NCBI RefSeq assembly: GCF_038595055.1 | Contig: NZ_CP152002.1 | Span: forward strand, 1,904,501 to 1,968,500 | From: Paenibacillus sp. FSL R7-0345 | Lineage (GTDB): Bacteria > Bacillota > Bacilli > Paenibacillales > Paenibacillaceae | Reading direction: 5' to 3' | Length of the DNA stretch: 64,000 bases | In this document: positions 1 to 64,000 of the stretch, piece by piece | How positions within the stretch are numbered: the first letter of the stretch is position 1 | How the letters are laid out: each line of letters opens with the position of its first letter | Notes under the pieces: model-generated | Databases searched by the model: none | What the model was told of the DNA's origin: nothing | Seen by the model: only the letters and a program-made list of their open reading frames with translations | Position numbers and translations under genes: made by a program

Positions 1-455
1 GCCGGAAGGGGCTCCAGGATGAAGAGATCTGCGTGAACTGGGAGCTGTACAGCGCGGTTGCTTCGACCTCTGCCGGGAGTGAGCTTTCGTGCTGTGAGAT
101 CATTGTATTCGGTAATTCTTCCGCAGCGGAGGGTCCTTATTATATTGACCATGATGTTATGAAGGACTCCATTGACGGAGCGGCACTGCAGCGCATGATC
201 GACCGGCATGCCGGAGATGAGCTGATTCAGGTGCTGGCCAAAGCGGAGGCTGACCCGACAGGCTATGTAAGGGAGCGGCGTCATACGATGCTCGATGATT
301 CAGATATCAACCATACCCGGCATGCCCGTGCTGTTGTCGGCGGGGTTTTGGCTTATGTATGCGGAGATCCGATGATCTATGTATCCGGCGGCGGGGAGCA
401 TCAGGGTCCGGCAGGCGGAGGGCCGGTAGCGGCCGTATTCCGCAGAAATCAATAA
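1..455 (+). CDS. Ring-opening amidohydrolase (cyanuric acid hydrolase / barbiturase family), 3-prime part
   Basis: The frame is open from the window edge, so the 5-prime part lies outside; about 150 C-terminal residues remain. The AtzD/TrzD/barbiturase family opens cyclic amides such as cyanuric acid or barbiturate with Ser-Lys dyads and a structural metal. Visible here are the third-domain serine region (STSAGSEL), the CEIIVFGNS strand, the [17 protein letters not shown]-type stretch (here [18 protein letters not shown]), and the C-terminal metal loop [19 protein letters not shown]. The last is highly typical of the family. Followed 24 bp later by a cupin, then a PucR regulator and an allophanate-hydrolase-like amidase, so a nitrogen-scavenging role is inferred. 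Cyanurate and barbiturate specificity cannot be separated from this fragment. Confidence 0.85.
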
Positions 456-479
456 ATGAATCTTATGGAGGAATGACAT

Positions 480-911
480 ATGCTTACACAGGAAACCGAG
501 GTTCTGACGGCAGAGGAAATGACATGGGAGCTGATGCCTAACCATATCGAGCTGTATCACCGGGAGATTGTCTCTGCGGCGCAGGCGGATAAGCTGGGGA
601 TTCGGATGAGCTCTATTTTATGGGAAAAGCTCGGTGTCGGCGGGCAGGTGGTTCCGCATTATCACGACGTGGTGGAGATTATTCATATTACCGTAGGCGA
701 GGTTAAGCTGCTGAGCGGCGGCGAGTGGAGCAGCTACCGGGCCGGAGATACCTTTCATGTGCCTGCCGGCGTTGTTCATTCGGTAGCCAATGCGGGGGAT
801 ACGCCATCTGAGCAGATCAGTATTTTTCTGCCGGCAGAAGCACAGGTAGCTCCAAACTCCTTTTTCGGCACAACCATTATTGAAGATATCTATTCCTCGA
901 AGCTAAAGTAA
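480..911 (+). CDS. Cupin-domain protein
   Basis: A 143-residue single-domain cupin. The ATG at 480 follows GGAGGA at 467-472 with good spacing. The first cupin motif is visible as the PHYHDVVEIIHI stretch with its His pair and Glu, followed by GEVKLLSGGEW. The second is AGDTFHVPAGVVHSVAN, with the expected His. These would form a mononuclear metal site in a beta-barrel. It sits between the ring-opening hydrolase and the regulator in what looks like one transcript. It could be a small isomerase or decarboxylase acting on the ring-opened product, or a sensor; the sequence does not decide. No signal peptide, so cytoplasmic. Confidence 0.8.
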   Translation: MLTQETEVLTAEEMTWELMPNHIELYHREIVSAAQADKLGIRMSSILWEKLGVGGQVVPHYHDVVEIIHITVGEVKLLSGGEWSSYRAGDTFHVPAGVVHSVANAGDTPSEQISIFLPAEAQVAPNSFFGTTIIEDIYSSKLK

Positions 912-926
912 AGGCGGCGGAGCTCC

Positions 927-2561
927 ATGGCGAACAATGTAATCACAGGTCTGACCTGCAGCGACATCCTGTTGATTCCCGATCTCAAGGAGGCAGTAGT
1001 GCTTGCCGGAGCGGGCGGCTTGCACCGTTACATAAATCGCGTAAACGTGATGGAGGTCCCGGATGTTATTGATTGGGTCCGGCCGGGGGAGTTCCTGATT
1101 ACGAGCGGGTTCCCCTTCCGTGACCAGCCGGATTTGATTTCAGACATGATTCCGCAGCTGAACCAAAAGGGCGTTTCTGCCCTGGGGATCAAAACCAAAC
1201 GTTTTATTGATGAGGTTCCGGCCAGGGCGCTTGAGCTTGCCGACCAGCTGGATTTCCCGATTTTTGAGCTGCCCTCGTCCACATCATTCTCTGATGTAGT
1301 CAGGGATATCATGGAGCGGGTGCTGGTGCAGGAAGCCAGGGAGCTCTCCCAGCTCCAGAGCCGGTTTCAGAAGCTGTCGAAGCAGCTGCTGCACGGTGAC
1401 GGCATTGAGGACTTTCTGCGCACGCTGGACGGAATGCTGCACAATCCGATTGTGCTTCTGGATGATATGGACCATCTGTTCTGTTCTCCGCAGGCCGAGG
1501 AGCTCGGATTTCACCGCCAGTCACCGGTCTGGCTTCAGCTCAGGGATGAGGCGAGTCTGGGCATTTGCTTCATCACCCTTGGAGAACGGCGGATCAGGGC
1601 TTATGTGTCTACAGTTAATGACAAGCAGATGAACCAGTGCCTGCTGATCTTGCTTGAATGGAACCAGGAGCTGACTATGGTCGATCAGCTGACTATTGAC
1701 AGGGTAGGTGTTCTGGTCGGACTGGAAATGATCAATGCGAACGCCCGCAGAGAAGTGGAGCTGAAGTACGTGGATCAGTTCCTGCAGGACTGGATCAGCG
1801 GCAGGATTGTGGCCGGCGAGGATCTGAAGCTGAGGGCAGAGGCCTGCGGCTGTCCGCTGCCTGATCATGCAATGACTGCAGCGGTGGTGGGCTGGCTGGA
1901 TATGAAGCCTGAGGTGAAGCAGCTGCAGCAGGCGGTGAAGAGAATCAGGACCAGGCCGGATTTACAGCATGTGAAGATGACGATCATGGAAGGCGAGCTG
2001 GCAGTTACGATAGCGGATAACGGGGACAGCCCGCTCGCCGACACTCTGCAGCGCCTGCTTACGGAGCTTAGTGCTGTTTGTGCCAAAGATACATTTGTCT
2101 TCTGCATCGGAGACAAGGTTAGCCGTCCTGATCTGGTGCATTTCAGCTATGAGTCAGCAAAAAAGATTTATCATATCCGCGAGATTTGCGATTTTCGTGA
2201 ACCGTTCATAGATTATAGAAAGCTGGGCGTCTTCAGGCTGCTGTACCATTTGCCGGAGCTTGAAGAAATCCGGGAGTACCGGGATCAGTATCTGATTCCC
2301 CTGCTTGATTACGACAACAAGCACAACGTATCCCTGCTGCAGACGCTAACCCAGTACTTCAAGAACAGCCGCAATGTAAAAAAAACCTCAGCCGCATTGT
2401 TCACTCATTATAATACCGTGACCTACAGGATTGAACGTGCCTGTGAGCTGCTGAACCTGAACTCAGATGACGGGGACGATATGCTTGAGCTTCATTTGGC
2501 TCTCAAGCTGCATGAGATGAGGCCTTATGAGAAGCAGCGTAACCCGCAGAATAGGAGATGA
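927..2561 (+). CDS. PucR-family transcriptional regulator
   Basis: A 544-residue protein with the PucR layout. An N-terminal PucR ligand domain lies at about residues 10-125 (MEVPDVIDWVRPGEFLITSG is diagnostic), then a GAF/GGDEF-like middle, and a C-terminal PucR-type helix-turn-helix at about 475-530 (KNSRNVKKTSAALFTHYNTV, then TYRIERACELL). Known members control purine and other nitrogen-heterocycle catabolism. Here it is embedded in the operon, between the cupin and the amidase, and its stop overlaps the amidase gene. That suggests it senses an intermediate of ring cleavage and controls its own operon (inference). A GGAG lies close upstream of the ATG at 927. Confidence 0.9.
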   Translation: MANNVITGLTCSDILLIPDLKEAVVLAGAGGLHRYINRVNVMEVPDVIDWVRPGEFLITSGFPFRDQPDLISDMIPQLNQKGVSALGIKTKRFIDEVPARALELADQLDFPIFELPSSTSFSDVVRDIMERVLVQEARELSQLQSRFQKLSKQLLHGDGIEDFLRTLDGMLHNPIVLLDDMDHLFCSPQAEELGFHRQSPVWLQLRDEASLGICFITLGERRIRAYVSTVNDKQMNQCLLILLEWNQELTMVDQLTIDRVGVLVGLEMINANARREVELKYVDQFLQDWISGRIVAGEDLKLRAEACGCPLPDHAMTAAVVGWLDMKPEVKQLQQAVKRIRTRPDLQHVKMTIMEGELAVTIADNGDSPLADTLQRLLTELSAVCAKDTFVFCIGDKVSRPDLVHFSYESAKKIYHIREICDFREPFIDYRKLGVFRLLYHLPELEEIREYRDQYLIPLLDYDNKHNVSLLQTLTQYFKNSRNVKKTSAALFTHYNTVTYRIERACELLNLNSDDGDDMLELHLALKLHEMRPYEKQRNPQNRR

Positions 2562-2566
2562 ACGAT

Positions 2567-4351
2567 ATGGCTATGGCCGAATTTCCGCTCAAGCTGTCTG
2601 CAGGATGGCTGCGGGACCAATACAGAAGCGGAGTGCTCACGCCGGAGACGGTTATCCGTGAAATTATCCGGCGTTCACAGGAGGATCAGGAGCTGAATAT
2701 TTGGATTGAGCCGCCGGACTACGGGCGGATACTGCCCTATCTGGAGGCTATAAGCCATTTGGACAGAGAGGATTATCCGCTATGGGGAATTCCGTTTGCG
2801 GTCAAGGATAATATAGATGTGCAGGGCTTCCCTACCACAGCTGCTTGCCCGCAATTCAGCTATATACCGGACAGACATTCCTCTGTGGTGGAGCGCTTAG
2901 TCGGTGCCGGGGCGATTCCTGTAGGCAAAAGCAACCTGGATCAATTTGCCACCGGACTGGTCGGCACAAGAAGTCCGCATGGGGCGGTGCATAACGCGCT
3001 CAGACCGGAATATATCAGCGGCGGCTCCAGCTCCGGCTCGGCAGTTGCTGTTGCCCGCGGCCAGGCAGTCTTCTCGCTGGGCACGGATACTGCCGGCTCC
3101 GGGCGTGTACCGGCAGCGCTGAACGGTCTGGTAGGGTATAAGCCCAGCCTGGGTGCCTGGCCTACCTTGGGAGTAGTCCCGGCTTGCGCCAGCCTGGACT
3201 GTGTCACGGTGTTCGCGAACAGCCTGGAGGAAGCGTTGCTGGTTGACCGGCAGGTGCGCGGCCTGGATGTATCCGATCCCTGGTCCCGCAGTATCCCCCG
3301 GCAGGCAGACCGTCGTCCTGCCAGGCTGCTGTTTCCGGCAGAGCCGCTTGGCTTCTATGGCCCTCATGAGGAGGAGTACCGGCTGGCCTGGCAAGCAGCG
3401 GGTGATTCGCTGAAGGAGCTGGGGATTCCGGTGGAATACGTGGACTGTACAATGTTCTTCGAAGCGGCTTCCATTCTGTATGATGGCCCCTGGGTAGCGG
3501 AGCGCTGGGCAGGTCTGGGAGCATTTGTGGAGAATAACCGCGCTTCCGTGCTTCCTGTCACAGAACAGATTTTATCGTCAGGAAACGGGGAACGGCATAC
3601 AGCCTCCAGCTTGTTCCAGGCCATGCACCGGCTGCAGGAGTACAAGGCTAAATCCCGCGAGCTGCTGCAGGACGCGGTGCTGGTCATGCCCACTTGTGGA
3701 GGCACCTGGACCAGAGAGCAGGTGGAGCTTAATCCGGTTGGCGCCAATTCGGATATGGGCCGCTACACCAATCACTGCAATTTGCTTGATCTGTCTGCGG
3801 TGGCTGTCCCTGCCGGAGAAGCTGCGCAGGATTTGCCGTTCGGGATCACTTTATTCGCGCTGGCGGACAGCGAGCATCTGCTGGCGGGAATGGCAGGCCT
3901 TTACCTTGGGGCTTCCGGCCTGGAAGATACGGAGCTGGCTGGGAAAGTTGAAACAGCAGATACAGCAGCAACCGTGCAGCAATATACTACGATTGCCGTC
4001 TGCGGCCTGCATATGCAGGGCTATCCGCTCGAAAAACAGATGACCGGTCACGGCGCTTATTTCTGGCGCGAGTCCAGAACGGCACCCTGCTACGATATGA
4101 TCAGACTGCAGACTGCACCTGCCAAGCCAGGTCTGCTTAAAAAAGCCCGAGGGGGAGCCTCCATTCAGCTCGAGCTATGGAAGATGCCGGTTCAATCGGT
4201 TGGCGCATTTGCAGCTCTGATTCCCGCGCCGCTTGGGCTTGGGAAGGTGGAGCTTGAGGACGGAAGTGAGGTTATAGGGTTTATCTGTGAAGGCTATGCC
4301 GAGGCAGAAGCGGAAAATATAACGGCCAGCGGCGGCTGGCGTTATGCTTGA
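2567..4351 (+). CDS. atzF: Allophanate-hydrolase-like amidase (AtzF type)
   Basis: A 594-residue amidase-signature hydrolase with the C-terminal domain of allophanate hydrolases. The Ser-cisSer-Lys triad is visible: Lys in FAVKDNIDVQGFPTTAACP, the cis-Ser in GGSSSGSAVAVARG, and the nucleophile in LGTDTAGSGRVPAALN, whose GSGRVPAA form is typical of AtzF/DUR1. The C-terminal part contains AVCGLHMQGYPLEKQM and GFICEGYA, like the second AtzF domain. AtzF cleaves allophanate (or 1,3-dicarboxyurea) to ammonia and CO2, the last step of cyanurate degradation. I prefer the ATG at 2567, nine bases after GGAG (2554-2557), over the in-frame ATG at 2558 that overlaps the pucR-like stop. No biotin-dependent urea carboxylase is nearby, so a ring-cleavage pathway fits better than urea amidolysis. 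Confidence 0.85.
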   Translation: MAMAEFPLKLSAGWLRDQYRSGVLTPETVIREIIRRSQEDQELNIWIEPPDYGRILPYLEAISHLDREDYPLWGIPFAVKDNIDVQGFPTTAACPQFSYIPDRHSSVVERLVGAGAIPVGKSNLDQFATGLVGTRSPHGAVHNALRPEYISGGSSSGSAVAVARGQAVFSLGTDTAGSGRVPAALNGLVGYKPSLGAWPTLGVVPACASLDCVTVFANSLEEALLVDRQVRGLDVSDPWSRSIPRQADRRPARLLFPAEPLGFYGPHEEEYRLAWQAAGDSLKELGIPVEYVDCTMFFEAASILYDGPWVAERWAGLGAFVENNRASVLPVTEQILSSGNGERHTASSLFQAMHRLQEYKAKSRELLQDAVLVMPTCGGTWTREQVELNPVGANSDMGRYTNHCNLLDLSAVAVPAGEAAQDLPFGITLFALADSEHLLAGMAGLYLGASGLEDTELAGKVETADTAATVQQYTTIAVCGLHMQGYPLEKQMTGHGAYFWRESRTAPCYDMIRLQTAPAKPGLLKKARGGASIQLELWKMPVQSVGAFAALIPAPLGLGKVELEDGSEVIGFICEGYAEAEAENITASGGWRYA

Positions 4352-4374
4352 TGCTAATCCCTGTAGCGGCCGGA

Positions 4375-4403
4375 TTGACAACAAATTGTGAATTGGCTAT
4401 ACT
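4375..4403 (+). promoter_or_regulatory. Sigma-A promoter of the tyrS leader
   Basis: TTGACA at 4375-4380 and TATACT at 4398-4403 are separated by 17 bp, a near-consensus vegetative promoter. Transcription would begin just upstream of the T-box leader. Confidence 0.85.
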
Positions 4404-4424
4404 TTCTGTAATCTTATAGTTTGT

Positions 4425-4675
4425 ATACGTTGAACGAGCGCAGTAGCAGCTTAGTCCCTGTCACAGAAAGCCGGGGGGTGATGGAACCCGGTACACACGA
4501 GGGCTGCGAAATACACTCTGGAGTATCTTGGGTAATGCCAAGCGGGAGCAAGCGAACGATAACTCGCTTATGAGTGGTACGGATGGGCTGATTATAGGCT
4601 TCCCGTGCAATTTGGGTGGTAACACGGTTAATTCAATCGTCCCTGTGTCTGAAGAGACAAGGGGCGATTTTTTGC
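4425..4675 (+). promoter_or_regulatory. Tyrosine T-box riboswitch with terminator
   Basis: The leader of tyrS. The lower Stem I strand (AGTA then GCAGC) pairs with GCTGC near 4504, followed by GAAATAC; this places the specifier codon TAC (Tyr) at 4512-4514. The T-box bulge GGGTGGTAACACGG lies at about 4614-4627; its TGGT would pair with the ACCA end of uncharged tRNA-Tyr. An intrinsic terminator follows: arms at about 4636-4650 and 4655-4669, then a T run. Uncharged tRNA-Tyr should favour the antiterminator and read-through into tyrS. The GTAACACGG form departs slightly from the usual GNACCGCG. Confidence 0.9.
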
Positions 4676-4808
4676 GTTTGCCGGGCTGGCTGGTTGTATG
4701 CCAACATAGCAGACATTGGCGGTCCGCGGATCTCTGCCGTACCCCGGGTGATGCTCATCCACCAACGTATCCCACTAACCATACTGATCACTAACAAAGG
4801 GGCTGTAC

Positions 4809-6074
4809 ATGTTGAATATTATTGATGAACTGGAATGGCGCGATGCCATTAATCAGCAGACGGATGCGGAAGGACTGCGCGAATTAACGAATACTAAGGC
4901 GGTTTCACTGTACTGCGGTGTAGACCCGACCGGAGACAGTATGCATATCGGGCATCTGATCCCGTTTATGGTGCTCAGACGCTTTCAGCTGGCAGGACAC
5001 CGTCCGGTGATCCTGATCGGCGGAGCTACCGGAACGATCGGCGATCCGAGCGGACGCCAGAGCGAGCGCTCCCTGCAGACACTCGAGCAGGTGCAGGAGA
5101 ATGTGGATGCGCTGACTGCGCAGATGAAGAAGCTGTTTATCTCTGATGATGACGCCAATCAGGTCCGTCTGGTCAACAACTATGACTGGACCAAGAACAT
5201 CAATGTTATTGAATTCCTGCGCGATTTCGGCAAAAACTTCAGCATCAACACCATGCTCGCCAAGGATGTAGTCTCCAGCCGTCTGGACAGCGGGATTTCG
5301 TTCACCGAGTTCTCGTACCAGATTCTGCAGTCGATCGATTACCTGCACCTGTTCAAGCATGAGGATGTGCAGCTGCAGATCGGCGGCTCCGACCAATGGG
5401 GCAATATCACAAGCGGCCTGGACCTGATCCGGAAAAAAGAAGGCAACGAAGCAAAAGCATTCGGCCTCACCATCCCGCTGATGCTCAAAGCGGACGGCAC
5501 CAAGTTCGGCAAAACTGCAGGCGGCGCTGTGTGGCTCGATCCGAAGAAAACAACCCCTTACGAGTTCTACCAGTTCTGGGCGAACACAGATGACCGGGAT
5601 GTAATCAAATACCTCAAGTACTTCACGTTCCTCAGCAAAGAAGAGATCGAAGCTCTTGCTGCCAAAGTGGAGTCCGAGCCGCACAAGCGCGAAGCACAGA
5701 AAGCACTGGCGGAAGAGATGACCCGGTTCGTGCACAGTGAAGAATTGCTGGAGCAGGCTAAGCGTATTACCGCAGCACTGTTCAGCGGTGATATCCGCTC
5801 CCTGACTGCCGATGAGATTGAAGAAGGCTTCAAGGAAATGCCGACCTTCACTGCCTCGACCGAAACGAAGAATATCGTCGAATGGCTGGTTGACCTTGGT
5901 ATCGAGCCGTCCAAACGCCAGGCGCGCGAAGACATTACCAAAGGTGCAATCTCGATCAACGGCGAGCGTGTAAATGAGCTTGAGGTAGAGATCACCGCTG
6001 AGCAAGCCATTGGCGGCAAGTTCATCATCGTCCGCAAAGGCAAGAAAAACTACAGCCTGGTAAAACTGGTTTAA
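4809..6074 (+). CDS. tyrS: Tyrosyl-tRNA synthetase
   Basis: Class I aminoacyl-tRNA synthetase that charges tRNA-Tyr in the cytoplasm; 421 residues, normal for the bacterial TyrRS type. The ATP-binding HIGH motif is at residues 46-49 (SMHIGHLIP), GGATGTIGDPSGR follows, and the second signature is TKFGKTAGG at about residue 230. An S4 RNA-binding domain covers roughly residues 355-418 (SKRQAREDITKGAISINGE). The ATG at 4809 follows an AAGGGG Shine-Dalgarno. The gene stands alone behind its promoter and T-box and ends in a strong terminator. Confidence 0.98.
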   Translation: MLNIIDELEWRDAINQQTDAEGLRELTNTKAVSLYCGVDPTGDSMHIGHLIPFMVLRRFQLAGHRPVILIGGATGTIGDPSGRQSERSLQTLEQVQENVDALTAQMKKLFISDDDANQVRLVNNYDWTKNINVIEFLRDFGKNFSINTMLAKDVVSSRLDSGISFTEFSYQILQSIDYLHLFKHEDVQLQIGGSDQWGNITSGLDLIRKKEGNEAKAFGLTIPLMLKADGTKFGKTAGGAVWLDPKKTTPYEFYQFWANTDDRDVIKYLKYFTFLSKEEIEALAAKVESEPHKREAQKALAEEMTRFVHSEELLEQAKRITAALFSGDIRSLTADEIEEGFKEMPTFTASTETKNIVEWLVDLGIEPSKRQAREDITKGAISINGERVNELEVEITAEQAIGGKFIIVRKGKKNYSLVKLV

Positions 6075-6109
6075 TTCCCAACTGATAAGTTAGGCGGCAA
6101 AAGCACACA

Positions 6110-6157
6110 AAAAGGCTATCCCGGTCATTTCACATGACCAAGGGGTAGCCTTTTTTG
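6110..6157 (+). terminator. Intrinsic terminator after tyrS
   Basis: A long hairpin: AAGGCTATCCC and GGTCA on the left arm pair with TGACC and GGGTAGCCTT on the right, followed by a T run from 6151. Confidence 0.9.
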
Positions 6158-6211
6158 TTTTGGTTGAAAGGAAGCCCGTCCGTTAGCTCGGTTGGCGGGC
6201 TGAGCACAAGG

Positions 6212-6288
6212 AGTTTGTGGGAAAAATCCCACAAACTGCACCGTCAGTAGGCTGAATAGAGGTCATTAGTGGGAAAAATCCCACAAAT
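6212..6288. repeat. Two palindromic repeats, core GTGGGAAAAATCCCAC
   Basis: In the gene-free stretch 6158-6458 two copies of the same palindrome lie about 50 bp apart: one at 6212-6237 (flanks AGTTT / AAACT) and one at about 6266-6288. Both are followed by similar words (CTGCACCGTCAG and TAGCGCTGTCAG), so the repeat unit is longer than the palindrome. No T run follows, so these are not simple terminators. The rest of the stretch shows no gene. Confidence 0.7.
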
Positions 6289-6458
6289 AGCGCTGTCAGC
6301 ACGGACATATTCTTGTCTCATTTGCTAATTGATAATTATTCTCAAACGGTCTATTGTTACTATATAGCCGGAATAATAGCCGGGTAACTTCCTATTCTCC
6401 CTAGTGGGCCCCAGCTTAGGCTCCCAGTTGTTCCTGCTAGTCTGCCAGCTGTTCCTGC

Positions 6459-6644
6459 TTAGTCTGCAAGCAGCTCCAGTTCATCCTCCAGCCCGGCCAA
6501 TTTCCTCCGGATAGCGGCGGCAAGCTCCGTGTCGCCGTCTTTTTCCGCCTGTGCCAATCCTTCCTGTGCCTGGCTGATTTGATACTCCAAATAGGCAAAA
6601 TCGGATGAGGCGCCCGGGTGTGCTGAGCGTTGGGAGTAAGTCAT
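6459..6644 (-). CDS. Small coiled-coil protein, function unknown
   Basis: A 61-residue minus-strand ORF. An AAGGAAG Shine-Dalgarno sits at a suitable distance upstream of its ATG (read on the minus strand, bases about 6651-6657), which supports translation. The sequence is a nearly uninterrupted amphipathic helix (YLEYQISQAQEGLAQAEKDG, then AAAIRRKLAGLEDELELL), acidic at the C terminus, with no Cys and no signal peptide. It lies alone between tyrS and the FIST gene. I do not recognise the family; short coiled-coil proteins of this kind are common in bacilli. Confidence 0.6.
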   Translation of the reverse strand: MTYSQRSAHPGASSDFAYLEYQISQAQEGLAQAEKDGDTELAAAIRRKLAGLEDELELLAD

Positions 6645-6860
6645 GCTTCACACTTCCTTTTTACATATTGTAGTCATTCCTGGCTGTCACCAAGTATGTC
6701 CATGATACAGGCTTTCGATGGTGCGCTCAACCAAAAGCGACATTATTCACAGACAGCAGGACCATTCTGGTTTAACCATAAGATAGTATCAAAAATTAAA
6801 ACTAATTTTTTTGGAAAAGTTTGAAAGAGTGCTCCCCGCACAGAAAGGTTGTTATACATA

Positions 6861-7892
6861 ATGAAAGCTTTATCGTTTAATACGCTGGACGATGCAAGGC
6901 GTCAACTGGAGGAACTTGGAGAGAACCGCGGACTGGTGCTGTTTGCTTCAGCTGCTGCTGTCAGAGAATTGTCTCCGCTGGCCCCGCCGCATGCCGTACT
7001 GTGCTCGACCAAAGGCGAATACACTCCTGAGGGTTACCGAAGCGGCGTTATTACCGGCTTTGAATACGATGTACGCATGACGGGAATTGTTGAAATTCTG
7101 CAGCCGCCGGTTCTGAGCAGTGCCGGGCTGAATGCGGCCTATCAAAAGGTAAAAGACAATGCCAACGCTTTTCTGCTGCTGCTGTGCGACGGCGCGGCTG
7201 CGATGGAGGAGGCGATTCTTTCTTCGCTGTTTTTTATTGCACCGGAGTTTAAGGTGATCGGCGGCAGTGCAGCGGATGATGAGAGCGGCGAGACGTACAT
7301 CTATATCGGCAGCCGGCGGGTAAAGAATCTGGGTATTTTTTTCAATATGGCTGCCCGCACCTCGCTGATCAAAGAGAATATATACGTCCCGACAGGCAAC
7401 ACGCTGCTGGTAACGGAGGCGGATGTGTTTGGCAGAACGGTATTTTCGTTTAACGGCCGGCCTGCGGCTGAGGAGTATGCCCGTGTGCTGGGCGTACCGG
7501 AAGAGGAGCTGACGCAGCATTTTCTCAGCAGTCCGCTCGGCAAAAGATATGAGGACGATCTGATTATCGCCTCCCCGATGACGGCCAATCCCGACCGCTC
7601 GGTCACCTTTTACAGCCAGGTGATGTCCAGTACTTATGTAGAGGTATTAGGTCTGGCCGACCCGCTGGCCGTGCTGGAGGAAACTCTAGGCGCAAGCCCG
7701 TACAAGCCTTCCTTTGTACTCAATATTAACTGCACTCTGCGGGACCAGCTGTTCAACCGTGACCGGCTGTGGGGCGCATTCGACGACAAGATGCTCAGCT
7801 TCTGCGGCAATACTACCGGGTTCATCAGCTATGGAGAGCAATATTATAAAAAGCATGCCAACCAGACCATGATTCTGCTGCTGGTTGAATAG
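6861..7892 (+). CDS. FIST-domain sensor protein
   Basis: A 343-residue protein with FIST N (about residues 20-200) and FIST C (about 210-340) domains. Visible family features are the [18 protein letters not shown] and [19 protein letters not shown] strands and the C-terminal [15 protein letters not shown] stretch. FIST modules are predicted small-ligand sensors, often attached to or beside chemotaxis and signalling genes. I take the ATG at 6861, 12 bases after AGAAAGG, because the in-frame TTG at 6849 abuts that site. The next gene, a soluble MCP-like transducer, starts 13 bp downstream, so the two probably form a sensor-transducer pair (inference). Confidence 0.85.
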
Positions 7893-7905
7893 GGGGAAAT
7901 CGGAT

Positions 7906-8937
7906 ATGCAATGGATGACCAAGCTTCGCTCACTCCGGATGAAATCTCCGGCAGATACTGAGATTCTGATTCCAGAAGCTGCCGTGCCTGCTGGCGCGGT
8001 TGCTGAATCTTCAATTGAGCCTGTACCTGAACCGGTATCTTATAGCGTTCACGCTTATGCCTTGGCCGAGCAGATCCGCCTTGAGACCGGAGCAATCCTG
8101 CAGCAGGAGGGGCGGATGGTTGAAGAATTTGCAGCCCTGCGTGCAGGCAGCGGCGAGCTGATCAGTCAGGTCGGCGGGACACAGCAGCTGCTTGAACATC
8201 TGAAGGCAAACAGCGGGCAGACTGAAGACCTTATCAATGAAATGTATGGCAGCCTGTCGTATTCCTCCAATAAAATCGAATTCGCGAAGGAAGCCAACGT
8301 ACAGATTTCCGAGGAAATGCAGAAGGCGTCAGCTGTATTTACCGAATTTGTTACCTTGAACGAGGAGCTGCGCCGGCATTTCACCAGTATTGAACAGCTG
8401 GCGAGAGTCATTACGGATATCGCCGAGCAGACGAACCTGCTGTCGTTAAATGCTGCTATTGAAGCAGCCCGGGCAGGTGAGCATGGACGCGGCTTTGCAG
8501 TTGTGTCCACGGAGATCCGTAAGCTTGCCGACAGCACCCGCAACCATGTGAAAGAGATAATGGGCTCACTCACGGGAATGACCGATGTGATGGAGCAGCT
8601 GCACAGCAAATCCGGCGACGGAACCAGGGCAATGACTGAAACGGCTGAGCGGATCAGCCAGTCTACCGTTTTTATGAATGAGATTGTGGAAGCGGAGGAG
8701 GAAGTGTTCGAGCATCTGGAGAAAATCCAGGTGTCCCAGGAGAGCAGCATGGAGGATGTCGAGCAAATTAACAGCGGCCTGCTGCGTATTCTGGAGAAAT
8801 CCGGCCAGGATTCGGACCAGTTCCAGAAGCTCGTAATGGCGGTCCAGCAAAAAGCCGATCATTATCAGCAGCTGCTCAACCATTTGCATCAGATCGAACA
8901 GCTGCAACAGCTTGACATTACGCAGGAAATGCACTGA
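7906..8937 (+). CDS. Soluble methyl-accepting chemotaxis-type transducer
   Basis: A 343-residue protein without membrane segments. An N-terminal variable part is followed by an MCP signalling domain, whose hairpin tip reads [20 protein letters not shown] followed by [18 protein letters not shown]. It should contact CheA/CheW. The ATG at 7906 follows AGGGGGAAA; the preceding gene stops 13 bp before it. As the protein lacks its own recognisable ligand domain, the FIST protein encoded immediately upstream may supply the input. A short form of the methylation helices appears to be present. Confidence 0.88.
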
Positions 8938-8970
8938 GCGTGCGCTTGAATTGAATATCTGTACAGCATG

Positions 8971-9007
8971 AACCCGCAGCCTGCCTGAATCCCGGCTGCG
9001 GGTTTTT
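8971..9007 (+). terminator. Intrinsic terminator after the FIST/MCP pair
   Basis: AACCCGCAGC (8971-8980) pairs with GCTGCGGGTT (8995-9004) and is followed by Ts. Confidence 0.85.
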
Positions 9008-9107
9008 GCGGCCGTCCGGCCGGATGACGGTATGACAGAGACACTGATTATGCTATAGTTAACAGTAAGCTTTACGAAGTGACAGCAGACCTGAAAGGGA
9101 GTACTTC

Positions 9108-9830
9108 ATGACACAATTTGTCTACAAGCAGATTATTGATGACCTCAAAATGAAAATTTTTGCCGGAGCATACCCGGATATGCGCCTGCCCGACGAACGG
9201 ACGCTCAGCGAGACCTATCAGGTCAGCCGCAGCTCAATCAAACGTGCACTCGCCAAGATGGAGAGTGTCGGCATTATTTTCAAAAAACGGGGCTCAGGCA
9301 CCTTTATCAATCCCTTGTACATAAAAAATGAATCGATTTTCAATTATGAAGGCTCTAATCTGGGGGTGACCGATAACTTCCAGATGCATGGCACGAAGCC
9401 CAAGGTTAAGGTGCTGAATTTCGAGGTCATTCCTCCGACCAAAGAGCTGCAGCGGGATTTGTTCCTCGGGCCCCATGATTTTGTGTATAAAATCGTCCGG
9501 CTCCGTCTGTTCGACGATGAACCGTTCATGATTGAAACCGGTTATATCCCGATCAAAATTGTCCAGGATCTTAACCAGACGATTATCGAAGGCTCGATCT
9601 TCAATTATCTGGAGGATTCCCGTAATCTGGCGGTGACCAAATCATTTCTGTCCGTGTTTGCAGAGCCGTCCGAGGCCAATGACCAGGAGCTGCTGCACCT
9701 GTCGCCGAATGAGCCTGTCAGCATCATGGAAGGGATTTTCTTTCTGGATAACGGGACTCCGCTTGAATTCTCGCATATGAGATTCCACTACAAATATCTG
9801 AAATTTAATACTTTTGTATCGGTCACTTGA
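9108..9830 (+). CDS. GntR-family regulator with UTRA domain
   Basis: A 240-residue HutC-subfamily repressor. The N-terminal winged helix covers residues 1-70 (LPDERTLSETYQVSRSSIKR, GSGTFI). The UTRA effector domain follows at about 90-235 (VYKIVRLRLFDDEPFMIETG, LEFSHMRFHYKY). It usually binds a phosphosugar or other small metabolite. The ATG at 9108 follows AAAGGGAG. A plausible promoter lies upstream (ATGACA, then TATAGT near 9054-9059). Its target is not evident: the next plus-strand gene is phosphoketolase at 11616, separated by a minus-strand kinase gene. Confidence 0.9.
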   Translation: MTQFVYKQIIDDLKMKIFAGAYPDMRLPDERTLSETYQVSRSSIKRALAKMESVGIIFKKRGSGTFINPLYIKNESIFNYEGSNLGVTDNFQMHGTKPKVKVLNFEVIPPTKELQRDLFLGPHDFVYKIVRLRLFDDEPFMIETGYIPIKIVQDLNQTIIEGSIFNYLEDSRNLAVTKSFLSVFAEPSEANDQELLHLSPNEPVSIMEGIFFLDNGTPLEFSHMRFHYKYLKFNTFVSVT

Positions 9831-9836
9831 CCGCTG

Positions 9837-9866
9837 GTCCGGGAAATTTCCCGGACTGTTTTTTTG
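9837..9866 (+). terminator. Terminator after the GntR gene
   Basis: A perfect 20-bp palindrome, GTCCGGGAAATTTCCCGGAC (9837-9856), followed by a T run. The T run is on the plus-strand side only, so it serves the GntR gene. Confidence 0.88.
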
Positions 9867-9893
9867 TTGGCTGGGAGAAGAGAGGCAGGAGGA

Positions 9894-11285
9894 TTAAGGC
9901 GCAGAAGTAAAGATGCCGAATTCGGCTGTGAAAACAATCGTCGTGCCGGTTGAAGCCAGCTCTGCTGAAGCGAGGCCGATCTCACCGTTCATCAGTGTCA
10001 CAATCCGCCTGCAGATTGCGAGACCAAGTCCGGTGCCTTCTGTCTGACGGGTTATATTGTTATCTGCACGGTAAAAGGGAAGGAAGAGCCGGGATTGTTG
10101 TTCAGGAGGTATGCCGCTGCCGGTATCCTGTACACTAAATTGCAGCCGGACTGTATCAGAAGAAGCCGAAAGAAGATGTACTGCAACCGAAATGCTTCCT
10201 GCTTCGGTGAATTTTACCGCATTCCCCAGTAAATTCAGCAGCACCTGCCGCAGCCGGCCATCATCTCCGGTTACAAGCTCTGGAATGTCGGAGCCGATAG
10301 AAACGTTAAGCTGAAGCTGCTTGTTCCAGATAGCCGGAGTAAGCAGCTCCAGTGTCTCCGCTATGGATTCCCGCACACTGAACGGCTCAGCCAGCAGCTG
10401 TCCGAAGCCGGACTCCAGCTTGCTGTAGTCCAGAATGTCGTTGACGATCCGCAACAGGGACTTGCCGCTTTTTTGGATGGTGGAAACGTACTCCTGCTGG
10501 TGGTCATCCAGCCCAGTTGCGGCCAATAGCTCAGCCATGCCCAGCACGCCGTTCATCGGCGTTCTGATTTCATGATTCATCATGGCGATGAACTCATTTT
10601 TGGCCTGGTTGGCCAGCTCCATGGCTTCTTTCTCAATGAGCAGATGCTTTTGTTCATTCAGCAGCTGTCTCTGCACCGATAAGGAAGGGAAAATCACTTC
10701 TTCCGGAGAGTGATACCTGTAGAGGGGCGATTTAATAAACTCCAGGTCCATCATTACATACTCATGCTCTCTCATGAGTTCAGTCTGCAGGGAAGCAGAG
10801 ATAGCAAGTGCATTATAGGCGCATACAGAGACCATTCCATATTCACGGACAAAACAGCAGGTCTGCCGCTCATAATTCATCAGGTTGCCGCGGATTTTAT
10901 CCTCGCCATGCTCTCCCCAGGTCATCACATTAGCCCACGTACGCAAAGAAAGGCCTTTATGCTGAAAGGTTCCCGTTACATCCTCAAAGTGACTCACAAT
11001 ATGCTCAAAATCAAAATCTCCCCGGGAGCCGTAATAATCAATGTTGTTTGCATAATGCAGATATTCAAGCTGGTCAGAAGGGAGGAATTCAGCCAGTTTA
11101 TTTAAGATAAGCTGATAAGTGGCTGCTTGCTCAATGAACAAAATATGATGGCCAAGCTCAATGGCAGTTGTAATATAAGTCAGCGCATTATCAACATAAC
11201 GATCGTAATCCTCGAACATATAGATGATATGTCCCCCGTCATTAACGCTTGTCAAAGAATTTAACATGATTGTCTGTGTACTCAT
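9894..11285 (-). CDS. MEDS-domain hybrid-free sensor histidine kinase
   Basis: A 463-residue cytoplasmic kinase. Residues about 15-175 form a MEDS (DcmR-type) sensory domain ([20 protein letters not shown], then LGHHILFIE). A short linker helix leads to HisKA with the phospho-accepting His238 in [16 protein letters not shown], and HATPase_c shows [31 protein letters not shown] and [13 protein letters not shown]. No receiver domain and no adjacent response regulator gene, so its partner must be elsewhere. In known cases MEDS domains precede kinases or regulators responding to C1 or hydrocarbon compounds. No membrane helix is seen. Confidence 0.9.
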
Positions 11286-11528
11286 AACTATAACTCTCCG
11301 ATCTCAGCATTTAATTAACATTATAGTTTAAAATGTCGTCCCAGTCACTTCAACGCAGCTTCGAGTCTAGTGCGCTAAATGTTATTTATTTCGCAACTCA
11401 GTACTTTTAGCGGATGATAAAAATTGGGAAAATACATGAAAAAGAATGGTTTTGTCTATCGATTACCAGGATATTTCATACTATGTTCAAAATTTCACAA
11501 AATTGGACCGTATCACTTGTCTAAAAGG

Positions 11529-11556
11529 TTGTATTTATTTTTATCAGAGGTATGAT
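11529..11556 (+). promoter_or_regulatory. Probable promoter of the phosphoketolase gene
   Basis: The divergent gap 11286-11615 holds TTGTAT (11529-11534) and TATGAT (11551-11556) with 16 bp between. The match is fair and the position, about 60 bp ahead of the start codon, is sensible. Nothing else in this gap is recognisable. Confidence 0.5.
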
Positions 11557-11615
11557 GTACCTGTAGAGAGAAAAGATTGGAAATTATAATTACAATCAAT
11601 TAGGGAGTGGAGAAA

Positions 11616-14000
11616 ATGGGATTATCGACCATGAGTGTTGATTATTCATCAAAAACGTATCTGGAGAAGCTGGATGCTTACTGGCGGGCAACAAACTATA
11701 TTTCCGTAGGACAGCTGTATTTAAAAGACAATCCGTTGTTAAGAGAACCGCTTAAGGATGCCGATGTCAAAATCAAACCAATCGGACACTGGGGCACTAT
11801 CCCCGGCCAGAACTTCATTTATGCCCATCTCAACCGTGTAATTACTAAATATGATCTGAATATGTTCTATATTGAAGGACCGGGTCACGGCGGCCAGGTT
11901 ATGGTGTCCAATTCCTATCTGGACGGCAGCTACACTGAAATTTATCCGGAAATTACCCGGGACATCCCCGGCCTTAAAAAGCTGTTCAAGCAGTTCTCCT
12001 TCCCGGGCGGCGTAGCTTCCCATGCTGCACCTGAAACACCGGGATCAATTCATGAGGGCGGCGAGCTGGGCTATTCCTTGTCACACGGCGCCGGCGCTAT
12101 CCTCGACAATCCGGACCTAATCTCCGCAGTTGTCATCGGTGACGGCGAAGCTGAAACCGGACCGCTGGCTGCATCATGGTTCGCCAACCGCTTCATCAAC
12201 CCTGTTACAGACGGAGCTGTGCTGCCGATCCTGCACCTGAATGGCTTTAAGATTAGCAATCCAACCATTTTGTCCCGCCAATCCAAGGAAGAGATCACTG
12301 CTTACTTCACGGGCATGGGCTGGGAACCGTTCTTTGTCGAAGGCGAAGATCCGGAGCAGATGCACCCTGAAATGGCTAAGGCACTGGATACAATCGTTGA
12401 ACGGATCGCTGCCATCCAGAAAAATGCGCGGGAAAATAATGACCTTACCCGTCCGCTATGGCCGATGCTCGTCTTCCGTTCCCCTAAAGGCTGGACTGGA
12501 CCGGCACAGTGGGACGGCGTACCGAACACGGGCTCGTTCAGGGCCCATCAGGTACCGATTCCGGTGGATCAGAAGAATATGAAGCATGCTCCGGCGCTGC
12601 TGGACTGGATGAACAGCTACAGACCGGAAGAGCTGTTCGATGAGAACGGCCGCCTGTTTGCCGAAATTGCGGAAATTCTGCCTACTGGCGACAGACGTAT
12701 GGGCATGAACCCTGTTACCAATGCCGGTAAGCTGATCAAGGACCTGAACTTACCTGACTTTACCGACTATGCACTGGACAATTCTGTTCCGGGTCAAGTT
12801 GTAGCACAGGACATGGCTGTTCTCGGTAAATATCTGAAAGAGGTTGTCCTGCGGAATGAGCCTGACCGCAACTTCCGGATCTTCGGACCGGATGAAACGA
12901 TGTCCAACCGTCTCGCGCCTGTATTCGAAGTAACCAAACGCCAATGGCTGGACCAGGTTAAGGAACCAAACGATGAGTTCTTGGCTTCCTACGGCCGTGT
13001 TATCGACTCCCAATTGTCAGAGCATCAGGCGGAAGGCTTGCTTGAAGGGTATGTGCTGACCGGACGTCATGGCTTCTTCCACAGCTATGAAGCGTTCCTG
13101 CGCGTTGTGGATTCAATGATTACCCAGCACTTCAAATGGCTGCGCAAGGCAACCGATCAGGGCTGGCGTGCCGATATCCCTTCACTGAATGTCGTGGCAA
13201 CCTCGACTGTATTCCAGCAGGACCACAACGGCTACACTCACCAGGACCCCGGTCTGTTAGGCCACCTGGCTGACAAAAAGCCGGAATTCATCCGTGAATA
13301 TCTGCCGGCGGATGCCAACTCCCTGCTGGCTGTATTCGATACTGTGCTGAATGACCGCCAGAAGATCAATCTGATCGTCTCCTCCAAGCATCCGCGTCCG
13401 CAGTGGTTCAGCGCAGCAGAGGCGCAGGAGCTGGTTGATAAAGGGCTGAAGATTATTGACTGGGCAAGTACTGATAACGGCGGTGAACCGGATGTGGTCT
13501 TTGCTTCCGCCGGTACAGAACCGACGATCGAAAGTCTGGCTGCCATCTCCATTCTGCATGAGAAATTGCCGGAGCTGAAAATCCGTTATATCAACGTAGT
13601 GGACCTGCTGAAGCTGAGAAGCCAGAAGCTCGATCCGCGCGGCTTGTCCGACGAAGAGTTTGATCAATTTTTCACAAAAGACAAACCGGTCATCTTCGCT
13701 TTCCACGGCTATGAAGGCCTGATCAAAGACCTGTTCTTCGACCGTCGCAACCACAACCTGCATGTGCATGGCTACCGCGAAAACGGCGACATCACCACTC
13801 CGTTCGATATGCGCGTGCTGAACCAGATGGACCGCTTCGACCTGACAAAGGAAGCTGTACTGAGCCTGCCGGAGTCCGACGAGCATACTGCCATCGCCGC
13901 TGAGATGGACGCCATGGTCAAGAAGCACAATGCCTTTATCCGTGAAGAAGGCATCGACCTGCCGGAGGTTGAAAGCTGGGTCTGGAAGGGCTTGAAATAA
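11616..14000 (+). CDS. xfp: Xylulose-5-phosphate/fructose-6-phosphate phosphoketolase
   Basis: Thiamine-diphosphate enzyme of 794 residues, the usual length, which splits xylulose 5-phosphate (and often fructose 6-phosphate) with phosphate into acetyl phosphate plus glyceraldehyde 3-phosphate or erythrose 4-phosphate. Signatures seen are [58 protein letters not shown], and the ThDP motif [17 protein letters not shown]; the C-terminal part has [12 protein letters not shown] use the ATG at 11616 after AGGGAG (11602-11606) rather than the in-frame GTG at 11607. The gene is monocistronic and ends in a terminator. No transaldolase, transketolase or acetate kinase gene is adjacent. Confidence 0.97.
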
Positions 14001-14021
14001 GTTTGGTATATTGGTTTGAGG

Positions 14022-14051
14022 CCTGCTCCCTTGTTGGGGGCAGGTTTTTTT
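14022..14051 (+). terminator. Intrinsic terminator after xfp
   Basis: CCTGCTCCC (14022-14030) pairs with GGGGGCAGG (14036-14044), followed by seven Ts. Confidence 0.9.
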
Positions 14052-14082
14052 GTTCAAGGCAAAAGTGGAATGCGGAATGCTG

Positions 14083-14268
14083 CTAACGGACCGTACAGCC
14101 TTTATTTGCTGTGTGGAGAGCATTTTCATAATCTAACGGACCGTAATGCTCTTATTGCTCCTATATGGGTGATGATTAGAAGCAAAAATTGACAAATAAG
14201 CGCACTGGAGTCCGTTAGCCTGACAAAAATGGATTTTCAGCAGAAATAAGAGCGCTGGAGTCCGTTAG
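14083..14268. repeat. Inverted cluster of TAACGGAC repeats
   Basis: This fills most of the 14052-14400 gap. CTAACGGACCGTA occurs twice directly (14083-14095 and 14133-14145), each followed by a GC/TTATT word. The complementary TCCGTTAG occurs twice (14211-14218 and 14261-14268), each preceded by AATAAG-GC-CTGGAG. The second direct unit (CTAACGGAC, GCTCTTATT) is the mirror of the last one (AATAAGAGC, GTCCGTTAG), so the block can fold into a large imperfect hairpin. No gene is seen. Confidence 0.75.
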
Positions 14269-14400
14269 AGCTTGGTGCAGGCTGGCTTGCAGCACTATAG
14301 GAAAAATTTGCATCCTATTTCCAGTAGAAACGTAGTAGCCGTTATACAGACTTATGGAATTAATTTACTATAATACCAGCATTACAAAAGGAGGCTGTAC

Positions 14401-16293
14401 ATGAACTTGAAAAGAATGTTTGCATTATTCAAGCCGCCGGTTATTTGTCTGACGGCTATTCTATTACTACTCTCCGCCGGATTTCCTGCGTATGCGGCAG
14501 AAGGAGGAGGGCCGGCTAATGATGAAAGCCCTTCCGGAATCAGGTTGTCTGCACTTGAAGCCGTTATTGATTCTTACATAACCCCTGCCCGTATGGTAAC
14601 TACTGCTGCCCTATCCGTTGCTGTTGTCAACAACGGCGAAACTATTATTAACAAAGCCTACGGCTTAGCGGATGTGGAACACAATGTCCCCGCTGATACG
14701 GATACAGTATTTGAATGGGGCTCCGTCACGAAGCTGCTGGTCTGGACGAGTGTGATGCAGCTGGTGGAGCAGGGGAAGCTGGATTTGCGGACAGATATCC
14801 GCGAGTATCTCCCGGAAGGCTTTTTCAAGAACCTGAAATATGATGAGCCGATTACGCTGCTCAATCTGATGAATCACAATGCAGGCTGGCAGGACCGGTA
14901 TACAGGTTTATATTATTCGCAGGAGGAAGAGGTTCCCGATCTGGCTGAGGCGCTGCGTATCTTTGAACCACGGCAGGTTTATAAACCAGGCACTATTGTA
15001 GCCTACTCCAATTACGGCGCTGCCTTGGCAGGCTACATTGTGGAGCAGCAGAGCGGACAGCCATTTTATACATATGTTAGAGAGTATATTTTTGGGGTGC
15101 TGGGGATGAACGCTACTTCCTTTCACCCGACGATGCAAGACAACCCGGCTGTTGCCGCCGCAAGAGATAAGGTCCAAGGCTATACCGCTGACCGGAAGCT
15201 GATAAAGAAGAATAGAGCCTATATGGGGATTTATCCGGCAGGAGGTGCACTTGGTACTTCAGCAGATGCTGCAAAGTTCATGGCTGCGCTTATGCCGCCG
15301 GCAGGCAGCAAGAGTCCATTGTTTCAGAGTAATGCAACACTTGAGCAAATGCTGATGCCAAGCCTGGCATATGAAGGCACTAATGTGCCGAGAATCGCCC
15401 ACGGTTTTTTTGTAAATCAGCATGCAGTCCGGACACTGGAGCATGGCGGCAATACATTAGCTTTTTCAAGCAGCTTTGTAATAGATCCTGTTTCCGGGTT
15501 CGGAATGATTGTCATGGTTAACCAGCAAAATGAAGGCCAGTATTGTGTCGGGCTTGTTGACAGAGTCTTTGGTACTTACACAGCAGAGGCTTACACAGGC
15601 GAAATGCCGGACAGCTCGGAGGTAGAAGGGACCTACATACGCGCACGGCGGGTAGTTCAGGGATTTGGAAAAATGTTTGAATATCTCAATCTGGCTGAGC
15701 TTAAAGCGGTCAACAAGCGCGTGTATAACTGGAATGGAGTGCCCTCTAACCAATATGCACCCGATGCCTATGCCAAGATATACTCTTCAGGTTCCGAGTA
15801 CTTTGTAAGAGATAACCAGGGGAAGGTTGTCATGCTCTCAACCCCTTACAGTGATTATTTACCGCTTACAGGCTTCGCGGCCCATAGTACCGGGATCTCC
15901 CTGATTGTTCTCGGACTCGGGGCAGCACTTAGCATAATTGCACTTGTTATTGATGTAATAAGCTGGATCATACGCCGTTTTAAGAATGTGAAGAAGCCTT
16001 TATCCGGGATCGATAAATATCATTTGGGCGTTAGCCTGACCGGTCTTCTCATTGTTCTAAACAATGTAGTGATGATAAACCGCAGCCTGAATTACACTTC
16101 ATACGCTTTACTGCGCGTTCATCTTATATTTAACATGCTCTATGTTCTGCTGGCCGCCGGATACATAGTAATGCTTCTCCTGAGGCTGCGGCGCTCGAAC
16201 AGCAAAAGAATGAGAAAAGTAATGTACGTGCTGTCCGGCCTGTCGGCTGTATTATTCAGCGCGCTGATCATCGGTTGGGATTTGTACTTTTAG
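14401..16293 (+). CDS. Membrane-anchored serine hydrolase of the beta-lactamase/PBP family
   Basis: A 630-residue protein. An N-terminal signal peptide (hydrophobic residues about 13-32, ending FPAYAAE) leads to an extracellular class-C beta-lactamase-like domain. Its motifs are SxxK in WGSVTKLLVW, YxN in VAYSNYGAALAG, and a HxG-type third box in LEHGGNTLAFSS. After a linker, the C-terminal 150 residues contain about four transmembrane helices (from SLIVLGLGAALSIIALVIDV to the C terminus). Related membrane-tailed proteins are annotated as penicillin-binding-protein-like hydrolases or peptidases; the true substrate is unknown. RBS AAGGAGG just upstream of the ATG at 14401. It is flanked by unrelated genes. 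Confidence 0.85.
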   Translation: MNLKRMFALFKPPVICLTAILLLLSAGFPAYAAEGGGPANDESPSGIRLSALEAVIDSYITPARMVTTAALSVAVVNNGETIINKAYGLADVEHNVPADTDTVFEWGSVTKLLVWTSVMQLVEQGKLDLRTDIREYLPEGFFKNLKYDEPITLLNLMNHNAGWQDRYTGLYYSQEEEVPDLAEALRIFEPRQVYKPGTIVAYSNYGAALAGYIVEQQSGQPFYTYVREYIFGVLGMNATSFHPTMQDNPAVAAARDKVQGYTADRKLIKKNRAYMGIYPAGGALGTSADAAKFMAALMPPAGSKSPLFQSNATLEQMLMPSLAYEGTNVPRIAHGFFVNQHAVRTLEHGGNTLAFSSSFVIDPVSGFGMIVMVNQQNEGQYCVGLVDRVFGTYTAEAYTGEMPDSSEVEGTYIRARRVVQGFGKMFEYLNLAELKAVNKRVYNWNGVPSNQYAPDAYAKIYSSGSEYFVRDNQGKVVMLSTPYSDYLPLTGFAAHSTGISLIVLGLGAALSIIALVIDVISWIIRRFKNVKKPLSGIDKYHLGVSLTGLLIVLNNVVMINRSLNYTSYALLRVHLIFNMLYVLLAAGYIVMLLLRLRRSNSKRMRKVMYVLSGLSAVLFSALIIGWDLYF

Positions 16294-16363
16294 CATGCGG
16301 GGCGGATGCATAGTTCAGACTGCGGCTGGTTAAAATTAGGTTGCAGATTTTTTTGAAGAGTGG

Positions 16364-16391
16364 TTGACACCGTTTTCAGCTTGTGTTAAAT
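16364..16391 (+). promoter_or_regulatory. Promoter of licT
   Basis: TTGACA at 16364-16369 and TTAAAT at 16386-16391 are 16 bp apart, immediately ahead of the antiterminator target. Confidence 0.7.
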
Positions 16392-16400
16392 TGTTTCCGA

Positions 16401-16476
16401 GGCTTGTTACCGGTAATGCGGGCAAAACCACAGTGGAAATGATTCTGTCATGTCCATTGTTGTTTTGCCCTTTTTT
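16401..16476 (+). promoter_or_regulatory. RAT antiterminator target overlapping a terminator, licT leader
   Basis: GGCTTGTTACCGGTAATGCG, continuing GGCAAAACC (16401-16429), closely resembles the ribonucleic antiterminator sequence bound by LicT/BglG proteins. Its 3-prime part, GGGCAAAAC (16420-16428), also pairs with GTTTTGCCC (16462-16470), which is followed by six Ts. The RNA can therefore fold either as RAT or as terminator, the classic arrangement; LicT would control its own gene. Confidence 0.9.
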
Positions 16477-16503
16477 GATTCCTCAAACACAGGTGGGTTT
16501 CTA

Positions 16504-17337
16504 GTGATCATCAAACAAATTTTTAACAACAACATCGTCAGTACGCTTGATGACAAGAACCAGGAGCTGCTGATCCTCGGCCGGGGTATCGGTTTCCAGT
16601 TCAAGGCAGGCGACACGATCGATGAAGGGCGGATTGAAAAAATCTTCCGTCTGCAGGATGCCTCCATCTACGAGCGCTTTAAGGCGATTGTTACCGAGGT
16701 GCCGATCGATATTTTGCAGGTGACGGATGATATTGTCAGTCTGGCACGCATGCAGCTGAATAAGCAGATCAGTGACGGGATTTACGTATCCCTGTCGGAT
16801 CATATTAACTTTGCCGTTCAGCGGATGGCCCGGGATCAGATTGTCCGTAACCCGCTGTCGTGGGAGGTGCAGCACTTCTATAAGGCTGAGTATGATGTGG
16901 CCAAGGAAGCGCTGACGATTCTCCGGGAGCGGCTGGGGATTGATTTTCCGAAAGAAGAGATTTGCAATATTGCGCTTCATTTCATAAATGCTGAAGTCAA
17001 TGATTCGATGAACGATGTGACGCATCTGATGCAACTGCTGCAGGAGATTATGAACATCATCAAATATCATTTCAGTGTGGATCTGGATGAGGACAGCGTC
17101 AACTATTTCAGATTCATTACGCATCTCAAATATTTCTGCCAGCGGGTAATCACGCATTCCAGTCATGATGACACGGAGGAATATCTGTACGAGGTTGTCC
17201 GCAAGAATTACCCGGAGACGTTCAAATGTATTATCAAGATCGAAACGTTTATTCTCAAAAACTATGATTATGTCATGACGCATTCCGAGCAGCTCTATCT
17301 GACACTGCATCTGGAGCGGCTGATGAAAAGGAAATAA
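16504..17337 (+). CDS. licT: BglG/LicT-family transcriptional antiterminator
   Basis: A 277-residue RNA-binding regulator: CAT RNA-binding domain (residues 1-56; IIKQIFNNNIVSTLDDKNQE, LGRGIGFQFKAGD) and two PRD domains (about 65-170 and 175-277) with conserved histidines (SDHINFAVQR, ICNIALHFINAE). PTS phosphorylation of the PRDs normally switches activity with beta-glucoside supply. I choose GTG at 16504 after AGGTGGG (16491-16497), because this gives the standard N terminus. A longer reading from 16450 would run through the leader terminator and is rejected. It is followed directly by a second RAT and bglP. Confidence 0.95.
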   Translation: MIIKQIFNNNIVSTLDDKNQELLILGRGIGFQFKAGDTIDEGRIEKIFRLQDASIYERFKAIVTEVPIDILQVTDDIVSLARMQLNKQISDGIYVSLSDHINFAVQRMARDQIVRNPLSWEVQHFYKAEYDVAKEALTILRERLGIDFPKEEICNIALHFINAEVNDSMNDVTHLMQLLQEIMNIIKYHFSVDLDEDSVNYFRFITHLKYFCQRVITHSSHDDTEEYLYEVVRKNYPETFKCIIKIETFILKNYDYVMTHSEQLYLTLHLERLMKRK

Positions 17338-17340
17338 CCA

Positions 17341-17427
17341 GGGCTTGTTACTGTTCAATCAGGCAAAACCCGGATGAGGCACGGCACGCGCGAGGGCGCG
17401 GAGACTGTGTGTTCGTTCGGGTTTTTT
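17341..17427 (+). promoter_or_regulatory. Second RAT and terminator, bglP leader
   Basis: GGCTTGTTACTGTTCAATCA, continuing GGCAAAACC (17342-17370), is a close copy of the RAT in front of licT. AAACCCG (17366-17372) pairs with CGGGTTT (about 17418-17424), and a T run follows. An inner GCGCGAGGGCGCG hairpin lies between. LicT should relieve termination here, so licT and the bglP operon are both under antitermination control. Confidence 0.9.
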
Positions 17428-17453
17428 AGTTGCCAAAAATAGGGGGAAATAAG

Positions 17454-19361
17454 ATGAAACATCAGGAAACGGCACAGCAAATCGTCCAGTCTGTGGGCGG
17501 GGTGGACAATGTCAACTCGGTTTACCACTGTGTAACCCGGCTGCGTTTTGAGCTTAAAGACAACAGCAAGGCCGATCAGGCTGCACTCAAAAAGCTGGAT
17601 ATGGTCATGGGCACCAACATCTCAGGCGAGCAATTCCAGGTCATCATCGGTAACGATGTGCCGAAAGTCTACGATGAGATGGTAAAGGCTTACCCTGCGC
17701 TAAAACAAAGCGGCGAGGGCAGCAAAAAAGAGGATGGAAAGAAACAGAACGTCATCCTGAAGATTTTTGAAACGATCGCAGGCGTATTTGCGCCAATGCT
17801 GCCGGCTATCACAGCTGCAGGTATTCTCAAGGGTCTGCTGGCCCTGTTCGTAACGCTGGAATGGCTGACAACCGGAACGGATACGTACCGGATTCTCTCG
17901 GCCATTGGTGACGGTGTGTTCTACTTCCTGCCGATTCTGATCGCTTTCAGCGCAGCCCGGAAATTCGGCAGCAATCCGTTTATTGCGGTTGGAGTAAGTG
18001 CGGCATTAATGTATCCGGATATGGGGGCATTATTGTCGAGCGGTAATCCGGTTGCTTTTCTGAACATTCCGGTTACTGCCGTATCGTATGCTTCATCCGT
18101 TATTCCGATCCTGCTGGCCGTATGGCTGCTCTCTTATGTTGAAAAGACAGTGGACCGTTTCATCACGCCATCTCTGAAATTACTGCTTGTTCCGTTAATT
18201 TCGCTGCTTATTATGGTTCCTGTAACACTGATTGCAATCGGACCGCTGGGAACCTTTATCGGCGACGGCCTGTCCGGCGGCATAAACTGGCTGCTCAATG
18301 AAGGCGGGCTGATCTCCGGTATCGTCCTTGGCGGTGCAATGGCCCTGATTATTATGACGGGTATGCACTACGCGCTGGTTCCGGTTATCATCAGCAATCT
18401 GGCTACACTTGGCTTCGACAAATTCCTGCCGCTGACTTATATCTCAAATATGGGACAGGCTGGAGCTACACTGGGCGTATTCTTTCGGGCAAAGGATAAA
18501 AAGCTGAAATCCGTAGCACTCTCCACCAGCTTCACCGCGCTTATGGGTGTTACCGAGCCGGCGATGTACGGTGTGAACATGAAATATAAAAAGCCGTTCA
18601 TCGCGGCGATGATTGGTAGTGCGGCAGGGGGCGGCTTCGCGCTTGCCTTTGGTGCCAAGGCTTACGCACTTGCCGGTAACGGCGGTATTCCGGGTCTTCC
18701 GGGACTGGTGGGACAGACGTTCTGGTACGCTTTTGGCGGAATGGTTATTGCCTTTGTAGTCGGCGCTGTCGTTACAGTGCTGCTGGGATTCCAGGAAGAG
18801 GAGGATGACGCTGCACAGATCTCCGGCAATATTGCTGCTAAACCTGCTAATGAAGCACCTGAGGCTGCTGCTCCGGCATTGGTTGAAGTAGAAGCAGCTT
18901 CCGCAACTGCAGACAGCACGGCTTATGCGCCAATGACAGGTAAAGCGATTCCTTTAAAAGAGGTCAACGACCCTACCTTTGGTGATGAGCTGATGGGCAA
19001 GGGGATTGCTTTTGTGCCGACAGTTGGTGAGCTGGTATCTCCAGTTAGCGGTACGGTAATGAACGTATTCAAAACCAAACATGCAATGGTCATCCGTGAC
19101 GCTAACGGCATGGAACTGCTGATCCACGTCGGCATCAACACCGTTAAGCTGCGCGGCCAGTTCTTTGATGCTCATGTGCAGACCGGTGACCGGGTGCAGG
19201 CGGGCGACAAGCTGCTGACCTTCGATCTGGAGCAGATCGCGCAGAATTATGATATTACGACCGCGATGGTTGTTACGAACACTGCTGATTACAAGCAGAT
19301 TCTGCCGGTTAAGCTGGGTCCGGTTGGGTTTGGTGAGCCGGTGGTGCGGGCGGAGCTGTAG
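17454..19361 (+). CDS. bglP: PTS beta-glucoside transporter, EIIBCA
   Basis: A 635-residue membrane permease that phosphorylates beta-glucosides on uptake. EIIB is at residues 1-85 with the phospho-cysteine Cys26 (VYHCVTRLRF). EIIC with about ten membrane segments is at roughly 100-450 (IAGVFAPMLPAITAAGILKG, GVTEPAMYG). A linker rich in Ala/Glu is followed by EIIA at about 490-635 with the active His near residue 557 (LLIHVGINTVKLRG). The ATG at 17454 follows AGGGGG; the longer reading from a TTG at 17430 lies in the leader. It is under LicT control (RAT 17341-17370) and precedes the 6-phospho-beta-glucosidase gene. Confidence 0.96.
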   Translation: MKHQETAQQIVQSVGGVDNVNSVYHCVTRLRFELKDNSKADQAALKKLDMVMGTNISGEQFQVIIGNDVPKVYDEMVKAYPALKQSGEGSKKEDGKKQNVILKIFETIAGVFAPMLPAITAAGILKGLLALFVTLEWLTTGTDTYRILSAIGDGVFYFLPILIAFSAARKFGSNPFIAVGVSAALMYPDMGALLSSGNPVAFLNIPVTAVSYASSVIPILLAVWLLSYVEKTVDRFITPSLKLLLVPLISLLIMVPVTLIAIGPLGTFIGDGLSGGINWLLNEGGLISGIVLGGAMALIIMTGMHYALVPVIISNLATLGFDKFLPLTYISNMGQAGATLGVFFRAKDKKLKSVALSTSFTALMGVTEPAMYGVNMKYKKPFIAAMIGSAAGGGFALAFGAKAYALAGNGGIPGLPGLVGQTFWYAFGGMVIAFVVGAVVTVLLGFQEEEDDAAQISGNIAAKPANEAPEAAAPALVEVEAASATADSTAYAPMTGKAIPLKEVNDPTFGDELMGKGIAFVPTVGELVSPVSGTVMNVFKTKHAMVIRDANGMELLIHVGINTVKLRGQFFDAHVQTGDRVQAGDKLLTFDLEQIAQNYDITTAMVVTNTADYKQILPVKLGPVGFGEPVVRAEL

Positions 19362-19564
19362 GCTGGACGTTAAGCCATGCTGGGTGAAGCCTCAAGATTG
19401 GACAGTAGACGACATTAATCCGTACCTAATTCGGGAATTTCCCGGGCAATTAGATCAATTTTGTAGTACTAACTAGGGATGGTTTTTACAGGCGCAGCAA
19501 AGACGGAGCACTTTTTACAAAAAAATATAATATAGATTGAACTTGAAAACTTAAATTAAGGGGA

Positions 19565-19700
19565 AAGTGGCGGAGGAGAATTTTGGAACTGGAGGAACGG
19601 AAGTGTCCGCCTTTGTCTGCGGATTTCCACCGCGAACAGCGGTATCAAACCAAGAAATCTGCAGACAACAGCGGCCGGAAGTCCAAAATACTCTGGAGTC
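19565..19700 (+). repeat. Structured intergenic repeat, copy 1
   Basis: Lies in the 19362-19763 gap between bglP and bglA. Paired segments are visible. The outer stem is ATTTTGGA (19580-19587) with TCCAAAAT (19682-19689). A small hairpin CGGA-AGTG-TCCG spans 19598-19609. The long stem is TGTCTGCGGATTTC (19614-19627) with GAAATCTGCAGACA (19654-19667): 14 pairs with one G-U. Inside its loop is ACCGC-GAACA-GCGGT (19629-19643). The 3-prime part carries ACAGCGGCCGGAAGTCC. A second copy with the same stems but different stem bases is at 58958-59130. Strand is assigned from sequence orientation only. Confidence 0.8.
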
Positions 19701-19730
19701 ACGGCCATTCCTAAAATTTACACTTTATAG

Positions 19731-21227
<1,497 letters not shown>

Positions 21228-21999
21228 TAGCAGGACAGTGTGACGCGGTAGAGCTTTGCTGGTGCAGAGTTGTTGCGGGGGAATATAGCTGATATAGAGC
21301 TAGTGCAGATCTAAAGCAGATGTATTACAGAGCTAGTGCATTTCTAATGCAGAGCCATTGCTTAGTCTGCTGTTGGCAGGCTAAGGTTCAAGCGCCGGAG
21401 CGTTTAGTTGCAGTTTGTGCAGTTAAAAACGGTAAATTGCTGCCGCCGCTCCATATAAGTGTATTCTGTGCAGCAATATCTGCCCGTATCGGCCAAAAGT
21501 GGGTTTTGCGGACATTTTAATTGTATGGAATACACGTATATGTGTTTTCCGGAACAAAAGGGCTGTTTTAGTTGTATCAAGTACAGCTATGCAGGTTAGT
21601 TAGTTGGCAGGAATGATCGGCAGGGTATCGCTGACCAAACTAAGTGGAAATTTGCTATCTATTTCAGCTCCGACTACCCGAACAAGAGGATGCTTGTTGG
21701 AAAAAGCACACTTCATTCTGCTGTTATCGCGCTAAAGTAGCTTAACGGGCAGAAATAGATGCTGTTTTTCCACCTAATTATATAAAAATCTAATAAATGG
21801 TGGAATTAAGTAGCGAAAATCCAACTAGCTTTCGGGGAGCTATAAGTGACGTGAGTATGCGAGTAGGTAGAAGTAAGTGTGAGGGTAGACGTATGCGTAA
21901 GAGTGGGCAGTTAAGTAACTGAACACCTGAGATAGCGCAAATAGCAAACGACGTTTGTTACCTAACAGAAACAACCATTAAACATTACTTACAACATCT
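21228..21999. other. Long gene-free stretch made of short repeats
   Basis: About 770 bp without a convincing gene. 21290-21365 holds imperfect repeats of AGCTAGTGCA and TGCAGA. 21520-21600 holds two related units, ATTGTATGGAATACACGTAT and GTTGTATCAAGTACAGCT, separated by TTTTCCGGAACAAAAGGGCT. 21636-21826 holds AAGTGGAAA, TTTTTCCACCTAATT and TGGAATTAAGT words like those at 45838-46030. Short ORFs here lack ribosome-binding sites. Confidence 0.6.
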
Positions 22000-22048
22000 A
22001 AAAAGCAGTATGCAGCGGAATGAATCCGGCTGCGTACTGCTTTTTTTG
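22000..22048. terminator. Bidirectional terminator
   Basis: AAAGCAGTATGCAGC and GGCTGCGTACTGCTTT form a long hairpin with AAAAA on the left and a T run on the right, so it can stop transcription from both sides. It is the natural 3-prime end for the minus-strand GH42 gene. Confidence 0.85.
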
Positions 22049-22185
22049 CGATCAGATGAATGCGATCAGACGAATGCGGCCAAGTGAGAGTGACAAGTAT
22101 ATGGGCCTGACGTGTGTGACCAGCATATACGACTTCATTGCAGCATTACTCCCTCTCGATTGGTGCGCGGTGCTAAGCCGCACCC

Positions 22186-24180
22186 TCATTCCCCCAGCGC
22201 AATGAGCCGGTATTCATACGGCTCAAGCGTCAGAGGGCCGGCCGGCACAGCCCCGCCGGCCACAGCATCCTGCCCGCTCCGCGGCAGGATAACAGTGCCA
22301 CCGTGACCGTCCATGTTCACGACGGTCCACAGCTCGCCCGCCGCGCCGCGCCGCGGGCACACCACAGTGCCCGGTGTGACGTCGCTGCGCAGCGTCACAC
22401 CGGCCCGGCCGGCGTAATGCCCGATCAGCGCCTGCAGCAGCTGATCGCCGTCCCCGCCGGCCGGCAGCGAGCCGAGCATAACGATGGCCCCCTGGCCATA
22501 CGGCTGCTCGGTCGCAAAGGCCAGGCCCGGCGTCCGGCCCTCCGTGATCTCACCGATCACGGAAGCCCCGCCGGGCAGCGGCTCAAACACCGCGCTCCAT
22601 AAGGACAGCGGCGCGGACAGGCCAAAGGCCTGCCCGATGCTGCCGGTCCCCTCCATCGGGTAAATGTATTTGGTATGCACGCCTGCATACCGCTCAAGCT
22701 CACCCAGCGCGGCATCTGTATGCAGAGTGTGCTCCGCGGTACGGCCCCCGCTCAGCGGGCCGGCGATCCAGATGCCGCCGGCGTCAGCGAACGCCAGCGC
22801 TCTGTGCATAAACTCCGGCGACAGATAGTGCACAAAAGGTGTGAACAGCAGCTTATAGCCGCTGAGATCACCGCCTTCCGGCACCAGATCGCGGTGAAGG
22901 CCCATGTCGACAAACCTTTTATAGAAATCGCCGAGCAGGGAGCGGTAGTTCAGCTGCTTGTGCGGCTCGGTGGCGAGATAAGCCTTGGTCCGGTCCGAAT
23001 AGGTGATGGCAACCTCAGCCTGTACCGGCCGGGTAGCCAGCATATGCGGCTCGATCGCCAGCCTGGCCTCTGAAGCAGCCCGCACATTATCGTAGCCGAG
23101 CGCCGGGTCACCCCAGGCGCTGAGAATCGAGCTGTGCGTCTGCTCGCTGCCGGAACGCTGCTGCCGCCACAGCCAGTAGCAGAAAGCTCCGGCGCCAAGC
23201 GCGTAAGCGGATACGGCTTCAGCAATCAAGTACCCGTCCGGATGCGGCTGGCCGTAGCTTGTAAGCGATCCGGCATATGCCGGGCTGGTCTCCATTAGCC
23301 AGAAATCCTCTCCCGGTTTGATATTGCGCCACAGATCACAGTTCAGCAGATAAGCGTGCCGGTTGGCCTGGGAAGCGTACGTGTCATATGAAGCGAAATC
23401 CAGCTCCCGGAACAGCTGCTCATTATCCACATGAAAAGCGACACTGCTGTTGTGGGTGATTGGCGCATCCGAATAGCGGCGCAGGATAGCAGCCTGTTCA
23501 GCGGCAAATTCAGCGATCTTTTCCATCTGGAACAGCCGGTACATCGTAACAAGCGAGGAGTTATGCAGGAATGGAGTGGCTACCGGCTGAGGTACCTGCT
23601 CAAACGCCTGATAGGTATGGCTCCAGACGGCTGTTCCCCAGGCTTCATTCAGCCGGGCAATGCTGCCGTAGCGCTGCTCCAGCCATTTATGCCACAGTAA
23701 CCGGCAGGTTCCGCACATGCACTCTGCCACATGCGCCTTGAATTCATTATCGAGCTGCCAGGCAGCAAGACCGGGCAGCCGGCCCAGCTCTCTGGCCAGA
23801 TGCTCGGCAATGATAGCAGCCCGCTGCCGGAAATAAAGGTTATTCGTGCAGATATGCTGCCTGGACCCGTGGCTCATGACTGTGCCGTCAGCCCGGACAA
23901 ACAACCGCTCCGGATGCCCGTGCGTGAGCCAAACCGGCGGTGTTGCGGTCGGAGTACACATAATGGTGTCAATGCCATGATGATGCAGTTGCCGGATGTA
24001 CTCTGCGAACGGGCGGACATCTATGCTGTCTTCCTCCGGCTCCAGCTCCGACCAGATGAACTCGCCCATCCGGACAAGGTTGATCCCGGTTTCCTTCATC
24101 AGCTGAAGATCCTGCTGCCGCTCCGTCTCCCCCCACAGCTCGGGGTACCATGCGGCGCCGTAATACAGTTTATGCTTCAC
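22186..24180 (-). CDS. Beta-galactosidase, GH42
   Basis: A 664-residue cytoplasmic glycoside hydrolase family 42 enzyme. The TIM barrel opens with YYGAAWYPELW; the acid/base is Glu146 in WQLDNEF and the nucleophile Glu297 in WLMETSP. The zinc cluster of the family is visible as Cys111, Cys154, Cys156 and Cys159. The GTG at 24180 has GGAGGT upstream at about ten bases. It is divergent from an Lpl-type ABC transporter operon that continues with rhamnogalacturonan-related genes. By analogy with YesZ of B. subtilis it would trim galactose from pectic side chains (inference). The 3-prime third is very GC rich compared with its neighbours. Confidence 0.94.
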   Translation of the reverse strand: MKHKLYYGAAWYPELWGETERQQDLQLMKETGINLVRMGEFIWSELEPEEDSIDVRPFAEYIRQLHHHGIDTIMCTPTATPPVWLTHGHPERLFVRADGTVMSHGSRQHICTNNLYFRQRAAIIAEHLARELGRLPGLAAWQLDNEFKAHVAECMCGTCRLLWHKWLEQRYGSIARLNEAWGTAVWSHTYQAFEQVPQPVATPFLHNSSLVTMYRLFQMEKIAEFAAEQAAILRRYSDAPITHNSSVAFHVDNEQLFRELDFASYDTYASQANRHAYLLNCDLWRNIKPGEDFWLMETSPAYAGSLTSYGQPHPDGYLIAEAVSAYALGAGAFCYWLWRQQRSGSEQTHSSILSAWGDPALGYDNVRAASEARLAIEPHMLATRPVQAEVAITYSDRTKAYLATEPHKQLNYRSLLGDFYKRFVDMGLHRDLVPEGGDLSGYKLLFTPFVHYLSPEFMHRALAFADAGGIWIAGPLSGGRTAEHTLHTDAALGELERYAGVHTKYIYPMEGTGSIGQAFGLSAPLSLWSAVFEPLPGGASVIGEITEGRTPGLAFATEQPYGQGAIVMLGSLPAGGDGDQLLQALIGHYAGRAGVTLRSDVTPGTVVCPRRGAAGELWTVVNMDGHGGTVILPRSGQDAVAGGAVPAGPLTLEPYEYRLIALGE

Positions 24181-24423
24181 TTTGGGCTTACCTCCAGGAC
24201 ATTATAATGAGGGAATTAATCTTCCGGCATCATAGTTGCTGCCTGTCAGGCCGGCAATAGTAAAGTTTTGCCGGCTTTGCACTTTTTTGAAGCAGGCTGT
24301 TCTGCAGAAGGAATACATTACAATCCAAAAAGTCTGATTGCCGGAAAAAGGTAACAGCCACATAATGGGAACCGCAGCCCAAGAGATTAGACAAGGCTGC
24401 ATATCCTATCGGAGGTGAATGTA

Positions 24424-25392
24424 ATGAAACAAGGAGCGGCGATGGGAACAGCGGAGATCCATACTGGCAGCGCCTACCGCAGCAAGCGGGAGCTGATCTT
24501 CAAACGTCTGAAGCGTGATAAATGGCTCTACATCCTGCTGACCCCTGGACTCCTGTATTTTCTGCTGTTTAAATATGTGCCCATGTGGGGGATTCTGCTC
24601 GCGTTCAAGGATTTCCAGCCTTTCCTCGGCTTCATGAAAAGTGAATGGGTGGGCCTGGAGCATTTCCGCACATTTTTCCAGAATCCTGACTTCTTCATGC
24701 TGCTGCGCAACACACTTGTATTGTCGCTGCTTAATCTGGTGTTCTTTTTCCCGGCGCCGATTATACTGGCACTATTATTAAATGAGATCCGGCTGTCCTT
24801 CTACAAACGGACGATTCAGACGCTGATTTATGTGCCCCATTTTATATCAATGGTTATCGTCGCCAGTATATCATATGTCTTTCTGACCACACAGGGCGGA
24901 GCAGTCAACGAATTTTTGTATACGTATACAGGCAGCAAAATCGACTTTCTCGCCGATCCTGACTGGTTTAGGCCGCTGATCATTCTGCAGACAATCTGGA
25001 AGGAATGCGGCTGGGGGACAATCATCTTCCTCGCTGCGCTGGCCGGTGTGGATGTAGAGCAATATGAAGCTGCTGTTATGGATGGAGCAAGCCGCTGGCG
25101 GCAGATCTGGCATATTACACTGCCGGCAATCCGCAGTACCATTGTTATTCTGCTGATTTTGCGGATGGGCACCATTCTGGACAACGGGTTCGAACAGATC
25201 TATCTGATGATGAATGCGCTCAACCGTGAAGTTGCTGAAGTCTTCGATACATATGTGTATGCGCTGGGGATTACCCAGGGGGCATTCAGCTATAGTACGG
25301 CTGTCGGACTGTTCAAATCCATCATCGGGGTAGTACTGGTGCTCGGCACCAACTGGCTCGCCAAAAAATTCGGCGAATCGGGACTTTACTAA
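24424..25392 (+). CDS. ABC transporter permease, LplB type
   Basis: A 322-residue inner-membrane permease with six hydrophobic segments. The EAA loop that contacts the ATPase reads EQYEAAVMDGASRWRQIWHI, then TLPAIR. The N terminus KRDKWLYILLTPGLLYFLLF, then KYVPMWGILLAFKDF, is typical of the LplB/YtcP oligosaccharide permeases of paenibacilli. The ATG at 24424 follows GGAGGT (24411-24416); the upstream GTG at 24415 overlaps it. It pairs with the next permease and with the binding protein; no ATPase gene is in the operon, as usual for this class, where a shared MsmX-like ATPase serves. Confidence 0.93.
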   Translation: MKQGAAMGTAEIHTGSAYRSKRELIFKRLKRDKWLYILLTPGLLYFLLFKYVPMWGILLAFKDFQPFLGFMKSEWVGLEHFRTFFQNPDFFMLLRNTLVLSLLNLVFFFPAPIILALLLNEIRLSFYKRTIQTLIYVPHFISMVIVASISYVFLTTQGGAVNEFLYTYTGSKIDFLADPDWFRPLIILQTIWKECGWGTIIFLAALAGVDVEQYEAAVMDGASRWRQIWHITLPAIRSTIVILLILRMGTILDNGFEQIYLMMNALNREVAEVFDTYVYALGITQGAFSYSTAVGLFKSIIGVVLVLGTNWLAKKFGESGLY

Positions 25393-25408
25393 GAAGGAGG
25401 CAACGTGC

Positions 25409-26296
25409 GTGGTTAAGAAGCAATATCGGAGCACGGGTGAGGTTGCATTTGACATCTTCAATTATATTATCCTGGGAATTATCGGAATCGTCGCCATTCT
25501 GCCTTTTCTGTTCGTAGTCGCCGGTTCGTTCGCAACAGAGGCGGAAATTACAAAGCGTGCGGTTTTCCTGATTCCTACAACGATCTCGTTTGATGCCTAT
25601 AAATTTATCTTTTCAACGGATACGATTGTACGAAGCATCGGGGTCTCATTATATGTTACGGTCATCGGGACGATTGTGAATTTGTTCTTTACGGTAACAA
25701 TGGCGTATCCGATGGCTAAGCGTTATCTGATGGGCCGTAACTTGATTCTCAATCTGGTTATTTTCACTATGCTGTTCGGGGGAGGCATGATCCCCACTTA
25801 TCTGGTTATCCGTGACCTCCACCTGCTGGATACCTTAAATGCCCTGATTTTGCCGGGGGCAATCAGCGCGTTCAATCTGATTATCGTTAAAAACTTCTTC
25901 CAGGAGCTGCCGGTGGAAATGGAGGAGGCGGCACGGATCGACGGCTGCAGTGAGCTGGGCCTGCTATGGAAAATCGTGCTTCCGCTCTCAAAGCCGGTGC
26001 TGGCAACCTTTACGCTCTTTTATGCGGTAGGACACTGGAATAACTTCTTCTCGGCGCTGCTCTATATCAATGATCCGTCCAAATGGCCGCTGCAGGTCAT
26101 GCTGCGCCAGATCGTTATGCTGTCCCAGTCGGCGGCCGGCGATCTCAGCCTGATGGACCCGAATTTTGTCCAGCCGCCTGAGCAGTCGATCAAAATGGCC
26201 GTAATCGTGGTCGGCACGCTTCCGATTATGTGTGTCTACCCGTTTCTGCAAAAGCACTTCGCCAAAGGGGTGATGCTCGGTTCAGTCAAAGGTTAA
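25409..26296 (+). CDS. ABC transporter permease, LplC/YtcP type
   Basis: A 295-residue permease, partner of the preceding one. It has six membrane segments and the EAA loop ELPVEMEEAARIDGCSELGL, continuing WKIVLPLSKP. The C terminus HFAKGVMLGSVKG is characteristic of this sugar-permease branch. The start is GTG at 25409, with AAGGAGG eight bases upstream; another GTG at 25405 is out of frame. The substrate is probably a pectin-derived oligosaccharide, judged from the neighbours only. Confidence 0.93.
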   Translation: MVKKQYRSTGEVAFDIFNYIILGIIGIVAILPFLFVVAGSFATEAEITKRAVFLIPTTISFDAYKFIFSTDTIVRSIGVSLYVTVIGTIVNLFFTVTMAYPMAKRYLMGRNLILNLVIFTMLFGGGMIPTYLVIRDLHLLDTLNALILPGAISAFNLIIVKNFFQELPVEMEEAARIDGCSELGLLWKIVLPLSKPVLATFTLFYAVGHWNNFFSALLYINDPSKWPLQVMLRQIVMLSQSAAGDLSLMDPNFVQPPEQSIKMAVIVVGTLPIMCVYPFLQKHFAKGVMLGSVKG

Positions 26297-26329
26297 TCTG
26301 TTATGCTAACATATAAAGGGAGGCCAATC

Positions 26330-27967
26330 ATGAAAACGCTAAGCTCAACAGGAAAGAAATCCGTTAAATTCAAAAAGCGGTTGTTTACGCTACTGTCAAC
26401 TATTATGATTGTAAGTGTAATGTCCGGCTGCGGAAGCAACAATGGAGCGAATAATGCAGCCGGAACAAACGGGGCTGCGGGCAGTGAAGGAACAGCCAAG
26501 CCGGAGACTACAGCGGGAGCGGAAGCAGAGAAACCGCTGGATCTGACGCTGATGCTGCCGATTTTTAAAACCAACTATCCGAAGGATGACAGCCCCGTTG
26601 CGGCTAAGCTGGAGGAGCTGACTAATACCAACATCCATTTTGAATGGGTGCCGAATGCTTCTTATACCGATAAATTTAACATCACACTTGCCTCAGGCAA
26701 GCTGCCGGATATTATTTATGTAGGCGATACCAAGGCTTCCAGCTTCGTTAACGCAGTCAGATCCGGCGCGTTCTGGGAGGTTGGACCTTACCTGAAGGAC
26801 TATCCTAACCTGAGCCAGGCTGACCCGGTTATTCTGAACAACTCGGCCATTGACGGCAAGAACTACGGGATTTACAGAGGCCGGGCGCTGGGCCGCAACG
26901 GCGTAGCGTTCCGCAAAGACTGGCTGGAGAAGCTGGGACTTGAGAATCCGCAGACTGTGGATGAATTCTATAATATGCTGAAAGCGTTTAAAGAGCAGGA
27001 CCCGGACGGCAACGGCAAGGATGACACCTACGGTATGGTCATGGTGAAGTGGACCGGCGGCTGGGCCAGCGGCTTCGACACCATTAAACTGTGGTACGGA
27101 TCTCCGAACAGATGGGGTATCCAGGATGGCAAGCTCGTTCCTGAGCATGAATATCCGGAGTATCTGGAAGCGCTTAAATTTATGAAAAAGCTGTACGACG
27201 AGCAGCTGATCAACTCCGACTTCGCGGTTATGGACAGCTCCAAATGGACAGATCCGATCGTGAACAATCAGGCGGGCGTCATTGTCGATGTGGTGGATAC
27301 TGCAGCGCGCATTGACGACAAGATCCATGCCGCACTGCAGAAAGACGGCAAAGACGAGCCTGACCGTCACTACATGGATGTCATGGGCGGCGTTACAGGA
27401 GCGGACGGACAGCTGCACACCCTTCCGACTTCCGGCTTCTCCGGCATGCTGGCTATTCCGAAATCTTCAGTCAAAACCGAGGATGAGCTGAAGCGTATAC
27501 TGGCTTTCCTGGACCAGGTGAACGACGGGGATTTGCAGACGCTGCTGGGATACGGGCTTGAGGGTGTCCACTATAACCTGGTAGACGGTTATATCGAGCG
27601 TTCAGCGGATACCGTCCTGCTGGAATCGGAAGTAGAAGGCCTCAACCAGATGATTCCTTACATTCCTGATTCAAATGCTAAGGACGCGAAGCAAATCAAA
27701 CAAACTGCACTGCGTGATAAGCAGACGCTGGTACAGGAAGAGAATAAGGCGACTATTGTTGTGAACCCGGCTGAAGCACTGATCTCTACCGTTTATACGC
27801 AAAAAGGCTCCCAGCTTGATAATGTGATCAATGATGCGCGCATCAAGTTTATTGTCGGACAAATTGACGAGGCCGGCCTGAAAGCAGCCTTTGATGTATG
27901 GCGGAAGACAGGCGGAGACGATCTGGTAAAAGAAATGAACGAACTGTACGCAAAAACGGCTAAATAG
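26330..27967 (+). CDS. Extracellular solute-binding lipoprotein, LplA/YtcQ type
   Basis: A 545-residue binding protein of the oligosaccharide ABC transporter. The lipobox VMSGCGSN near residue 30 marks it as a membrane-anchored lipoprotein, followed by a low-complexity Gly/Ala/Asn linker. The mature part shows NIHFEWVPNASYTDKFNITL, ASGKLPDIIYVG and RKDWLEKLG typical of the family. The ATG at 26330 after GGGAGG is used; the ATG at 26303 precedes that site. It follows the two permeases and precedes the membrane AraC regulator. Confidence 0.94.
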   Translation: MKTLSSTGKKSVKFKKRLFTLLSTIMIVSVMSGCGSNNGANNAAGTNGAAGSEGTAKPETTAGAEAEKPLDLTLMLPIFKTNYPKDDSPVAAKLEELTNTNIHFEWVPNASYTDKFNITLASGKLPDIIYVGDTKASSFVNAVRSGAFWEVGPYLKDYPNLSQADPVILNNSAIDGKNYGIYRGRALGRNGVAFRKDWLEKLGLENPQTVDEFYNMLKAFKEQDPDGNGKDDTYGMVMVKWTGGWASGFDTIKLWYGSPNRWGIQDGKLVPEHEYPEYLEALKFMKKLYDEQLINSDFAVMDSSKWTDPIVNNQAGVIVDVVDTAARIDDKIHAALQKDGKDEPDRHYMDVMGGVTGADGQLHTLPTSGFSGMLAIPKSSVKTEDELKRILAFLDQVNDGDLQTLLGYGLEGVHYNLVDGYIERSADTVLLESEVEGLNQMIPYIPDSNAKDAKQIKQTALRDKQTLVQEENKATIVVNPAEALISTVYTQKGSQLDNVINDARIKFIVGQIDEAGLKAAFDVWRKTGGDDLVKEMNELYAKTAK

Positions 27968-28070
27968 CGTCCGGCCCCGCTCCATGCACCGGCCGGAGTA
28001 GCCTCATTACCGCCGCAAGGCTGCAATGCTAAACTATGAATTCGGCTGGTGAATACACATGGAGAATGGA

Positions 28071-30428
28071 ATGACAGAAAAGCGGAAGAGCTTCATACGG
28101 GGATGGAGAGGGCGCAAGGGGCGGTATTACCGCCATAATCTGATTATTGTCCTGATTGTCTCGTCCATTCCCGGCCTGATCATAGGATTGCTAGTTTATT
28201 GGATGGCAGGCGGCAGCCTGGAGGAGGAGCTGCTCGAGATGCATAACCGGCAGATCGAGCAGCGTGCCGCCAATATTGATGACCAGCTGTCCAATCTGGA
28301 GCTGATGCTGGCTCACTGGGCTTTTGACCCGAAATTTGATTACAGTCTGAAGAATATGGATTTCACCAAAAATCACGAGCGTGCCTGGGACATCACCAAG
28401 ACGCTTTTGGTCATGCAAGGCTCCAATTCCATGGCACGGCAGGTGGAGCTGTTTCTGGCGGGCGATCAGCCGGTGCTGTTCGGCACGGAGTATGGTACTG
28501 TAACTTCCTCCGGAGCTGCAGCTTATGAGCAGCTGATGAAGACGGAGCAGAGCACCTACTGGACAGAGACGGCTTTTGAACCGGCTAAGCCGCAGCAGAA
28601 GGAGCTGACCCTTGTGCATCATATTCCCGGCGGCAGCTTAGAGCCGTTCGGGGTATTGCTGCTGCGGATGGATACGCAGAAGGTTTCCGACATGCTGCGG
28701 ACCATGACCCCGTATAACAGCGGGGAAGTGTATATGCTGCAGAAATCGGGCGGCTTGTTCATCTCCGGGAACAGTACTGACGATGAGGCCAAGCCTTTTG
28801 TTCACTCGCTGCAGTCGGCGATTGAAGCAAGAGGCGGCCGTGGCAGCACCTCCTTCCTGTATGACTGGGACGGGACTACCTATGCGGTGACCTACGGTGA
28901 TTTTTCCCGGATTGCCAGTGAATGGACTTATGTATCCGCTTCACCGATTTCGAGTATAACCTCTCCGGTGGTGGAGCTTTCGAGAACCATCATTACAGTC
29001 AGCCTGAGCGCGCTGCTGCTTGCAGCTGTTCTGTCCTGGATTGCATCGAAAAGAATCTACTCCCCCTTCCGCCGCCTGCTGCAGACGCTGCTCCCTGAGC
29101 ATGACGTCTCTGATGGCCGGGAGGATGAGGTAACGCTGATTGAGCGGCATTGGCAGAATCTGCACGGGCAGCAGAATGCCCTGCAATATACGCTTTCGGA
29201 GCAGCTGCCGCATGTGCAGCGCAGCTTCCTCCACCAGCTGTTTCAGGGTTATTTGTATGCTTTTTCCGAACATGAGCTGCAGAGCCGGATGAAACAGTAC
29301 AAATGGAATGTAGATGATTGTGTCTTTGTGGTGCTGTATATCCAGCTTATAGGCATATCCAGTCTGGAGGGTAAATTCCGCAGCGGGGATGAGAGCCTGG
29401 TGTCTTTTGCGGCGGTGAACATTATCGGAGAGCTGGCCGCTGAGCATTTTGAGCACGCAGAAACGGTTAATCTGCACAATCTTACAGCCGGTATTCTGCT
29501 GATCGGGCCGGGATGCGGGCCAGAGACAGCCAGAGTACAGGCTTTCGGCGAAGAGCTGGCCGCCACCATCAACCGGATGCTTAAGCTGCAGGCTACCGTA
29601 GCCTACAGTGCGCCGATGGACAGCATTTCGGCCATCCCGCGTTCTTTTGAAGCAGCCAAGCAGGCGGCCAGTCACCGCAGATATGGAGGCGGTAACCAGG
29701 TGGTCAGCCTGGAGCAACTGGAGCGGGAAGGAGAGGGCGCACATATGCCGCAGTATTCGTTCGCTCTGGAACGCGGACTGATTCAGGCGTTGCGCACCGG
29801 CGAGGCGGAGGAGGCAGACCGTCTGCTGGAGGAATTCCTCACTACGCTATCTGCTGAAGGTGCCAAGGTCATTGATGTACAGCAGGGAATGCTGCATCTG
29901 CTCGGTGCGGTACAGCATGCAGTGCTTGAGGCGGGGATTGCGCCGAACCAGCTGTTTAAAGGCAAGAATCTGTATGCCGGCCTGTCACAGATTCATGAGC
30001 CGGGTATGATTCTGCCCTGGTTCCGCGATCATGTTGTTTCGCCTTTTCTGAAGGAGCTGTCCGAGCGTTCAGACGCCGGAATCCGGCGGACGATTGATCA
30101 GGCCATGCTATACATTCAAGAGCATTATATGGACAATATCTCACTCGACAGCTGTGCGGATTATACGGGTACCAGCCCTTTCCTGCTCAGTAAGTCTTTT
30201 AAACGGGTGACCGGGCAGAACTTCATTGATTATTTAACGGAGCTGCGGATCGAAAAAGCCAAAGAGCTGCTGCGTGACACGGATCTGAAAATGAACGATG
30301 TTGCGCAGCAGGTCGGCTATCAGCAGAGCTATTTTAACCGGATATTCAAAAAACAGGAGGACATCACACCGACACGCTACCGTGAGCTGAGCCGGCATGA
30401 AGGGGAGAAGGATACCGGGAGCCGGTGA
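28071..30428 (+). CDS. Membrane-bound AraC-family regulator (YesS-like)
   Basis: A protein of about 785 residues. One membrane helix sits near residue 25-45 (LIIVLIVSSIPGLIIGLLVY), a large extracellular Cache-like sensor follows, then a second helix (IITVSLSALLLAAVLSWIAS) near residue 305-325. A long cytoplasmic part ends in an AraC double helix-turn-helix (residues about 685-780; MDNISLDSCADYTGTSPFLL, MNDVAQQVGYQQSYFNRIFK). The start could be ATG 28059, but GGAG at 28061-28064 favours 28071. B. subtilis YesS has the same plan and activates rhamnogalacturonan genes. Placed between transporter and catabolic genes, it is the likely activator of this locus. Confidence 0.9.
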   Translation: MTEKRKSFIRGWRGRKGRYYRHNLIIVLIVSSIPGLIIGLLVYWMAGGSLEEELLEMHNRQIEQRAANIDDQLSNLELMLAHWAFDPKFDYSLKNMDFTKNHERAWDITKTLLVMQGSNSMARQVELFLAGDQPVLFGTEYGTVTSSGAAAYEQLMKTEQSTYWTETAFEPAKPQQKELTLVHHIPGGSLEPFGVLLLRMDTQKVSDMLRTMTPYNSGEVYMLQKSGGLFISGNSTDDEAKPFVHSLQSAIEARGGRGSTSFLYDWDGTTYAVTYGDFSRIASEWTYVSASPISSITSPVVELSRTIITVSLSALLLAAVLSWIASKRIYSPFRRLLQTLLPEHDVSDGREDEVTLIERHWQNLHGQQNALQYTLSEQLPHVQRSFLHQLFQGYLYAFSEHELQSRMKQYKWNVDDCVFVVLYIQLIGISSLEGKFRSGDESLVSFAAVNIIGELAAEHFEHAETVNLHNLTAGILLIGPGCGPETARVQAFGEELAATINRMLKLQATVAYSAPMDSISAIPRSFEAAKQAASHRRYGGGNQVVSLEQLEREGEGAHMPQYSFALERGLIQALRTGEAEEADRLLEEFLTTLSAEGAKVIDVQQGMLHLLGAVQHAVLEAGIAPNQLFKGKNLYAGLSQIHEPGMILPWFRDHVVSPFLKELSERSDAGIRRTIDQAMLYIQEHYMDNISLDSCADYTGTSPFLLSKSFKRVTGQNFIDYLTELRIEKAKELLRDTDLKMNDVAQQVGYQQSYFNRIFKKQEDITPTRYRELSRHEGEKDTGSR

Positions 30429-30519
30429 AGCTGTATGCTGGTGCTATGACGTGCTCTAAGGCGGCTTGTGCCAGCCGGAATGGACTGCCTGTGTGATGTC
30501 TCAAAAGGAGATGACAGCC

Positions 30520-33306
30520 TTGTCCTCAGCCTTGCCGATTCATCTACATTGGCTGACTAAACCCGCAGCTGCTGCGGGGGTTACGTGGGGAGTCCCCTGG
30601 ACCAAAGGAGAGCTGAACCGTGAGACGCTCTCAGCTCTATATCTTGGCGGACCGGACGGCCATTCCCGTCTGCCGCTGCAAAGCCGTCCGGCCGCTTATT
30701 GGCCGGACGGAACTGTTAAGTGGTCTTTTCATTCTGCAGTCTGCCCGGAGGGCGGTGCGGAAGGATATACACTGGAACGTTGTGCAGAGCCGGAAACCGT
30801 CCAGTATACAGCAAGGGTGTCCGTCCGTGAGACGGAGGAAGCTTACCTTGTGGATACTGGTGCCATTGTATGTACTGTGGGCATACGCGGTTCTGGACCT
30901 TTTACGCAGATTTTGCGCCGGACGCCGTCATTAGCCGGCAGAACGGATAGCGATTGTAGATATTCCGGAGATTTGAAGAACATGAATGCAGGAGCCGGGT
31001 ACCAGGACACAGCAATGGGCTCGGAGCCACAGGCGTTCGGTTTAGAAGAGCATGCGAACCGATTAGAAGAGCATGCGAACACTATAGGTCAGCTGGTATG
31101 CAGCGGAAGCGAGCTGGTCTGTCTTCGCGAGCAGCGGGACACGCTGAGCGGTGAGCTGACACTGCGGCAGGAACGGTTCACCGGCGTGACCAGACAGGCT
31201 GCGCTGGAAGAGAACGGGCCGCTGCGTGCCGTGATTCGCCTTGAAGGTAGGCACCGCAGCAGGAACGGGGCCGGGGAATGGTTACCCTACACGCTGCGCC
31301 TGTATTTCTATGCCGGACTTGAGTCGATCCGGATGGTGCATACCTTTCATTACGACGGTAACCCGCAGGAGGATTTTATCAAAGGGCTGGGTATCGAATT
31401 CAAGGTGCCGCTAAGCGGGCCGCTTTACAACCGTCATATCCGGTTTGCGGGCAGTGAGGGCGTCTTCAGCGAATCACCGAAGACCCTTCATACCCGCAGA
31501 ACCAAGGGCAAATATGCGGAAATGTTCGCTGAACAGCTTGAAGGCCGCCTGCTGGAGTTTGAACCGGAAGAGGACGTTTATTTCACCGGACTGCTCCGGG
31601 ATTCTGCAGTCTGGGATAGCTTCCGGCTGGTTCAGGACTCCTCCGAGCATTATGCCGTCCATAAGCGGACCGGGCCGGACTGTGTCTGGATCAAGGGAGC
31701 AGAGGGACGGCGTGCCGGTGGGCTAGGCTATATCGGCTCAGAGCGCGGCGGTTTGGCCGCCGGGGTGAAGGACTTCTGGCGGAAGCATCCTTCAGGCCTT
31801 GAGCTTAGAGGTGCTTCAGGTGACGAGGCGGCGCTGACAGTATGGTTCTGGTCGCCAGAGGTACCGGCTATGGACCTGCGCCATTACGATACGAAGACCC
31901 ATGTAGAGTCCTCATATGAAGGTGCCGAGGAGCTGCGGGCCACTCCGTACGGCATCGCTAACACCCGTGAGCTGACCTTATGGTGCACCTCGGGCACACC
32001 GGGCTCTGCAGAGCTGTTGCGGATGCAGCAGGAGGCGGATAATACTCCGCTTCTCGTCTGTGAACCGGAGTATTATCACCACAGCAGGGCATTCGGGTTA
32101 TGGAGCCTGCCTGACAGAAGCACACCGGCCAAGGCTTATCTGGAGGAACGGCTTGACGGCATTATCTCCTTTTACCAGGCGGAGGTGGAGCAGCGCAAAT
32201 GGTATGGCCTATGGGATTACGGTGACTTCATGCACAGCTATGATCCCGTGCGGCATGTCTGGAACTATGACCTCGGCGGCTGTGCGTGGCAGAATGCGGA
32301 GCTGGTGCCGAACATGTGGCTGTGGGTGAGCTTTTTGCGGAGCGGGCGCGCGGATATATTCCAGATGGCAGAGGCGATGACCCGGCATACCAGCGAGGTG
32401 GATGTGTATCATTTCGGGGAGTATGCGGGTCTTGGCTCGCGGCATAACGTGGTGCACTGGGGCTGCGGCTGCAAGGAAGCGCGGATCGCCATGGCCGGAT
32501 TGCACCGCTATTACTATTATCTGACCGGCGATGAGCGGATCGGCGACATCATGGACAGTGTGAAGGATGCGGACTATACGACCGTGAATCTTGACCCGAT
32601 GCGGGCTTATTTTCCCAAGGATGAATTTCCGACACATGCCAGGGTGGGCCCGGACTGGGCGGCGTTCAGCTCCAACTGGATGACCCGGTGGGAACGATAC
32701 GAAGAGACAGCTTACCGTGACAAAATATTGACCGGCATTGACTGCATCAAAGCAGCCAATCTGCGGCTGATTTCCGGTCCAACCTACGGCTATGATCCCA
32801 AAACAGGCATCCTCAGCCCGATGGGCGATGACAACTGGGGACGGCATCTGGCAATCTGCATGGGCGGGCCGCAGGTGTGGTTTGAGCTCGCCATGATGCT
32901 GGAGGACCCGGTGTGGGAGGATATGCTCGCGGAATTCGGCGTCTTTTACAACCTGCCGCAGGAAGAAAAGGATGCTTATGCCGGAGGAGCCATTACAGGC
33001 AAGCTGCGGTTTGAGCACCCTGTGCTGAGTGTCGCTATTGCTGCATATGGAGCCTGGTATAAGAATGACCGGGCAACGGCAGACCGCTGCTGGAGCATCC
33101 TGCTGGAGAACCCGTTCGGAGCCGTCAATCTGCAGGAAGAGCAGATCCCGGTTACTTACATGGACGAGCTGAATGAGATTGACTGGATGAATACGAACGA
33201 AGCTTCACAATGGTCGCTTAATACGATCATTGCGCTGGAGCTGATTTCTGAAGCACTTCCTGAAGCGATTCCTGAACGGGATTCGGTAAAGGGGGCAAAA
33301 GAATGA
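30520..33306 (+). CDS. PcRGLX/YetA-like protein (putative exo-rhamnogalacturonan lyase family)
   Basis: About 928 residues, no signal peptide. The N-terminal part (IHLHWLTKPAAAAGVTWGVP, WPDGTVKWSFHSA) resembles the RIFT-barrel domain of PcRGLX (PL26) and YetA. A beta-sandwich middle follows, then a C-terminal alpha/alpha toroid (WDYGDFMHSYDPVRHVWNYD, GRHNVVHWGCG-like SRHNVVHWGCG). PcRGLX removes terminal disaccharides from rhamnogalacturonan I; YetA in B. subtilis lies beside lplABCD, and the same transporter type is here. Lyase activity is inferred from family and context. AAAGGAG at 30504-30510 fits TTG 30520 best; ATGs at 30496 and 30511 are alternatives. The next gene overlaps its stop by 4 bp. 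Confidence 0.8.
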   Translation: MSSALPIHLHWLTKPAAAAGVTWGVPWTKGELNRETLSALYLGGPDGHSRLPLQSRPAAYWPDGTVKWSFHSAVCPEGGAEGYTLERCAEPETVQYTARVSVRETEEAYLVDTGAIVCTVGIRGSGPFTQILRRTPSLAGRTDSDCRYSGDLKNMNAGAGYQDTAMGSEPQAFGLEEHANRLEEHANTIGQLVCSGSELVCLREQRDTLSGELTLRQERFTGVTRQAALEENGPLRAVIRLEGRHRSRNGAGEWLPYTLRLYFYAGLESIRMVHTFHYDGNPQEDFIKGLGIEFKVPLSGPLYNRHIRFAGSEGVFSESPKTLHTRRTKGKYAEMFAEQLEGRLLEFEPEEDVYFTGLLRDSAVWDSFRLVQDSSEHYAVHKRTGPDCVWIKGAEGRRAGGLGYIGSERGGLAAGVKDFWRKHPSGLELRGASGDEAALTVWFWSPEVPAMDLRHYDTKTHVESSYEGAEELRATPYGIANTRELTLWCTSGTPGSAELLRMQQEADNTPLLVCEPEYYHHSRAFGLWSLPDRSTPAKAYLEERLDGIISFYQAEVEQRKWYGLWDYGDFMHSYDPVRHVWNYDLGGCAWQNAELVPNMWLWVSFLRSGRADIFQMAEAMTRHTSEVDVYHFGEYAGLGSRHNVVHWGCGCKEARIAMAGLHRYYYYLTGDERIGDIMDSVKDADYTTVNLDPMRAYFPKDEFPTHARVGPDWAAFSSNWMTRWERYEETAYRDKILTGIDCIKAANLRLISGPTYGYDPKTGILSPMGDDNWGRHLAICMGGPQVWFELAMMLEDPVWEDMLAEFGVFYNLPQEEKDAYAGGAITGKLRFEHPVLSVAIAAYGAWYKNDRATADRCWSILLENPFGAVNLQEEQIPVTYMDELNEIDWMNTNEASQWSLNTIIALELISEALPEAIPERDSVKGAKE

Positions 33307-33995
33307 CAGCTCAGCAGACAGCGCTGATCCCGGAGCAGTGGCGGGAGATATACCGCAATACGCTGGGGGGGCCGGAGCAGGTGGCCGGCTTTCGGATGGA
33401 AGGTGACGGCGCAGTAACCTTTCCGGTGGGCAGGTTGCGGCTGGAGAGTACCCGGAATGCCTCGGAGGGGCAGAAGGCGAATGTTGTATTCTGGTGCCCG
33501 GAGGTTTTTCCGGGGGACCTGGCAGTGTCGTGGACATTCCGGCCGCTGCGCGAGCCGGGACTGGCCATTCTGTTCTTCGCTGCTGCCGGTGCCGGGGGGA
33601 AAGACCTGTTCGACCCGTCGCTGCCGGTGCGGACCGGGGAGTATGATCAGTATCATCACGGGGAGATGAACGCTTTTCATATATCCTATTTCCGGCGGAT
33701 GTGGGCGGAGGAGCGTTCCTTCCACACCTGTAACCTGCGCAAAAGCTACGGCTTTCACCTGGTCTCGCAGGGAGCTGATCCGCTGCCCGGTATTGCCGAT
33801 ATGACTGCTGCCTATCAGATGCTGGTCGTGAAGCGGGGGCCGTCTGTAACCTTTGCCATCAACGGACTGCCGCTGCTGCAGTGGACGGATGACGGCTCAT
33901 CCTATGGTCCGCTGCTGGCCGGCGGCCGGATCGGCTTCCGGCAGATGGCTCCGCTGATCGCAGAGTACAGCGATCTGACTGTTTATGCGCCCTGA
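33303..33995 (+). CDS. DUF1961 family protein (YesU-like)
   Basis: A 230-residue protein with the DUF1961 signature stretch (WTFRPLREPGLAILFFAAAG, then LFDPSLPVRTGEYDQYHHG, then MNAFHISYFRRM). It probably adopts a jelly-roll lectin or glycosidase-like fold. B. subtilis YesU sits in the rhamnogalacturonan (yes) cluster but its reaction is not established to my knowledge. No signal peptide. The ATGA overlap with the preceding gene indicates translational coupling, so the two products may act on the same substrate. Confidence 0.82.
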   Translation: MTAQQTALIPEQWREIYRNTLGGPEQVAGFRMEGDGAVTFPVGRLRLESTRNASEGQKANVVFWCPEVFPGDLAVSWTFRPLREPGLAILFFAAAGAGGKDLFDPSLPVRTGEYDQYHHGEMNAFHISYFRRMWAEERSFHTCNLRKSYGFHLVSQGADPLPGIADMTAAYQMLVVKRGPSVTFAINGLPLLQWTDDGSSYGPLLAGGRIGFRQMAPLIAEYSDLTVYAP

Positions 33996-34019
33996 GAGGC
34001 TCAGAAGCTGCTGAGTATG

Positions 34020-34138
34020 GGCGCACAGTAAGTAATGAAAGGCATAAATGCCCTTGATTTCGGCCGGAGCGGCCAAATGGGCAAAATGAGAGGCAAAAGT
34101 GCCTTTGAATTCGGCGGAAGCGGCCGAGTGGATACTAT
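34020..34138. repeat. Tandem GC-rich intergenic repeat
   Basis: Between the DUF1961 and deacetylase genes are two related units: GGCATAAATGCCCTTGATTT followed by CGGCCGGAGCGGCCAAATGG, then GGCAAAAGTGCCTTTGAATT followed by CGGCGGAAGCGGCCGAGTGG. Each begins with a small GGC...GCC hairpin and ends in a CGGCCG-centred inverted repeat. Confidence 0.65.
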
Positions 34139-34183
34139 TTTACATGAGATACCATTATCCAGATTCAAGGAGGCGTAACAGCA

Positions 34184-34984
34184 ATGCCAGTAGTATATTA
34201 CTGCTATCCGCAAGGCCGGCATAAGGCGCTGACAATGAGCTATGATGACGGAAGACGGGCGGATGAGCGGCTGGTTGGCCTGTTTAACAAATATGGGATT
34301 AAAGGAACCTTCCACTTGAACTCCGGCCTGCTGGGTGATGGCGACCGGATTACAGCGGAGGAGGTGCCGCAGCTGTATAAGGGCCATGAAGTCAGCGCCC
34401 ATACGCGGCGGCATCCGACGATGGCCCGCTGTCCGCAGGAGTATATCGTCGAGGAGATCATGGAGGACCGCAAAGCGCTGGAAGCGCTGCTCCGCCAGCC
34501 GGTCCGCGGGATGTCTTACCCGAACGGATCGTATACGGAAGAGATCAAAGAGCTGCTGCCGCATCTTGGCATTGAATATGCCCGGACCGTGCAGAGCACC
34601 GGCAGCTTCGGCCTGCCGGAGGACTGGCTGGAATGGCCGGCGACCTGCCATCACAACCGGAATCTGCTTGAGCACGGGGAGAATTTTATCGCCCTGCACA
34701 AACGGCAGTACCTGTATCTGATGTATGTATGGGGCCACAGTTATGAATTCGATAACGATAATAACTGGGAGCTGATGGAGAAGTTCTGCGCCATGGCCGG
34801 CGGGCGGGATGACATCTGGTATGCCACTAACCTGGAGTTTGTTCATTATATGAAGGCTTGCCGGAATCTGATTTTTGCGGCGAGCCGGGATTTTGTATTC
34901 AATCCGAACGCTGCGTCAGTGTGGCTGGAGGTTGACGGCCAAGTAATTGAAGTGCCGGGCGGGCAGACCGTGGACTTGGTTTAA
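34184..34984 (+). CDS. Polysaccharide deacetylase family protein (CE4/NodB)
   Basis: A 266-residue NodB-homology hydrolase without signal peptide. Motif 1 reads TMSYDDGRR with Asp21 and Asp22; motif 2 is HEVSAHTRRHP with the metal ligands His73 and His77; motif 3 is RGMSYPNGSY. A His also occurs in VWGHSYEF. These features match metal-dependent N- or O-deacetylases. As it lies among cytoplasmic pectin-utilisation genes, it may remove acetyl groups from imported rhamnogalacturonan oligosaccharides (inference). AAGGAGG lies at 34168-34174. The 3-prime end is 78 bp from the next gene. Confidence 0.88.
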   Translation: MPVVYYCYPQGRHKALTMSYDDGRRADERLVGLFNKYGIKGTFHLNSGLLGDGDRITAEEVPQLYKGHEVSAHTRRHPTMARCPQEYIVEEIMEDRKALEALLRQPVRGMSYPNGSYTEEIKELLPHLGIEYARTVQSTGSFGLPEDWLEWPATCHHNRNLLEHGENFIALHKRQYLYLMYVWGHSYEFDNDNNWELMEKFCAMAGGRDDIWYATNLEFVHYMKACRNLIFAASRDFVFNPNAASVWLEVDGQVIEVPGGQTVDLV

Positions 34985-35062
34985 TAACGGAAGCAGGCTG
35001 GGAGAGCGCGCTTGCACCAGTTGCAGGCGGGGCAAACGGATGGGAGACAAGGAGGCGCTACT

Positions 35063-36343
35063 GTGGATAACATTAATCAAACCAGTAATCAATCGCTGCA
35101 CCGGCTGGCCGGAATCGATATTTCGGCTGCCGGTCCAAGATGCAAAATGCTGATCGGAGACCTGGACGGGGACGGCAGGGCTGAGCTGCTGCTGGTTCAG
35201 CCGGATAACCGCCAGGATGTGCGGTATATTCCGCATCAGGTGCAGTGCCTGACCGCCTTTGATCTGGACGGCCGTCTGTTGTGGCAGACCGGGAAGCCGG
35301 ATGAAGGGGCCGGAAGCCAGGGCTCGGATTACCCGGCCCAGGTTTATGATATTGACGGTGACGGTGCGCTTGAGGTGTTGTGTGTCATGGATGACAAGCT
35401 GCAAATTCTGGAGGGTGCAACCGGAAAAGTAAAGGCAGTACACGAGCTTCCGTCTGCAGAGGCCCATGACTGCATTATTATTGCCAACCTTAGCGGCAAG
35501 GACCGTCCTTCTGACATTATTCTTAAAGACCGGTATCACCGCCTGTGGGCACTTGACAGCAACCTGCAGCTGCTCTGGACTCATGAGGGCAATGTAGGAC
35601 ATTATCCGTGGGTGTATGATCTTGACGGTGATGGACGCGATGAGGTTATGGCCGGATATGATTTGTTGGATGCAGACGGTAAACGGCTGTGGAGCTGCCG
35701 TGATCTGGAGGATCATGCGGACTGCCTCTGGGTCGGAGATGTGAACGGCGACGGGCTTCCCGAGCTGGTGGTCGGGGGAAGTGTCACGGTAATGTACAAC
35801 CGGGACGGAAAAGAGCTGTGGCGGTACGAGGGCTCCATTGAATCCCAGCATCTGGCGCTTGGACGTTTCTGTCCTGAGCTGCCTGGGCTGCAGATTGCCG
35901 GACTCGACCGTATGGTCCGTGAAGATGACGGCAAGGGTCTCAAGGGAAAAGACGCCATGTTCCTGCTCGATCAGCACGGCAAGGAGCTCTGGAAAGAGGA
36001 GCGCACAACAGACGGCTGGCTGACAATCGTCGATGCGGTCAGCAGCTTCTGGAAGAACGCGCCTGATTACATTCTGGCTTACCGGCGCGGTGAAGGTGTG
36101 CTGCCTGCGCTCTATGACGGCAAAATGAATAGGGTTGCACAGTTTGCCGAGCAGGGCTACGCCGTGCACGGGGATCTGCTGGGCAGCGGCACCGAGCAGG
36201 TCATCATCTATACGGATGAGCTGGCGGCAGTCTATGCCGGAGAACAGCTCACGCTTCAGCCGGTACATCCGGGCCGGGCGTTGCCGCAGCCCAAACGGCT
36301 GTACAGCTCCACTCTGTATCCCGGCGGGGAAGTAGCGCCGTAA
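35063..36343 (+). CDS. FG-GAP/VCBS-type beta-propeller protein, cytoplasmic
   Basis: A 426-residue protein built of repeats with calcium-loop motifs: DLDGDGRAELLL, DIDGDGALEVLC, DLDGDGRDEVMA and DVNGDGLPELVV, spaced as blades of a beta-propeller. There is no signal peptide, although such calcium-binding propellers are usually secreted. Rhamnogalacturonan lyases of family PL11 are also calcium-rich propellers, so a lyase-related role is possible, but I see none of the PL11 N-terminal domain. Start: GTG at 35063 with AAGGAGG at 35049-35055; the longer TTG start at 35012 lacks a good site. It is the last gene of the locus. Confidence 0.75.
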   Translation: MDNINQTSNQSLHRLAGIDISAAGPRCKMLIGDLDGDGRAELLLVQPDNRQDVRYIPHQVQCLTAFDLDGRLLWQTGKPDEGAGSQGSDYPAQVYDIDGDGALEVLCVMDDKLQILEGATGKVKAVHELPSAEAHDCIIIANLSGKDRPSDIILKDRYHRLWALDSNLQLLWTHEGNVGHYPWVYDLDGDGRDEVMAGYDLLDADGKRLWSCRDLEDHADCLWVGDVNGDGLPELVVGGSVTVMYNRDGKELWRYEGSIESQHLALGRFCPELPGLQIAGLDRMVREDDGKGLKGKDAMFLLDQHGKELWKEERTTDGWLTIVDAVSSFWKNAPDYILAYRRGEGVLPALYDGKMNRVAQFAEQGYAVHGDLLGSGTEQVIIYTDELAAVYAGEQLTLQPVHPGRALPQPKRLYSSTLYPGGEVAP

Positions 36344-36366
36344 GGTCAAAATATTCCCGGATCAAT

Positions 36367-36398
36367 AACCCGTGAGGCATAAGCCCTGCGGGTTTTTT
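36367..36398 (+). terminator. Terminator of the polysaccharide locus
   Basis: AACCCG (36367-36372) pairs with CGGGTT (36389-36394); an inner AGGC/GCCT stem extends it. Six Ts follow. Confidence 0.8.
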
Positions 36399-36419
36399 GC
36401 TTATTATAGAGCGGTGGAG

Positions 36420-36456
36420 GCACAGCGGCCGGACGTCCAATCATTCTTTGGAGAAT
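36420..36456 (+). repeat. Fragment of the structured repeat (3-prime end only)
   Basis: GCACAGCGGCCGGACGTCCA, continuing ATCATTCTTTGGAG, matches the conserved 3-prime block of the copies at 19565-19700 and 58958-59130. None of the upstream stems is present. It lies just ahead of the MATE gene. Confidence 0.65.
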
Positions 36457-36517
36457 GTATAGTTTGCTCTGGTTAACAGACGAAAAGGTGATTTTGTAGT
36501 AAACTGGAAGGAATGTT

Positions 36518-37945
36518 TTGCGCTCACTCCAATCCTACAGAAAAGAATGTGATATGTTTATGCAGCTTCAGGCTCAAATACGCAGTAAAAAATGGCTGGA
36601 GAAATACCTTTCCGGGGAAGGAATGGATTACAGGCAGATCATCGCCTTGTTTATTCCCATCCTGATCGATCAGGCCTTCATCATCGGGCTGAATCTGGTA
36701 AACACGGCGATGATTAGCTCATCCGGGATGGCTGCGGTCAGCGCAGTGAACATGGTGGACTCGCTGAATATTTTTCTGATCAACGTGTTCGTGGCCATTG
36801 CGACTGGCGGAACCGTAGTAGTTGCCCAATATAAAGGCAGCGGCAACGACCGGATGGTCTCACAGGCTACTGCCGGTTCAGTCACCTCGGTGTCGCTGAT
36901 CGCTGTGGGCATCGGTCTTCTGCTTATGGCCTTCCATTCGCCGGTATTAAACCTTTTATTCGGGTCGGCCTCCGCCGATGTGCTGGATAATGCCCGGATC
37001 TACATGATCGGCAGCAGCATCTCTTATCTCGGGATTGCGGTAGTTCAGGCAGTCTGCGGTGCGCTGCGGGGTGTCGGCCGGACACGGGCTTCTCTGATGC
37101 TGTCGCTTATCATGAACCTTTTATATGTAGTCCTGAACATTGTTTTTATTAATCTGCTGCACATGGGTGTGCTGGGGATGACACTGGCGGTTAATATCGC
37201 GCGGTATACAGGTATGATCTGTGCCCTCGTCTACCTGTTCAAGGTGGATACTGTACTGCGTGTGCGGGTCCGCGATCTTCTTCACGTTCCGCTTGAAATG
37301 CTTCGCAAAATTATGTTCATCGGCGTACCGTTTGCCGCAGAGCAGATGTTTTTTAATGGAGGAAAGCTCCTGACCCAGATCTTTATTGTCAGCCTGGGTA
37401 CCTATGCGATCGCAACCAACGCCATTGCCGGCTCATTAGCCATGGTGTTTCAGATTCCGGCCAGTGCGCTGTCGCTGACAATCGTGACGGTAGTCGGTCA
37501 GAGTATCGGGAGGGGGAATGTTGCGGATGCGAGAAAATTTATCAAATCCTTCCTCTGGATCGGTTCCGGCTCGCTGGCCTTGATCGCACTCATTCTGATG
37601 CCGTTGTTCCACCCGCTGGTGTCGATTTTTTCGCCGCCTCCGGAAATTATCGATGATTTATTTATCGTGCTGCTGGTCAATGCCATTGCCCAGGTTCCAC
37701 TGTGGGCGGTCAGCTTTATTTTGCCGTCGGCACTGCGGGCAGCAGGGGATTCACGGTTCACTTCCATTACTTCGATGCTGACGATGTGGCTGTTCCGGGT
37801 GGTTTTCGGCTATATTTTGGGGATCGTGCTCGGCTTCGGTGTCCTTGGTGTATGGATTGCGATGAACAGCGAGTGGGCGGTGCGCGGGGCTGTTTTCCTA
37901 TGGCGTTTTAAAGGAAAAAAATGGTTTGCACACAAGCTGATTTAA
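36518..37945 (+). CDS. MATE-family multidrug/metabolite efflux transporter
   Basis: A 475-residue polytopic protein with twelve hydrophobic segments in two MatE halves: LIDQAFIIGLNLVNTAMISS near the start of the first and GVPFAAEQMFFNGGKLLTQI opening the second. MATE proteins export drugs or metabolites using Na+ or H+ gradients. The start is uncertain: TTG at 36518 has GGAAGGA (36506-36512) at good distance, whereas the later in-frame ATG at 36554 has a poor site. Monocistronic, with no regulator beside it. Confidence 0.9.
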   Translation: MRSLQSYRKECDMFMQLQAQIRSKKWLEKYLSGEGMDYRQIIALFIPILIDQAFIIGLNLVNTAMISSSGMAAVSAVNMVDSLNIFLINVFVAIATGGTVVVAQYKGSGNDRMVSQATAGSVTSVSLIAVGIGLLLMAFHSPVLNLLFGSASADVLDNARIYMIGSSISYLGIAVVQAVCGALRGVGRTRASLMLSLIMNLLYVVLNIVFINLLHMGVLGMTLAVNIARYTGMICALVYLFKVDTVLRVRVRDLLHVPLEMLRKIMFIGVPFAAEQMFFNGGKLLTQIFIVSLGTYAIATNAIAGSLAMVFQIPASALSLTIVTVVGQSIGRGNVADARKFIKSFLWIGSGSLALIALILMPLFHPLVSIFSPPPEIIDDLFIVLLVNAIAQVPLWAVSFILPSALRAAGDSRFTSITSMLTMWLFRVVFGYILGIVLGFGVLGVWIAMNSEWAVRGAVFLWRFKGKKWFAHKLI

Positions 37946-38063
37946 AATTGCAGGGAAAAGAATAGGAAATGAACGTAGAAGCCTTTTTGACTTTGTTAAA
38001 ACGGATACATTTCCTTTATTGGATATAATAGTTTTATCCGCTCCGGGAGAATGTAAATTTTGT

Positions 38064-38099
38064 TTGACAGGGGGGATTGTATGGACCATAATACAATCC
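38064..38099 (+). promoter_or_regulatory. Promoter with overlapping palindromic operator, aminotransferase/importer operon
   Basis: TTGACA (38064-38069) and CATAAT (38087-38092) are 17 bp apart. A perfect 9-bp inverted repeat, GGATTGTAT (38074-38082) and ATACAATCC (38091-38099), spans the spacer and the -10 box. A protein bound there would block RNA polymerase. Confidence 0.75.
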
Positions 38100-38140
38100 A
38101 TACTAAACATATAAGGTTTATAGGAAGGGGAGATTGAGAC

Positions 38141-39757
38141 ATGCAATTTACAGTTTCTTTTAAAAAATCGCTATGGTCAGGAACACTGGCAGTTCTACTA
38201 ATGGCGGTGATTGCCGGCTGCTCCGGGCAGAACAATACACCTGCTGCAAGTGAGACCGCCCAGCCAAGCGCAAGCCAGGCGGCGGATGCCGGGAACAGCA
38301 CCAGCGAGCCCGCGGCGGGAGGGACTTTCGTCTATGGACGCCCTGCTGCAGTGACCTCGTTTGATTTGCATAACCAGATTACCTCGAACAATGCGTTTGC
38401 GATTGATAAAGTGTTTGAATCCCTGGTTGCTTTTAACAGTGAAGGGGAGATTGTGGACTGGCTGGCTGCCTCCCATACCATCAGTGAAGACGGCTTGACC
38501 TATACCTTTGTGCTGCGTGACGGCCTGAAGTTCTCTAACGGCAACGCTGTTACAGCCAAGGATGCTGTATTCTCGCTGGAGCGTCACCTGAAGGTCGGCG
38601 GTCCGCTGGCGATTGCAGCCAAGGTGGATAGCGTAACTGCACAGGATGACAAAACGCTGGTAATTAAACTCCAGGAGCCGTACACACCATTCATCTCCGA
38701 GCTGTCCAACTTCTCGAACGGCATTATCCCGGCTGATTTCGGCGGGGTTACCGAGGAAGAATTCTTTAAAAAGCCAATCGGCACCGGCCCGTTCGCCATT
38801 GAAGCCTGGGACCCTGCGGGCGATGTGAGGTTCGTCAAAAACACGAACTACTGGCAGGAAGGCAAGCCGGCGATCGATGAGCTGGTCTATAAGCTGATCG
38901 AAGACGACAGCCAGGCTATTAACCAGCTGAAGGCCGGAGAGGTTAACGCGATCGAAGCGCTTGCCCTGCAGAATGCTGAAGAATTGAAAAACGGCGCTGA
39001 TACTGCTGTAGTCACCAACGGCAGCTGGGTAACTGAGCAGCTGTTCTTCAATACACTGGATGAGCATTTCAAGGATGTGCATGTCCGCCGCGCGCTGGCA
39101 CTGGCACTTGACCGTGAAGGCCTGACCAAGGCGCTGACCTTCGGTTATGCCAAGACGGCAAACTCCCTGCTGCCGACAACCATTCCTTACAATGCGAATG
39201 ACACGATAAAAGCGCTGAACTATGATGTAGAAGCTGCCAAAGCTGAGCTGGCTAAATCCGCATTCCCTAACGGCTTCAGCACCAAGCTGCTGGTGGCCTC
39301 CGGCAACAGCACCAGAGCCCAGGAAGCGCAGATTATTCAGGCGGCAGGCCAGGCGATCGGCATCAAAATTGAGATTGAATCCATTGAGCTGGCTTCCTTC
39401 CGTGAACGGTTCTTCGCCTATGATTTCTCTGCTATGCTGAACAGCGGCCAGGCAGATTCTCCGGAAGCAAACTCGATTCTGGCTTTCCAGACGGATCCGG
39501 AAGGCTTCAGCAAATCGTACTGGACGCATTATACCAATGACGAAGTAACCAAGCTGCTGTATGAAGGACAAAAAACGGCAGACGGCGACGCCCGCGCAGA
39601 GATTTACACCAAGCTCCTGCAGACGCTGGCTGATGAAGTACCTTACATTCCTCTCTACTATCCTGACATCCTGATCGGTGCCCGCTCTTCGGTAGAGGGA
39701 CTTACTGTATTGCCTAACGGCAGCGTCCGCTTTGAAGATGTGCGGATGGGTCAATGA
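38141..39757 (+). CDS. ABC transporter substrate-binding lipoprotein (SBP_bac_5)
   Basis: A 538-residue peptide/nickel-type binding protein. The signal peptide ends in the lipobox VIAGCSGQN. The family pattern is clear: YTFVLRDGLKFSNGNAVTAK, then DAVFSLERHL, and later KKPIGTGPFAIEAWDPAGDV and VRRALALALDREGL. It would capture a small peptide or similar solute for the two permeases and two ATPases encoded downstream. GAAGGGGAG precedes the ATG at 38141. It is the first gene of a seven-gene operon that also encodes an aminotransferase and an amidohydrolase. Confidence 0.95.
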   Translation: MQFTVSFKKSLWSGTLAVLLMAVIAGCSGQNNTPAASETAQPSASQAADAGNSTSEPAAGGTFVYGRPAAVTSFDLHNQITSNNAFAIDKVFESLVAFNSEGEIVDWLAASHTISEDGLTYTFVLRDGLKFSNGNAVTAKDAVFSLERHLKVGGPLAIAAKVDSVTAQDDKTLVIKLQEPYTPFISELSNFSNGIIPADFGGVTEEEFFKKPIGTGPFAIEAWDPAGDVRFVKNTNYWQEGKPAIDELVYKLIEDDSQAINQLKAGEVNAIEALALQNAEELKNGADTAVVTNGSWVTEQLFFNTLDEHFKDVHVRRALALALDREGLTKALTFGYAKTANSLLPTTIPYNANDTIKALNYDVEAAKAELAKSAFPNGFSTKLLVASGNSTRAQEAQIIQAAGQAIGIKIEIESIELASFRERFFAYDFSAMLNSGQADSPEANSILAFQTDPEGFSKSYWTHYTNDEVTKLLYEGQKTADGDARAEIYTKLLQTLADEVPYIPLYYPDILIGARSSVEGLTVLPNGSVRFEDVRMGQ

Positions 39758-40746
39758 TGATTCCGGGCAGGCTGCAAAGTTCTGCAGCAGCAGGTAATCG
39801 TACATCCTACAGATGGCTGACGGCGGCTCTGATTAGAGCCGCTGTCGTTATCCTCTGTGTGATGACCGCTGTCTTTTTTCTGATCCGCATCGTTCCCGGC
39901 GATCCCGCAAAAATGATTTTGGGTGAATACAGTACACCCGAAGCCATCGCAGCCATGCATCATACACTCGGGCTGGATCTTCCGCTGTGGGAGCAGTTCA
40001 TCCGGTTTGTGAAGCTGCTGTTCACCTCCGGTGACACCGGTAATTCCATTATCTCGGGAACCTCAACTCGGGTGCTGATTGCCGAGCGTGCGCCGGTAAC
40101 CATGCTGCTGATACTGATGGCCTGTGTCATTGCTGTAGTGATTGCCCTCCTGCTTGCTACGGTTGCGGCTACGAATAAGGACAAGCTGGCGGATCATCTG
40201 ATCCGTATTTTTCCGACGATTACTCTGGGTATGCCAATCTTCTGGGTTGGCATCCTTTTCATTATGCTGCTTAGTGTCCGGCTCGGCTGGTTTCCTGTCG
40301 GCGGCGTAGGCGAAGGCTGGTCGGGCATGTTGTACAGCCTGACGCTTCCGGCGGTTACAGTCGCTTTTTCCCAGATTCCAACGCTTGTCCGCTCTTTAAG
40401 GGCGCAGATGCTGGAGGTGCTGGAATCCGACTTCGTGGTTACTCTGAGGGCTGCACGCATTCCCGGCCGGGTTATTCTGTTCAAGCATGTGCTGCGCAAT
40501 TCGGCACTGCCGACGCTGATGCTGCTGGGGGTTAACATTTCCTATCTGATTGGCGGCACGCTGGTCGTTGAGCAGGTGTTTGGCATTAAAGGCATCGGCA
40601 GCCTGCTGTTTACTTCCATTTCAAACCGGGATTTTCCGGTCATCCAGGGAATTGCGCTGTACTGTGCGGTTTCTGTGGTGATTATCAGCCTGCTGGTCGA
40701 GATTGCAGCCAAGTGGCTTGATCCCCGGACGAAAGGAACACGATGA
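39754..40746 (+). CDS. ABC transporter permease, DppB/OppB type
   Basis: A 330-residue permease. The N-terminal helix is followed by FLIRIVPGDPAKMILGEYST, typical of DppB. The core has six membrane segments and the EAA loop FVVTLRAARIPGRVILFKHV followed by LRNSALPTLM. The start overlaps the stop of the binding-protein gene (ATGA), so translation is coupled. Confidence 0.95.
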   Translation: MMIPGRLQSSAAAGNRTSYRWLTAALIRAAVVILCVMTAVFFLIRIVPGDPAKMILGEYSTPEAIAAMHHTLGLDLPLWEQFIRFVKLLFTSGDTGNSIISGTSTRVLIAERAPVTMLLILMACVIAVVIALLLATVAATNKDKLADHLIRIFPTITLGMPIFWVGILFIMLLSVRLGWFPVGGVGEGWSGMLYSLTLPAVTVAFSQIPTLVRSLRAQMLEVLESDFVVTLRAARIPGRVILFKHVLRNSALPTLMLLGVNISYLIGGTLVVEQVFGIKGIGSLLFTSISNRDFPVIQGIALYCAVSVVIISLLVEIAAKWLDPRTKGTR

Positions 40747-41609
40747 AAACTACAACCAATTATCCTGAACTGCAGACGGACGGAACCGGGACTTCGCTGA
40801 TCCGCCGGATTCTGAATACCCCATCCCTGCTGGCAGGAGGCATCATGTTTGCTGTGCTGATCCTGCTGGCTATTTTCATTCCGTACATCAGCCCGTATAA
40901 CCCTACTGAGCAGAATTTAAGCGCGTTTCTGCAGCCGCCGTCCGCCGAGCACTGGCTTGGAACAGACCAGCTGGGGCGGGACCTGTTCACCAGACTGATC
41001 TACGCAGCCCGGACGGACCTGACCATTATGGTGCTGGCGGAGATTATCCCGTTTTGTACCGGAATTTTTCTGGGAATGGTGGCAGGCTACTATGGAAAAC
41101 GGGTCGATAACATCATTACTTTGATTACGGATACGTTTATTGCCTTTCCTTTTTATCTGATTGTCATTATTGTGGCCTTTGCCAGCGGGGCGGGCCAGCG
41201 CGGAATTTATATCACTTTTATTCTCGTCGGCTGGATTGTGTTCGCCCGGGTGGTCCGCGGGCTGAGTGCCTCATTCCGTGAACAGGAGTGGATTGCTTCG
41301 GCTCAGACGCTGGGGCTGTCCGGTCCACGCATTATTTTGCGGCATCTGCTGCCGAATGTGCTGCCGCAGGCTGTGGTCGTCCTGATGACGGATATGGTCG
41401 GCCTGCTGGTTGCAATTGTCACGCTCGGCTATCTCGGCATTGGTATCGCCCCGCCGACTCCCGACTGGGGAACGATGATTGCGGACGGGCAATCCTTTAT
41501 CTCGACCGCCTGGTGGCTCTCGGCCGTGCCGGGCTTCGCCGTGGTATATACGGGGATTGCCCTGTCGCTGGTGGGCGACGGGCTGGCAGATCTATGGAGG
41601 AAAAAATAA
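40743..41609 (+). CDS. ABC transporter permease, DppC/OppC type
   Basis: A 288-residue permease, partner of the DppB-like protein. The N-terminal part shows the DppC pattern EHWLGTDQLGRDLFTRLIYA. The EAA loop is EWIASAQTLGLSGPRIILRH, and the C-terminal part GIAPPTPDWGTMIADGQSFI is diagnostic. The start overlaps the preceding stop by ATGA; the stop overlaps the next start (TAATG). Confidence 0.95.
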   Translation: MKTTTNYPELQTDGTGTSLIRRILNTPSLLAGGIMFAVLILLAIFIPYISPYNPTEQNLSAFLQPPSAEHWLGTDQLGRDLFTRLIYAARTDLTIMVLAEIIPFCTGIFLGMVAGYYGKRVDNIITLITDTFIAFPFYLIVIIVAFASGAGQRGIYITFILVGWIVFARVVRGLSASFREQEWIASAQTLGLSGPRIILRHLLPNVLPQAVVVLMTDMVGLLVAIVTLGYLGIGIAPPTPDWGTMIADGQSFISTAWWLSAVPGFAVVYTGIALSLVGDGLADLWRKK

Positions 41610-42379
41610 TGGCTACAACACCCGTTTTGGAAATAGAGGGCTTGACGCTGACTGCCAAATCGCAGGAGGTGCTGGTCAAAGAGGCCAGCTTCTCACTGCA
41701 GCCGGGCGAGAGTCTGGGCCTGGTCGGCGAATCAGGCTCCGGCAAATCGCTTACGCTGCGGGCGGTGCTCGGCCTGCTTCCGCGAGGTGTGCAGCAGACA
41801 GGCGGGGTGATCCGCAGCGCGGCGGACAGCGCCATGGTGTTCCAGGACCCAAGGGGCGCCTTGGACCCGCTCTGTCCGGTGGTCAAGCAGGTAGCAGAGG
41901 TTGTGTATTACAGACAGCGGCTCAGCCGCAAAGCCTCGCGCGCCGCGGCGCTGGAACTGCTGCATATGCTCGGACTGCCTGAATCGCTGCGCAAGGCGGA
42001 CCGGTATCCAAGCCAGCTCTCCGGCGGCCAGTGCCAGCGGATCGTCATTGCGATGGCTCTGGCCTGCAAGCCGGGTATTCTGCTCTGCGATGAGCCGACT
42101 ACAGCGCTTGATGTCACCGTGCAAAAGCAGATTATGGAGACGGTGGGCCGGCTGCAGCAGGAGCTGGGGTTTGCGATGATTTTTGTGACGCACAACCTGG
42201 CGGTAGCTGCTGCGATGTGTTCCAGGCTGGCCGTGATGAAAAAAGGCGAAATCGTCGAGCACGGCAGTACGCTAAGTGTTCTGCAGAGCCCGCAAAACGC
42301 CTATACCCAAATGCTGATTAACTCGGTGCTGCCAGTGCCGGAGCTTGTACCTGAAGGGGGCGGAGCTTTATGGACTTAA
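41609..42379 (+). CDS. ABC transporter ATP-binding protein, DppD type
   Basis: A 256-residue nucleotide-binding subunit. Walker A is GESGSGKS, the signature is LSGGQCQRIVIAMAL, Walker B is ILLCDEPTTALD, and the switch His is in FVTHN. GGAGG (41596-41600) leads to the ATG at 41609, which overlaps the stop of the permease gene. An upstream extension of this frame lies inside dppC and is discarded. It lacks the usual C-terminal oligopeptide-transporter extension seen in longer DppD proteins. Confidence 0.94.
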   Translation: MATTPVLEIEGLTLTAKSQEVLVKEASFSLQPGESLGLVGESGSGKSLTLRAVLGLLPRGVQQTGGVIRSAADSAMVFQDPRGALDPLCPVVKQVAEVVYYRQRLSRKASRAAALELLHMLGLPESLRKADRYPSQLSGGQCQRIVIAMALACKPGILLCDEPTTALDVTVQKQIMETVGRLQQELGFAMIFVTHNLAVAAAMCSRLAVMKKGEIVEHGSTLSVLQSPQNAYTQMLINSVLPVPELVPEGGGALWT

Positions 42380-43155
42380 GCCTGCAGGTTAACGATGTGA
42401 CCGTGCGTTACGGCGGATTCACTGCGCTGGATAACATCCGGCTTGAGGTACAGCAGCACACCACCCTCGGTCTAGTCGGAGAATCCGGGTCAGGCAAATC
42501 TACCCTAGCACGGGTAATTGCCGGACTGATTATCCCGGATCAGGGCCAGCTTCTGCTGGGGACAGAGCCGCTCTCCCGGAAACGGACCCGGGAGCAGCGC
42601 AAAAGCATCCAGATGATCTTTCAGAATCCGGATGCCTCGCTGAACCCGAAGCATTCCATCCGGCAGATTCTGGCCGAAGCGCTGCTGTTTCACAAGATCG
42701 TGGGCCGCGCGGAGGTGGAGAAGCGATCCAGGCAGCTGCTGGAGCGTGTGCAGCTTGAAGGAAAAGCGCTGGATAAATATCCGTATGAATTCTCAGGCGG
42801 ACAGCGCCAGCGGATTGCGATTGCCCGTGCGCTAAGCGTAGAGCCCAGCCTGCTGATTGCCGATGAGCCGACCAGTGCGCTGGATGTATCCGTGCAGCTA
42901 AATGTGCTGGAGCTGCTGGGGGCGCTCAAATCAGAGCTTAATCTGACAATGCTGTTTATTTCCCATGATATGGGTGTTATACATGCTGTAAGCGATAAGG
43001 TTGCCGTCATGCAGCAGGGAAAGCTGGTTGAGGTCAGCCCGAAGGACAGGTTCTTCAGCCGTCCGGAAGCGGCTTACAGCCGTGAGCTGCTGTCTGCGGT
43101 TCCCCAAATGCCGACTATGAAACCATCAGGAGGACTTCATGAACCAACAATATAA
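42370..43155 (+). CDS. ABC transporter ATP-binding protein, DppF type
   Basis: A 261-residue second ATPase of the importer. Walker A GESGSGKST, signature FSGGQRQRIAIARAL, Walker B LLIADEPTSALD and switch LFISHDMGVIHAVS are intact. It overlaps the previous gene by 10 bp, and its 3-prime end overlaps the start of the aminotransferase gene by 17 bp, so seven genes form one tightly packed unit. Confidence 0.95.
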   Translation: MDLSLQVNDVTVRYGGFTALDNIRLEVQQHTTLGLVGESGSGKSTLARVIAGLIIPDQGQLLLGTEPLSRKRTREQRKSIQMIFQNPDASLNPKHSIRQILAEALLFHKIVGRAEVEKRSRQLLERVQLEGKALDKYPYEFSGGQRQRIAIARALSVEPSLLIADEPTSALDVSVQLNVLELLGALKSELNLTMLFISHDMGVIHAVSDKVAVMQQGKLVEVSPKDRFFSRPEAAYSRELLSAVPQMPTMKPSGGLHEPTI

Positions 43156-44206
43156 AGGATATGTACCGCTGACACGATCTGAATTTAGCACGTTGACCAG
43201 CCAGTTCGCCCGGCTGCTGTCAACTGAACATCCTCCGGTTATTATTCCGGCTGAGGCGATTCTGGGTATTGAGGCGGTAGCTGCAGGCATATCTGCACCG
43301 GGCCGCACGTTTATTAATGTTGTAACCGGCCCTTACGGCAGTCTGTTCGGCCAGTGGCTGGAGCGCGGCGGAGCAAGAGTGGTGGAAGTGAAGGTTCCGT
43401 TTGACGAAGTGGTACCGGCGGAAATGGTTGATGCTGTTATTGAGCGGGTTAAGCCTGATGCGCTTTCCTTTGTGCAGGCTGAGGTCGTTACCGGCGGTTC
43501 AAATCCGGCAAAAGAAATCCTGCGTATTGCGCGCAGCCACAACCTGATCACAGTAACGGACTCCGTTTCGGCAGTCGGCGGGGAAGAGCTGCTTGTGGAT
43601 GAGTGGGGCGTTGACTTTGCCGCTGTCGGTGCGCAAAAAGCACTGGGCGGACCCAACGGGGTCAGTGCGGTCAGCATTTCGCCGCGCGGCTGGCAGTTCC
43701 TGGAGTCGAATAAGCATGCGCCGCGCAATTCGATTCTGTCTTTGCTGGATCTGAAGCCACCGACGGACGGGACAGAACCGGTACGTGTCCCGCCTAACAT
43801 TCCGGCGCTGGAGGCCAGAGCACTGATTGAAGCGCTGGCGGCGGTTGAGCAGGAGGGGCTGGATCAGGTCATCCTGCGCCACGAGACTGCGGCTGCTTCA
43901 GCCATCGCAGGTATTAAGGCGCTGGGGCTGGAGCCTTGGCAGAAGGACAGCGGGCATTATTCCACGCTGACGACAACCGTCCGCATCGGCGGGGATCAGC
44001 GGCTTAGAATTGCGCAGCCTGTTGGAATTGTAGCCCCCGGAGACGGAGAATTGAACGGCCGGCTGCTGCGGATTAATCACTTTGGCGTGAATGCAAGCCT
44101 GCCTAGCGTGGAAAAGGCCATTACAACGCTGGCTGGACTGCTTGAACAAGAGGCAGCTTCAGCGCTGCAGGCGGTCCGGGCAGCATGGGGGAATGCCCAT
44201 GCTTAA
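43139..44206 (+). CDS. Class V aminotransferase (alanine-glyoxylate/PucG-like)
   Basis: A 355-residue PLP-dependent aminotransferase of fold type I, class V. The cofactor lysine is Lys167 in AAVGAQKALGGPNGVS; the PLP-ring Asp is in ITVTDSVSAVGGEEL. The closest known activities are alanine-glyoxylate, serine-glyoxylate and (S)-ureidoglycine-glyoxylate transamination, but the exact reaction cannot be read from the sequence. AGGAGG at 43128-43133 drives the ATG at 43139. Its place between importer and amidohydrolase implies that it acts on the imported compound or its hydrolysis product. Confidence 0.85.
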   Translation: MNQQYKGYVPLTRSEFSTLTSQFARLLSTEHPPVIIPAEAILGIEAVAAGISAPGRTFINVVTGPYGSLFGQWLERGGARVVEVKVPFDEVVPAEMVDAVIERVKPDALSFVQAEVVTGGSNPAKEILRIARSHNLITVTDSVSAVGGEELLVDEWGVDFAAVGAQKALGGPNGVSAVSISPRGWQFLESNKHAPRNSILSLLDLKPPTDGTEPVRVPPNIPALEARALIEALAAVEQEGLDQVILRHETAAASAIAGIKALGLEPWQKDSGHYSTLTTTVRIGGDQRLRIAQPVGIVAPGDGELNGRLLRINHFGVNASLPSVEKAITTLAGLLEQEAASALQAVRAAWGNAHA

Positions 44207-45425
44207 CAAACATCCGGAGGCGCTGGATTATAAGGCGATCCGCATCGCAGGGATTGAAGACAAGCGGTATGACATTTCCATCAGAGACGGCAGATTTGCG
44301 TCGGTGAAGGAGACGGTGCTGGGGGAACCCGCGGGGCAAATGGAGCAGTTGGGACAGGAAGGGCACGGAGAGCAAAACGGGCAGCCTGGACCGGATGGAG
44401 CTGCTTCCCCTCAGGCTGATCTCTGGATCAGCCCGGGCATTATCGACCTGCATACGCATCTGGCCTGGACGGACTTTGACCATTCAGACCAGCTGAAGCG
44501 CAGCAGCGGCGAGGTGGAGGTTATGCAGGGCGCGGCGTTTGGAGCTACCCTGCGGACCGGTGTAACGACCGCGCGCGATGCAGGTGGAATCACGCCGCAG
44601 ACGATCCGCCATCTGGTCCGGAATTATGGCCATCCGCTCAGGGTAGAGACCAGCAGCGAAATGCTGGGGGCAGCAGATGCGCTGGGGACAAAATTCCTGG
44701 AAGGCCGGCTTGCCGAGATTTATGCTACCGGAGCCGGCTGGGTCAAGATTATGGCAACCGGCGGTCTCGGCGCACCTGCAGAGAAGGTGCTTGATCCGGT
44801 CTTTTCGGAAGAAGAGTTCAACTTCATTGTCCGCCATGCCCATGCCAATCAGATCAAGGTGCTCGTTCATACCTGGGGCGGTGTAACCATTGACTGGTCG
44901 ATCTCGGCAGGAGTCGAATCGATCGAGCATGGGATGTTCCTGACCGCTGACCAGGCCGGAAGGCTGGCCGAGTCCCGGACAGCTTACGTGTCTACGGCAT
45001 CAATCTACCGGATTGCCGCAGATCCTGCCGGCGTGCTGGCGCTGCCGCCGGTGATCTGCGACCGCGCCGCCCGGGCAGCCGAGGCCCATTCCCGGGCCAT
45101 CGGCTATGCCAGAAGCGCAGGCGTCCGCCTCGGCTTCGGCACAGACTATGCCACGCCGGCGCTGCACGGCTATAACCTGCAGGAGCTGGACACGCTGCTG
45201 GATTACGGCCTGACCCGTGCGGAGGCGTGGGAATCCGCTACCTCCGGCGCGGCTGAAATCCTCGGGCGCGGGGACGACTTGGGCCGGATCGCCGAAGGCT
45301 ATCTGGCCGATGCCGTAATCTGGAACGCCGATCCGTTCCAGGCGCGGGATGCCGATGTGCTGCGGGAGAGCATCGTGTCCGTTATAACCGGGCAGAGTGA
45401 GGCGGAGCTGGCGGGCGGTAAATAG
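44199..45425 (+). CDS. Metal-dependent amidohydrolase
   Basis: A 408-residue enzyme of the amidohydrolase superfamily. Binuclear-site ligands are recognisable: HxH in GIIDLHTHLAW, the carbamylated Lys in GWVKIMATGG, His in LVHTWGGVT, His in ESIEHGMF, and the catalytic Asp in GFGTDYATP. Relatives include imidazolonepropionase-like and Xaa-Pro dipeptidase-like hydrolases. A Gly/Gln/Glu-rich insert (about residues 45-75) lies between the N-terminal beta-sandwich and the barrel. The frame extends upstream inside the aminotransferase gene, but GGGGGAA (44187-44193) fits ATG 44199. A terminator follows. Confidence 0.87.
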   Translation: MLNKHPEALDYKAIRIAGIEDKRYDISIRDGRFASVKETVLGEPAGQMEQLGQEGHGEQNGQPGPDGAASPQADLWISPGIIDLHTHLAWTDFDHSDQLKRSSGEVEVMQGAAFGATLRTGVTTARDAGGITPQTIRHLVRNYGHPLRVETSSEMLGAADALGTKFLEGRLAEIYATGAGWVKIMATGGLGAPAEKVLDPVFSEEEFNFIVRHAHANQIKVLVHTWGGVTIDWSISAGVESIEHGMFLTADQAGRLAESRTAYVSTASIYRIAADPAGVLALPPVICDRAARAAEAHSRAIGYARSAGVRLGFGTDYATPALHGYNLQELDTLLDYGLTRAEAWESATSGAAEILGRGDDLGRIAEGYLADAVIWNADPFQARDADVLRESIVSVITGQSEAELAGGK

Positions 45426-45463
45426 GAGGTTTAAGCTAGCTCTTATAGTGAAGTATCGGCTAG

Positions 45464-45492
45464 GCCGTATAACTGAGGTTATACGGCTTTTT
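45464..45492 (+). terminator. Terminator of the importer/amidohydrolase operon
   Basis: GCCGTATAAC (45464-45473) pairs perfectly with GTTATACGGC (45478-45487), followed by five Ts. Confidence 0.88.
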
Positions 45493-45564
45493 GCTGTTGC
45501 AGCCGGAGGCAGGCTGATGGGTGGGAGATAGGCAGCACTTGCCGTTAGAGTAAAATTGGACCTG

Positions 45565-45588
45565 GCCGTATAACGAAGGTTATATGGC
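45565..45588. repeat. Second copy of the GCCGTATAAC palindrome
   Basis: GCCGTATAAC (45565-45574) and GTTATATGGC (45579-45588) repeat the terminator stem 77 bp upstream, with one G-U pair and no T run. It lies in the gene-free stretch before the xylanase gene. Confidence 0.7.
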
Positions 45589-45837
45589 TTATTGATGTTT
45601 GGCTGGTTAGCGAACTGGTGCTGATGCTGCGTTCCCTGAAATCGTGAGCTGGTCAGAGAGAGCGGCGGGATGTATGCTGGGGAGCTTTATTTTGTCGGCA
45701 TATTATGTTCAAAGGTTGGTTAGTGTTCTGTATGCTAATTTAGAGTTATGTTTATTTGCGGAAAGTGGGTGGAAGGGGAGGTGCTTGAGGTGTTTGAGGT
45801 GTTTGGTGATAAACTTCCGCCGGGATGAGGGTTCCTG

Positions 45838-46030
45838 CATAACTAAGTGGATTTTCGTCACTTAATTCTTCTGATTCTGTTCATTTCCAAGGATTAAATG
45901 GAAAAACGACACTTAATTTAGCCCGAATCCCAGCTTTAGGGGCGAATTAGTAAAATTAAATAGCATTTTTCCACTTAGGTTCCCAAAAGCGGTGTCCACT
46001 CGAGAATTAGATGCCATTTTTCCAATTAGC
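45838..46030. repeat. AAGTGGA/TTTTTCCACTTA repeat block
   Basis: In the 45493-46376 gap, AACTAAGTGGATTTTCGTCA, CTTAATT, AAATGGAAAAACGACACTTAATTT-like words, TAGCATTTTTCCACTTAG and GCCATTTTTCCAATTAG alternate in both orientations. The same words occur at 21636-21826. I see no gene, and the rest of this gap (45589-45837 and 46031-46310) shows nothing identifiable. Confidence 0.65.
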
Positions 46031-46319
46031 TTGATCAGTAACTCCTCCCACACCTGCAGGTTCATCCGTGTTTTATAAAAAAGTAACTTAGCCACGGAAT
46101 TTGAACAGTCCTTCATCGGACATTCTCTGAAGTCACAGCTATTCCAGCTAGTAAAATCACAAACTTAACCTAAATAGTTCCTCCAATCCAGTCCGCCTCT
46201 CCCCAGCTAATTCAAATGTTATATAAAAAGTACGGTATCATCTTTAGTTTGGAGAAAGACATCGATTTTGCGGGTGTGCTACGATTTTGCTTGAGAAGGG
46301 GGGCTGTTTAACAGACGAT

Positions 46320-46333
46320 TGTAAGCGCTTAAC
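46320..46333 (+). promoter_or_regulatory. Possible catabolite-repression (cre-like) site
   Basis: TGTAAGCGCTTAAC contains the perfect palindrome TAAGCGCTTA and agrees with most of the CcpA cre consensus, except for its last two positions. It lies 44 bp ahead of the xylanase start, a sensible place for carbon control. Confidence 0.45.
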
Positions 46334-46376
46334 TTAAAGGGCAGGTACTAATCCATAAAAAAGAGGAGTGCAATGC

Positions 46377-49300
46377 ATGAGTAGAATGTTCAAGCGAGTC
46401 TTTTCCACAATATTAGCCGCCAGTCTGATGCTTCCGCTAAGCTGGGTTGCTCCGGCATCCCGGAATGCTCAAGCTGCGGAAGCCGGCCAGACGGAACAAA
46501 CCATCGTTTATCATGAAACCTTTGCGGACGGGGCAGGCAAAGCCGCTCAATCCGGCGGGGCCAGCCTGACTGCAGTAACCGGCGTGCTTTTTGAGGGCAA
46601 CGCTGACGGTGCGGCTGTATATGTAAGCAACAGGGCGAACAACTGGGATGCTGCAGATTTTAAATTCAGTGATCTGGGACTCGTTAACGGGGAGACTTAC
46701 ACAGTAACCGCAGTGGTGTATGTTGATCCCGCTGTAATCCTGCCTGACGGTGCAAAAGCGGCACTGCAAACCGTGAACAGCTACGGAAACTATGCTGAAG
46801 CAGCCTATGAGGCGGGCAAGGCCGTTACCCTGACTAGAGAATTCATTGCGGATACGTCCAAGGATCAGGCGCTGCGCATTAATTCCAATGAGGCCGGCAA
46901 GGCGGTTCCGTTCTATATTGGAGACGTTCTGATTACCGGTAAACCAGCCTCCGGCGGCGGAGAAGAGCCGGTAAGAGACCCGGCGCTGCCGTTCAATACG
47001 ATTACCTTTGAGGATCAGACAGCAGGCGGCTTCGCCGGCAGGTCGGGAAATGAGACGCTGACGGTGACTGATGAAGCGAACCATACCGCAGACGGCTCCT
47101 ATGCCCTGAAGGTGGAAGGACGCACATCAACCTGGCACGGGCCGGCGCTGCGTGTAGAGAAATATGTGGACAAAGGCAGCGAATATCTGATCTCCGCCTG
47201 GGTCAAGCTGATTGATCCGGCCAGTTCACAGCTTCAGCTGTCCACACAGGTAGGCGACGGCAGCAGCGCCAATTATGTCGCACTCTCCCCCAAGACCATC
47301 AATGCCGCTGACGGCTGGGTCAAATTTGAGGGAAACTACCGCTATAACAGCGTAGGCGGCGAGTACCTGACGATTTACGTGGAGAGCTCGAATAACGCTA
47401 CAGCATCCTTTTACATTGACGATATCAGCTTTGAACATACAGGCTCCGGTCCGGTAGCCATCCAGAAGGATCTGGTTCCGCTGAAGGCTGCGTACCAGGA
47501 TGATTTTCTGATCGGGAATGCCATTACGGCCGAGGATCTGGAAGGAGTGCGGCTGGAGCTGCTGGAAATGCATCACAATGTTGCCACAGCGGGCAATGCG
47601 ATGAAGCCGGATGCGCTGCAGAATACGAAGGGCGAGTTTACCTTTACCGCAGCGGATGCGATGGTCGATAAGGTGCTGGCGGAAGGGATGCAGATGCACG
47701 GCCATGTTCTGGTCTGGCACCAGCAGTCGCCGGTGTGGATGAATACGTCCAAGGATGCGGAGGGCAATACCGTACCTTTGAGCAGGGAAGAGGCGCTTGT
47801 AAATCTGCGGACACACATCCGTACCGTGATGGAGCATTTCGGGGATAGGGTGATCTCCTGGGATGTTGTGAATGAGGCGATGAATGACAATCCGGGCAAT
47901 CCGGCCGACTGGGAGTCATCGCTGCGCCAGGCCCCGTGGAAAACCGCAATCGGAGCAGATTACGTCGAGCAGGCTTTTTTGGCGGCGCGGGAAGTGCTGG
48001 ATGATCATCCGGAGTGGAACATCAAGCTCTATTACAATGATTACAACGAGGACAACCAGAATAAAGCCCAGGCTATCTATAACATGGTAAAAGCAATAAA
48101 CGATAAGTATGCGCTTAATCATCCAGGCAAAAAGCTGGTCGACGGTGTAGGCATGCAGGCGCACTATAACGTAAACACGAATCCTGAGAACGTCAGACTT
48201 TCACTTGAAAAATTTATCTCCCTGGGTGTGGAGGTAAGTGTTACGGAGCTTGATATTCAAGCGGGCAGCAATTATGAGCTGTCAGAAAAGCTGGCCGATG
48301 CCCAGGGGTACCTGTACGCCCAGCTTATGAGCCTGTACAAAGAATATGCTGCGAAAATAGCACGAGTTACCTTCTGGGGCATGGATGACAATACGAGCTG
48401 GAGAGCCTCATCCAATCCGCTGCTGTTCGATAAGAGCCTGCAGGCCAAACCGGCCTATTACGGGGTGATCGATCCGGTAAAATATATTGCCGGGCATCAG
48501 CCGGATACGACGGACGCCAATGTATCTAACGCAGTCTATGGCACACCGGTCATTGACGGGACCGTAGATGCACTCTGGTCCGGTGCGCCTGAAATGCAGA
48601 TTAGCCGCTACCAGCTGGCCTGGCAGGGGGCAAGCGGCATAGCCAAAGCCCTGTGGGACGACCGGAATCTGTACGTGCTGGTTCAGGTCAGCGATGCGCA
48701 GCTGGATAAGGCGAGCGCGAATGTCTGGGAGCAGGATTCGGTTGAGATTTTCGTGGATCAGAATAACGGGAAGACCTCCTTCTATCAGGACGATGACGGC
48801 CAATTCCGGATCAATTTTGATAACGAAAGTACCTTTAATCCTGACAGGATTGCGGCAGGGTTCGTCTCTGCAACCCAAGTATCAGGAACTAACTACACGG
48901 TTGAAGTAAAAATACCGCTTACCAGCGTAACACCGGCCAACGCCAAGAAGCTGGGCTTCGATGTACAGATCAATGACGCAAAAGACGGCGCGCGGCAAAG
49001 TGTGGCGGCATGGAACGATACCACCGGTAACGGGTATCAGGATACTTCGGTGTATGGTGTGCTTACGCTTACGGGTAAGCCTGATGCACCGGCAGTGACT
49101 CCTACTCCGGAGCCAACACCGGTGCCAACGGCAACAGCAACACCGACGGCTACTCCGGCGCCGGCCGCTATTCCCGGCGGTACCACTAGCGGTAGTGCTA
49201 CGCCAAAGCCGACTGTTTTGGAGAGCAATGGCGGTGCAGTGACGGTCAAACCGGAGGTTATTGTCACCGGCGGCGCAGCAAAGGCAACCGTTTCTGCCGA

Positions 49301-50396
49301 AAGCCTGAAACAGGCGCTTGAACAATCGGCATCTGCAGCTGACGGTCAAAAACAGGTCATTATTGAGTTGGCTAAGCAAGGAGACGCAGCCGCTTATGAA
49401 TTGCAGCTGCCTGCGCAAAGCTTGAAGGGGCAGGCAAACTTCGTACTGCTTGTGAAGACAGCAGCAGCAATCATTGAGCTTCCTGGCAATATCCTGTCCA
49501 GTGCAGCAGCAGACACGGAACTCTTATCAATCTTTATCAAACATGCCTCCAAAGATGGCCTGGATGCCAAGGCACGCACGCTCATAGGGGAAGGTACGGT
49601 TATCGACCTGAGCCTGACGGCAGGCGGCAAAGCTATTGCCTTGGGCAGCCCGGATGCTCCGGTAAAGGTGTCCATACCGTATACTCCTGCTGCGGCGCAG
49701 CTTAGTAATACGGCAGCCCTCATAGCAGGTCAGCTAGGCAGCACGGGCAGCCTGGCGGCCATCCCGAACAGCCGCTATGATGCAGCTAGCGGATCACTTG
49801 TGTTCCATATTACCGGGTCCGGCACCTTTGCAGCTGCCTTTAATCCAGTAAGCTTCCCAGATCTGGAGAAGCTGACTTGGGCTGAAGACGCCGTTACCGC
49901 CCTGGCAGCCCGCGGCGTCGTGCAGGGAACCGCTGAAGGCAGCTTCTCCCCGGCAGCACCCGTGAAGCGCGCCGACTTCATCGCTCTGCTCGTCAGAGCG
50001 CTTGAGCTGAAGGGAACAGGCCCGGCTGCTTCCGGCTTCAGCGATGTCCCGGCCGGAGCTTACTACGGCAGCGAGCTGGCCATTGCACAGCAGCTTGGCA
50101 TCATCAACGGCTATACCGACGGAATGGTTCGTCCAGAAAGTCCGGTAACCCGCCAGGAGATGATGGTGATCGCAGCGCGGGCGCTGGCAGCCGCCGGCAA
50201 GCAAGCGGCCGGCAGCGGCAGCGGCAGCCTGGATGCATATCCGGATGCAGCACAGATAGCCGGATATGCTGCAGACAGCGTATCCCTGCTGGTTGAAGCC
50301 GGTATTGTCACCGGCAAGAACGGCCTGCTTGCCCCGGGCGACACGCTCACCCGTGCGGAAGCGGCAGTGATTGTGTACCGGATCTGGGGGCTATAG
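46377..50396 (+). CDS. S-layer-anchored multidomain endo-1,4-beta-xylanase (GH10, CBM9, SLH)
   Basis: A 1339-residue secreted enzyme. Signal peptide at residues 1-33 (ending NAQA-AE); two N-terminal beta-sandwich modules of CBM4/9/22 type (about 40-195 and 205-365); GH10 catalytic domain (about 370-705) with acid/base Glu in [11 protein letters not shown] and nucleophile in SVTELDIQ; a CBM9-like domain (about 715-895, [20 protein letters not shown]). A Pro/Thr linker and a Gly/Ala-rich region follow, then three SLH repeats at the C terminus (about 1155-1339). It should hydrolyse xylan at the cell surface, held by cell-wall polymer. AGAGGAG precedes; the ATG at 46377 is preferred over the in-frame GTG at 46368. 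Confidence 0.95.
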
Positions 50397-50498
50397 GTTA
50401 GTCTAGACAAGCAACATTGCAGCGAGAGCAAGAGCAAAATACGTATCCGCTATCAGGCTGCTGAGTTGCACCAGATAGCCAAGCATATAATGAATAAA

Positions 50499-50537
50499 AA
50501 GGAACCGCAGAGGCTACCTCCTGCGGCTCCTTTTTTT
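50499..50537 (+). terminator. Terminator after the xylanase gene
   Basis: GGAACCGCAG (50501-50510) pairs with CTGCGGCTCC (50521-50530) around one mismatch, followed by seven Ts. Confidence 0.88.
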
Positions 50538-50588
50538 GATATCCGTTTAATTAAGAAGAGGGGGGAGTAATTTGAGTACAAAACGGTA

Positions 50589-50617
50589 TTTCCAGTATCT
50601 GAGACAGCCTGTATACT
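50589..50617 (+). promoter_or_regulatory. Possible promoter of the TIR operon
   Basis: TTTCCA (50589-50594) and TATACT (50612-50617) with 17 bp between. A short palindrome ATAGT-GTA-ACTAT (50626-50638) sits just downstream, near the expected start of transcription. Confidence 0.5.
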
Positions 50618-50658
50618 AAATACTGATAGTGTAACTATTACTTGTTAGGGGATTATAT

Positions 50659-51678
50659 ATGACAATAAATAGAAAGCCCCGGGCATTTATTGGAAGCTCA
50701 CGGGAAGCTATCCCATACGCTCGCGCAATTGCCGAAGGTATCGAAATGTATATTGAAGTTAATGCCTGGTACGCCAATACTTTTCAAGCTAATGACTACA
50801 CCATGGAATCGCTTGAGCGAGAGCTTGATGCGAATGACTTTGGGATTTTCGTTTTTGCAGCCGAGGACGTAGCTACCATCCGAAATCAGACTTATTTTGT
50901 TACACGGGACAACACCTTGTTCGAAATGGGGCTTTTTTGGGGGCGGCTGGGACGTAAGAGAGTCTTTTGTATTATTCCAAATGTCGTCCCGTCTGGTCAA
51001 AAGGGTGACCCTACTTCTTTACATTTACCATCCGACCTGGAAGGTATTACTTTACTGAGATATATGGCTGATCATTCCAGAGGGCCGCGAAGTGCTATGA
51101 GTACAGCTTGCGGGCGAATCTTGAGTGCAGTTGAAGAAGAGGGATTCTTTAAACAACGCTATGAGCTTTTTCAAGAGATGAGAGAGGGAATGGAGAGAAA
51201 GGACAGCATTATCCAGTTGCTTTTAGAGTATCTACGGAATGTGACTCTTTCAGGCGGTAAAGAAGGCTTTAACGCTGCTGCTGAGGCTGTTCGTAATTCC
51301 ATTCTGCCTCCGGAAGGATTTCGGGTCACAGGGGCAGCAATCTGGACACAGGTAGATGATGAATATATATCCCAGGTAGGCGGAAATGTCGGAAAGGGCC
51401 GAAGATATCACGTATCAGAAAACGACGGCAAATCTCCGGATGAGGAGCAAATCTATGTTCTTAAGGTACTAGGAACTAATAACTGGAAATTTTTTAAACG
51501 GGAGCAGATTGCCCGTATAGGTGTCTTATGTTATGCTTTGAGTAAGAAACACGTTCTATCGGTTCATTTTTCAGGTAATCGTGAACTGAGTGATGAATTA
51601 ATGAAACAGGTTGTTGAGGTAAACCATGATTTGTTGTTTACTACAAAAGGACTGGTGGGAGGGATTCGAAATGAATGA
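50659..51678 (+). CDS. TIR-like nucleotide-binding protein (CAP12/Pycsar-effector family)
   Basis: A 339-residue protein. Residues 5-140 match the predicted nucleotide-binding TIR-like family (PF10137) used by CBASS and Pycsar effectors: RAFIGSSREAIPYARAIAEG, then LDANDFGIFVFAAED, then VTRDNTLFEMGLFWGRLGRK; Glu89 in FEMG is the expected NADase catalytic residue. The C-terminal 150 residues (about 190-339) I do not recognise; their pattern could be a small GAF-like sensor. The bases are visibly AT-richer than in neighbouring genes, suggesting transfer. No cyclase gene is nearby. It has AGGGGA six bases before the ATG, and overlaps the next gene. Substrate and trigger are unknown. Confidence 0.85.
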   Translation: MTINRKPRAFIGSSREAIPYARAIAEGIEMYIEVNAWYANTFQANDYTMESLERELDANDFGIFVFAAEDVATIRNQTYFVTRDNTLFEMGLFWGRLGRKRVFCIIPNVVPSGQKGDPTSLHLPSDLEGITLLRYMADHSRGPRSAMSTACGRILSAVEEEGFFKQRYELFQEMREGMERKDSIIQLLLEYLRNVTLSGGKEGFNAAAEAVRNSILPPEGFRVTGAAIWTQVDDEYISQVGGNVGKGRRYHVSENDGKSPDEEQIYVLKVLGTNNWKFFKREQIARIGVLCYALSKKHVLSVHFSGNRELSDELMKQVVEVNHDLLFTTKGLVGGIRNE

Positions 51679-51940
51679 GAATTCTAGGAAGGCAAAAAAC
51701 CGTCTGATTGGATCCGGCTACAGGTCAATTGTTGTAAGCAACGGTGTATCTGCTGCGCCTGCCAACAGAAAGGACACACGTGCCGGACGGTTTATAAATA
51801 TTCATGCAAAATCAGCCCCGGTTGAATTAGTAAAAGACCGGCGGTATATAGGTCCAGCAGATGAAGGTACATCAGATGTAAGATATGTTGAAGCAGTAGG
51901 CGGAACAATTTCAGATCGTAAGCCTTCCTTCATCCGGTAA
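51671..51940 (+). CDS. Small protein coupled to the TIR gene, function unknown
   Basis: An 89-residue, basic, Cys-free protein (for example RLIGSGYRSIVVSNGVS, RAGRFINIHAKSAPVELVKD, RRYIGPADEGTSDVRYVEAV). It shows no membrane segment or signal peptide and I recognise no domain. GGGAGGG (51657-51663) sits seven bases before the ATG at 51671, and the start overlaps the TIR stop by 8 bp, so translation is coupled. A strong terminator follows directly, closing a two-gene operon. It could be an inhibitor, a regulator or a target-recognition partner of the TIR protein; nothing in the sequence decides. Confidence 0.75.
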   Translation: MNENSRKAKNRLIGSGYRSIVVSNGVSAAPANRKDTRAGRFINIHAKSAPVELVKDRRYIGPADEGTSDVRYVEAVGGTISDRKPSFIR

Positions 51941-51943
51941 TAC

Positions 51944-51973
51944 AAGTGCTCAGCAGCAGCTGGGCACTTTTTT
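51944..51973 (+). terminator. Terminator of the TIR operon
   Basis: AAGTGCTCAGC (51944-51954) pairs with GCTGGGCACTT (51959-51969), one G-U, followed by Ts. Confidence 0.88.
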
Positions 51974-51992
51974 GATAATACCGCAACAAACA

Positions 51993-52021
51993 TTGACACA
52001 ACCCCAACCGCTGGCTATACT
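51993..52021 (+). promoter_or_regulatory. Sigma-A promoter of the alaS leader
   Basis: TTGACA (51993-51998) and TATACT (52016-52021), 17 bp apart. The same boxes and spacing precede the tyrS leader. Confidence 0.85.
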
Positions 52022-52059
52022 TGAAATGTTAAAATGCAAATCGGATAAAACATTGATGA

Positions 52060-52312
52060 AATGAAGTACGCCGGAGCATGGCTCCCTCAGAGAACGGGTT
52101 CCGTTACGAATCATTTGTAATGGCTGCGAGAACCCGGAAGACAGACCGGCGGAAAGCTGATTTCGGAGTGCGGGGAAATCCCGCCGGGGGCGCCCGTTAA
52201 CAGCCGCGACAAGGCGATCGTCTGCAGGGTCCGTGTATCACGGGTCAAGGCGATAACCAGGGTGGTACCGCGATAATCATCGTCCCTGAATTTATTCAGG
52301 GGCGTTTTTGTG
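52060..52312 (+). promoter_or_regulatory. Alanine T-box riboswitch with terminator
   Basis: AGTACGCCGG (from 52061) pairs with CCGGCG (52146-52151) to form the base of Stem I. It is followed by GAAAGCT, giving the specifier GCT (Ala) at 52156-52158, in the same position as TAC in the tyrS leader. The T-box AGGGTGGTACCGCG is at 52259-52272, with TGGT for the tRNA end. The terminator CGTCCCTGAA/TTCAGGGGCG with T run ends near 52309. It should couple alaS expression to uncharged tRNA-Ala. Confidence 0.92.
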
Positions 52313-52362
52313 TATTCCGGCAAGCTTGCGGATGCAGATTAATACTAAGACGGGGGCTGTAC

Positions 52363-54999
52363 ATGATGAAAGCAAGTGAAATCCGTTCCAAATGGCTGCA
52401 GTTTTTTGAGAGCAAAGGCCACAAAATCGAACCAAGCGCATCGCTCGTTCCGCACAACGATCCGTCCCTTTTGTGGATTAACGCCGGTATGGCGCCGCTG
52501 AAGGCATACTTTGACGGCCGTGAGATTCCTGAGAATCCGCGTCTGGCGAACTCGCAGAAATGCATCCGTACCAATGACATTGAGAATGTCGGCAAAACAC
52601 GCCGTCACCACACGTTCTTCGAAATGCTGGGGAACTTCTCGATCGGCGATTATTTCAAGGAAGAAGCCATTACCTGGGCCTGGGAATTCCTGACCGGTAA
52701 AGAGTGGATCGGCTTTGACGGCGACCGCATTTCCGTTACGGTATACGCTGAGGACGAAGAAGCATTCAAGCTGTGGAATGAAAAAGTAGGCCTGCCTGCT
52801 GAACGCATCATCAAGCTGGGCGATGAGAACTTCTGGGATATCGGCGAAGGCCCTTGCGGACCTTGCTCGGAGATTTTCTATGACCGCGGTGAAGCTTACG
52901 GCAGTGACATGAGTGATCCTGAAATGTATCCGGGCGGCGAAAATGAACGCTGGCTGGAAGTATGGAACCTTGTATTCTCCCAGTTCAACCACAATAAGGA
53001 CGGCAGCTACACGCCGCTTCCTAACAAGAACATTGATACCGGTGCGGGTCTGGAGCGCCTGACTTCCATTCTGCAGGATGTGGATTCCAACTTCGATACG
53101 GATCTGTTCCAGCCTGTAATCCAGAAGACTGCCGGCCTGGCCGGAGTGAAATACAAAGAGAACCTGGAGCAGGATATCGCGCTAAAAGTGATTGCCGACC
53201 ATGTCCGTACTGTAACTTTTGCAGTAGGTGACGGTGTGCTTCCTTCTAATGAAGGCCGCGGCTATATTATCCGCCGTCTGCTCCGCCGTGCTGTCCGTTA
53301 CGGAAAAACCCTCGGCCTTGACCGCCCGTTCCTGCATGAGCTGACTGAAACCGTCGGCGAAGTGATGGGTGTGTACTATCCGTCCGTTGTGGAGAACCGC
53401 GAATATATCGCCAAAATCATCCGCTTGGAAGAGGAACGCTTCCACGAAACCTTATCTGACGGCCTGGCTATCCTTGGTGAAATTTCGGCCAAAGCCAAAG
53501 CTGACGGCCAGAGTGTGATTGCAGGCGTTGATGCGTTCAAGCTCTATGACACCTATGGCTTCCCGTTTGACCTGACGGAAGATTTTGCATTCGAGCAGGG
53601 ACTGACGGTTGACCGTGAAGGCTTCGATGCAGCAATGCAGGAGCAGCGCGACCGCGCCAGAGCAGCCCGCCAGGACAGTGCCAGCATGAAAATCCAGGGC
53701 GGCGCGCTTGCTGAACTGACGGTTAAAAGTGAATTTGTTGGATATAATGACACGGTAGCAGAGTCCAAAATTCTTGCTATTGTTGTAGACGGAGAGCTTG
53801 TGGATACCGTCAGCGAAGGCGCTGAATGCCAGGTTGTGCTTGAAGCAACTCCGTTCTATGCTGAAAGCGGCGGCCAGGTGAGCGACACTGGTGTTCTGAC
53901 CGGCGGTTCTGTTACGGCAAAAGTAACCGGCCTGTTCAAAGCTCCGCACGGACAGCATGTACATCTGGTAACCGTCGAAGCCGGTGACCTGAAGGTCGGC
54001 GATAGCGTGCGTGCGGAAGTGAACCGTGCCGAGCGCGAAGACATCGTGAAGAACCACACGGCAACTCACTTGCTGCATAAGGCACTGAAGGAAGTATTGG
54101 GCGGTCATGTTAACCAGGCAGGTTCCCTGGTGGAAGGCGCACGCCTGCGCTTTGACTTCTCCCATTTCGGTGCCATTACACCGGAAGAGCTGAGCGATAT
54201 TGAACACCGGGTGAATGCGCAGATCTGGCGCGGCCTGGATGTGGTCATTGAGAACAAGCCGATTGATGAGGCCAAAGCTATGGGCGCAATGGCACTCTTC
54301 GGCGAAAAATACGGCAACATCGTCCGTGTCGTGCAGGTCGGCGATTACAGCCTTGAGCTGTGCGGCGGTATCCATGTCGGCAACACATCGCAGATCGGGA
54401 TCTTCAAGCTGGTCAGCGAGAGCGGTATCGGCTCTGGCGTACGCCGGATCGAGGCTGTAACCGGCCGTTACGCATACCAGTTCACCGAGGGTCAGCTGGA
54501 TCTCCTGAAGCAGGCTGCAGGCCTGCTGAAATCCTCGCTGAACGATGTGCCTAAGCGGATCGAAGCGCTGCATGCGCAGGTGCGCGAAGTATCCCGCGAG
54601 AATGAATCGCTGCAGTCGAAGCTGAGCGCAACCTTTGCCGCTGAGCTGACCGGCAGCGTGAAGACCGTAGGCGCCGGCACACAGCTGCTTGCCGTTGCTG
54701 TTCAGGCAGGCAACATGGATGCGCTGCGCTCCACGGCCGATGAGCTGAAGGTCAAGCTGCCGGATGCCATCCTCGTGCTCGGCGCTGCAATGGACGACAA
54801 AGTGAACTTTGTTGTATCCGTACCGCAGGCACTGGTTAAACAGGGCTTCCATGCCGGCAAGCTGGTTAAGGAAGTTGCTGCCGTATGCGGCGGCGGCGGC
54901 GGCGGACGTCCGGATATGGCACAGGCCGGCGGCAAGGATGCTTCCAAGCTGTCCGAAGCACTGGCCAAAGCCGAGGAGCTTGTAGCTGCCCAGGCTTAA
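52363..54999 (+). CDS. alaS: Alanyl-tRNA synthetase
   Basis: A 878-residue class II synthetase of normal length. The aminoacylation domain opens with [17 protein letters not shown] and contains [19 protein letters not shown]. The editing domain has the zinc motif [11 protein letters not shown] (about residue 565), with partner Cys and His in [11 protein letters not shown]. The C-terminal C-Ala domain ends in a glycine run and [15 protein letters not shown]. It charges tRNA-Ala and hydrolyses Ser- and Gly-tRNA-Ala. Controlled by the T-box upstream; followed by ireB, ruvX and DUF1292, a conserved bacillar order. Confidence 0.98.
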
Positions 55000-55049
55000 A
55001 GAGTGACAAAGGCTGTCTGCACAGCCACTCCCTCCATATAAAAATGCCC

Positions 55050-55088
55050 AGCGGTACTGAGAGCCTTACATCAGTACCGCTGCTTTAT
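55050..55088 (+). terminator. Hairpin after alaS
   Basis: AGCGGTACTGA (55050-55060) and TCAGTACCGCT (55071-55081) are perfectly complementary, followed by GCTTTATT. A likely terminator with a weak T run. The remaining stretch 55089-55328 holds a TTATCTA/TAGATAA hairpin (55162-55183) and a probable TATGAT -10 box near 55241. Confidence 0.75.
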
Positions 55089-55328
55089 TAAGCAGGGCAG
55101 AGTGGTGCATTTTGGCGAAAATTCGCCCGGGAATGGTTCTGCAATAGCTCAAAAACCAAAATTATCTATATTTTTGTAGATAAAATGCCAAAAAAAGCGC
55201 TATCTCAGAGGCAGGATTTCCAAGGCAGGGCCTGAATATGTTATGATGAAGGCAGCAAGTGAGCTGTACAGCAGCAACTATGCGAAGCCGCCCTCTGAGG
55301 GTGATTTTGCAGAAGGAAGGTGTCACAA

Positions 55329-55604
55329 ATGGACTCCATGGACAAAACGGTTAAATTCAATGTGAAGGGCGACGAAAAGGAAGCTTCTCCCCAGGAAATT
55401 CTGCTCGCCGTATACGACGCGCTGGTGGAGAAAGAGTACCATCCGATCAACCAGATCGTAGGGTATTTACTTTCCGGAGATCCGGCTTACATTCCGCGCC
55501 ACAACAATGCGAGAAGTTTGGTCCGGAGAAAAGAACGTGATGAGCTGATTGAGGAACTGGTCCGTTTCTACCTGGCCAATCACCGGGTGGATCAGCCGAG
55601 ATGA
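55329..55604 (+). CDS. IreB family regulatory protein (UPF0297, YrzL)
   Basis: A 91-residue small cytoplasmic protein with the family stretches [40 protein letters not shown] and [20 protein letters not shown]. In Enterococcus, IreB is phosphorylated by the PASTA kinase IreK and affects cell-wall stress responses; its exact role in bacilli is less clear. The phosphorylated N-terminal threonine region is present (DKTV). AAGGAAGG at 55313-55320 fits the ATG at 55329 better than GTG 55320. The stop overlaps ruvX. Confidence 0.93.
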
Positions 55605-56020
55605 TGAAGAAGCTGGGACTGGATTACGGCGACCGCAGAATCGGAGTCGCCACAAGTGATATTTTCGGGTGGACCGCCCAGGCTCTGGAGACCATTGAAC
55701 GCCGCGGAAACGGCAATGAATTTGTACGCATCCGTGAGCTGGTCAAGGAGCATGAGATTGGAGAAATCGTGGTTGGCCTGCCGAAGAATATGAACGGCTC
55801 AGTTGGACCCCGCGGTGAAATCTGTATCGAGTTTGCCGGTCAGCTGCGGGAAGAACTCGAAATACCCGTACACCTTTGGGATGAGCGTCTGACGACAGTA
55901 TCCGCCGAGCGGATGCTGATTGAAGGGGACGTCAGCCGGAAGAAACGCAAAGGGATTGTGGATAAAATGGCCGCAGCCCTGATTTTGCAAAATTTTTTGG
56001 ATGCTAACAGTAAAAGGTGA
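55601..56020 (+). CDS. ruvX: RuvX/YqgF family putative Holliday-junction resolvase
   Basis: A 139-residue RNase H-fold protein. The first acidic motif is [16 protein letters not shown], then [11 protein letters not shown] and [17 protein letters not shown], the usual catalytic Asp/Glu positions. Family members resolve junctions or process 16S rRNA precursor ends. The ATG at 55601 overlaps the ireB stop (ATGATGA), placing it in the alaS-ireB-ruvX-DUF1292 cluster conserved in bacilli. Confidence 0.93.
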
Positions 56021-56033
56021 GGGGTGCGCATTT

Positions 56034-56342
56034 ATGACAAACGAGCAGATTGGCCAAGAAGAAGAACCGGAAATTATCTATATTCCCGATGAGGAAGGTA
56101 ATGAAGAGGAATTTGAGGTCATCATGAAGTTTGAAGTCGACGGTTCGGATGCAAAGTATATGATGGTGGTGCCGCTTGATTCCGAGGACGAGGATAGCGA
56201 CGAGGTCTATGCGTTCCGTTACGAGGAAGACGGCGATGATCTGCAGCTCTTCATGATCGAGAATGACGAAGAGTGGGCAATCGTTGAAGAAACCTTCAAT
56301 ACACTTGTTGACGAGCTTGACGGGGGAGCAGAGAATGACTGA
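56034..56342 (+). CDS. DUF1292 protein, first copy (YrzB-like)
   Basis: A 102-residue, strongly acidic protein (EEEPEIIYIPDEEGNEEEFE, DDLQLFMIENDEEWAIVEET) of the YrzB/DUF1292 family, whose function is unknown. The ATG at 56034 follows GGTGAGGGG; upstream in-frame codons lie inside ruvX. The 3-prime end overlaps the second DUF1292 gene. Confidence 0.9.
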   Translation: MTNEQIGQEEEPEIIYIPDEEGNEEEFEVIMKFEVDGSDAKYMMVVPLDSEDEDSDEVYAFRYEEDGDDLQLFMIENDEEWAIVEETFNTLVDELDGGAEND

Positions 56343-56643
56343 TTTTTCCGCGGAACAGGCGGTCTGGACATCTAAGCTCAAGGAAGTCTACGGAGAAACA
56401 GTAGAACTGGAAGATGAGCAGGGCCGGTCTTCCGTTTACAATATTGTCGCCGAGTTTGAGGTCGGTGACCGCGCGTATGCGGTACTGGCCGGTTCCGGAA
56501 AAGGCGCGGAGCAGGAAATTCTGCGGATCGTGGTTTCGCCTGACGGTGTGCCGGAGCTGGAAAGTATCGTTGACGATGAAGAGTGGGAAGATGTCTCCGA
56601 GCTGTACGATGAGCTGACTTTTCCTGCAGAAGACACGGAATAA
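56335..56643 (+). CDS. DUF1292 protein, second copy
   Basis: Another 102-residue acidic DUF1292 protein (VYNIVAEFEVGDRAYAVLAG, ELESIVDDEEWEDVSELYDE). It aligns with the upstream gene in the middle and C-terminal motifs (fEV, DDEEWEDV versus NDEEWAIV) but differs elsewhere, so this is an old tandem duplication. GGGGGAG precedes the ATG at 56335, inside the upstream gene. A terminator at about 56682-56712 closes the operon. Confidence 0.87.
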   Translation: MTDFSAEQAVWTSKLKEVYGETVELEDEQGRSSVYNIVAEFEVGDRAYAVLAGSGKGAEQEILRIVVSPDGVPELESIVDDEEWEDVSELYDELTFPAEDTE

Positions 56644-56681
56644 AGACTGTTCCAGATATACAACATCTATGCTGGGCGAGG

Positions 56682-56712
56682 AAGAGGGCGGATTTATTTC
56701 CGCGCTCTTTTT
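56682..56712 (+). terminator. Terminator after the DUF1292 pair
   Basis: AGAG-GG-CGGA pairs with TCCG-CG-CTCT around a TTTATT loop, followed by Ts. Confidence 0.8.
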
Positions 56713-56842
56713 GCTTGGTAAGCCATGAAAATGGCCATGCTGAAATATAAAAATCACTAGATCAACCCGTATAGTAAAAAAATATGTTGAATTTAAGATA
56801 ATACAATTCTATACTATATAGTCGGAAAGTGAGGAATTCCAT

Positions 56843-57892
56843 TTGAAAGCCGCAATCCGCGCCGTGCTGATTATAGTCCTGGTACTGGTCTTGGCAGCAG
56901 GGGGAGGCGCATGGTATGTCTGGAATGGAATGCAGCCGGTTAAGCCCGCAGGGCCAGCCGTTACGTTTACGATAGAGAAGGGCATGGGCAGCTCGGAAAT
57001 TGCTGATCTGCTGGAGGAGAACGGCATTATCCGTAACGCTTTATTTTTCAAAGGTTATCTGAAGTGGGTTAAGGAAGGCTCCGGCTTTATGGCGGGTACT
57101 TATACCGCAAGCCCCGGCGATACTTATGACAATCTGATTGCCCGGCTGAATGCGGGGGATGTCGTGAAGAAGGAGACGGTTGTCTTCACTATTCCTGAAG
57201 GATACACAGCAAAGCAAGTAGCAGACAAGCTGGCTGAGGTCTGGGGGGAGAAGCCTGAGGTTTATCTTGAGATTATCGATTCAGGGGCAGGCTTGGCTGC
57301 TGTTGACAGGCTTGGGATTCCTTCCGGTACTGAGGTGCTGCATCGTCTTGAAGGATACTTGTTCCCTGAAACGTATGAGATTCTTAAGGACAGCACGCCC
57401 CAGGAGGTTGTCGAAGCGCTGCTGGAGCAGCTGGAGAAGAAGCTGGACAGTATTCCCGAATGGAAAAAACAGCTGGCTGAACGCAAACTCTCCCTGCATG
57501 AGCTGCTGACCGTAGCTTCGCTTGTGGAGCGTGAGGTTGTGGTTGACGATGAGCGGCCGCTGGTGGCCGGCGTTATTTATAACAGGCTGAACAAGGGCCA
57601 GGATCTGGAGATTGACGCTACAGTCCAGTATCTGCTGGGCAAGCAGAAGGAGCGGCTGCTGTACAAGGACCTGGAAGTGGACAGCCCGTACAATACTTAC
57701 AAAAATGCAGGGCTGCCGCCGGGGCCGATTGCCAGTCCCGGACTTGCATCAATCAAGGCTGCGCTTGTCCCTGAGGCATCAGAATATTACTTCTACGTGA
57801 CCAAAAAAGACGGCACACAAGGCCATCTATTCGGTAAAACGTATGAGGAACATTTAGCCAATATAAAAAAAAGTGAACAAACTACGCCGTAA
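56843..57892 (+). CDS. mltG: Endolytic peptidoglycan transglycosylase
   Basis: A 349-residue membrane protein of the YceG/MltG family. One N-terminal transmembrane helix (VLIIVLVLVLAAGGGAWYVW) is followed by a LysM-like region (FTIEKGMGSSEIADLLEENG) and the catalytic domain. The active Glu is in LLTVASLVEREVV. The C-terminal part includes YNTYKNAGLPPGPIASPG, a family hallmark. It cuts nascent glycan strands during elongation. The likely start is TTG at 56843, after GTGAGGA; no nearby ATG is suitable. Confidence 0.95.
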   Translation: MKAAIRAVLIIVLVLVLAAGGGAWYVWNGMQPVKPAGPAVTFTIEKGMGSSEIADLLEENGIIRNALFFKGYLKWVKEGSGFMAGTYTASPGDTYDNLIARLNAGDVVKKETVVFTIPEGYTAKQVADKLAEVWGEKPEVYLEIIDSGAGLAAVDRLGIPSGTEVLHRLEGYLFPETYEILKDSTPQEVVEALLEQLEKKLDSIPEWKKQLAERKLSLHELLTVASLVEREVVVDDERPLVAGVIYNRLNKGQDLEIDATVQYLLGKQKERLLYKDLEVDSPYNTYKNAGLPPGPIASPGLASIKAALVPEASEYYFYVTKKDGTQGHLFGKTYEEHLANIKKSEQTTP

Positions 57893-57949
57893 CCTATTAA
57901 AATAGAGATTACTGCGGTTTGATGTACCGCAAGGGCAGGAGGATGCAAC

Positions 57950-58882
57950 ATGATGAACAAACCGGAGCTGCTGGTTACAGCGGCATCCCTGGAAGAGGCG
58001 CGCGCGCTGCTTAATGCAGGCGCAGACGCGCTGCTGATCGGAGACGACCGTTTCGGCATGCGGCTGGCCGGCCATTTTACGCTGGAGGATACAGTTGCTG
58101 TAATAGAACTGGCCCATGGCATGGGACGTAAGGTATATGCCAGTCTGGGCGGCCTGATGTCCAACCGTCTGCTGGACGAGCTTCCGGCCTATGTGAAGGC
58201 CATTGGCCAGCTTGGGATTGACGGGATCGAATTTGGTGATCCGGCTGTGCTGTTTGCCGTGAAGTCCGAGGCGCCGGATCTTCGGCTTCACTGGAACGCC
58301 GAGATGACCTCGACGAACTACTATACGGCTAACTATTGGGGCCGCAAAGGGGCTTCACGTGTGGTACTGGCACGCGAGCTGAACATGGACGAGATCACCG
58401 ACATGGTGCCTCTGCTTGAGGTGGAAGCCCAGGTGCAGGTGCACGGGATGACGAATATTTATCATTCCAAGCGCGGGCTTGTGGCCAGCTATATGGCCCA
58501 TCAGGGGCGTCCGGTCTCAGACGGCAACCTCGGCAAAGACCGCGGCCTGTTCCTGATTGAAGCGGAGCGCCAGGAAGAGAAGTTTCCGATTTACGAGGAT
58601 ATCAACGGAACGCATATTATGAGCTCTGATGATGTCTGCATCCTGGAGGATCTGCATATTCTGCTGGCCGCCGGGGTGCACAGCCTGAAGATCGAAGGCT
58701 TGCTTAAGCCGGTTGCCTACAATGTAGCTGTCGTTAAAGCTTTCCGCCATGCGGTTGACCTGTACTTCCAGGACCCGCAGGCATATGAATTTGATGAGTC
58801 CTGGATGGATAGTATCCGTGCGCTGCAGGACCCTGAGCGTGACTTGTCGTTCGGCTTCTTCTACAAAGAACAAGTCTATTAA
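57950..58882 (+). CDS. U32 peptidase family protein (YrrN/TrhP1-like)
   Basis: A 310-residue protein of the U32 family. Typical stretches are PELLVTAASLEEARALLNAG, LIGDDRFGMRL, LHWNAEMTSTNYYTANYWGR and LEDLHILLAAGVHSLKIEGL. In B. subtilis, YrrN and YrrO work together in forming 5-hydroxyuridine at tRNA position 34; this gene and the longer U32 gene that follows are the equivalents. Here a structured repeat of about 170 bp lies between them. AGGAGG precedes the ATG at 57950. Confidence 0.9.
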   Translation: MMNKPELLVTAASLEEARALLNAGADALLIGDDRFGMRLAGHFTLEDTVAVIELAHGMGRKVYASLGGLMSNRLLDELPAYVKAIGQLGIDGIEFGDPAVLFAVKSEAPDLRLHWNAEMTSTNYYTANYWGRKGASRVVLARELNMDEITDMVPLLEVEAQVQVHGMTNIYHSKRGLVASYMAHQGRPVSDGNLGKDRGLFLIEAERQEEKFPIYEDINGTHIMSSDDVCILEDLHILLAAGVHSLKIEGLLKPVAYNVAVVKAFRHAVDLYFQDPQAYEFDESWMDSIRALQDPERDLSFGFFYKEQVY

Positions 58883-58957
58883 TCAATCTTTTTGGAAATA
58901 AAATAAGGCAATGATTCAGCCTCTTAAATAAGGTTTGAACCATTAACTTTCAGGTGT

Positions 58958-59130
58958 AGCGGCGGAAGGGAAGTTTGGAACTGTAGGAGCGATAGCGCCC
59001 GCCTGAGAGCTTTCCGAAGGAAAGCTGGCTACGTAAGCATAAGCTATGTTTGGATTTCTACCGCGGCAGCGGATTAAAATCAGGAAATCCAAACATAACA
59101 GCGGCCGGAAGTCCAAACATTCCCTGCAAC
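58958..59130 (+). repeat. Structured intergenic repeat, copy 2
   Basis: It fills most of the 58883-59198 gap. The outer stem is GTTTGGA (58973-58979) with TCCAAAC (59112-59118). A small hairpin is GCG-ATAG-CGC (58989-58998). An extra hairpin absent from copy 1 is AGCTTTCC-GAA-GGAAAGCT (59008-59026). The long stem is TATGTTTGGATTTC (59045-59058) with GAAATCCAAACATA (59084-59097): 14 perfect pairs. The inner hairpin is CCGC-GGCA-GCGG (59061-59072). The 3-prime block is again ACAGCGGCCGGAAGTCC. Confidence 0.85.
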
Positions 59131-59198
59131 TGCGTACAACACCGTGAAGCGGGGTTTAAGCTTTTTTAACAGCTGAAGATATGGAGGGGAGAACATCA

Positions 59199-60527
59199 AT
59201 GGGTACCATGACCAAGCCCCAATACAAGGGCAAACGTTACCGTCTGGACAAACCGGAGCTCCTGGCTCCGGCGGGCAACCTGGAAAAATTGAAATTCGCC
59301 GTGCACTATGGCGCGGATGCAGTATATATCGGAGGACAGCATTACGGCCTGCGCTCCGGGGCTGATAACTTCAGCTTCGAGGAAATGCGCGAAGGCGTTG
59401 AGTTCGCCAAAAAATACGGGGCCAAAGTATTCGTGGCCACCAACATCTATGCACACAATGAAGATATCGCCGGAATTGAAGAATACCTGCGTAACCTGTA
59501 TGAGGCCGGCATTGCTGCCATAATTGTTGCTGATCCGGCGATCGTGGATACGGCGCGCCGGCTGGTGCCGGGGCTGGAGGTACATCTCAGCACCCAGCAG
59601 TCCACCCTGAACTGGCAGGCGGTCTCCTTCTGGAAGGAAGAAGGGCTGCCGCGTGTCGTACTGGGCCGTGAGACCAGTCTCGAGGAAATCGCCGAGATCA
59701 AGAAGCATGTAGATATCGAAATCGAGAGCTTCATCCACGGTGCGATGTGCTCCTCATATTCCGGGCGCTGCGTGCTGTCCAACCATTTTACAGACCGTGA
59801 CTCCAACCGCGGGGGCTGCTGCCAGTCCTGCCGCTGGAAGTATGACCTGTTCGAGGATGGCCGTCCGGAAGGAACCTGGGTGTCGGAGGAGGATCAGGCT
59901 GAGGCTGCTGCGCCGCAGCATCTTTTGCCGGGAGTAACCCAGCTGCCTCTTCATCAGCCGGAGGATAACCAGTTCACCATGGGCTCCAAGGACCTGTGCA
60001 TGCTGGAGAGCATTCCTGATCTGATTGAAGTCGGCATCGACAGCTTTAAGATTGAGGGCCGGATGAAGTCGATCCACTATGTTGCGACGGTAGTAAATGC
60101 TTACCGTAAGGCAATTGATGCCTATATGGCAGATCCGGAGAATTACGTGCTCAATCCGGAATGGCTGGAGGAGCTGCAGAAGGCGGCAAACCGTCCGCTG
60201 AACACCGGATTCTTCTACGATACACCGGATCATGAGGATCATATTTATGAGCCTGAGGAAAAAGCGGCGCCTTATGATTTTGCCGGCCTGGTGCTGGAAT
60301 ATGATGCGCAGACCGGTATGGCCCTGATCCAGCAGCGGAATCACTTCAAGCCTGGACAGGAAGTCGAGTTCTTCGGACCGGACATCACTCCATTCAAGCA
60401 GACCGTAGGTGAGCTTTGGGATGAGGAAGGCAACAAGCTTGATGCTGCCCGCCACCCGCTTCAGCGGATACGCATGAAGGTGGATCATCCGGTTGCCTAT
60501 TTTGATATGATGCGCAAAAGAAAATAA
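59199..60527 (+). CDS. U32 peptidase family protein (YrrO/TrhP2-like)
   Basis: A 442-residue U32 protein. Features: KPELLAPAGNLEKLKFAVHY, ADAVYIGGQHYGLRSGADNF, the U32 signature IESFIHGAMCSSYSGRCVLS, and a cysteine set (CSSYSGRC, GGCCQSCRW) expected to bind an iron-sulfur cluster. A C-terminal beta-barrel domain follows (LIQQRNHFKPGQEVEFFGPD). It is implicated with YrrN in tRNA U34 hydroxylation. GGAGGGG leads to the ATG at 59199; the ATG at 59181 is part of that site. The family name peptidase is historical. Confidence 0.92.
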   Translation: MGTMTKPQYKGKRYRLDKPELLAPAGNLEKLKFAVHYGADAVYIGGQHYGLRSGADNFSFEEMREGVEFAKKYGAKVFVATNIYAHNEDIAGIEEYLRNLYEAGIAAIIVADPAIVDTARRLVPGLEVHLSTQQSTLNWQAVSFWKEEGLPRVVLGRETSLEEIAEIKKHVDIEIESFIHGAMCSSYSGRCVLSNHFTDRDSNRGGCCQSCRWKYDLFEDGRPEGTWVSEEDQAEAAAPQHLLPGVTQLPLHQPEDNQFTMGSKDLCMLESIPDLIEVGIDSFKIEGRMKSIHYVATVVNAYRKAIDAYMADPENYVLNPEWLEELQKAANRPLNTGFFYDTPDHEDHIYEPEEKAAPYDFAGLVLEYDAQTGMALIQQRNHFKPGQEVEFFGPDITPFKQTVGELWDEEGNKLDAARHPLQRIRMKVDHPVAYFDMMRKRK

Positions 60528-60545
60528 TAGCTTCAGTTTACACGG

Positions 60546-60577
60546 GGATGCCTCATATGCGGGGCGTCCTCTTTTAC
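60546..60577 (+). terminator. Possible weak terminator after the second U32 gene
   Basis: GGATGCC and GGGCGTCC can pair (with G-U) around a CATATG loop, followed by TCTTTT. Confidence 0.45.
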
Positions 60578-60642
60578 ATAGGCGGATGTGGCAAAAGAAT
60601 ATAAAAACTATAAAAAATTCTCAGATTATTTCTTGCAAATCC

Positions 60643-60670
60643 TAAGCAATTCGTCCTACTCAGCCGATAT
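60643..60670 (+). promoter_or_regulatory. Sigma-D-like (motility) promoter
   Basis: TAAG (60643-60646) and GCCGATAT (60663-60670) resemble the sigma-D consensus TAAA-N15-GCCGATAT; here the spacer is 16. It lies 100 bp ahead of the chemotaxis receptor gene. Confidence 0.6.
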
Positions 60671-60770
60671 AGATAGTGAACGCTTACATACATCCTCTAT
60701 TCTTGCTGGTAGGTGATTATATGGGGACTCCCGGGCAGGGAACAGAGAGAACAAACAGAAGGGGAGAAGG

Positions 60771-62987
60771 GTGAAAGTGAGAGAGAACAATCAGCAATCA
60801 GACAAAGAGCAAAAGGCAAAACCAGGCTTTAAAAGGGGAAATAAATCACCGGGCAAAGAAAAAAGTAAAGTGAAGATGCCGGATTTTAGCTTTAAAGGGG
60901 TACTGAACGGGTCAGTCCGTCAGGTAAAAAGAGTTAATCCGGTGAAATCGGTAGGCGTCAAGCTGTTTCTGATTTTCCTGTCTTCGATTGTAATTGTCGT
61001 ACTCCTTCTGGGTCTGTTGTCTTACAACAAGGCTAAAAACACGATTAAAGATAATGTGGCAGAAGCGAACAGACAGACCATTCTCCAAACCTCGGACAAG
61101 CTGGACATCATGCTTAACCAGTACGAGAATCTGGCACTGCAATTATATTTCGATACCAAAATGCAAAGCGATCTGAACGCTCTGGCTTCTGCACAGTCCA
61201 ATTATGATAAATTCGTTGCCACGGATTCAATCAGCAAGAAGCTGTCTAGCCAGACAACGACGGATTCCAATATTGTAGCCATTTCACTGATCCCGACAGC
61301 ACCGGAGGAGAGCGTCCTTTCGAGCGGTAATTCGACTCTGAAGATGGATGGGATCAGAGATCAGGAATGGTACAAAACAGTGGTTGCGCGGACCACGGAA
61401 TACACCTCTTACTACACAGAGGATGCTGATTCACTGCAGAACTACTGGTTCTCAACCGCTGTACAGGGAAGCGGCGGAAAGAATGTAGCGATGGTAAGAT
61501 CCCTCAAAACAATGGGATCGGCATCAGGCTATGTTCTGATGCTTGAACTCAAGAATACGCTGCTTGAGAATGCTTTTAATAGCGTTTCGCTTGGCGAAGG
61601 CTCGCGGATTCAGCTTGTTGATCCGGATGGTGTCGTGGTAGCTTCTTCCGTTTCGGCTGATGATGGTGCGGCTTCGGAATTCAACTTCATTAAGGACAGC
61701 AAGAGCGAAAGCAGCAGCCGGGAAGCCAAAACCTCGGACAGTAAGGATGTTCTTGCTGTATTCAGCACTATGACCAAAGCGGACTGGAAGCTGGCCGGGG
61801 TCATTCCGACGGGAGAACTGGTAAAAGCTGCCGAGCCGATCCTGTTCACTACTTATATGGCCGCGCTTGTAGCAGCGCTGCTTGCTGTGCTGCTGGGCTT
61901 CTGGATGGTCCGGATGATAGCCCGTCCGCTGGCCCGTCTGAAGGATCTTATGGTTGAAGGAGCCAAGGGTGATCTGAGCGTGCGGACTGAATATGCATCG
62001 CAGGATGAAATTGGCCAGCTGTCCGCATCGTTTAACATAATGATGGAACGGATTACCGATCTGGTTGCCCAGACTACCGATACAGCGCGTGAGGTGCTGG
62101 AGACTGCCGGAGAGCTCGGTGATGCCTCCCGCAAAACGGCAATTTCGGCGAAAGAGATTGCTGCGGCTACCGAGGAAATTGCCGGAGGCGCGGGCAGCCT
62201 TGCCCTTGAAGCAGAGCGCGGCAATGAGCTGACCGATCTGATCGGAACACAGATGCAGAGCGTTATTGCTGCTAACGCAGCGATGGATGAGGCTGCGCAC
62301 ACGGTTGGTGAAGCCAGCGGCCATGGAGCACAGCAGCTGGGCGAGCTGCTGGAGAAGACAGGCCTGATCGGCGAGAAGACAAGCGCGCTGGTGTCCCGTG
62401 TCAACAATCTGAAGGAAACGGTTTACTCAGTCGTCAAAGTGCTGGATGTGATGAAGAATATTACCCAGCAGACCAATATTTTGTCCCTGAATGCTACTAT
62501 TGAAGCCGCCAGAGCCGGTGAAGCAGGCCGCGGATTTATGGTGGTTGCCGGGGAAGTCCGGCAGCTGGCTGATCAGTCCAAGCAGTCCATCGCTCTGGTT
62601 GCCGGAATCATTGACAACATCGTTACTGAAATGAACGGAACGGTAGAGGAGCTGTCTGAAGTGGCACCGCTCTTCAAAGAGCAGATGACCTCCGTTAAAA
62701 GCACAAGCGATATCTTCGTCTCCGTGCAGGGCCAGATGGAAGATTTCATCGCCAGTCTGGAGTCTGTTACCAGCGCGATTGGCAGTCTGAGTCATTCGCA
62801 GGGTGTGCTGTCTGATGCCATGAGCAATGTGAGTGCAGTGGCAGAGGAATCGTCGGCTACTTCAGAGGAAGTGGCTTCCCTGAGCAGCGAGCAGCAGAAT
62901 GTGAGCGACCAGCTCGTATCGCTGTCCGGTAAGCTTGAGGTGGCTTCGAACCAGCTGAAAGACAAGCTGGCCCTGTTCACCATTTAA
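60771..62987 (+). CDS. Methyl-accepting chemotaxis protein with extracellular sensor
   Basis: A receptor of about 738 residues. A basic N-terminal tail precedes membrane helix 1 (about 66-88, LFLIFLSSIVIVVLLLGLLS). The extracellular Cache-like domain spans about 90-355, then helix 2 (ILFTTYMAALVAALLAVLLG), HAMP (MIARPLARLKDLMVEGAKGD) and the MCP domain, whose tip reads ITQQTNILSLNATIEAARAG. It relays attractant sensing to CheA. GTG at 60771 or 60777 is the start, behind GGGGAGAAGG. A sigma-D-like promoter upstream fits a motility regulon. It ends in a terminator. Confidence 0.93.
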   Translation: MKVRENNQQSDKEQKAKPGFKRGNKSPGKEKSKVKMPDFSFKGVLNGSVRQVKRVNPVKSVGVKLFLIFLSSIVIVVLLLGLLSYNKAKNTIKDNVAEANRQTILQTSDKLDIMLNQYENLALQLYFDTKMQSDLNALASAQSNYDKFVATDSISKKLSSQTTTDSNIVAISLIPTAPEESVLSSGNSTLKMDGIRDQEWYKTVVARTTEYTSYYTEDADSLQNYWFSTAVQGSGGKNVAMVRSLKTMGSASGYVLMLELKNTLLENAFNSVSLGEGSRIQLVDPDGVVVASSVSADDGAASEFNFIKDSKSESSSREAKTSDSKDVLAVFSTMTKADWKLAGVIPTGELVKAAEPILFTTYMAALVAALLAVLLGFWMVRMIARPLARLKDLMVEGAKGDLSVRTEYASQDEIGQLSASFNIMMERITDLVAQTTDTAREVLETAGELGDASRKTAISAKEIAAATEEIAGGAGSLALEAERGNELTDLIGTQMQSVIAANAAMDEAAHTVGEASGHGAQQLGELLEKTGLIGEKTSALVSRVNNLKETVYSVVKVLDVMKNITQQTNILSLNATIEAARAGEAGRGFMVVAGEVRQLADQSKQSIALVAGIIDNIVTEMNGTVEELSEVAPLFKEQMTSVKSTSDIFVSVQGQMEDFIASLESVTSAIGSLSHSQGVLSDAMSNVSAVAEESSATSEEVASLSSEQQNVSDQLVSLSGKLEVASNQLKDKLALFTI

Positions 62988-63019
62988 TTCGATATAACTG
63001 GTAAGTATGATGTATATTC

Positions 63020-63058
63020 AGGCCGGTTCTTCCATAGCGGAGAGCCGGCCTGTTTTTG
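63020..63058 (+). terminator. Terminator after the chemotaxis receptor gene
   Basis: AGGCCGGTTCT pairs with GGAGAGCCGGCCT (about 63020-63051), followed by a T run. Confidence 0.85.
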
Positions 63059-63156
63059 CGTAAAGGGCTTTTTCTTGTGTATCCCGAAAGAGGCAAGTAT
63101 AATTATTTTGTTAGGTAAAAGTTATGATAACGGAAATAGCATTTGGAGGAATAGGA

Positions 63157-64000
63157 ATGGCTAAAAAGATTACAATGCAGAAAATTGCCGATCATCTCGG
63201 CGTTTCTAAATTTGTTGTTTCCAAGTCCTTGTCCGGCAAAGAGGGCGTAAACGAAACGACGAGGGAACGGGTAATTCAGGCGGCTTCACAGCTCGGCTAT
63301 TTCACACAAAAAAACGCATATATGCAAAATGCAAAACGCTCCAGCCAGACTGCTGACAATGACCGCAATAAACAGTCGGTTCTGGTGCTGATGCCCAATA
63401 TCCGTTCACAGACACAGGATTCGCTGTACTGGGGCAAAATTGTTGACGGCATCGCCCTTGCCCTGGACGAGCACGGATTGGGCATGGTCATTGTCTCGGA
63501 GCACCGCGCTGACAATTTCGTGAATATTCTGAATCCCGGCGGACTGCTGGGTCTTGTCGGTGTAGGGACTATTTCAACCTCACTGCTGCTGGAGGTGCAC
63601 CGGATCGGCCTGCCGATGGTGCTGATCGATCATGAGGACCCGCTTATTCCGAGCGATACCGTATTTGCGAACAATATGGACTCCATGTCCAGGCTGAGCA
63701 ATCATCTGCTGGGTATCGGCCATACGCGGCAGCATTTTATCGGTCCGATCCGCTATTCTCGCAGCTTCAGGGACCGCTGGATCGGGTTCCGCAGTGCACT
63801 TGAGGAAGGCGGCCTCCAGTCCCAGGCAGGCGATGACGAGCTGCTGCTGCAGGAGGGGATGGACGCGATTATTTTACATGAAGAATTCAAGCAGTGGCTG
63901 ATGAAACGGAAAAAAGAGGATAATGTACCGACTGCGCTGCTGTGCGGGAACGATTTTATTGCGCTTACGGTGTGCAATGTGCTCCGGGAGGAGGGCTTGT
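63157..64000 (+). CDS. LacI-family transcriptional regulator, truncated by the window end
   Basis: The reading frame runs from ATG 63157 (GGAGGA at 63145-63150) to the last base without a stop, so the 3-prime end is missing. The LacI helix-turn-helix is clear: TMQKIADHLGVSKFVVSKSL, SGKEGVNETTRERV, AASQLGYF. A periplasmic-binding-type effector domain follows (VLVLMPNIRS, DGIALALDEHGLGMVIV, GLPMVLIDHEDP, HTRQHFIGPIRYSRSFRDRW, LLCGNDFIALTV). SKF-VVSK replaces the more usual SxxTVSR recognition helix, which may shift operator preference. Its target operon lies outside the window. Confidence 0.9.
   Translation, partial: MAKKITMQKIADHLGVSKFVVSKSLSGKEGVNETTRERVIQAASQLGYFTQKNAYMQNAKRSSQTADNDRNKQSVLVLMPNIRSQTQDSLYWGKIVDGIALALDEHGLGMVIVSEHRADNFVNILNPGGLLGLVGVGTISTSLLLEVHRIGLPMVLIDHEDPLIPSDTVFANNMDSMSRLSNHLLGIGHTRQHFIGPIRYSRSFRDRWIGFRSALEEGGLQSQAGDDELLLQEGMDAIILHEEFKQWLMKRKKEDNVPTALLCGNDFIALTVCNVLREEGL

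Follow-up and report, generated by a model that had tools for sequence, protein, structure and literature searches.

The closest described systems are the bcr repeats of the Bacillus cereus group, about half of whose copies lie in mRNA, in UTRs or within operons, and among which bcr10 and bcr18 are reported to have conserved secondary structure (PMC3446304). By analogy, they are the nearest precedent for repeats of this kind within mRNAs (PMC3446304). The element that we describe here resembles bcr1 and the wider bcr1-bcr18 set, known to us by description, in being a MITE-like intergenic repeat of a Gram-positive host, but it belongs to a different host group: R1, our covariance model of the element (below), matched 0 of 272 sampled genomes from other families of the class. 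RUP and BOX are repeats of Streptococcus pneumoniae (PMC3049150). The element can be likened to both, again by description, as a short intergenic repeat of a Gram-positive genome. RUP is thought to move via an IS630-type transposase at TA; the ends of our element are compatible with TA insertion, but unlike RUP it has no transposase assigned to it. REP elements are intergenic GTAG/CGTC palindromes that have been proposed to affect transcription termination or mRNA stability (PMC3733652). Our element is likewise palindromic and intergenic, but REP elements measure 20-40 bp, whereas it measures 145-258 bp and has a branched fold and, in one subfamily, terminal inverted repeats (TIRs). In its branched fold, conserved junction letters and probable position in transcripts, the element is also reminiscent of Rfam cis-regulatory families such as the T-box and riboswitches, yet it matches no Rfam family and adjoins unrelated genes.

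The window (the whole 64,000-nucleotide stretch of Paenibacillus sp. FSL R7-0345 DNA that was analysed) contains two copies of the element. An earlier note, made from the sequence alone, had picked out both as structured repeats, and we confirmed their sequences and stems at both sites. Our data show that the two copies are real members of a large, apparently undescribed repeat family of this genome and its relatives, with a repeat unit of ~220 bases and ~30-150 copies per genome across many Paenibacillus species. Copy 1, used as a query against its own genome, gave 48 matching stretches at ~40 places, and the genome holds ~32 complete copies in addition to fragments. The earlier note had proposed a covariance-model search for further copies in related genomes, and these turned out to be abundant. 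R1, which was built from 15 short copies, gave 32 matches above 60 bits in the genome itself and matched all 36 genus relatives searched and, within the same order, a few genomes from other families. We also sampled 300 genomes from the class: 27 of the 28 that belong to the same family were matched, and the rest are the 272 mentioned above. This family search rules out chance similarity between the two copies. One relative, G027, has 153 motif matches, corresponding to ~150 copies. When an exact 18-base motif was searched in one genome per species, most of the matches listed were to records bearing the name Paenibacillus, including P. wynnii, P. jilunlii, P. tritici, P. phytohabitans and P. 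typhae, and the isolated matches outside Paenibacillus look like chance. A search of phages found no match to the element, and a search of plasmids found one partial match, in a Paenibacillus plasmid. This partial copy (NZ_CP045294.1, 30112-30222, + strand, 72.7% identity) lies on a 44.7-kb plasmid of Paenibacillus guangzhouensis.

The earlier note did not recognise the fold as a known RNA, and no family in Rfam 15 matched the element at either gathering or permissive thresholds, the copies giving sub-threshold matches only; we therefore rejected the known Rfam families as an explanation. The sole gathering-level Rfam match in the window is a T-box leader at 4421-4647 (+). Outside the element, locus L351 has a sub-threshold match to RF02847 (Ref64) at 1701-1770 (-), with 34.2 bits against a gathering score of 44.3. 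A search of the open-access literature found no earlier description of the element, and the parts of the P. riograndensis transcriptome paper that we consulted contain none. The kind of element (a MITE-like transcribed repeat) is known, while the RNA family appears to be new.

The conserved part of the element is a three-way junction, AGCGNNAGCGNYCGCC...ACAGCGRYCGGAAG, of ~145 nt, or ~185 nt with an optional hairpin, which forms on the strand co-oriented with the neighbouring genes. It consists of a long closing stem (P1), a tiny GC(GNNA)GC hairpin (P2) and a P3 arm, in which a 15-bp helix is capped by a further hairpin (P4). Letters in the stems change pairwise and junction letters are conserved, with the highest conservation in unpaired and junction letters (AGCGNNAGCGNYCGCCTTT towards the 5' end, ACAGCGRYCGGAAG towards the 3' end). 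An alignment of 31 copies from the genome reveals two layouts, with and without a 39-nt insert that forms the extra hairpin and is common to about half of the copies. Copies 1 and 2 represent one layout each and belong to different subfamilies. The block said in the earlier note to be invariant at the 3' side is indeed common to both copies (ACAGCGGCCGGAAGTCC), and the shared stems that it aligned are present; it made no mention of the extra hairpin of copy 2. For the small hairpin, a compensatory change does exist (GC(GNNA)GC in the family, AC(GGAA)GT in copy 1), but the comparison of CGGA/TCCG with GCG/CGC set different helices side by side. The GCG/CGC pairing in copy 2 hinges on a C peculiar to that copy, the family hairpin being GC(GNNA)GC within AGCGNNAGCG. 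Most copies contain three AGCG motifs (window 58986-59003 and 59098-59104; family consensus AGCGNNAGCG ... ACAGCG), and CGCC could possibly pair with alternative AGCG partners to give alternative folds.

Table 1. Coordinates of the two copies of the element and of their parts in the window.
Feature	Position	Strand	Details
Complete mobile unit, copy 1	19528..19744	+	217 bp
Left terminal inverted repeat, copy 1	19528..19542	+	TAATATAGATTGAAC; family consensus CTATATAGATTGAAC
Right terminal inverted repeat, copy 1	19730..19744	-	reverse complement TTATATAGATTGAAC
Structured RNA core, copy 1	19562..19708	+	R1 match, 152 bits
P1 outer stem, 5' arm, copy 1	19573..19590	+	partner 19680-19696
Small junction hairpin region and P3a start, copy 1	19592..19609	+	AC-GGAA-GT here; family GC-GNNA-GC
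P2, copy 1	within 19592-19605		
P3a, copy 1	near 19607-19611		partner 19670-19675
P3b long stem, 5' arm, copy 1	19613..19627	+	TTGTCTGCGGATTTC; partner GAAATCTGCAGACAA 19654-19668; one G-U
P4 apical hairpin, copy 1	19630..19642	+	CCGC-GAACA-GCGG
Conserved 3' junction strand, copy 1	19669..19685	+	CAGCGGCCGGAAGTCCA
Structured core, long variant, copy 2	58954..59139	+	no intact terminal inverted repeat
Optional 39-nt insert, copy 2	59004..59043	+	extra hairpin AGCTTTCC-GAA-GGAAAGCT
P3b long stem, 5' arm, copy 2	59045..59058	+	TATGTTTGGATTTC; partner GAAATCCAAACATA 59084-59097

Both copies fold much more stably than their dinucleotide shuffles, with z-scores of -7.8 for copy 1 (19520-19755) and -4.5 for copy 2 (58935-59140). 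We aligned 135 copies to the model, including subfamilies whose stems differ greatly; the alignment is fitted to the structure and so favours it. Standard pairs fill 94.8% of its 5763 pair cells, and in 39 of its 45 pairs both sides have changed. None of 500 shuffles reached these pairing values, and pairing fell to 32-48% when partners were slid by one to three columns. Counted by single-reconstruction parsimony on a tree of the 135 copies, double-compensatory changes number ~204; with slid partners the same count came to 3-16, and with random re-pairing to 10 on average (maximum 42). Plain MAFFT alignments of the copies from the genome itself already show 14-18 pairs changed on both sides. 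Pairing is therefore far beyond chance both among the 31 copies of this genome and among the 135 copies of the family, and compensatory changes lie well above the slid and shuffled controls, as in a structured RNA. These data show that stem pairing is under strong selection, as the earlier note had claimed; stem changes are compensated, and the fold persists even where almost all stem letters differ. Two of the examples on which the note had based that claim are also correct, since the long stem differs in its bases but is paired in each copy and a T-A pair of the outer stem has become G-C. As proof of pointwise compensation, however, a comparison of these two copies would not have sufficed; the 135-copy analysis provides it. 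They belong to different subfamilies, and same-site copies in related species, in the spacer that holds copy 2, differ in stems and insert as whole blocks, indicating that the copy there has since been replaced or converted; such block changes are not pointwise compensation. Finally, G-U wobbles occupy 229 pair cells and A-C mismatches, which would be the wobbles of the opposite strand, only 52. This excess points to one strand acting in single-stranded form, as RNA or single-stranded DNA, rather than to a symmetric DNA cruciform.

The earlier note offered two readings of the repeat, as a structured RNA not yet described or as a palindromic mobile element, and we find that both hold, with a TIR-bounded carrier in some copies. 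The mobile unit of copy 1 extends beyond the 19565-19700 that had been assigned to the copy, and ends in 15-bp TIRs (TAATATAGATTGAAC and GTTCAATCTATATAA). These ends recur in further copies, of the same genome and of G003, G009 and G027, which measure 213-221 bp, or 255-260 bp with the insert; TIR spacings of 217-218 bp, as in copy 1, and of 255-258 bp are found, and the TIR in G027 is often CTATATAGAGTGAAC, with a matching opposite end. Three TIR-bounded copies of the genome are 95-97% identical end to end and have unrelated flanks, so copying is recent. Elements that lack the core are bounded by these TIRs too, with lengths of 45-96 bp in G003, G008 and G021 and, for a single one in G039, 423 bp; the core is thus cargo. 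Core-less elements lie at L328 1473-1568, L329 1478-1572, L331 1548-1642, L334 1462-1556, L332 1367-1411, L333 964-1022 and L330 1546-1968 (423 bp). We detected TIRs at both ends of a short, transposase-free element and its recent dispersal to unrelated sites, as in a MITE. Together, the near-identical copies at unrelated sites and the core-less elements indicate that at least one subfamily moves as a MITE. A TIR scan found no recognisable pair in many copies, copy 2 included. No target duplication was seen outside CTATATAG; duplication of TA at a site resembling CTAG would be compatible with the ends. A TIR-pair search of the genome found no paired TIRs around a transposase-sized insert, and hence no autonomous transposon there; among the matches listed for the relatives, TIR pairs enclosed only element-sized or shorter stretches, plus the one of 423 bp. 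The ends of the element are often directly adjoined by a second repeat, GGAATTAAGTGCCGAAAATCCAACTA (left flanks of L019, L030, L037 and L046 and right flank of L025, all in the genome itself), as if the element used it as an insertion site.

Copy 1 lies in a spacer flanked by genes for a beta-glucoside-type PTS protein and a GH1 glycosidase, and has the same orientation as both; copy 2 separates two neighbouring peptidase U32 genes that run in the same direction. This U32 spacer bears the element in some relatives (L199, L200), and in others (e.g. L206, L210, L201) it is very short or else empty, which also speaks for mobility. We counted orientation for the 195 model-matched copies with called ORFs on both sides at ≤500 nt, and found 108 tandem co-oriented, 18 tandem anti-oriented (p = 8e-17), 40 convergent and 29 divergent copies. 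Because ORFs were called by length alone, individual cases are noisy. This count was used in place of an earlier regex-based one (35 to 1) that left out many copies. Copies antisense to both neighbours make up ~9% of those counted (18 of 195). Among TIR-bounded copies the bias is 25 co-oriented to 2 anti-oriented, and since it is not obvious why equal TIRs should orient an insertion, selection acting afterwards is the more probable cause. In divergent subfamilies the tandem bias is less marked (19 to 8), and in distant families, where genomes carry one or two copies, several are antisense to both neighbours. Orientation also tracks replication, for 30 of the genome's 32 copies and for 79 of the 91 exact motif matches in G027, as counted by hand from listed coordinates with the contig start assumed to be the origin. 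Replication and transcription cannot be fully separated here as causes of orientation, as G027 copies that oppose replication provide too few informative cases. Consensus scans of the two window spacers found no promoter-like or terminator-like site, which lends weak support to read-through transcription. Both the orientation bias and the G-U excess point to action as RNA in host transcripts.

Our preferred explanation, which we consider probable, is that the element is a MITE-borne RNA module that resides in host mRNAs, mainly in the sense direction, and there shapes intercistronic mRNA processing or stability or insulates cistrons. In the subfamily that includes copy 1, the module spreads between its 15-bp TIRs as a MITE, moved by a transposase presumed to act in trans. 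Insertions occur in short spacers, often within apparent operons, and those placing the fold in an mRNA would be retained, so that most copies may be read out within host transcripts. There the fold would most likely act on processing or stability, or insulate the neighbouring cistrons. A bolder reading, possible but tentative, is that the fold is a new functional RNA class with a partner of its own (a protein, ligand or ribonuclease), wired into dozens of operons per genome throughout the Paenibacillus family by the MITE, whose cargo it is, as a mobile RNA regulon.

Alternatively, the element could be a purely selfish MITE whose fold serves its own spread, for instance as ssDNA or RNA recognised in transposition, without benefit to the host; the orientation bias would then reflect only the harm that antisense copies do to genes. 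The recent copies of TIR-bounded units, the core-less elements that share these TIRs, the tandem arrays (below), the presence or absence of copies among relatives and the unrelated functions of neighbouring genes all fit such an element. The core-less elements cut both ways, however, as they suggest that the core is dispensable for movement, and the fold is retained in further families of the order, whose genomes carry one or two copies. We regard this alternative as doubtful.

A cis-regulatory RNA proper (a riboswitch, protein-binding leader or ribozyme), by which one signal would control many operons with the MITE merely spreading it, seems to us improbable. It would account for the conserved sequence of the junction and the covarying helices, a combination also seen in known aptamers and ribozymes, for the co-orientation of most copies with the downstream gene, and for a module that is more widely spread than its TIR wrapping. 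The genes that we examined, however, lack a common function: those downstream encode a U32 peptidase, a response regulator, a DNA topoisomerase subunit, a ParB-like protein, argininosuccinate synthase, a rubredoxin, a release factor, AIR synthase and a sigma factor, and give no hint of a single regulated pathway. Furthermore, the 40 copies in convergent spacers would lie in a 3' region and not in a leader, and the two window spacers lack a terminator-like site. Least of all do we credit a mutational origin of the paired changes, in which template switching or gene conversion would copy one palindrome arm to the other: the whole-block differences at the U32 site show that conversion or replacement occurs, but arm-to-arm copying should yield perfect Watson-Crick palindromes, and is disfavoured by the common and strand-biased G-U pairs, and conservation is among the highest at unpaired junction positions.

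The element adds an apparently undescribed structured RNA, absent from Rfam release 15, that is found in most sampled genomes of the Paenibacillus family, at tens to ~150 copies in many of them. Cases in which an RNA module can be distinguished from its mobile carrier are rare, and this is one of them, since core-less elements end in the same TIRs. With TIR-bounded copies so strongly biased to the sense direction and no obvious cause in insertion, selection on transcript orientation becomes directly testable. Should mRNA processing be what the RNA acts on, this would be an example of a mobile element rewiring the stoichiometry of many operons. Better annotation can also be expected, since simple ORF calling opens ORFs across copies of the element.

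Copies also occur in arrays. In Paenibacillus sp. HW567, five tandem copies with a unit of ~199 bp lie upstream of a response-regulator-like gene (L125 2576-3520, counted on the reverse strand). Tandem clusters of at least three divergent RNA cores are found at L306 in G006, where two arrays, at 2005-3168 (-) and 3905-4725 (+), have opposite orientation, and further clusters of at least three divergent cores are present at L307, L308, L309, L311 and L312.

Follow-up and report, generated by a model that had tools for sequence, protein, structure and literature searches.

The operon that runs from an LplB-type permease gene to a cytoplasmic β-propeller gene in Paenibacillus sp. FSL R7-0345 very probably serves the utilisation of rhamnogalacturonan I (RG-I) oligosaccharides, which, judging from its sequence, would be imported and processed in the cytoplasm in the manner of the Bacillus subtilis yes/yet/lpl cluster. 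RG-I is a major domain of pectin and, to our knowledge, the intracellular end of its breakdown in Gram-positive bacteria is only partly known. The locus was analysed within a window of 64,000 nucleotides, and a literature search, with most subscription journals outside its coverage, listed no paper that deals with this operon in Paenibacillus or describes a PL11-like propeller of the cytoplasm, and only one passing mention of DUF1961 outside YesU.

All nine genes are open frames and each matched its family in a Pfam profile search (Table 1), confirming the gene set and positions listed in an initial annotation of this DNA. The yesU and PL26 lyase genes overlap by 4 bases, and the eight genes from lplB to the propeller are under purifying selection (dN/dS 0.02–0.14 against one sister species). 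Using a hydropathy test rather than SignalP (Kyte-Doolittle, averaged over 19-residue windows that begin within the first 60 residues), we detected no N-terminal hydrophobic stretch in the GH42, PL26, YesU, CE4 or propeller proteins (largest mean 0.82), in agreement with the earlier statement that the enzymes lack signal peptides. LplA has a hydrophobic N-terminus (1.71) followed by Cys, and the YesS-like regulator a hydrophobic stretch near its N-terminus (2.87). The top solved relative of the GH42 protein was 6lvw (3.9e-72), and the nearest for LplA were AlgQ1 (3.4e-23) and AlgQ2 (1.1e-20), which bind oligo-uronates (alginate oligosaccharides). The NodB domain of the CE4 protein retains the DD motif and HTxxH, with D21, D22, H73, H77 and H185 invariant in 21/21 aligned sequences, taken from the homologues found.

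Table 1. Genes and candidate regulatory elements of the locus (positions in the window).
Feature	Position	Strand	Details
GH42 β-galactosidase	22186..24180	-	Divergent from operon; no signal peptide; PF02449 1.2e-112, PF08532 2.8e-36
Operator block A (candidate), GCAATAGTAAWGTTTTGC	24254..24271	+	Exact in window and in L105-L107; L108 differs at 1 position
Operator block B (candidate), TTTGCACTTTTTTGA	24276..24290	+	0-1 mismatch in 5/5 aligned intergenic regions
Operator block C (candidate), AAAGTCTRATTGCCGGAAAA	24329..24348	+	Exact in 5/5 regions; overlaps -35-like TTGCCG
Candidate lpl operon promoter	24338..24366	+	TTGCCG - 17 - CATAAT; consensus scan
LplB-type permease	24415..25392	+	PF00528 (BPD) 3.5e-17
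LplC-type permease	25409..26296	+	PF00528 (BPD) 1.4e-15
LplA-type solute-binding lipoprotein	26303..27967	+	PF01547 (SBP_bac_1) 1.5e-20
YesS-like membrane regulator	28059..30428	+	Cache, GGDEF-like, AraC HTH: PF12833 8.1e-21, PF17853 1.9e-6, dCache 1.4e-6 (under its family cut-off)
PL26-type (PcRGLX/YetA-like) lyase	30466..33306	+	PF19501, PF21345, PF21346; likely start near 30511-30520
YesU (DUF1961)	33303..33995	+	ConA-like jelly roll; PF09224 6.4e-93; 1oq1 1.3e-75
CE4 (NodB-fold) deacetylase	34184..34984	+	Cytoplasmic; PF01522 (Polysacc_deac_1) 7.5e-20
β-propeller, PL11-related	35012..36343	+	Cytoplasmic; RGL11_C 2.8e-18
Candidate operon terminator	36358..36395	+	Stem-loops with T-run at 36358-36372 (-), 36381-36395 (+)

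The RG-I reading draws on these families together with conserved gene order and co-occurrence. Gene order was conserved across several genera and DUF1961 corresponds to the known YesU, and the initial description of the enzyme set as unusual did not hold. Among 197 sampled Paenibacillaceae genomes, PL26 was present in 39/39 of those with YesU and the propeller in 40 of the 43 with PL26, while 36 of 40 YesU genes lay within 6 kb of a PL26 gene. The PL26, YesU, CE4 and propeller genes fell inside 12 kb at 26 of 66 propeller places, a count that used the best 45 CE4 places (≥58% identity) of a longer list. The reading is further supported by wider relatives, in which the same transporter and propeller are accompanied either by a genuine PL11 or by GH105 in fused form. 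Neighbour counts there are lower bounds, with mechanical gene calls and some antisense frames picked in place of true genes. Of the loci with a PL11 cluster, Pfam confirmed the family in 2 out of 10, and for GH105 it did so in 2 out of 8; eight PL11 rows were used for alignment. Likewise, the genome itself carries two PL11 genes with hydrophobic N-termini (secreted) and one for a cytoplasmic PL11, none of them in this operon, and, at a second locus, a PL26 gene together with GH105, GH28 and LplBCA. The relationship of LplA to AlgQ1/2 also supports this reading, as does the report in PMC7596534 that B. subtilis YesO binds an RG-I-derived unsaturated GalA-Rha-Gal trisaccharide, whose breakdown is expected there to proceed via an intracellular galactosidase and YesR.

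Counted against the RG-I reading are the lack of a GH105 gene in the operon and the occurrence of the propeller without PL26 in 26 of the 66 genomes carrying it, and its position outside any RG-I operon at two loci (L111, L112). As noted in the initial annotation, the window contained no GH88/105 match. The genome search that it had proposed gave 16 matches, all outside the window, and 15 GH88/105 genes above the family cut-off, one of them beside the second PL26 gene. Given these 15 genes, the idea of a broken pathway was dropped, and a step missing from one operon may still be present in the organism. A comparison of 39 places (out of the 66 with the propeller, together with 43 of the fused-GH105 rows and 20 of the CE4 paralogue places) put a fused two-domain GH105, absent from this genome, immediately after the propeller in 16 of them, and the absence, previously considered unusual, looks from this comparison like a lineage-specific loss from that slot. 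The same adjacency led us to reject the propeller as a GH105 substitute.

Examination of the divergent intergenic region revealed a further point that is new, namely that the promoter holds a conserved three-block candidate operator. Block B, with 0-1 mismatch, was found too in relatives' loci L019, L021, L026 and L110, and the genome has one exact copy each of blocks A and C. The CATAAT of the candidate promoter is invariant in 5/5 aligned regions, the hit total of the consensus scan being not above shuffles. This was also the case for the terminator scan, and the sequence of the candidate terminator region shows an AACCCG...CGGGTTTTTT stem. A wider YesS regulon was sought by searching the genome with the operator and rejected, as matches with 3 mismatches were at the level of a reversed-pattern control, and a CcpA cre site close to the operon was dismissed, the sole match in the window (60675) being at chance level. 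No tandem repeat was found in the YesU-CE4 spacer of the window; that of L106 carries an unrelated one.

The PL26-type protein matched PcRGLX domains 1, 2 and 3 (4.7e-22, 1.1e-119 and 1e-166) and the PcRGLX structure 5xq3 (2e-137). The 928 residues initially assigned to it fit a TTG start at 30520, but the longest frame encodes 946. By profile, the propeller (443 residues; predicted model pLDDT 87) is a cytoplasmic PL11 relative that appears to keep three of four metal-ligand positions, which is a new point. Its RGL11_C domain scored 66.4 bits against a cut-off of 27, over two partial stretches, and profile matches to PL11 had E values of 4.7e-20 to 5.9e-23. Foldseek gave YesW (1.6e-14) and YesX (2.4e-14) as the closest solved fold, and VIA-align superposed YesX with Z 25.5, rmsd 3.5 and 379 aligned residues. 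The PL11 metal ligands are His, His, Asp and Glu, of which hhalign paired H235 and D237, with H197 at a ligand position in the HMMER alignment though not in hhalign; the Glu has no clear partner. The initial annotation, which listed the propeller, did not record the PL11 kinship. Substrate-binding residues of PL11 are given as Arg467 and Lys549 of Bo3128 in PMC8787155, and the aligned propeller positions are His280 and Glu380. Furthermore, the N-terminal RGI_lyase domain PF18370, present in the true PL11 neighbours of relatives, had no match in the propeller. With Arg and Lys changed and this domain missing, the propeller was rejected as a plain PL11.

These two substitutions would also suit a sugar-binding or scaffold protein with no enzymatic activity, as would the first rank of the biofilm protein Bap1 in VIA-align (Z 27.3, rmsd 3.2, 354 aligned), and FG-GAP propellers are often binding proteins. 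We regard this as possible but doubtful, because the propeller alignment (31 of 50 frames found) contains 86 invariant positions, many of them polar (H152, K172, R174, H197, H235, D237, E277, R300, R303, R331 and R359), and three PL11 metal-ligand positions appear to be kept. For the operon as a whole, the likeness of LplA to alginate-oligosaccharide binders and the finding of the propeller as a single gene away from RG-I operons could instead indicate another glycan that contains rhamnose and uronate, for example an exopolysaccharide of bacterial origin or an arabinogalactan with Rha-GlcA tips. This is unlikely, as PL26, the other PL26 locus that includes GH105 and GH28, and the PL11 genes found as partners in relatives are all indicative of a Rha-GalA backbone.

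The DUF1961 protein is, by sequence, B. subtilis YesU (PDB 1oq1), its predicted model aligning with that structure at Z 31.6 and rmsd 1.5 over 215 residues, with 52% identity in the Foldseek alignment. YesU was proposed in B. subtilis to be a fucose-binding adhesin on the basis of glycan array and SPR data (PMC6120924), and its place in the operon would then be due to chance. A lectin-like fold agrees with this. In the structural alignment lists for both the propeller and YesU (VIA-align), lectins, WD40 propellers and GH16 enzymes obtain similar scores, so fold alone gives no function. We consider an adhesin very improbable here, since N-terminal hydropathy gave no export signal for a secreted fucolectin (PMC6120924 likewise describes B. 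subtilis YesU as lacking one), and the linkage to PL26 described above is close. In addition, six of ten residues in the docked pocket are invariant or nearly so across 32 of the homologues found, mostly from RG-type loci. For such a conserved pocket in cytoplasmic homologues, an RG-I ligand fits better than the published adhesin idea, a point that is also new. Tentatively, YesU and the propeller could even represent two unrecognised families of cytoplasmic enzymes for RG-I oligosaccharides, the propeller as a stripped-down PL11 descendant acting on short imported fragments with an altered catalytic set (His280 for the PL11 Arg, Glu380 for the Lys), and YesU as a jelly-roll enzyme rather than a lectin, whose pocket (Tyr114, His118, Arg131, Glu137, Arg146 and Phe151) would handle the L-rhamnose end produced or required by PL26.

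In the pathway that we envisage for RG-I, which the evidence supports as initially annotated, two secreted lyases of family PL11, encoded elsewhere, would release unsaturated oligosaccharides, to be captured by LplA and imported by LplBC with an ATPase supplied from elsewhere. In the cytoplasm GH42 would remove galactose stubs, CE4 one acetyl group, and the PL26 lyase would convert the Rha-GalA backbone into unsaturated disaccharides, which a GH105 from elsewhere in the genome would split into rhamnose and ketouronate. YesU most likely binds or acts on RG-I oligosaccharides beside PL26 via its conserved pocket, and the propeller is most likely a metal-dependent enzyme on the same oligosaccharides, derived from a PL11-like ancestor. 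The YesS-like activator probably senses the imported sugar or the protein that binds it, and would act at the conserved three-block operator to turn on the divergent promoter. The close PL26-YesU-propeller linkage provides a definite substrate to try for two conserved uncharacterised proteins, and casts doubt on the published adhesin role of YesU.

The B. subtilis RG-I cluster, which we take to comprise YesOPQ, YesR, YesS, YesU, YesWX, YesZ, YetA and LplABC, has in common with the Paenibacillus operon an Lpl-type transporter, a YesS-like activator, a PL26/YetA-like lyase, YesU and GH42, whereas the operon lacks GH105 and a secreted PL11 and adds a cytoplasmic CE4 and the PL11-like propeller. 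The propeller resembles the YesW/YesX PL11 lyases in fold and profile match, and apparently in three metal-ligand positions, but differs in being cytoplasmic, in its length of 443 residues without PF18370, and in having His280 and Glu380 for the PL11 Arg and Lys. All three domains of PcRGLX, a fungal PL26 exo-RG lyase from Penicillium chrysogenum, recur in the operon's PL26 protein, which is bacterial and cytoplasmic and whose likeness is known from these domains. YesU shows no substantial difference from 1oq1, and the published adhesin role does not match its gene context. The operon is most likely a conserved Paenibacillus variant of the known Bacillus locus.

All nine genes to which the initial annotation had assigned families were recovered where it had placed them, as open reading frames with matching family profiles, in a genome comprising a single 6.98 Mb contig, on which the window is C1:1904501-1968500. 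The PL26-type frame shares 4 bases with that of YesU (DUF1961), and a terminator-like stem lies 3' of the propeller gene; the genes from lplB to the propeller therefore read as a single transcription unit, from which GH42 diverges. The nearest named loci by propeller match are from Paenibacillus species. YesU and CE4 are separated by a spacer of variable length, up to ~840 bases, containing short imperfect repeats whose sequence differs from species to species.

Positions of features in the window and, where prefixed, in compared genomes (G) or contig loci (L); blocks are from the five-genome alignment
Feature	Position	Strand	Remark
Beta-glucoside-type operon	16450-21227		Directly upstream of the operon; antiterminator, PTS transporter, GH1 gene
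Block A	24254
Block B	24276
Block C	24329		Followed by invariant CATAAT
PL26-type lyase	30466-33306	+
YesU	33303-33995	+
YesU-CE4 spacer	33996-34183
CE4	34184-34984	+
Propeller	35012-36343	+
Genes after the operon	38141-45425		Opp-type peptide transporter, class V aminotransferase, amidohydrolase
TIR protein	50659-51678		339 residues; N-terminal TIR domain of CAP12/Pycsar effector type (Pfam 3.3e-24; PADLOC TIR effector 2e-41, PycTIR 2.3e-31); flanked by SLH-anchored GH10 xylanase and alanyl-tRNA synthetase
YesU-CE4 spacer	L106:12375-13215
Second CE4 copy (L100)	G000:C1:1393502-1394288
CE4 paralogue, genus g7	G038:C1:5165275-5168268
Lone propeller gene	L111:9497-10771
Lone propeller gene	L112:3670-4941
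Longer propeller	L113:7863-9851

Alignment of the GH42-lplB intergenic region from five genomes showed three blocks to be kept, with the remainder drifting. Four compared loci (L017, L019, L026 and L110) also have block B or C upstream of lplB, and in L108 a further copy of block C, with 1 mismatch, precedes the PL26 frame by 72 bases. Blocks A and C each have a single exact site in the window's own genome, both at the operon, and the YesS-like protein would be the obvious reader of this putative three-block operator.

The lyase has each of the three PcRGLX domains and a match to PcRGLX of 2e-137, and is thus PL26-type. The solved proteins nearest to LplA are AlgQ1 and AlgQ2, which bind alginate oligosaccharides. 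In CE4, Asp21, Asp22, His73, His77 and His185 are retained in 21/21 homologues, which suggests an intact NodB machinery. The second CE4 copy in L100 (~65% identical) is fragmented across frames, with a stop reported in the match, and is flanked by a SASA-type acetylesterase on one side and a GH88/105 gene on the other; this locus is probably a decayed relative of the operon.

The absence of GH105 that had been claimed held for the window, where a genome profile search gave zero GH88/105 matches. In sister species, a fused protein of ~350-450 unassigned residues followed by GH88/105 (the latter confirmed by Pfam in L009 and L053) directly follows the propeller; it lies within 1.5 kb in 16 of the 39 places compared, from 66 propeller places, and occurs in 5 of 9 same-genus genomes with a propeller, being absent in G000, G064, G102 and G118. 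A MATE gene occupies this slot in the window, and the gap therefore appears to be a lineage-specific loss or replacement. Elsewhere in the genome, 15 GH88/105 genes score over the cut-off, one of them adjoining a second PL26 gene that is accompanied by GH28 and LplBCA, and there are three PL11 genes, two with and one without a hydrophobic N-terminus. Genomes of genus g7 carry, away from the propeller, a CE4 paralogue (~51-55% identical) that has the fused GH105 no more than 1.5 kb away in 19/20 places compared, a recurrent CE4-GH105 pair.

Among 197 Paenibacillaceae genomes, the propeller was found in 66, PL26 in 43 and YesU in 39; PL26 and propeller occur together in 40, YesU and PL26 in 39, YesU without PL26 in 0, and only G014, G033 and G095 have PL26 but no propeller. 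Fisher p values for this co-occurrence disregard relatedness and are not to be read as probabilities. A propeller lies within 6 kb of 37/45 PL26 genes and PL26 within 6 kb of 36/40 YesU genes, with all four genes inside 12 kb at 26/66 propeller places. However, 26 of the 66 propeller genomes lack PL26, and in L111 and L112 the propeller is a lone gene outside any rhamnogalacturonan I (RG-I) operon, both of which count against the RG-I operon reading. Outside Paenibacillaceae the propeller was detected in 19/398 phylum genomes (the window's own genome counted) and in 52 contig loci, many of them Lachnospiraceae; neighbours checked at these wider loci include PL11, PL22 and GH2 enzymes, but some, for instance a tRNA synthetase, are unrelated.

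The predicted propeller model (pLDDT 87.3) is nearest by Foldseek to the PL11 lyases YesW (1.6e-14) and YesX (2.4e-14), and the PL11 profile covers most of its length (E 5.9e-23; 4.7e-20 with master-sequence columns). According to PMC8787155, Arg467 and Lys549 of the PL11 enzyme Bo3128 bind carboxyl, Tyr610 stacks, and His376, His412, Asp414 and Glu435 are Ca ligands. By motif and spacing we placed these on the PL11 of L019 as R555, K645, Y705, H450, H501, D503 and E524, positions conserved in 7-8 of 8 PL11 rows. In hhalign, H501 and D503 pair with H235 and D237 of the propeller, and the first metal-ligand His aligns with H197 using HMMER, a column left open by hhalign; all three are invariant in 31/31 propellers. 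In contrast, R555 corresponds to H280, a position that is His in 26 propellers and Asn in 5, and K645 to E380, and the alignments gave no firm partner for the PL11 Glu and Tyr. With metal-ligand positions partly kept and Arg/Lys changed, the propeller is a PL11 relative that should not be classed in PL11 itself. Other Bacillota have a longer subfamily (~660-700 residues, including G469, G345 and others) with an extra N-terminal region; the single member read retains the GHF, HVD and KDRY motifs, and in L113 the longer propeller adjoins LplA-, B- and C-like genes.

YesU was identified by its match to 1oq1 (1.3e-75; predicted model Z 31.6, rmsd 1.5, 215 aligned), and lectins, GH16 and the alginate lyase Aly36B are among the proteins closest to it in fold. 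For B. subtilis YesU, PMC6120924 proposes a role in adhesion, with Lewis x docked near Leu74, Tyr101, Pro102, His105, Arg118, Tyr121, Glu124, Arg133, Phe138 and Met202. Transferred through the 1oq1 alignment, whose chain is apparently numbered 3 higher as judged by residue type, Tyr101, His105, Arg118, Glu124, Arg133 and Phe138 become window Tyr114, His118, Arg131, Glu137, Arg146 and Phe151; five are invariant and one nearly so across 32 sequences, in which Pro102 and Tyr121 are not conserved. As no export signal was found in YesU and it never occurs without PL26 in our sample, it more likely has an RG-I ligand. Both L-rhamnose and L-fucose belong to the 6-deoxy-L-hexoses, a likeness that could explain the glycan array result for B. 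subtilis YesU.

The operon is real, conserved and RG-I-type, and its interest lies in the propeller and YesU, which genome evidence links to PL26. In the proposed pathway, RG-I would be cut by secreted lyases encoded elsewhere and imported by LplABC, GH42 would trim, CE4 deacetylate and PL26 split the imported fragments, and a GH105 encoded elsewhere would perform the final step, with YesU and the propeller binding or acting on the same oligosaccharides. The closest experimental support comes from B. subtilis in PMC7596534, where the unsaturated GalA-Rha-Gal trisaccharide is a ligand of the binding protein YesO and an intracellular galactosidase, not named there, is expected to act, a step for which GH42 would be a fitting candidate. 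The operon is a variant of an already known locus type.
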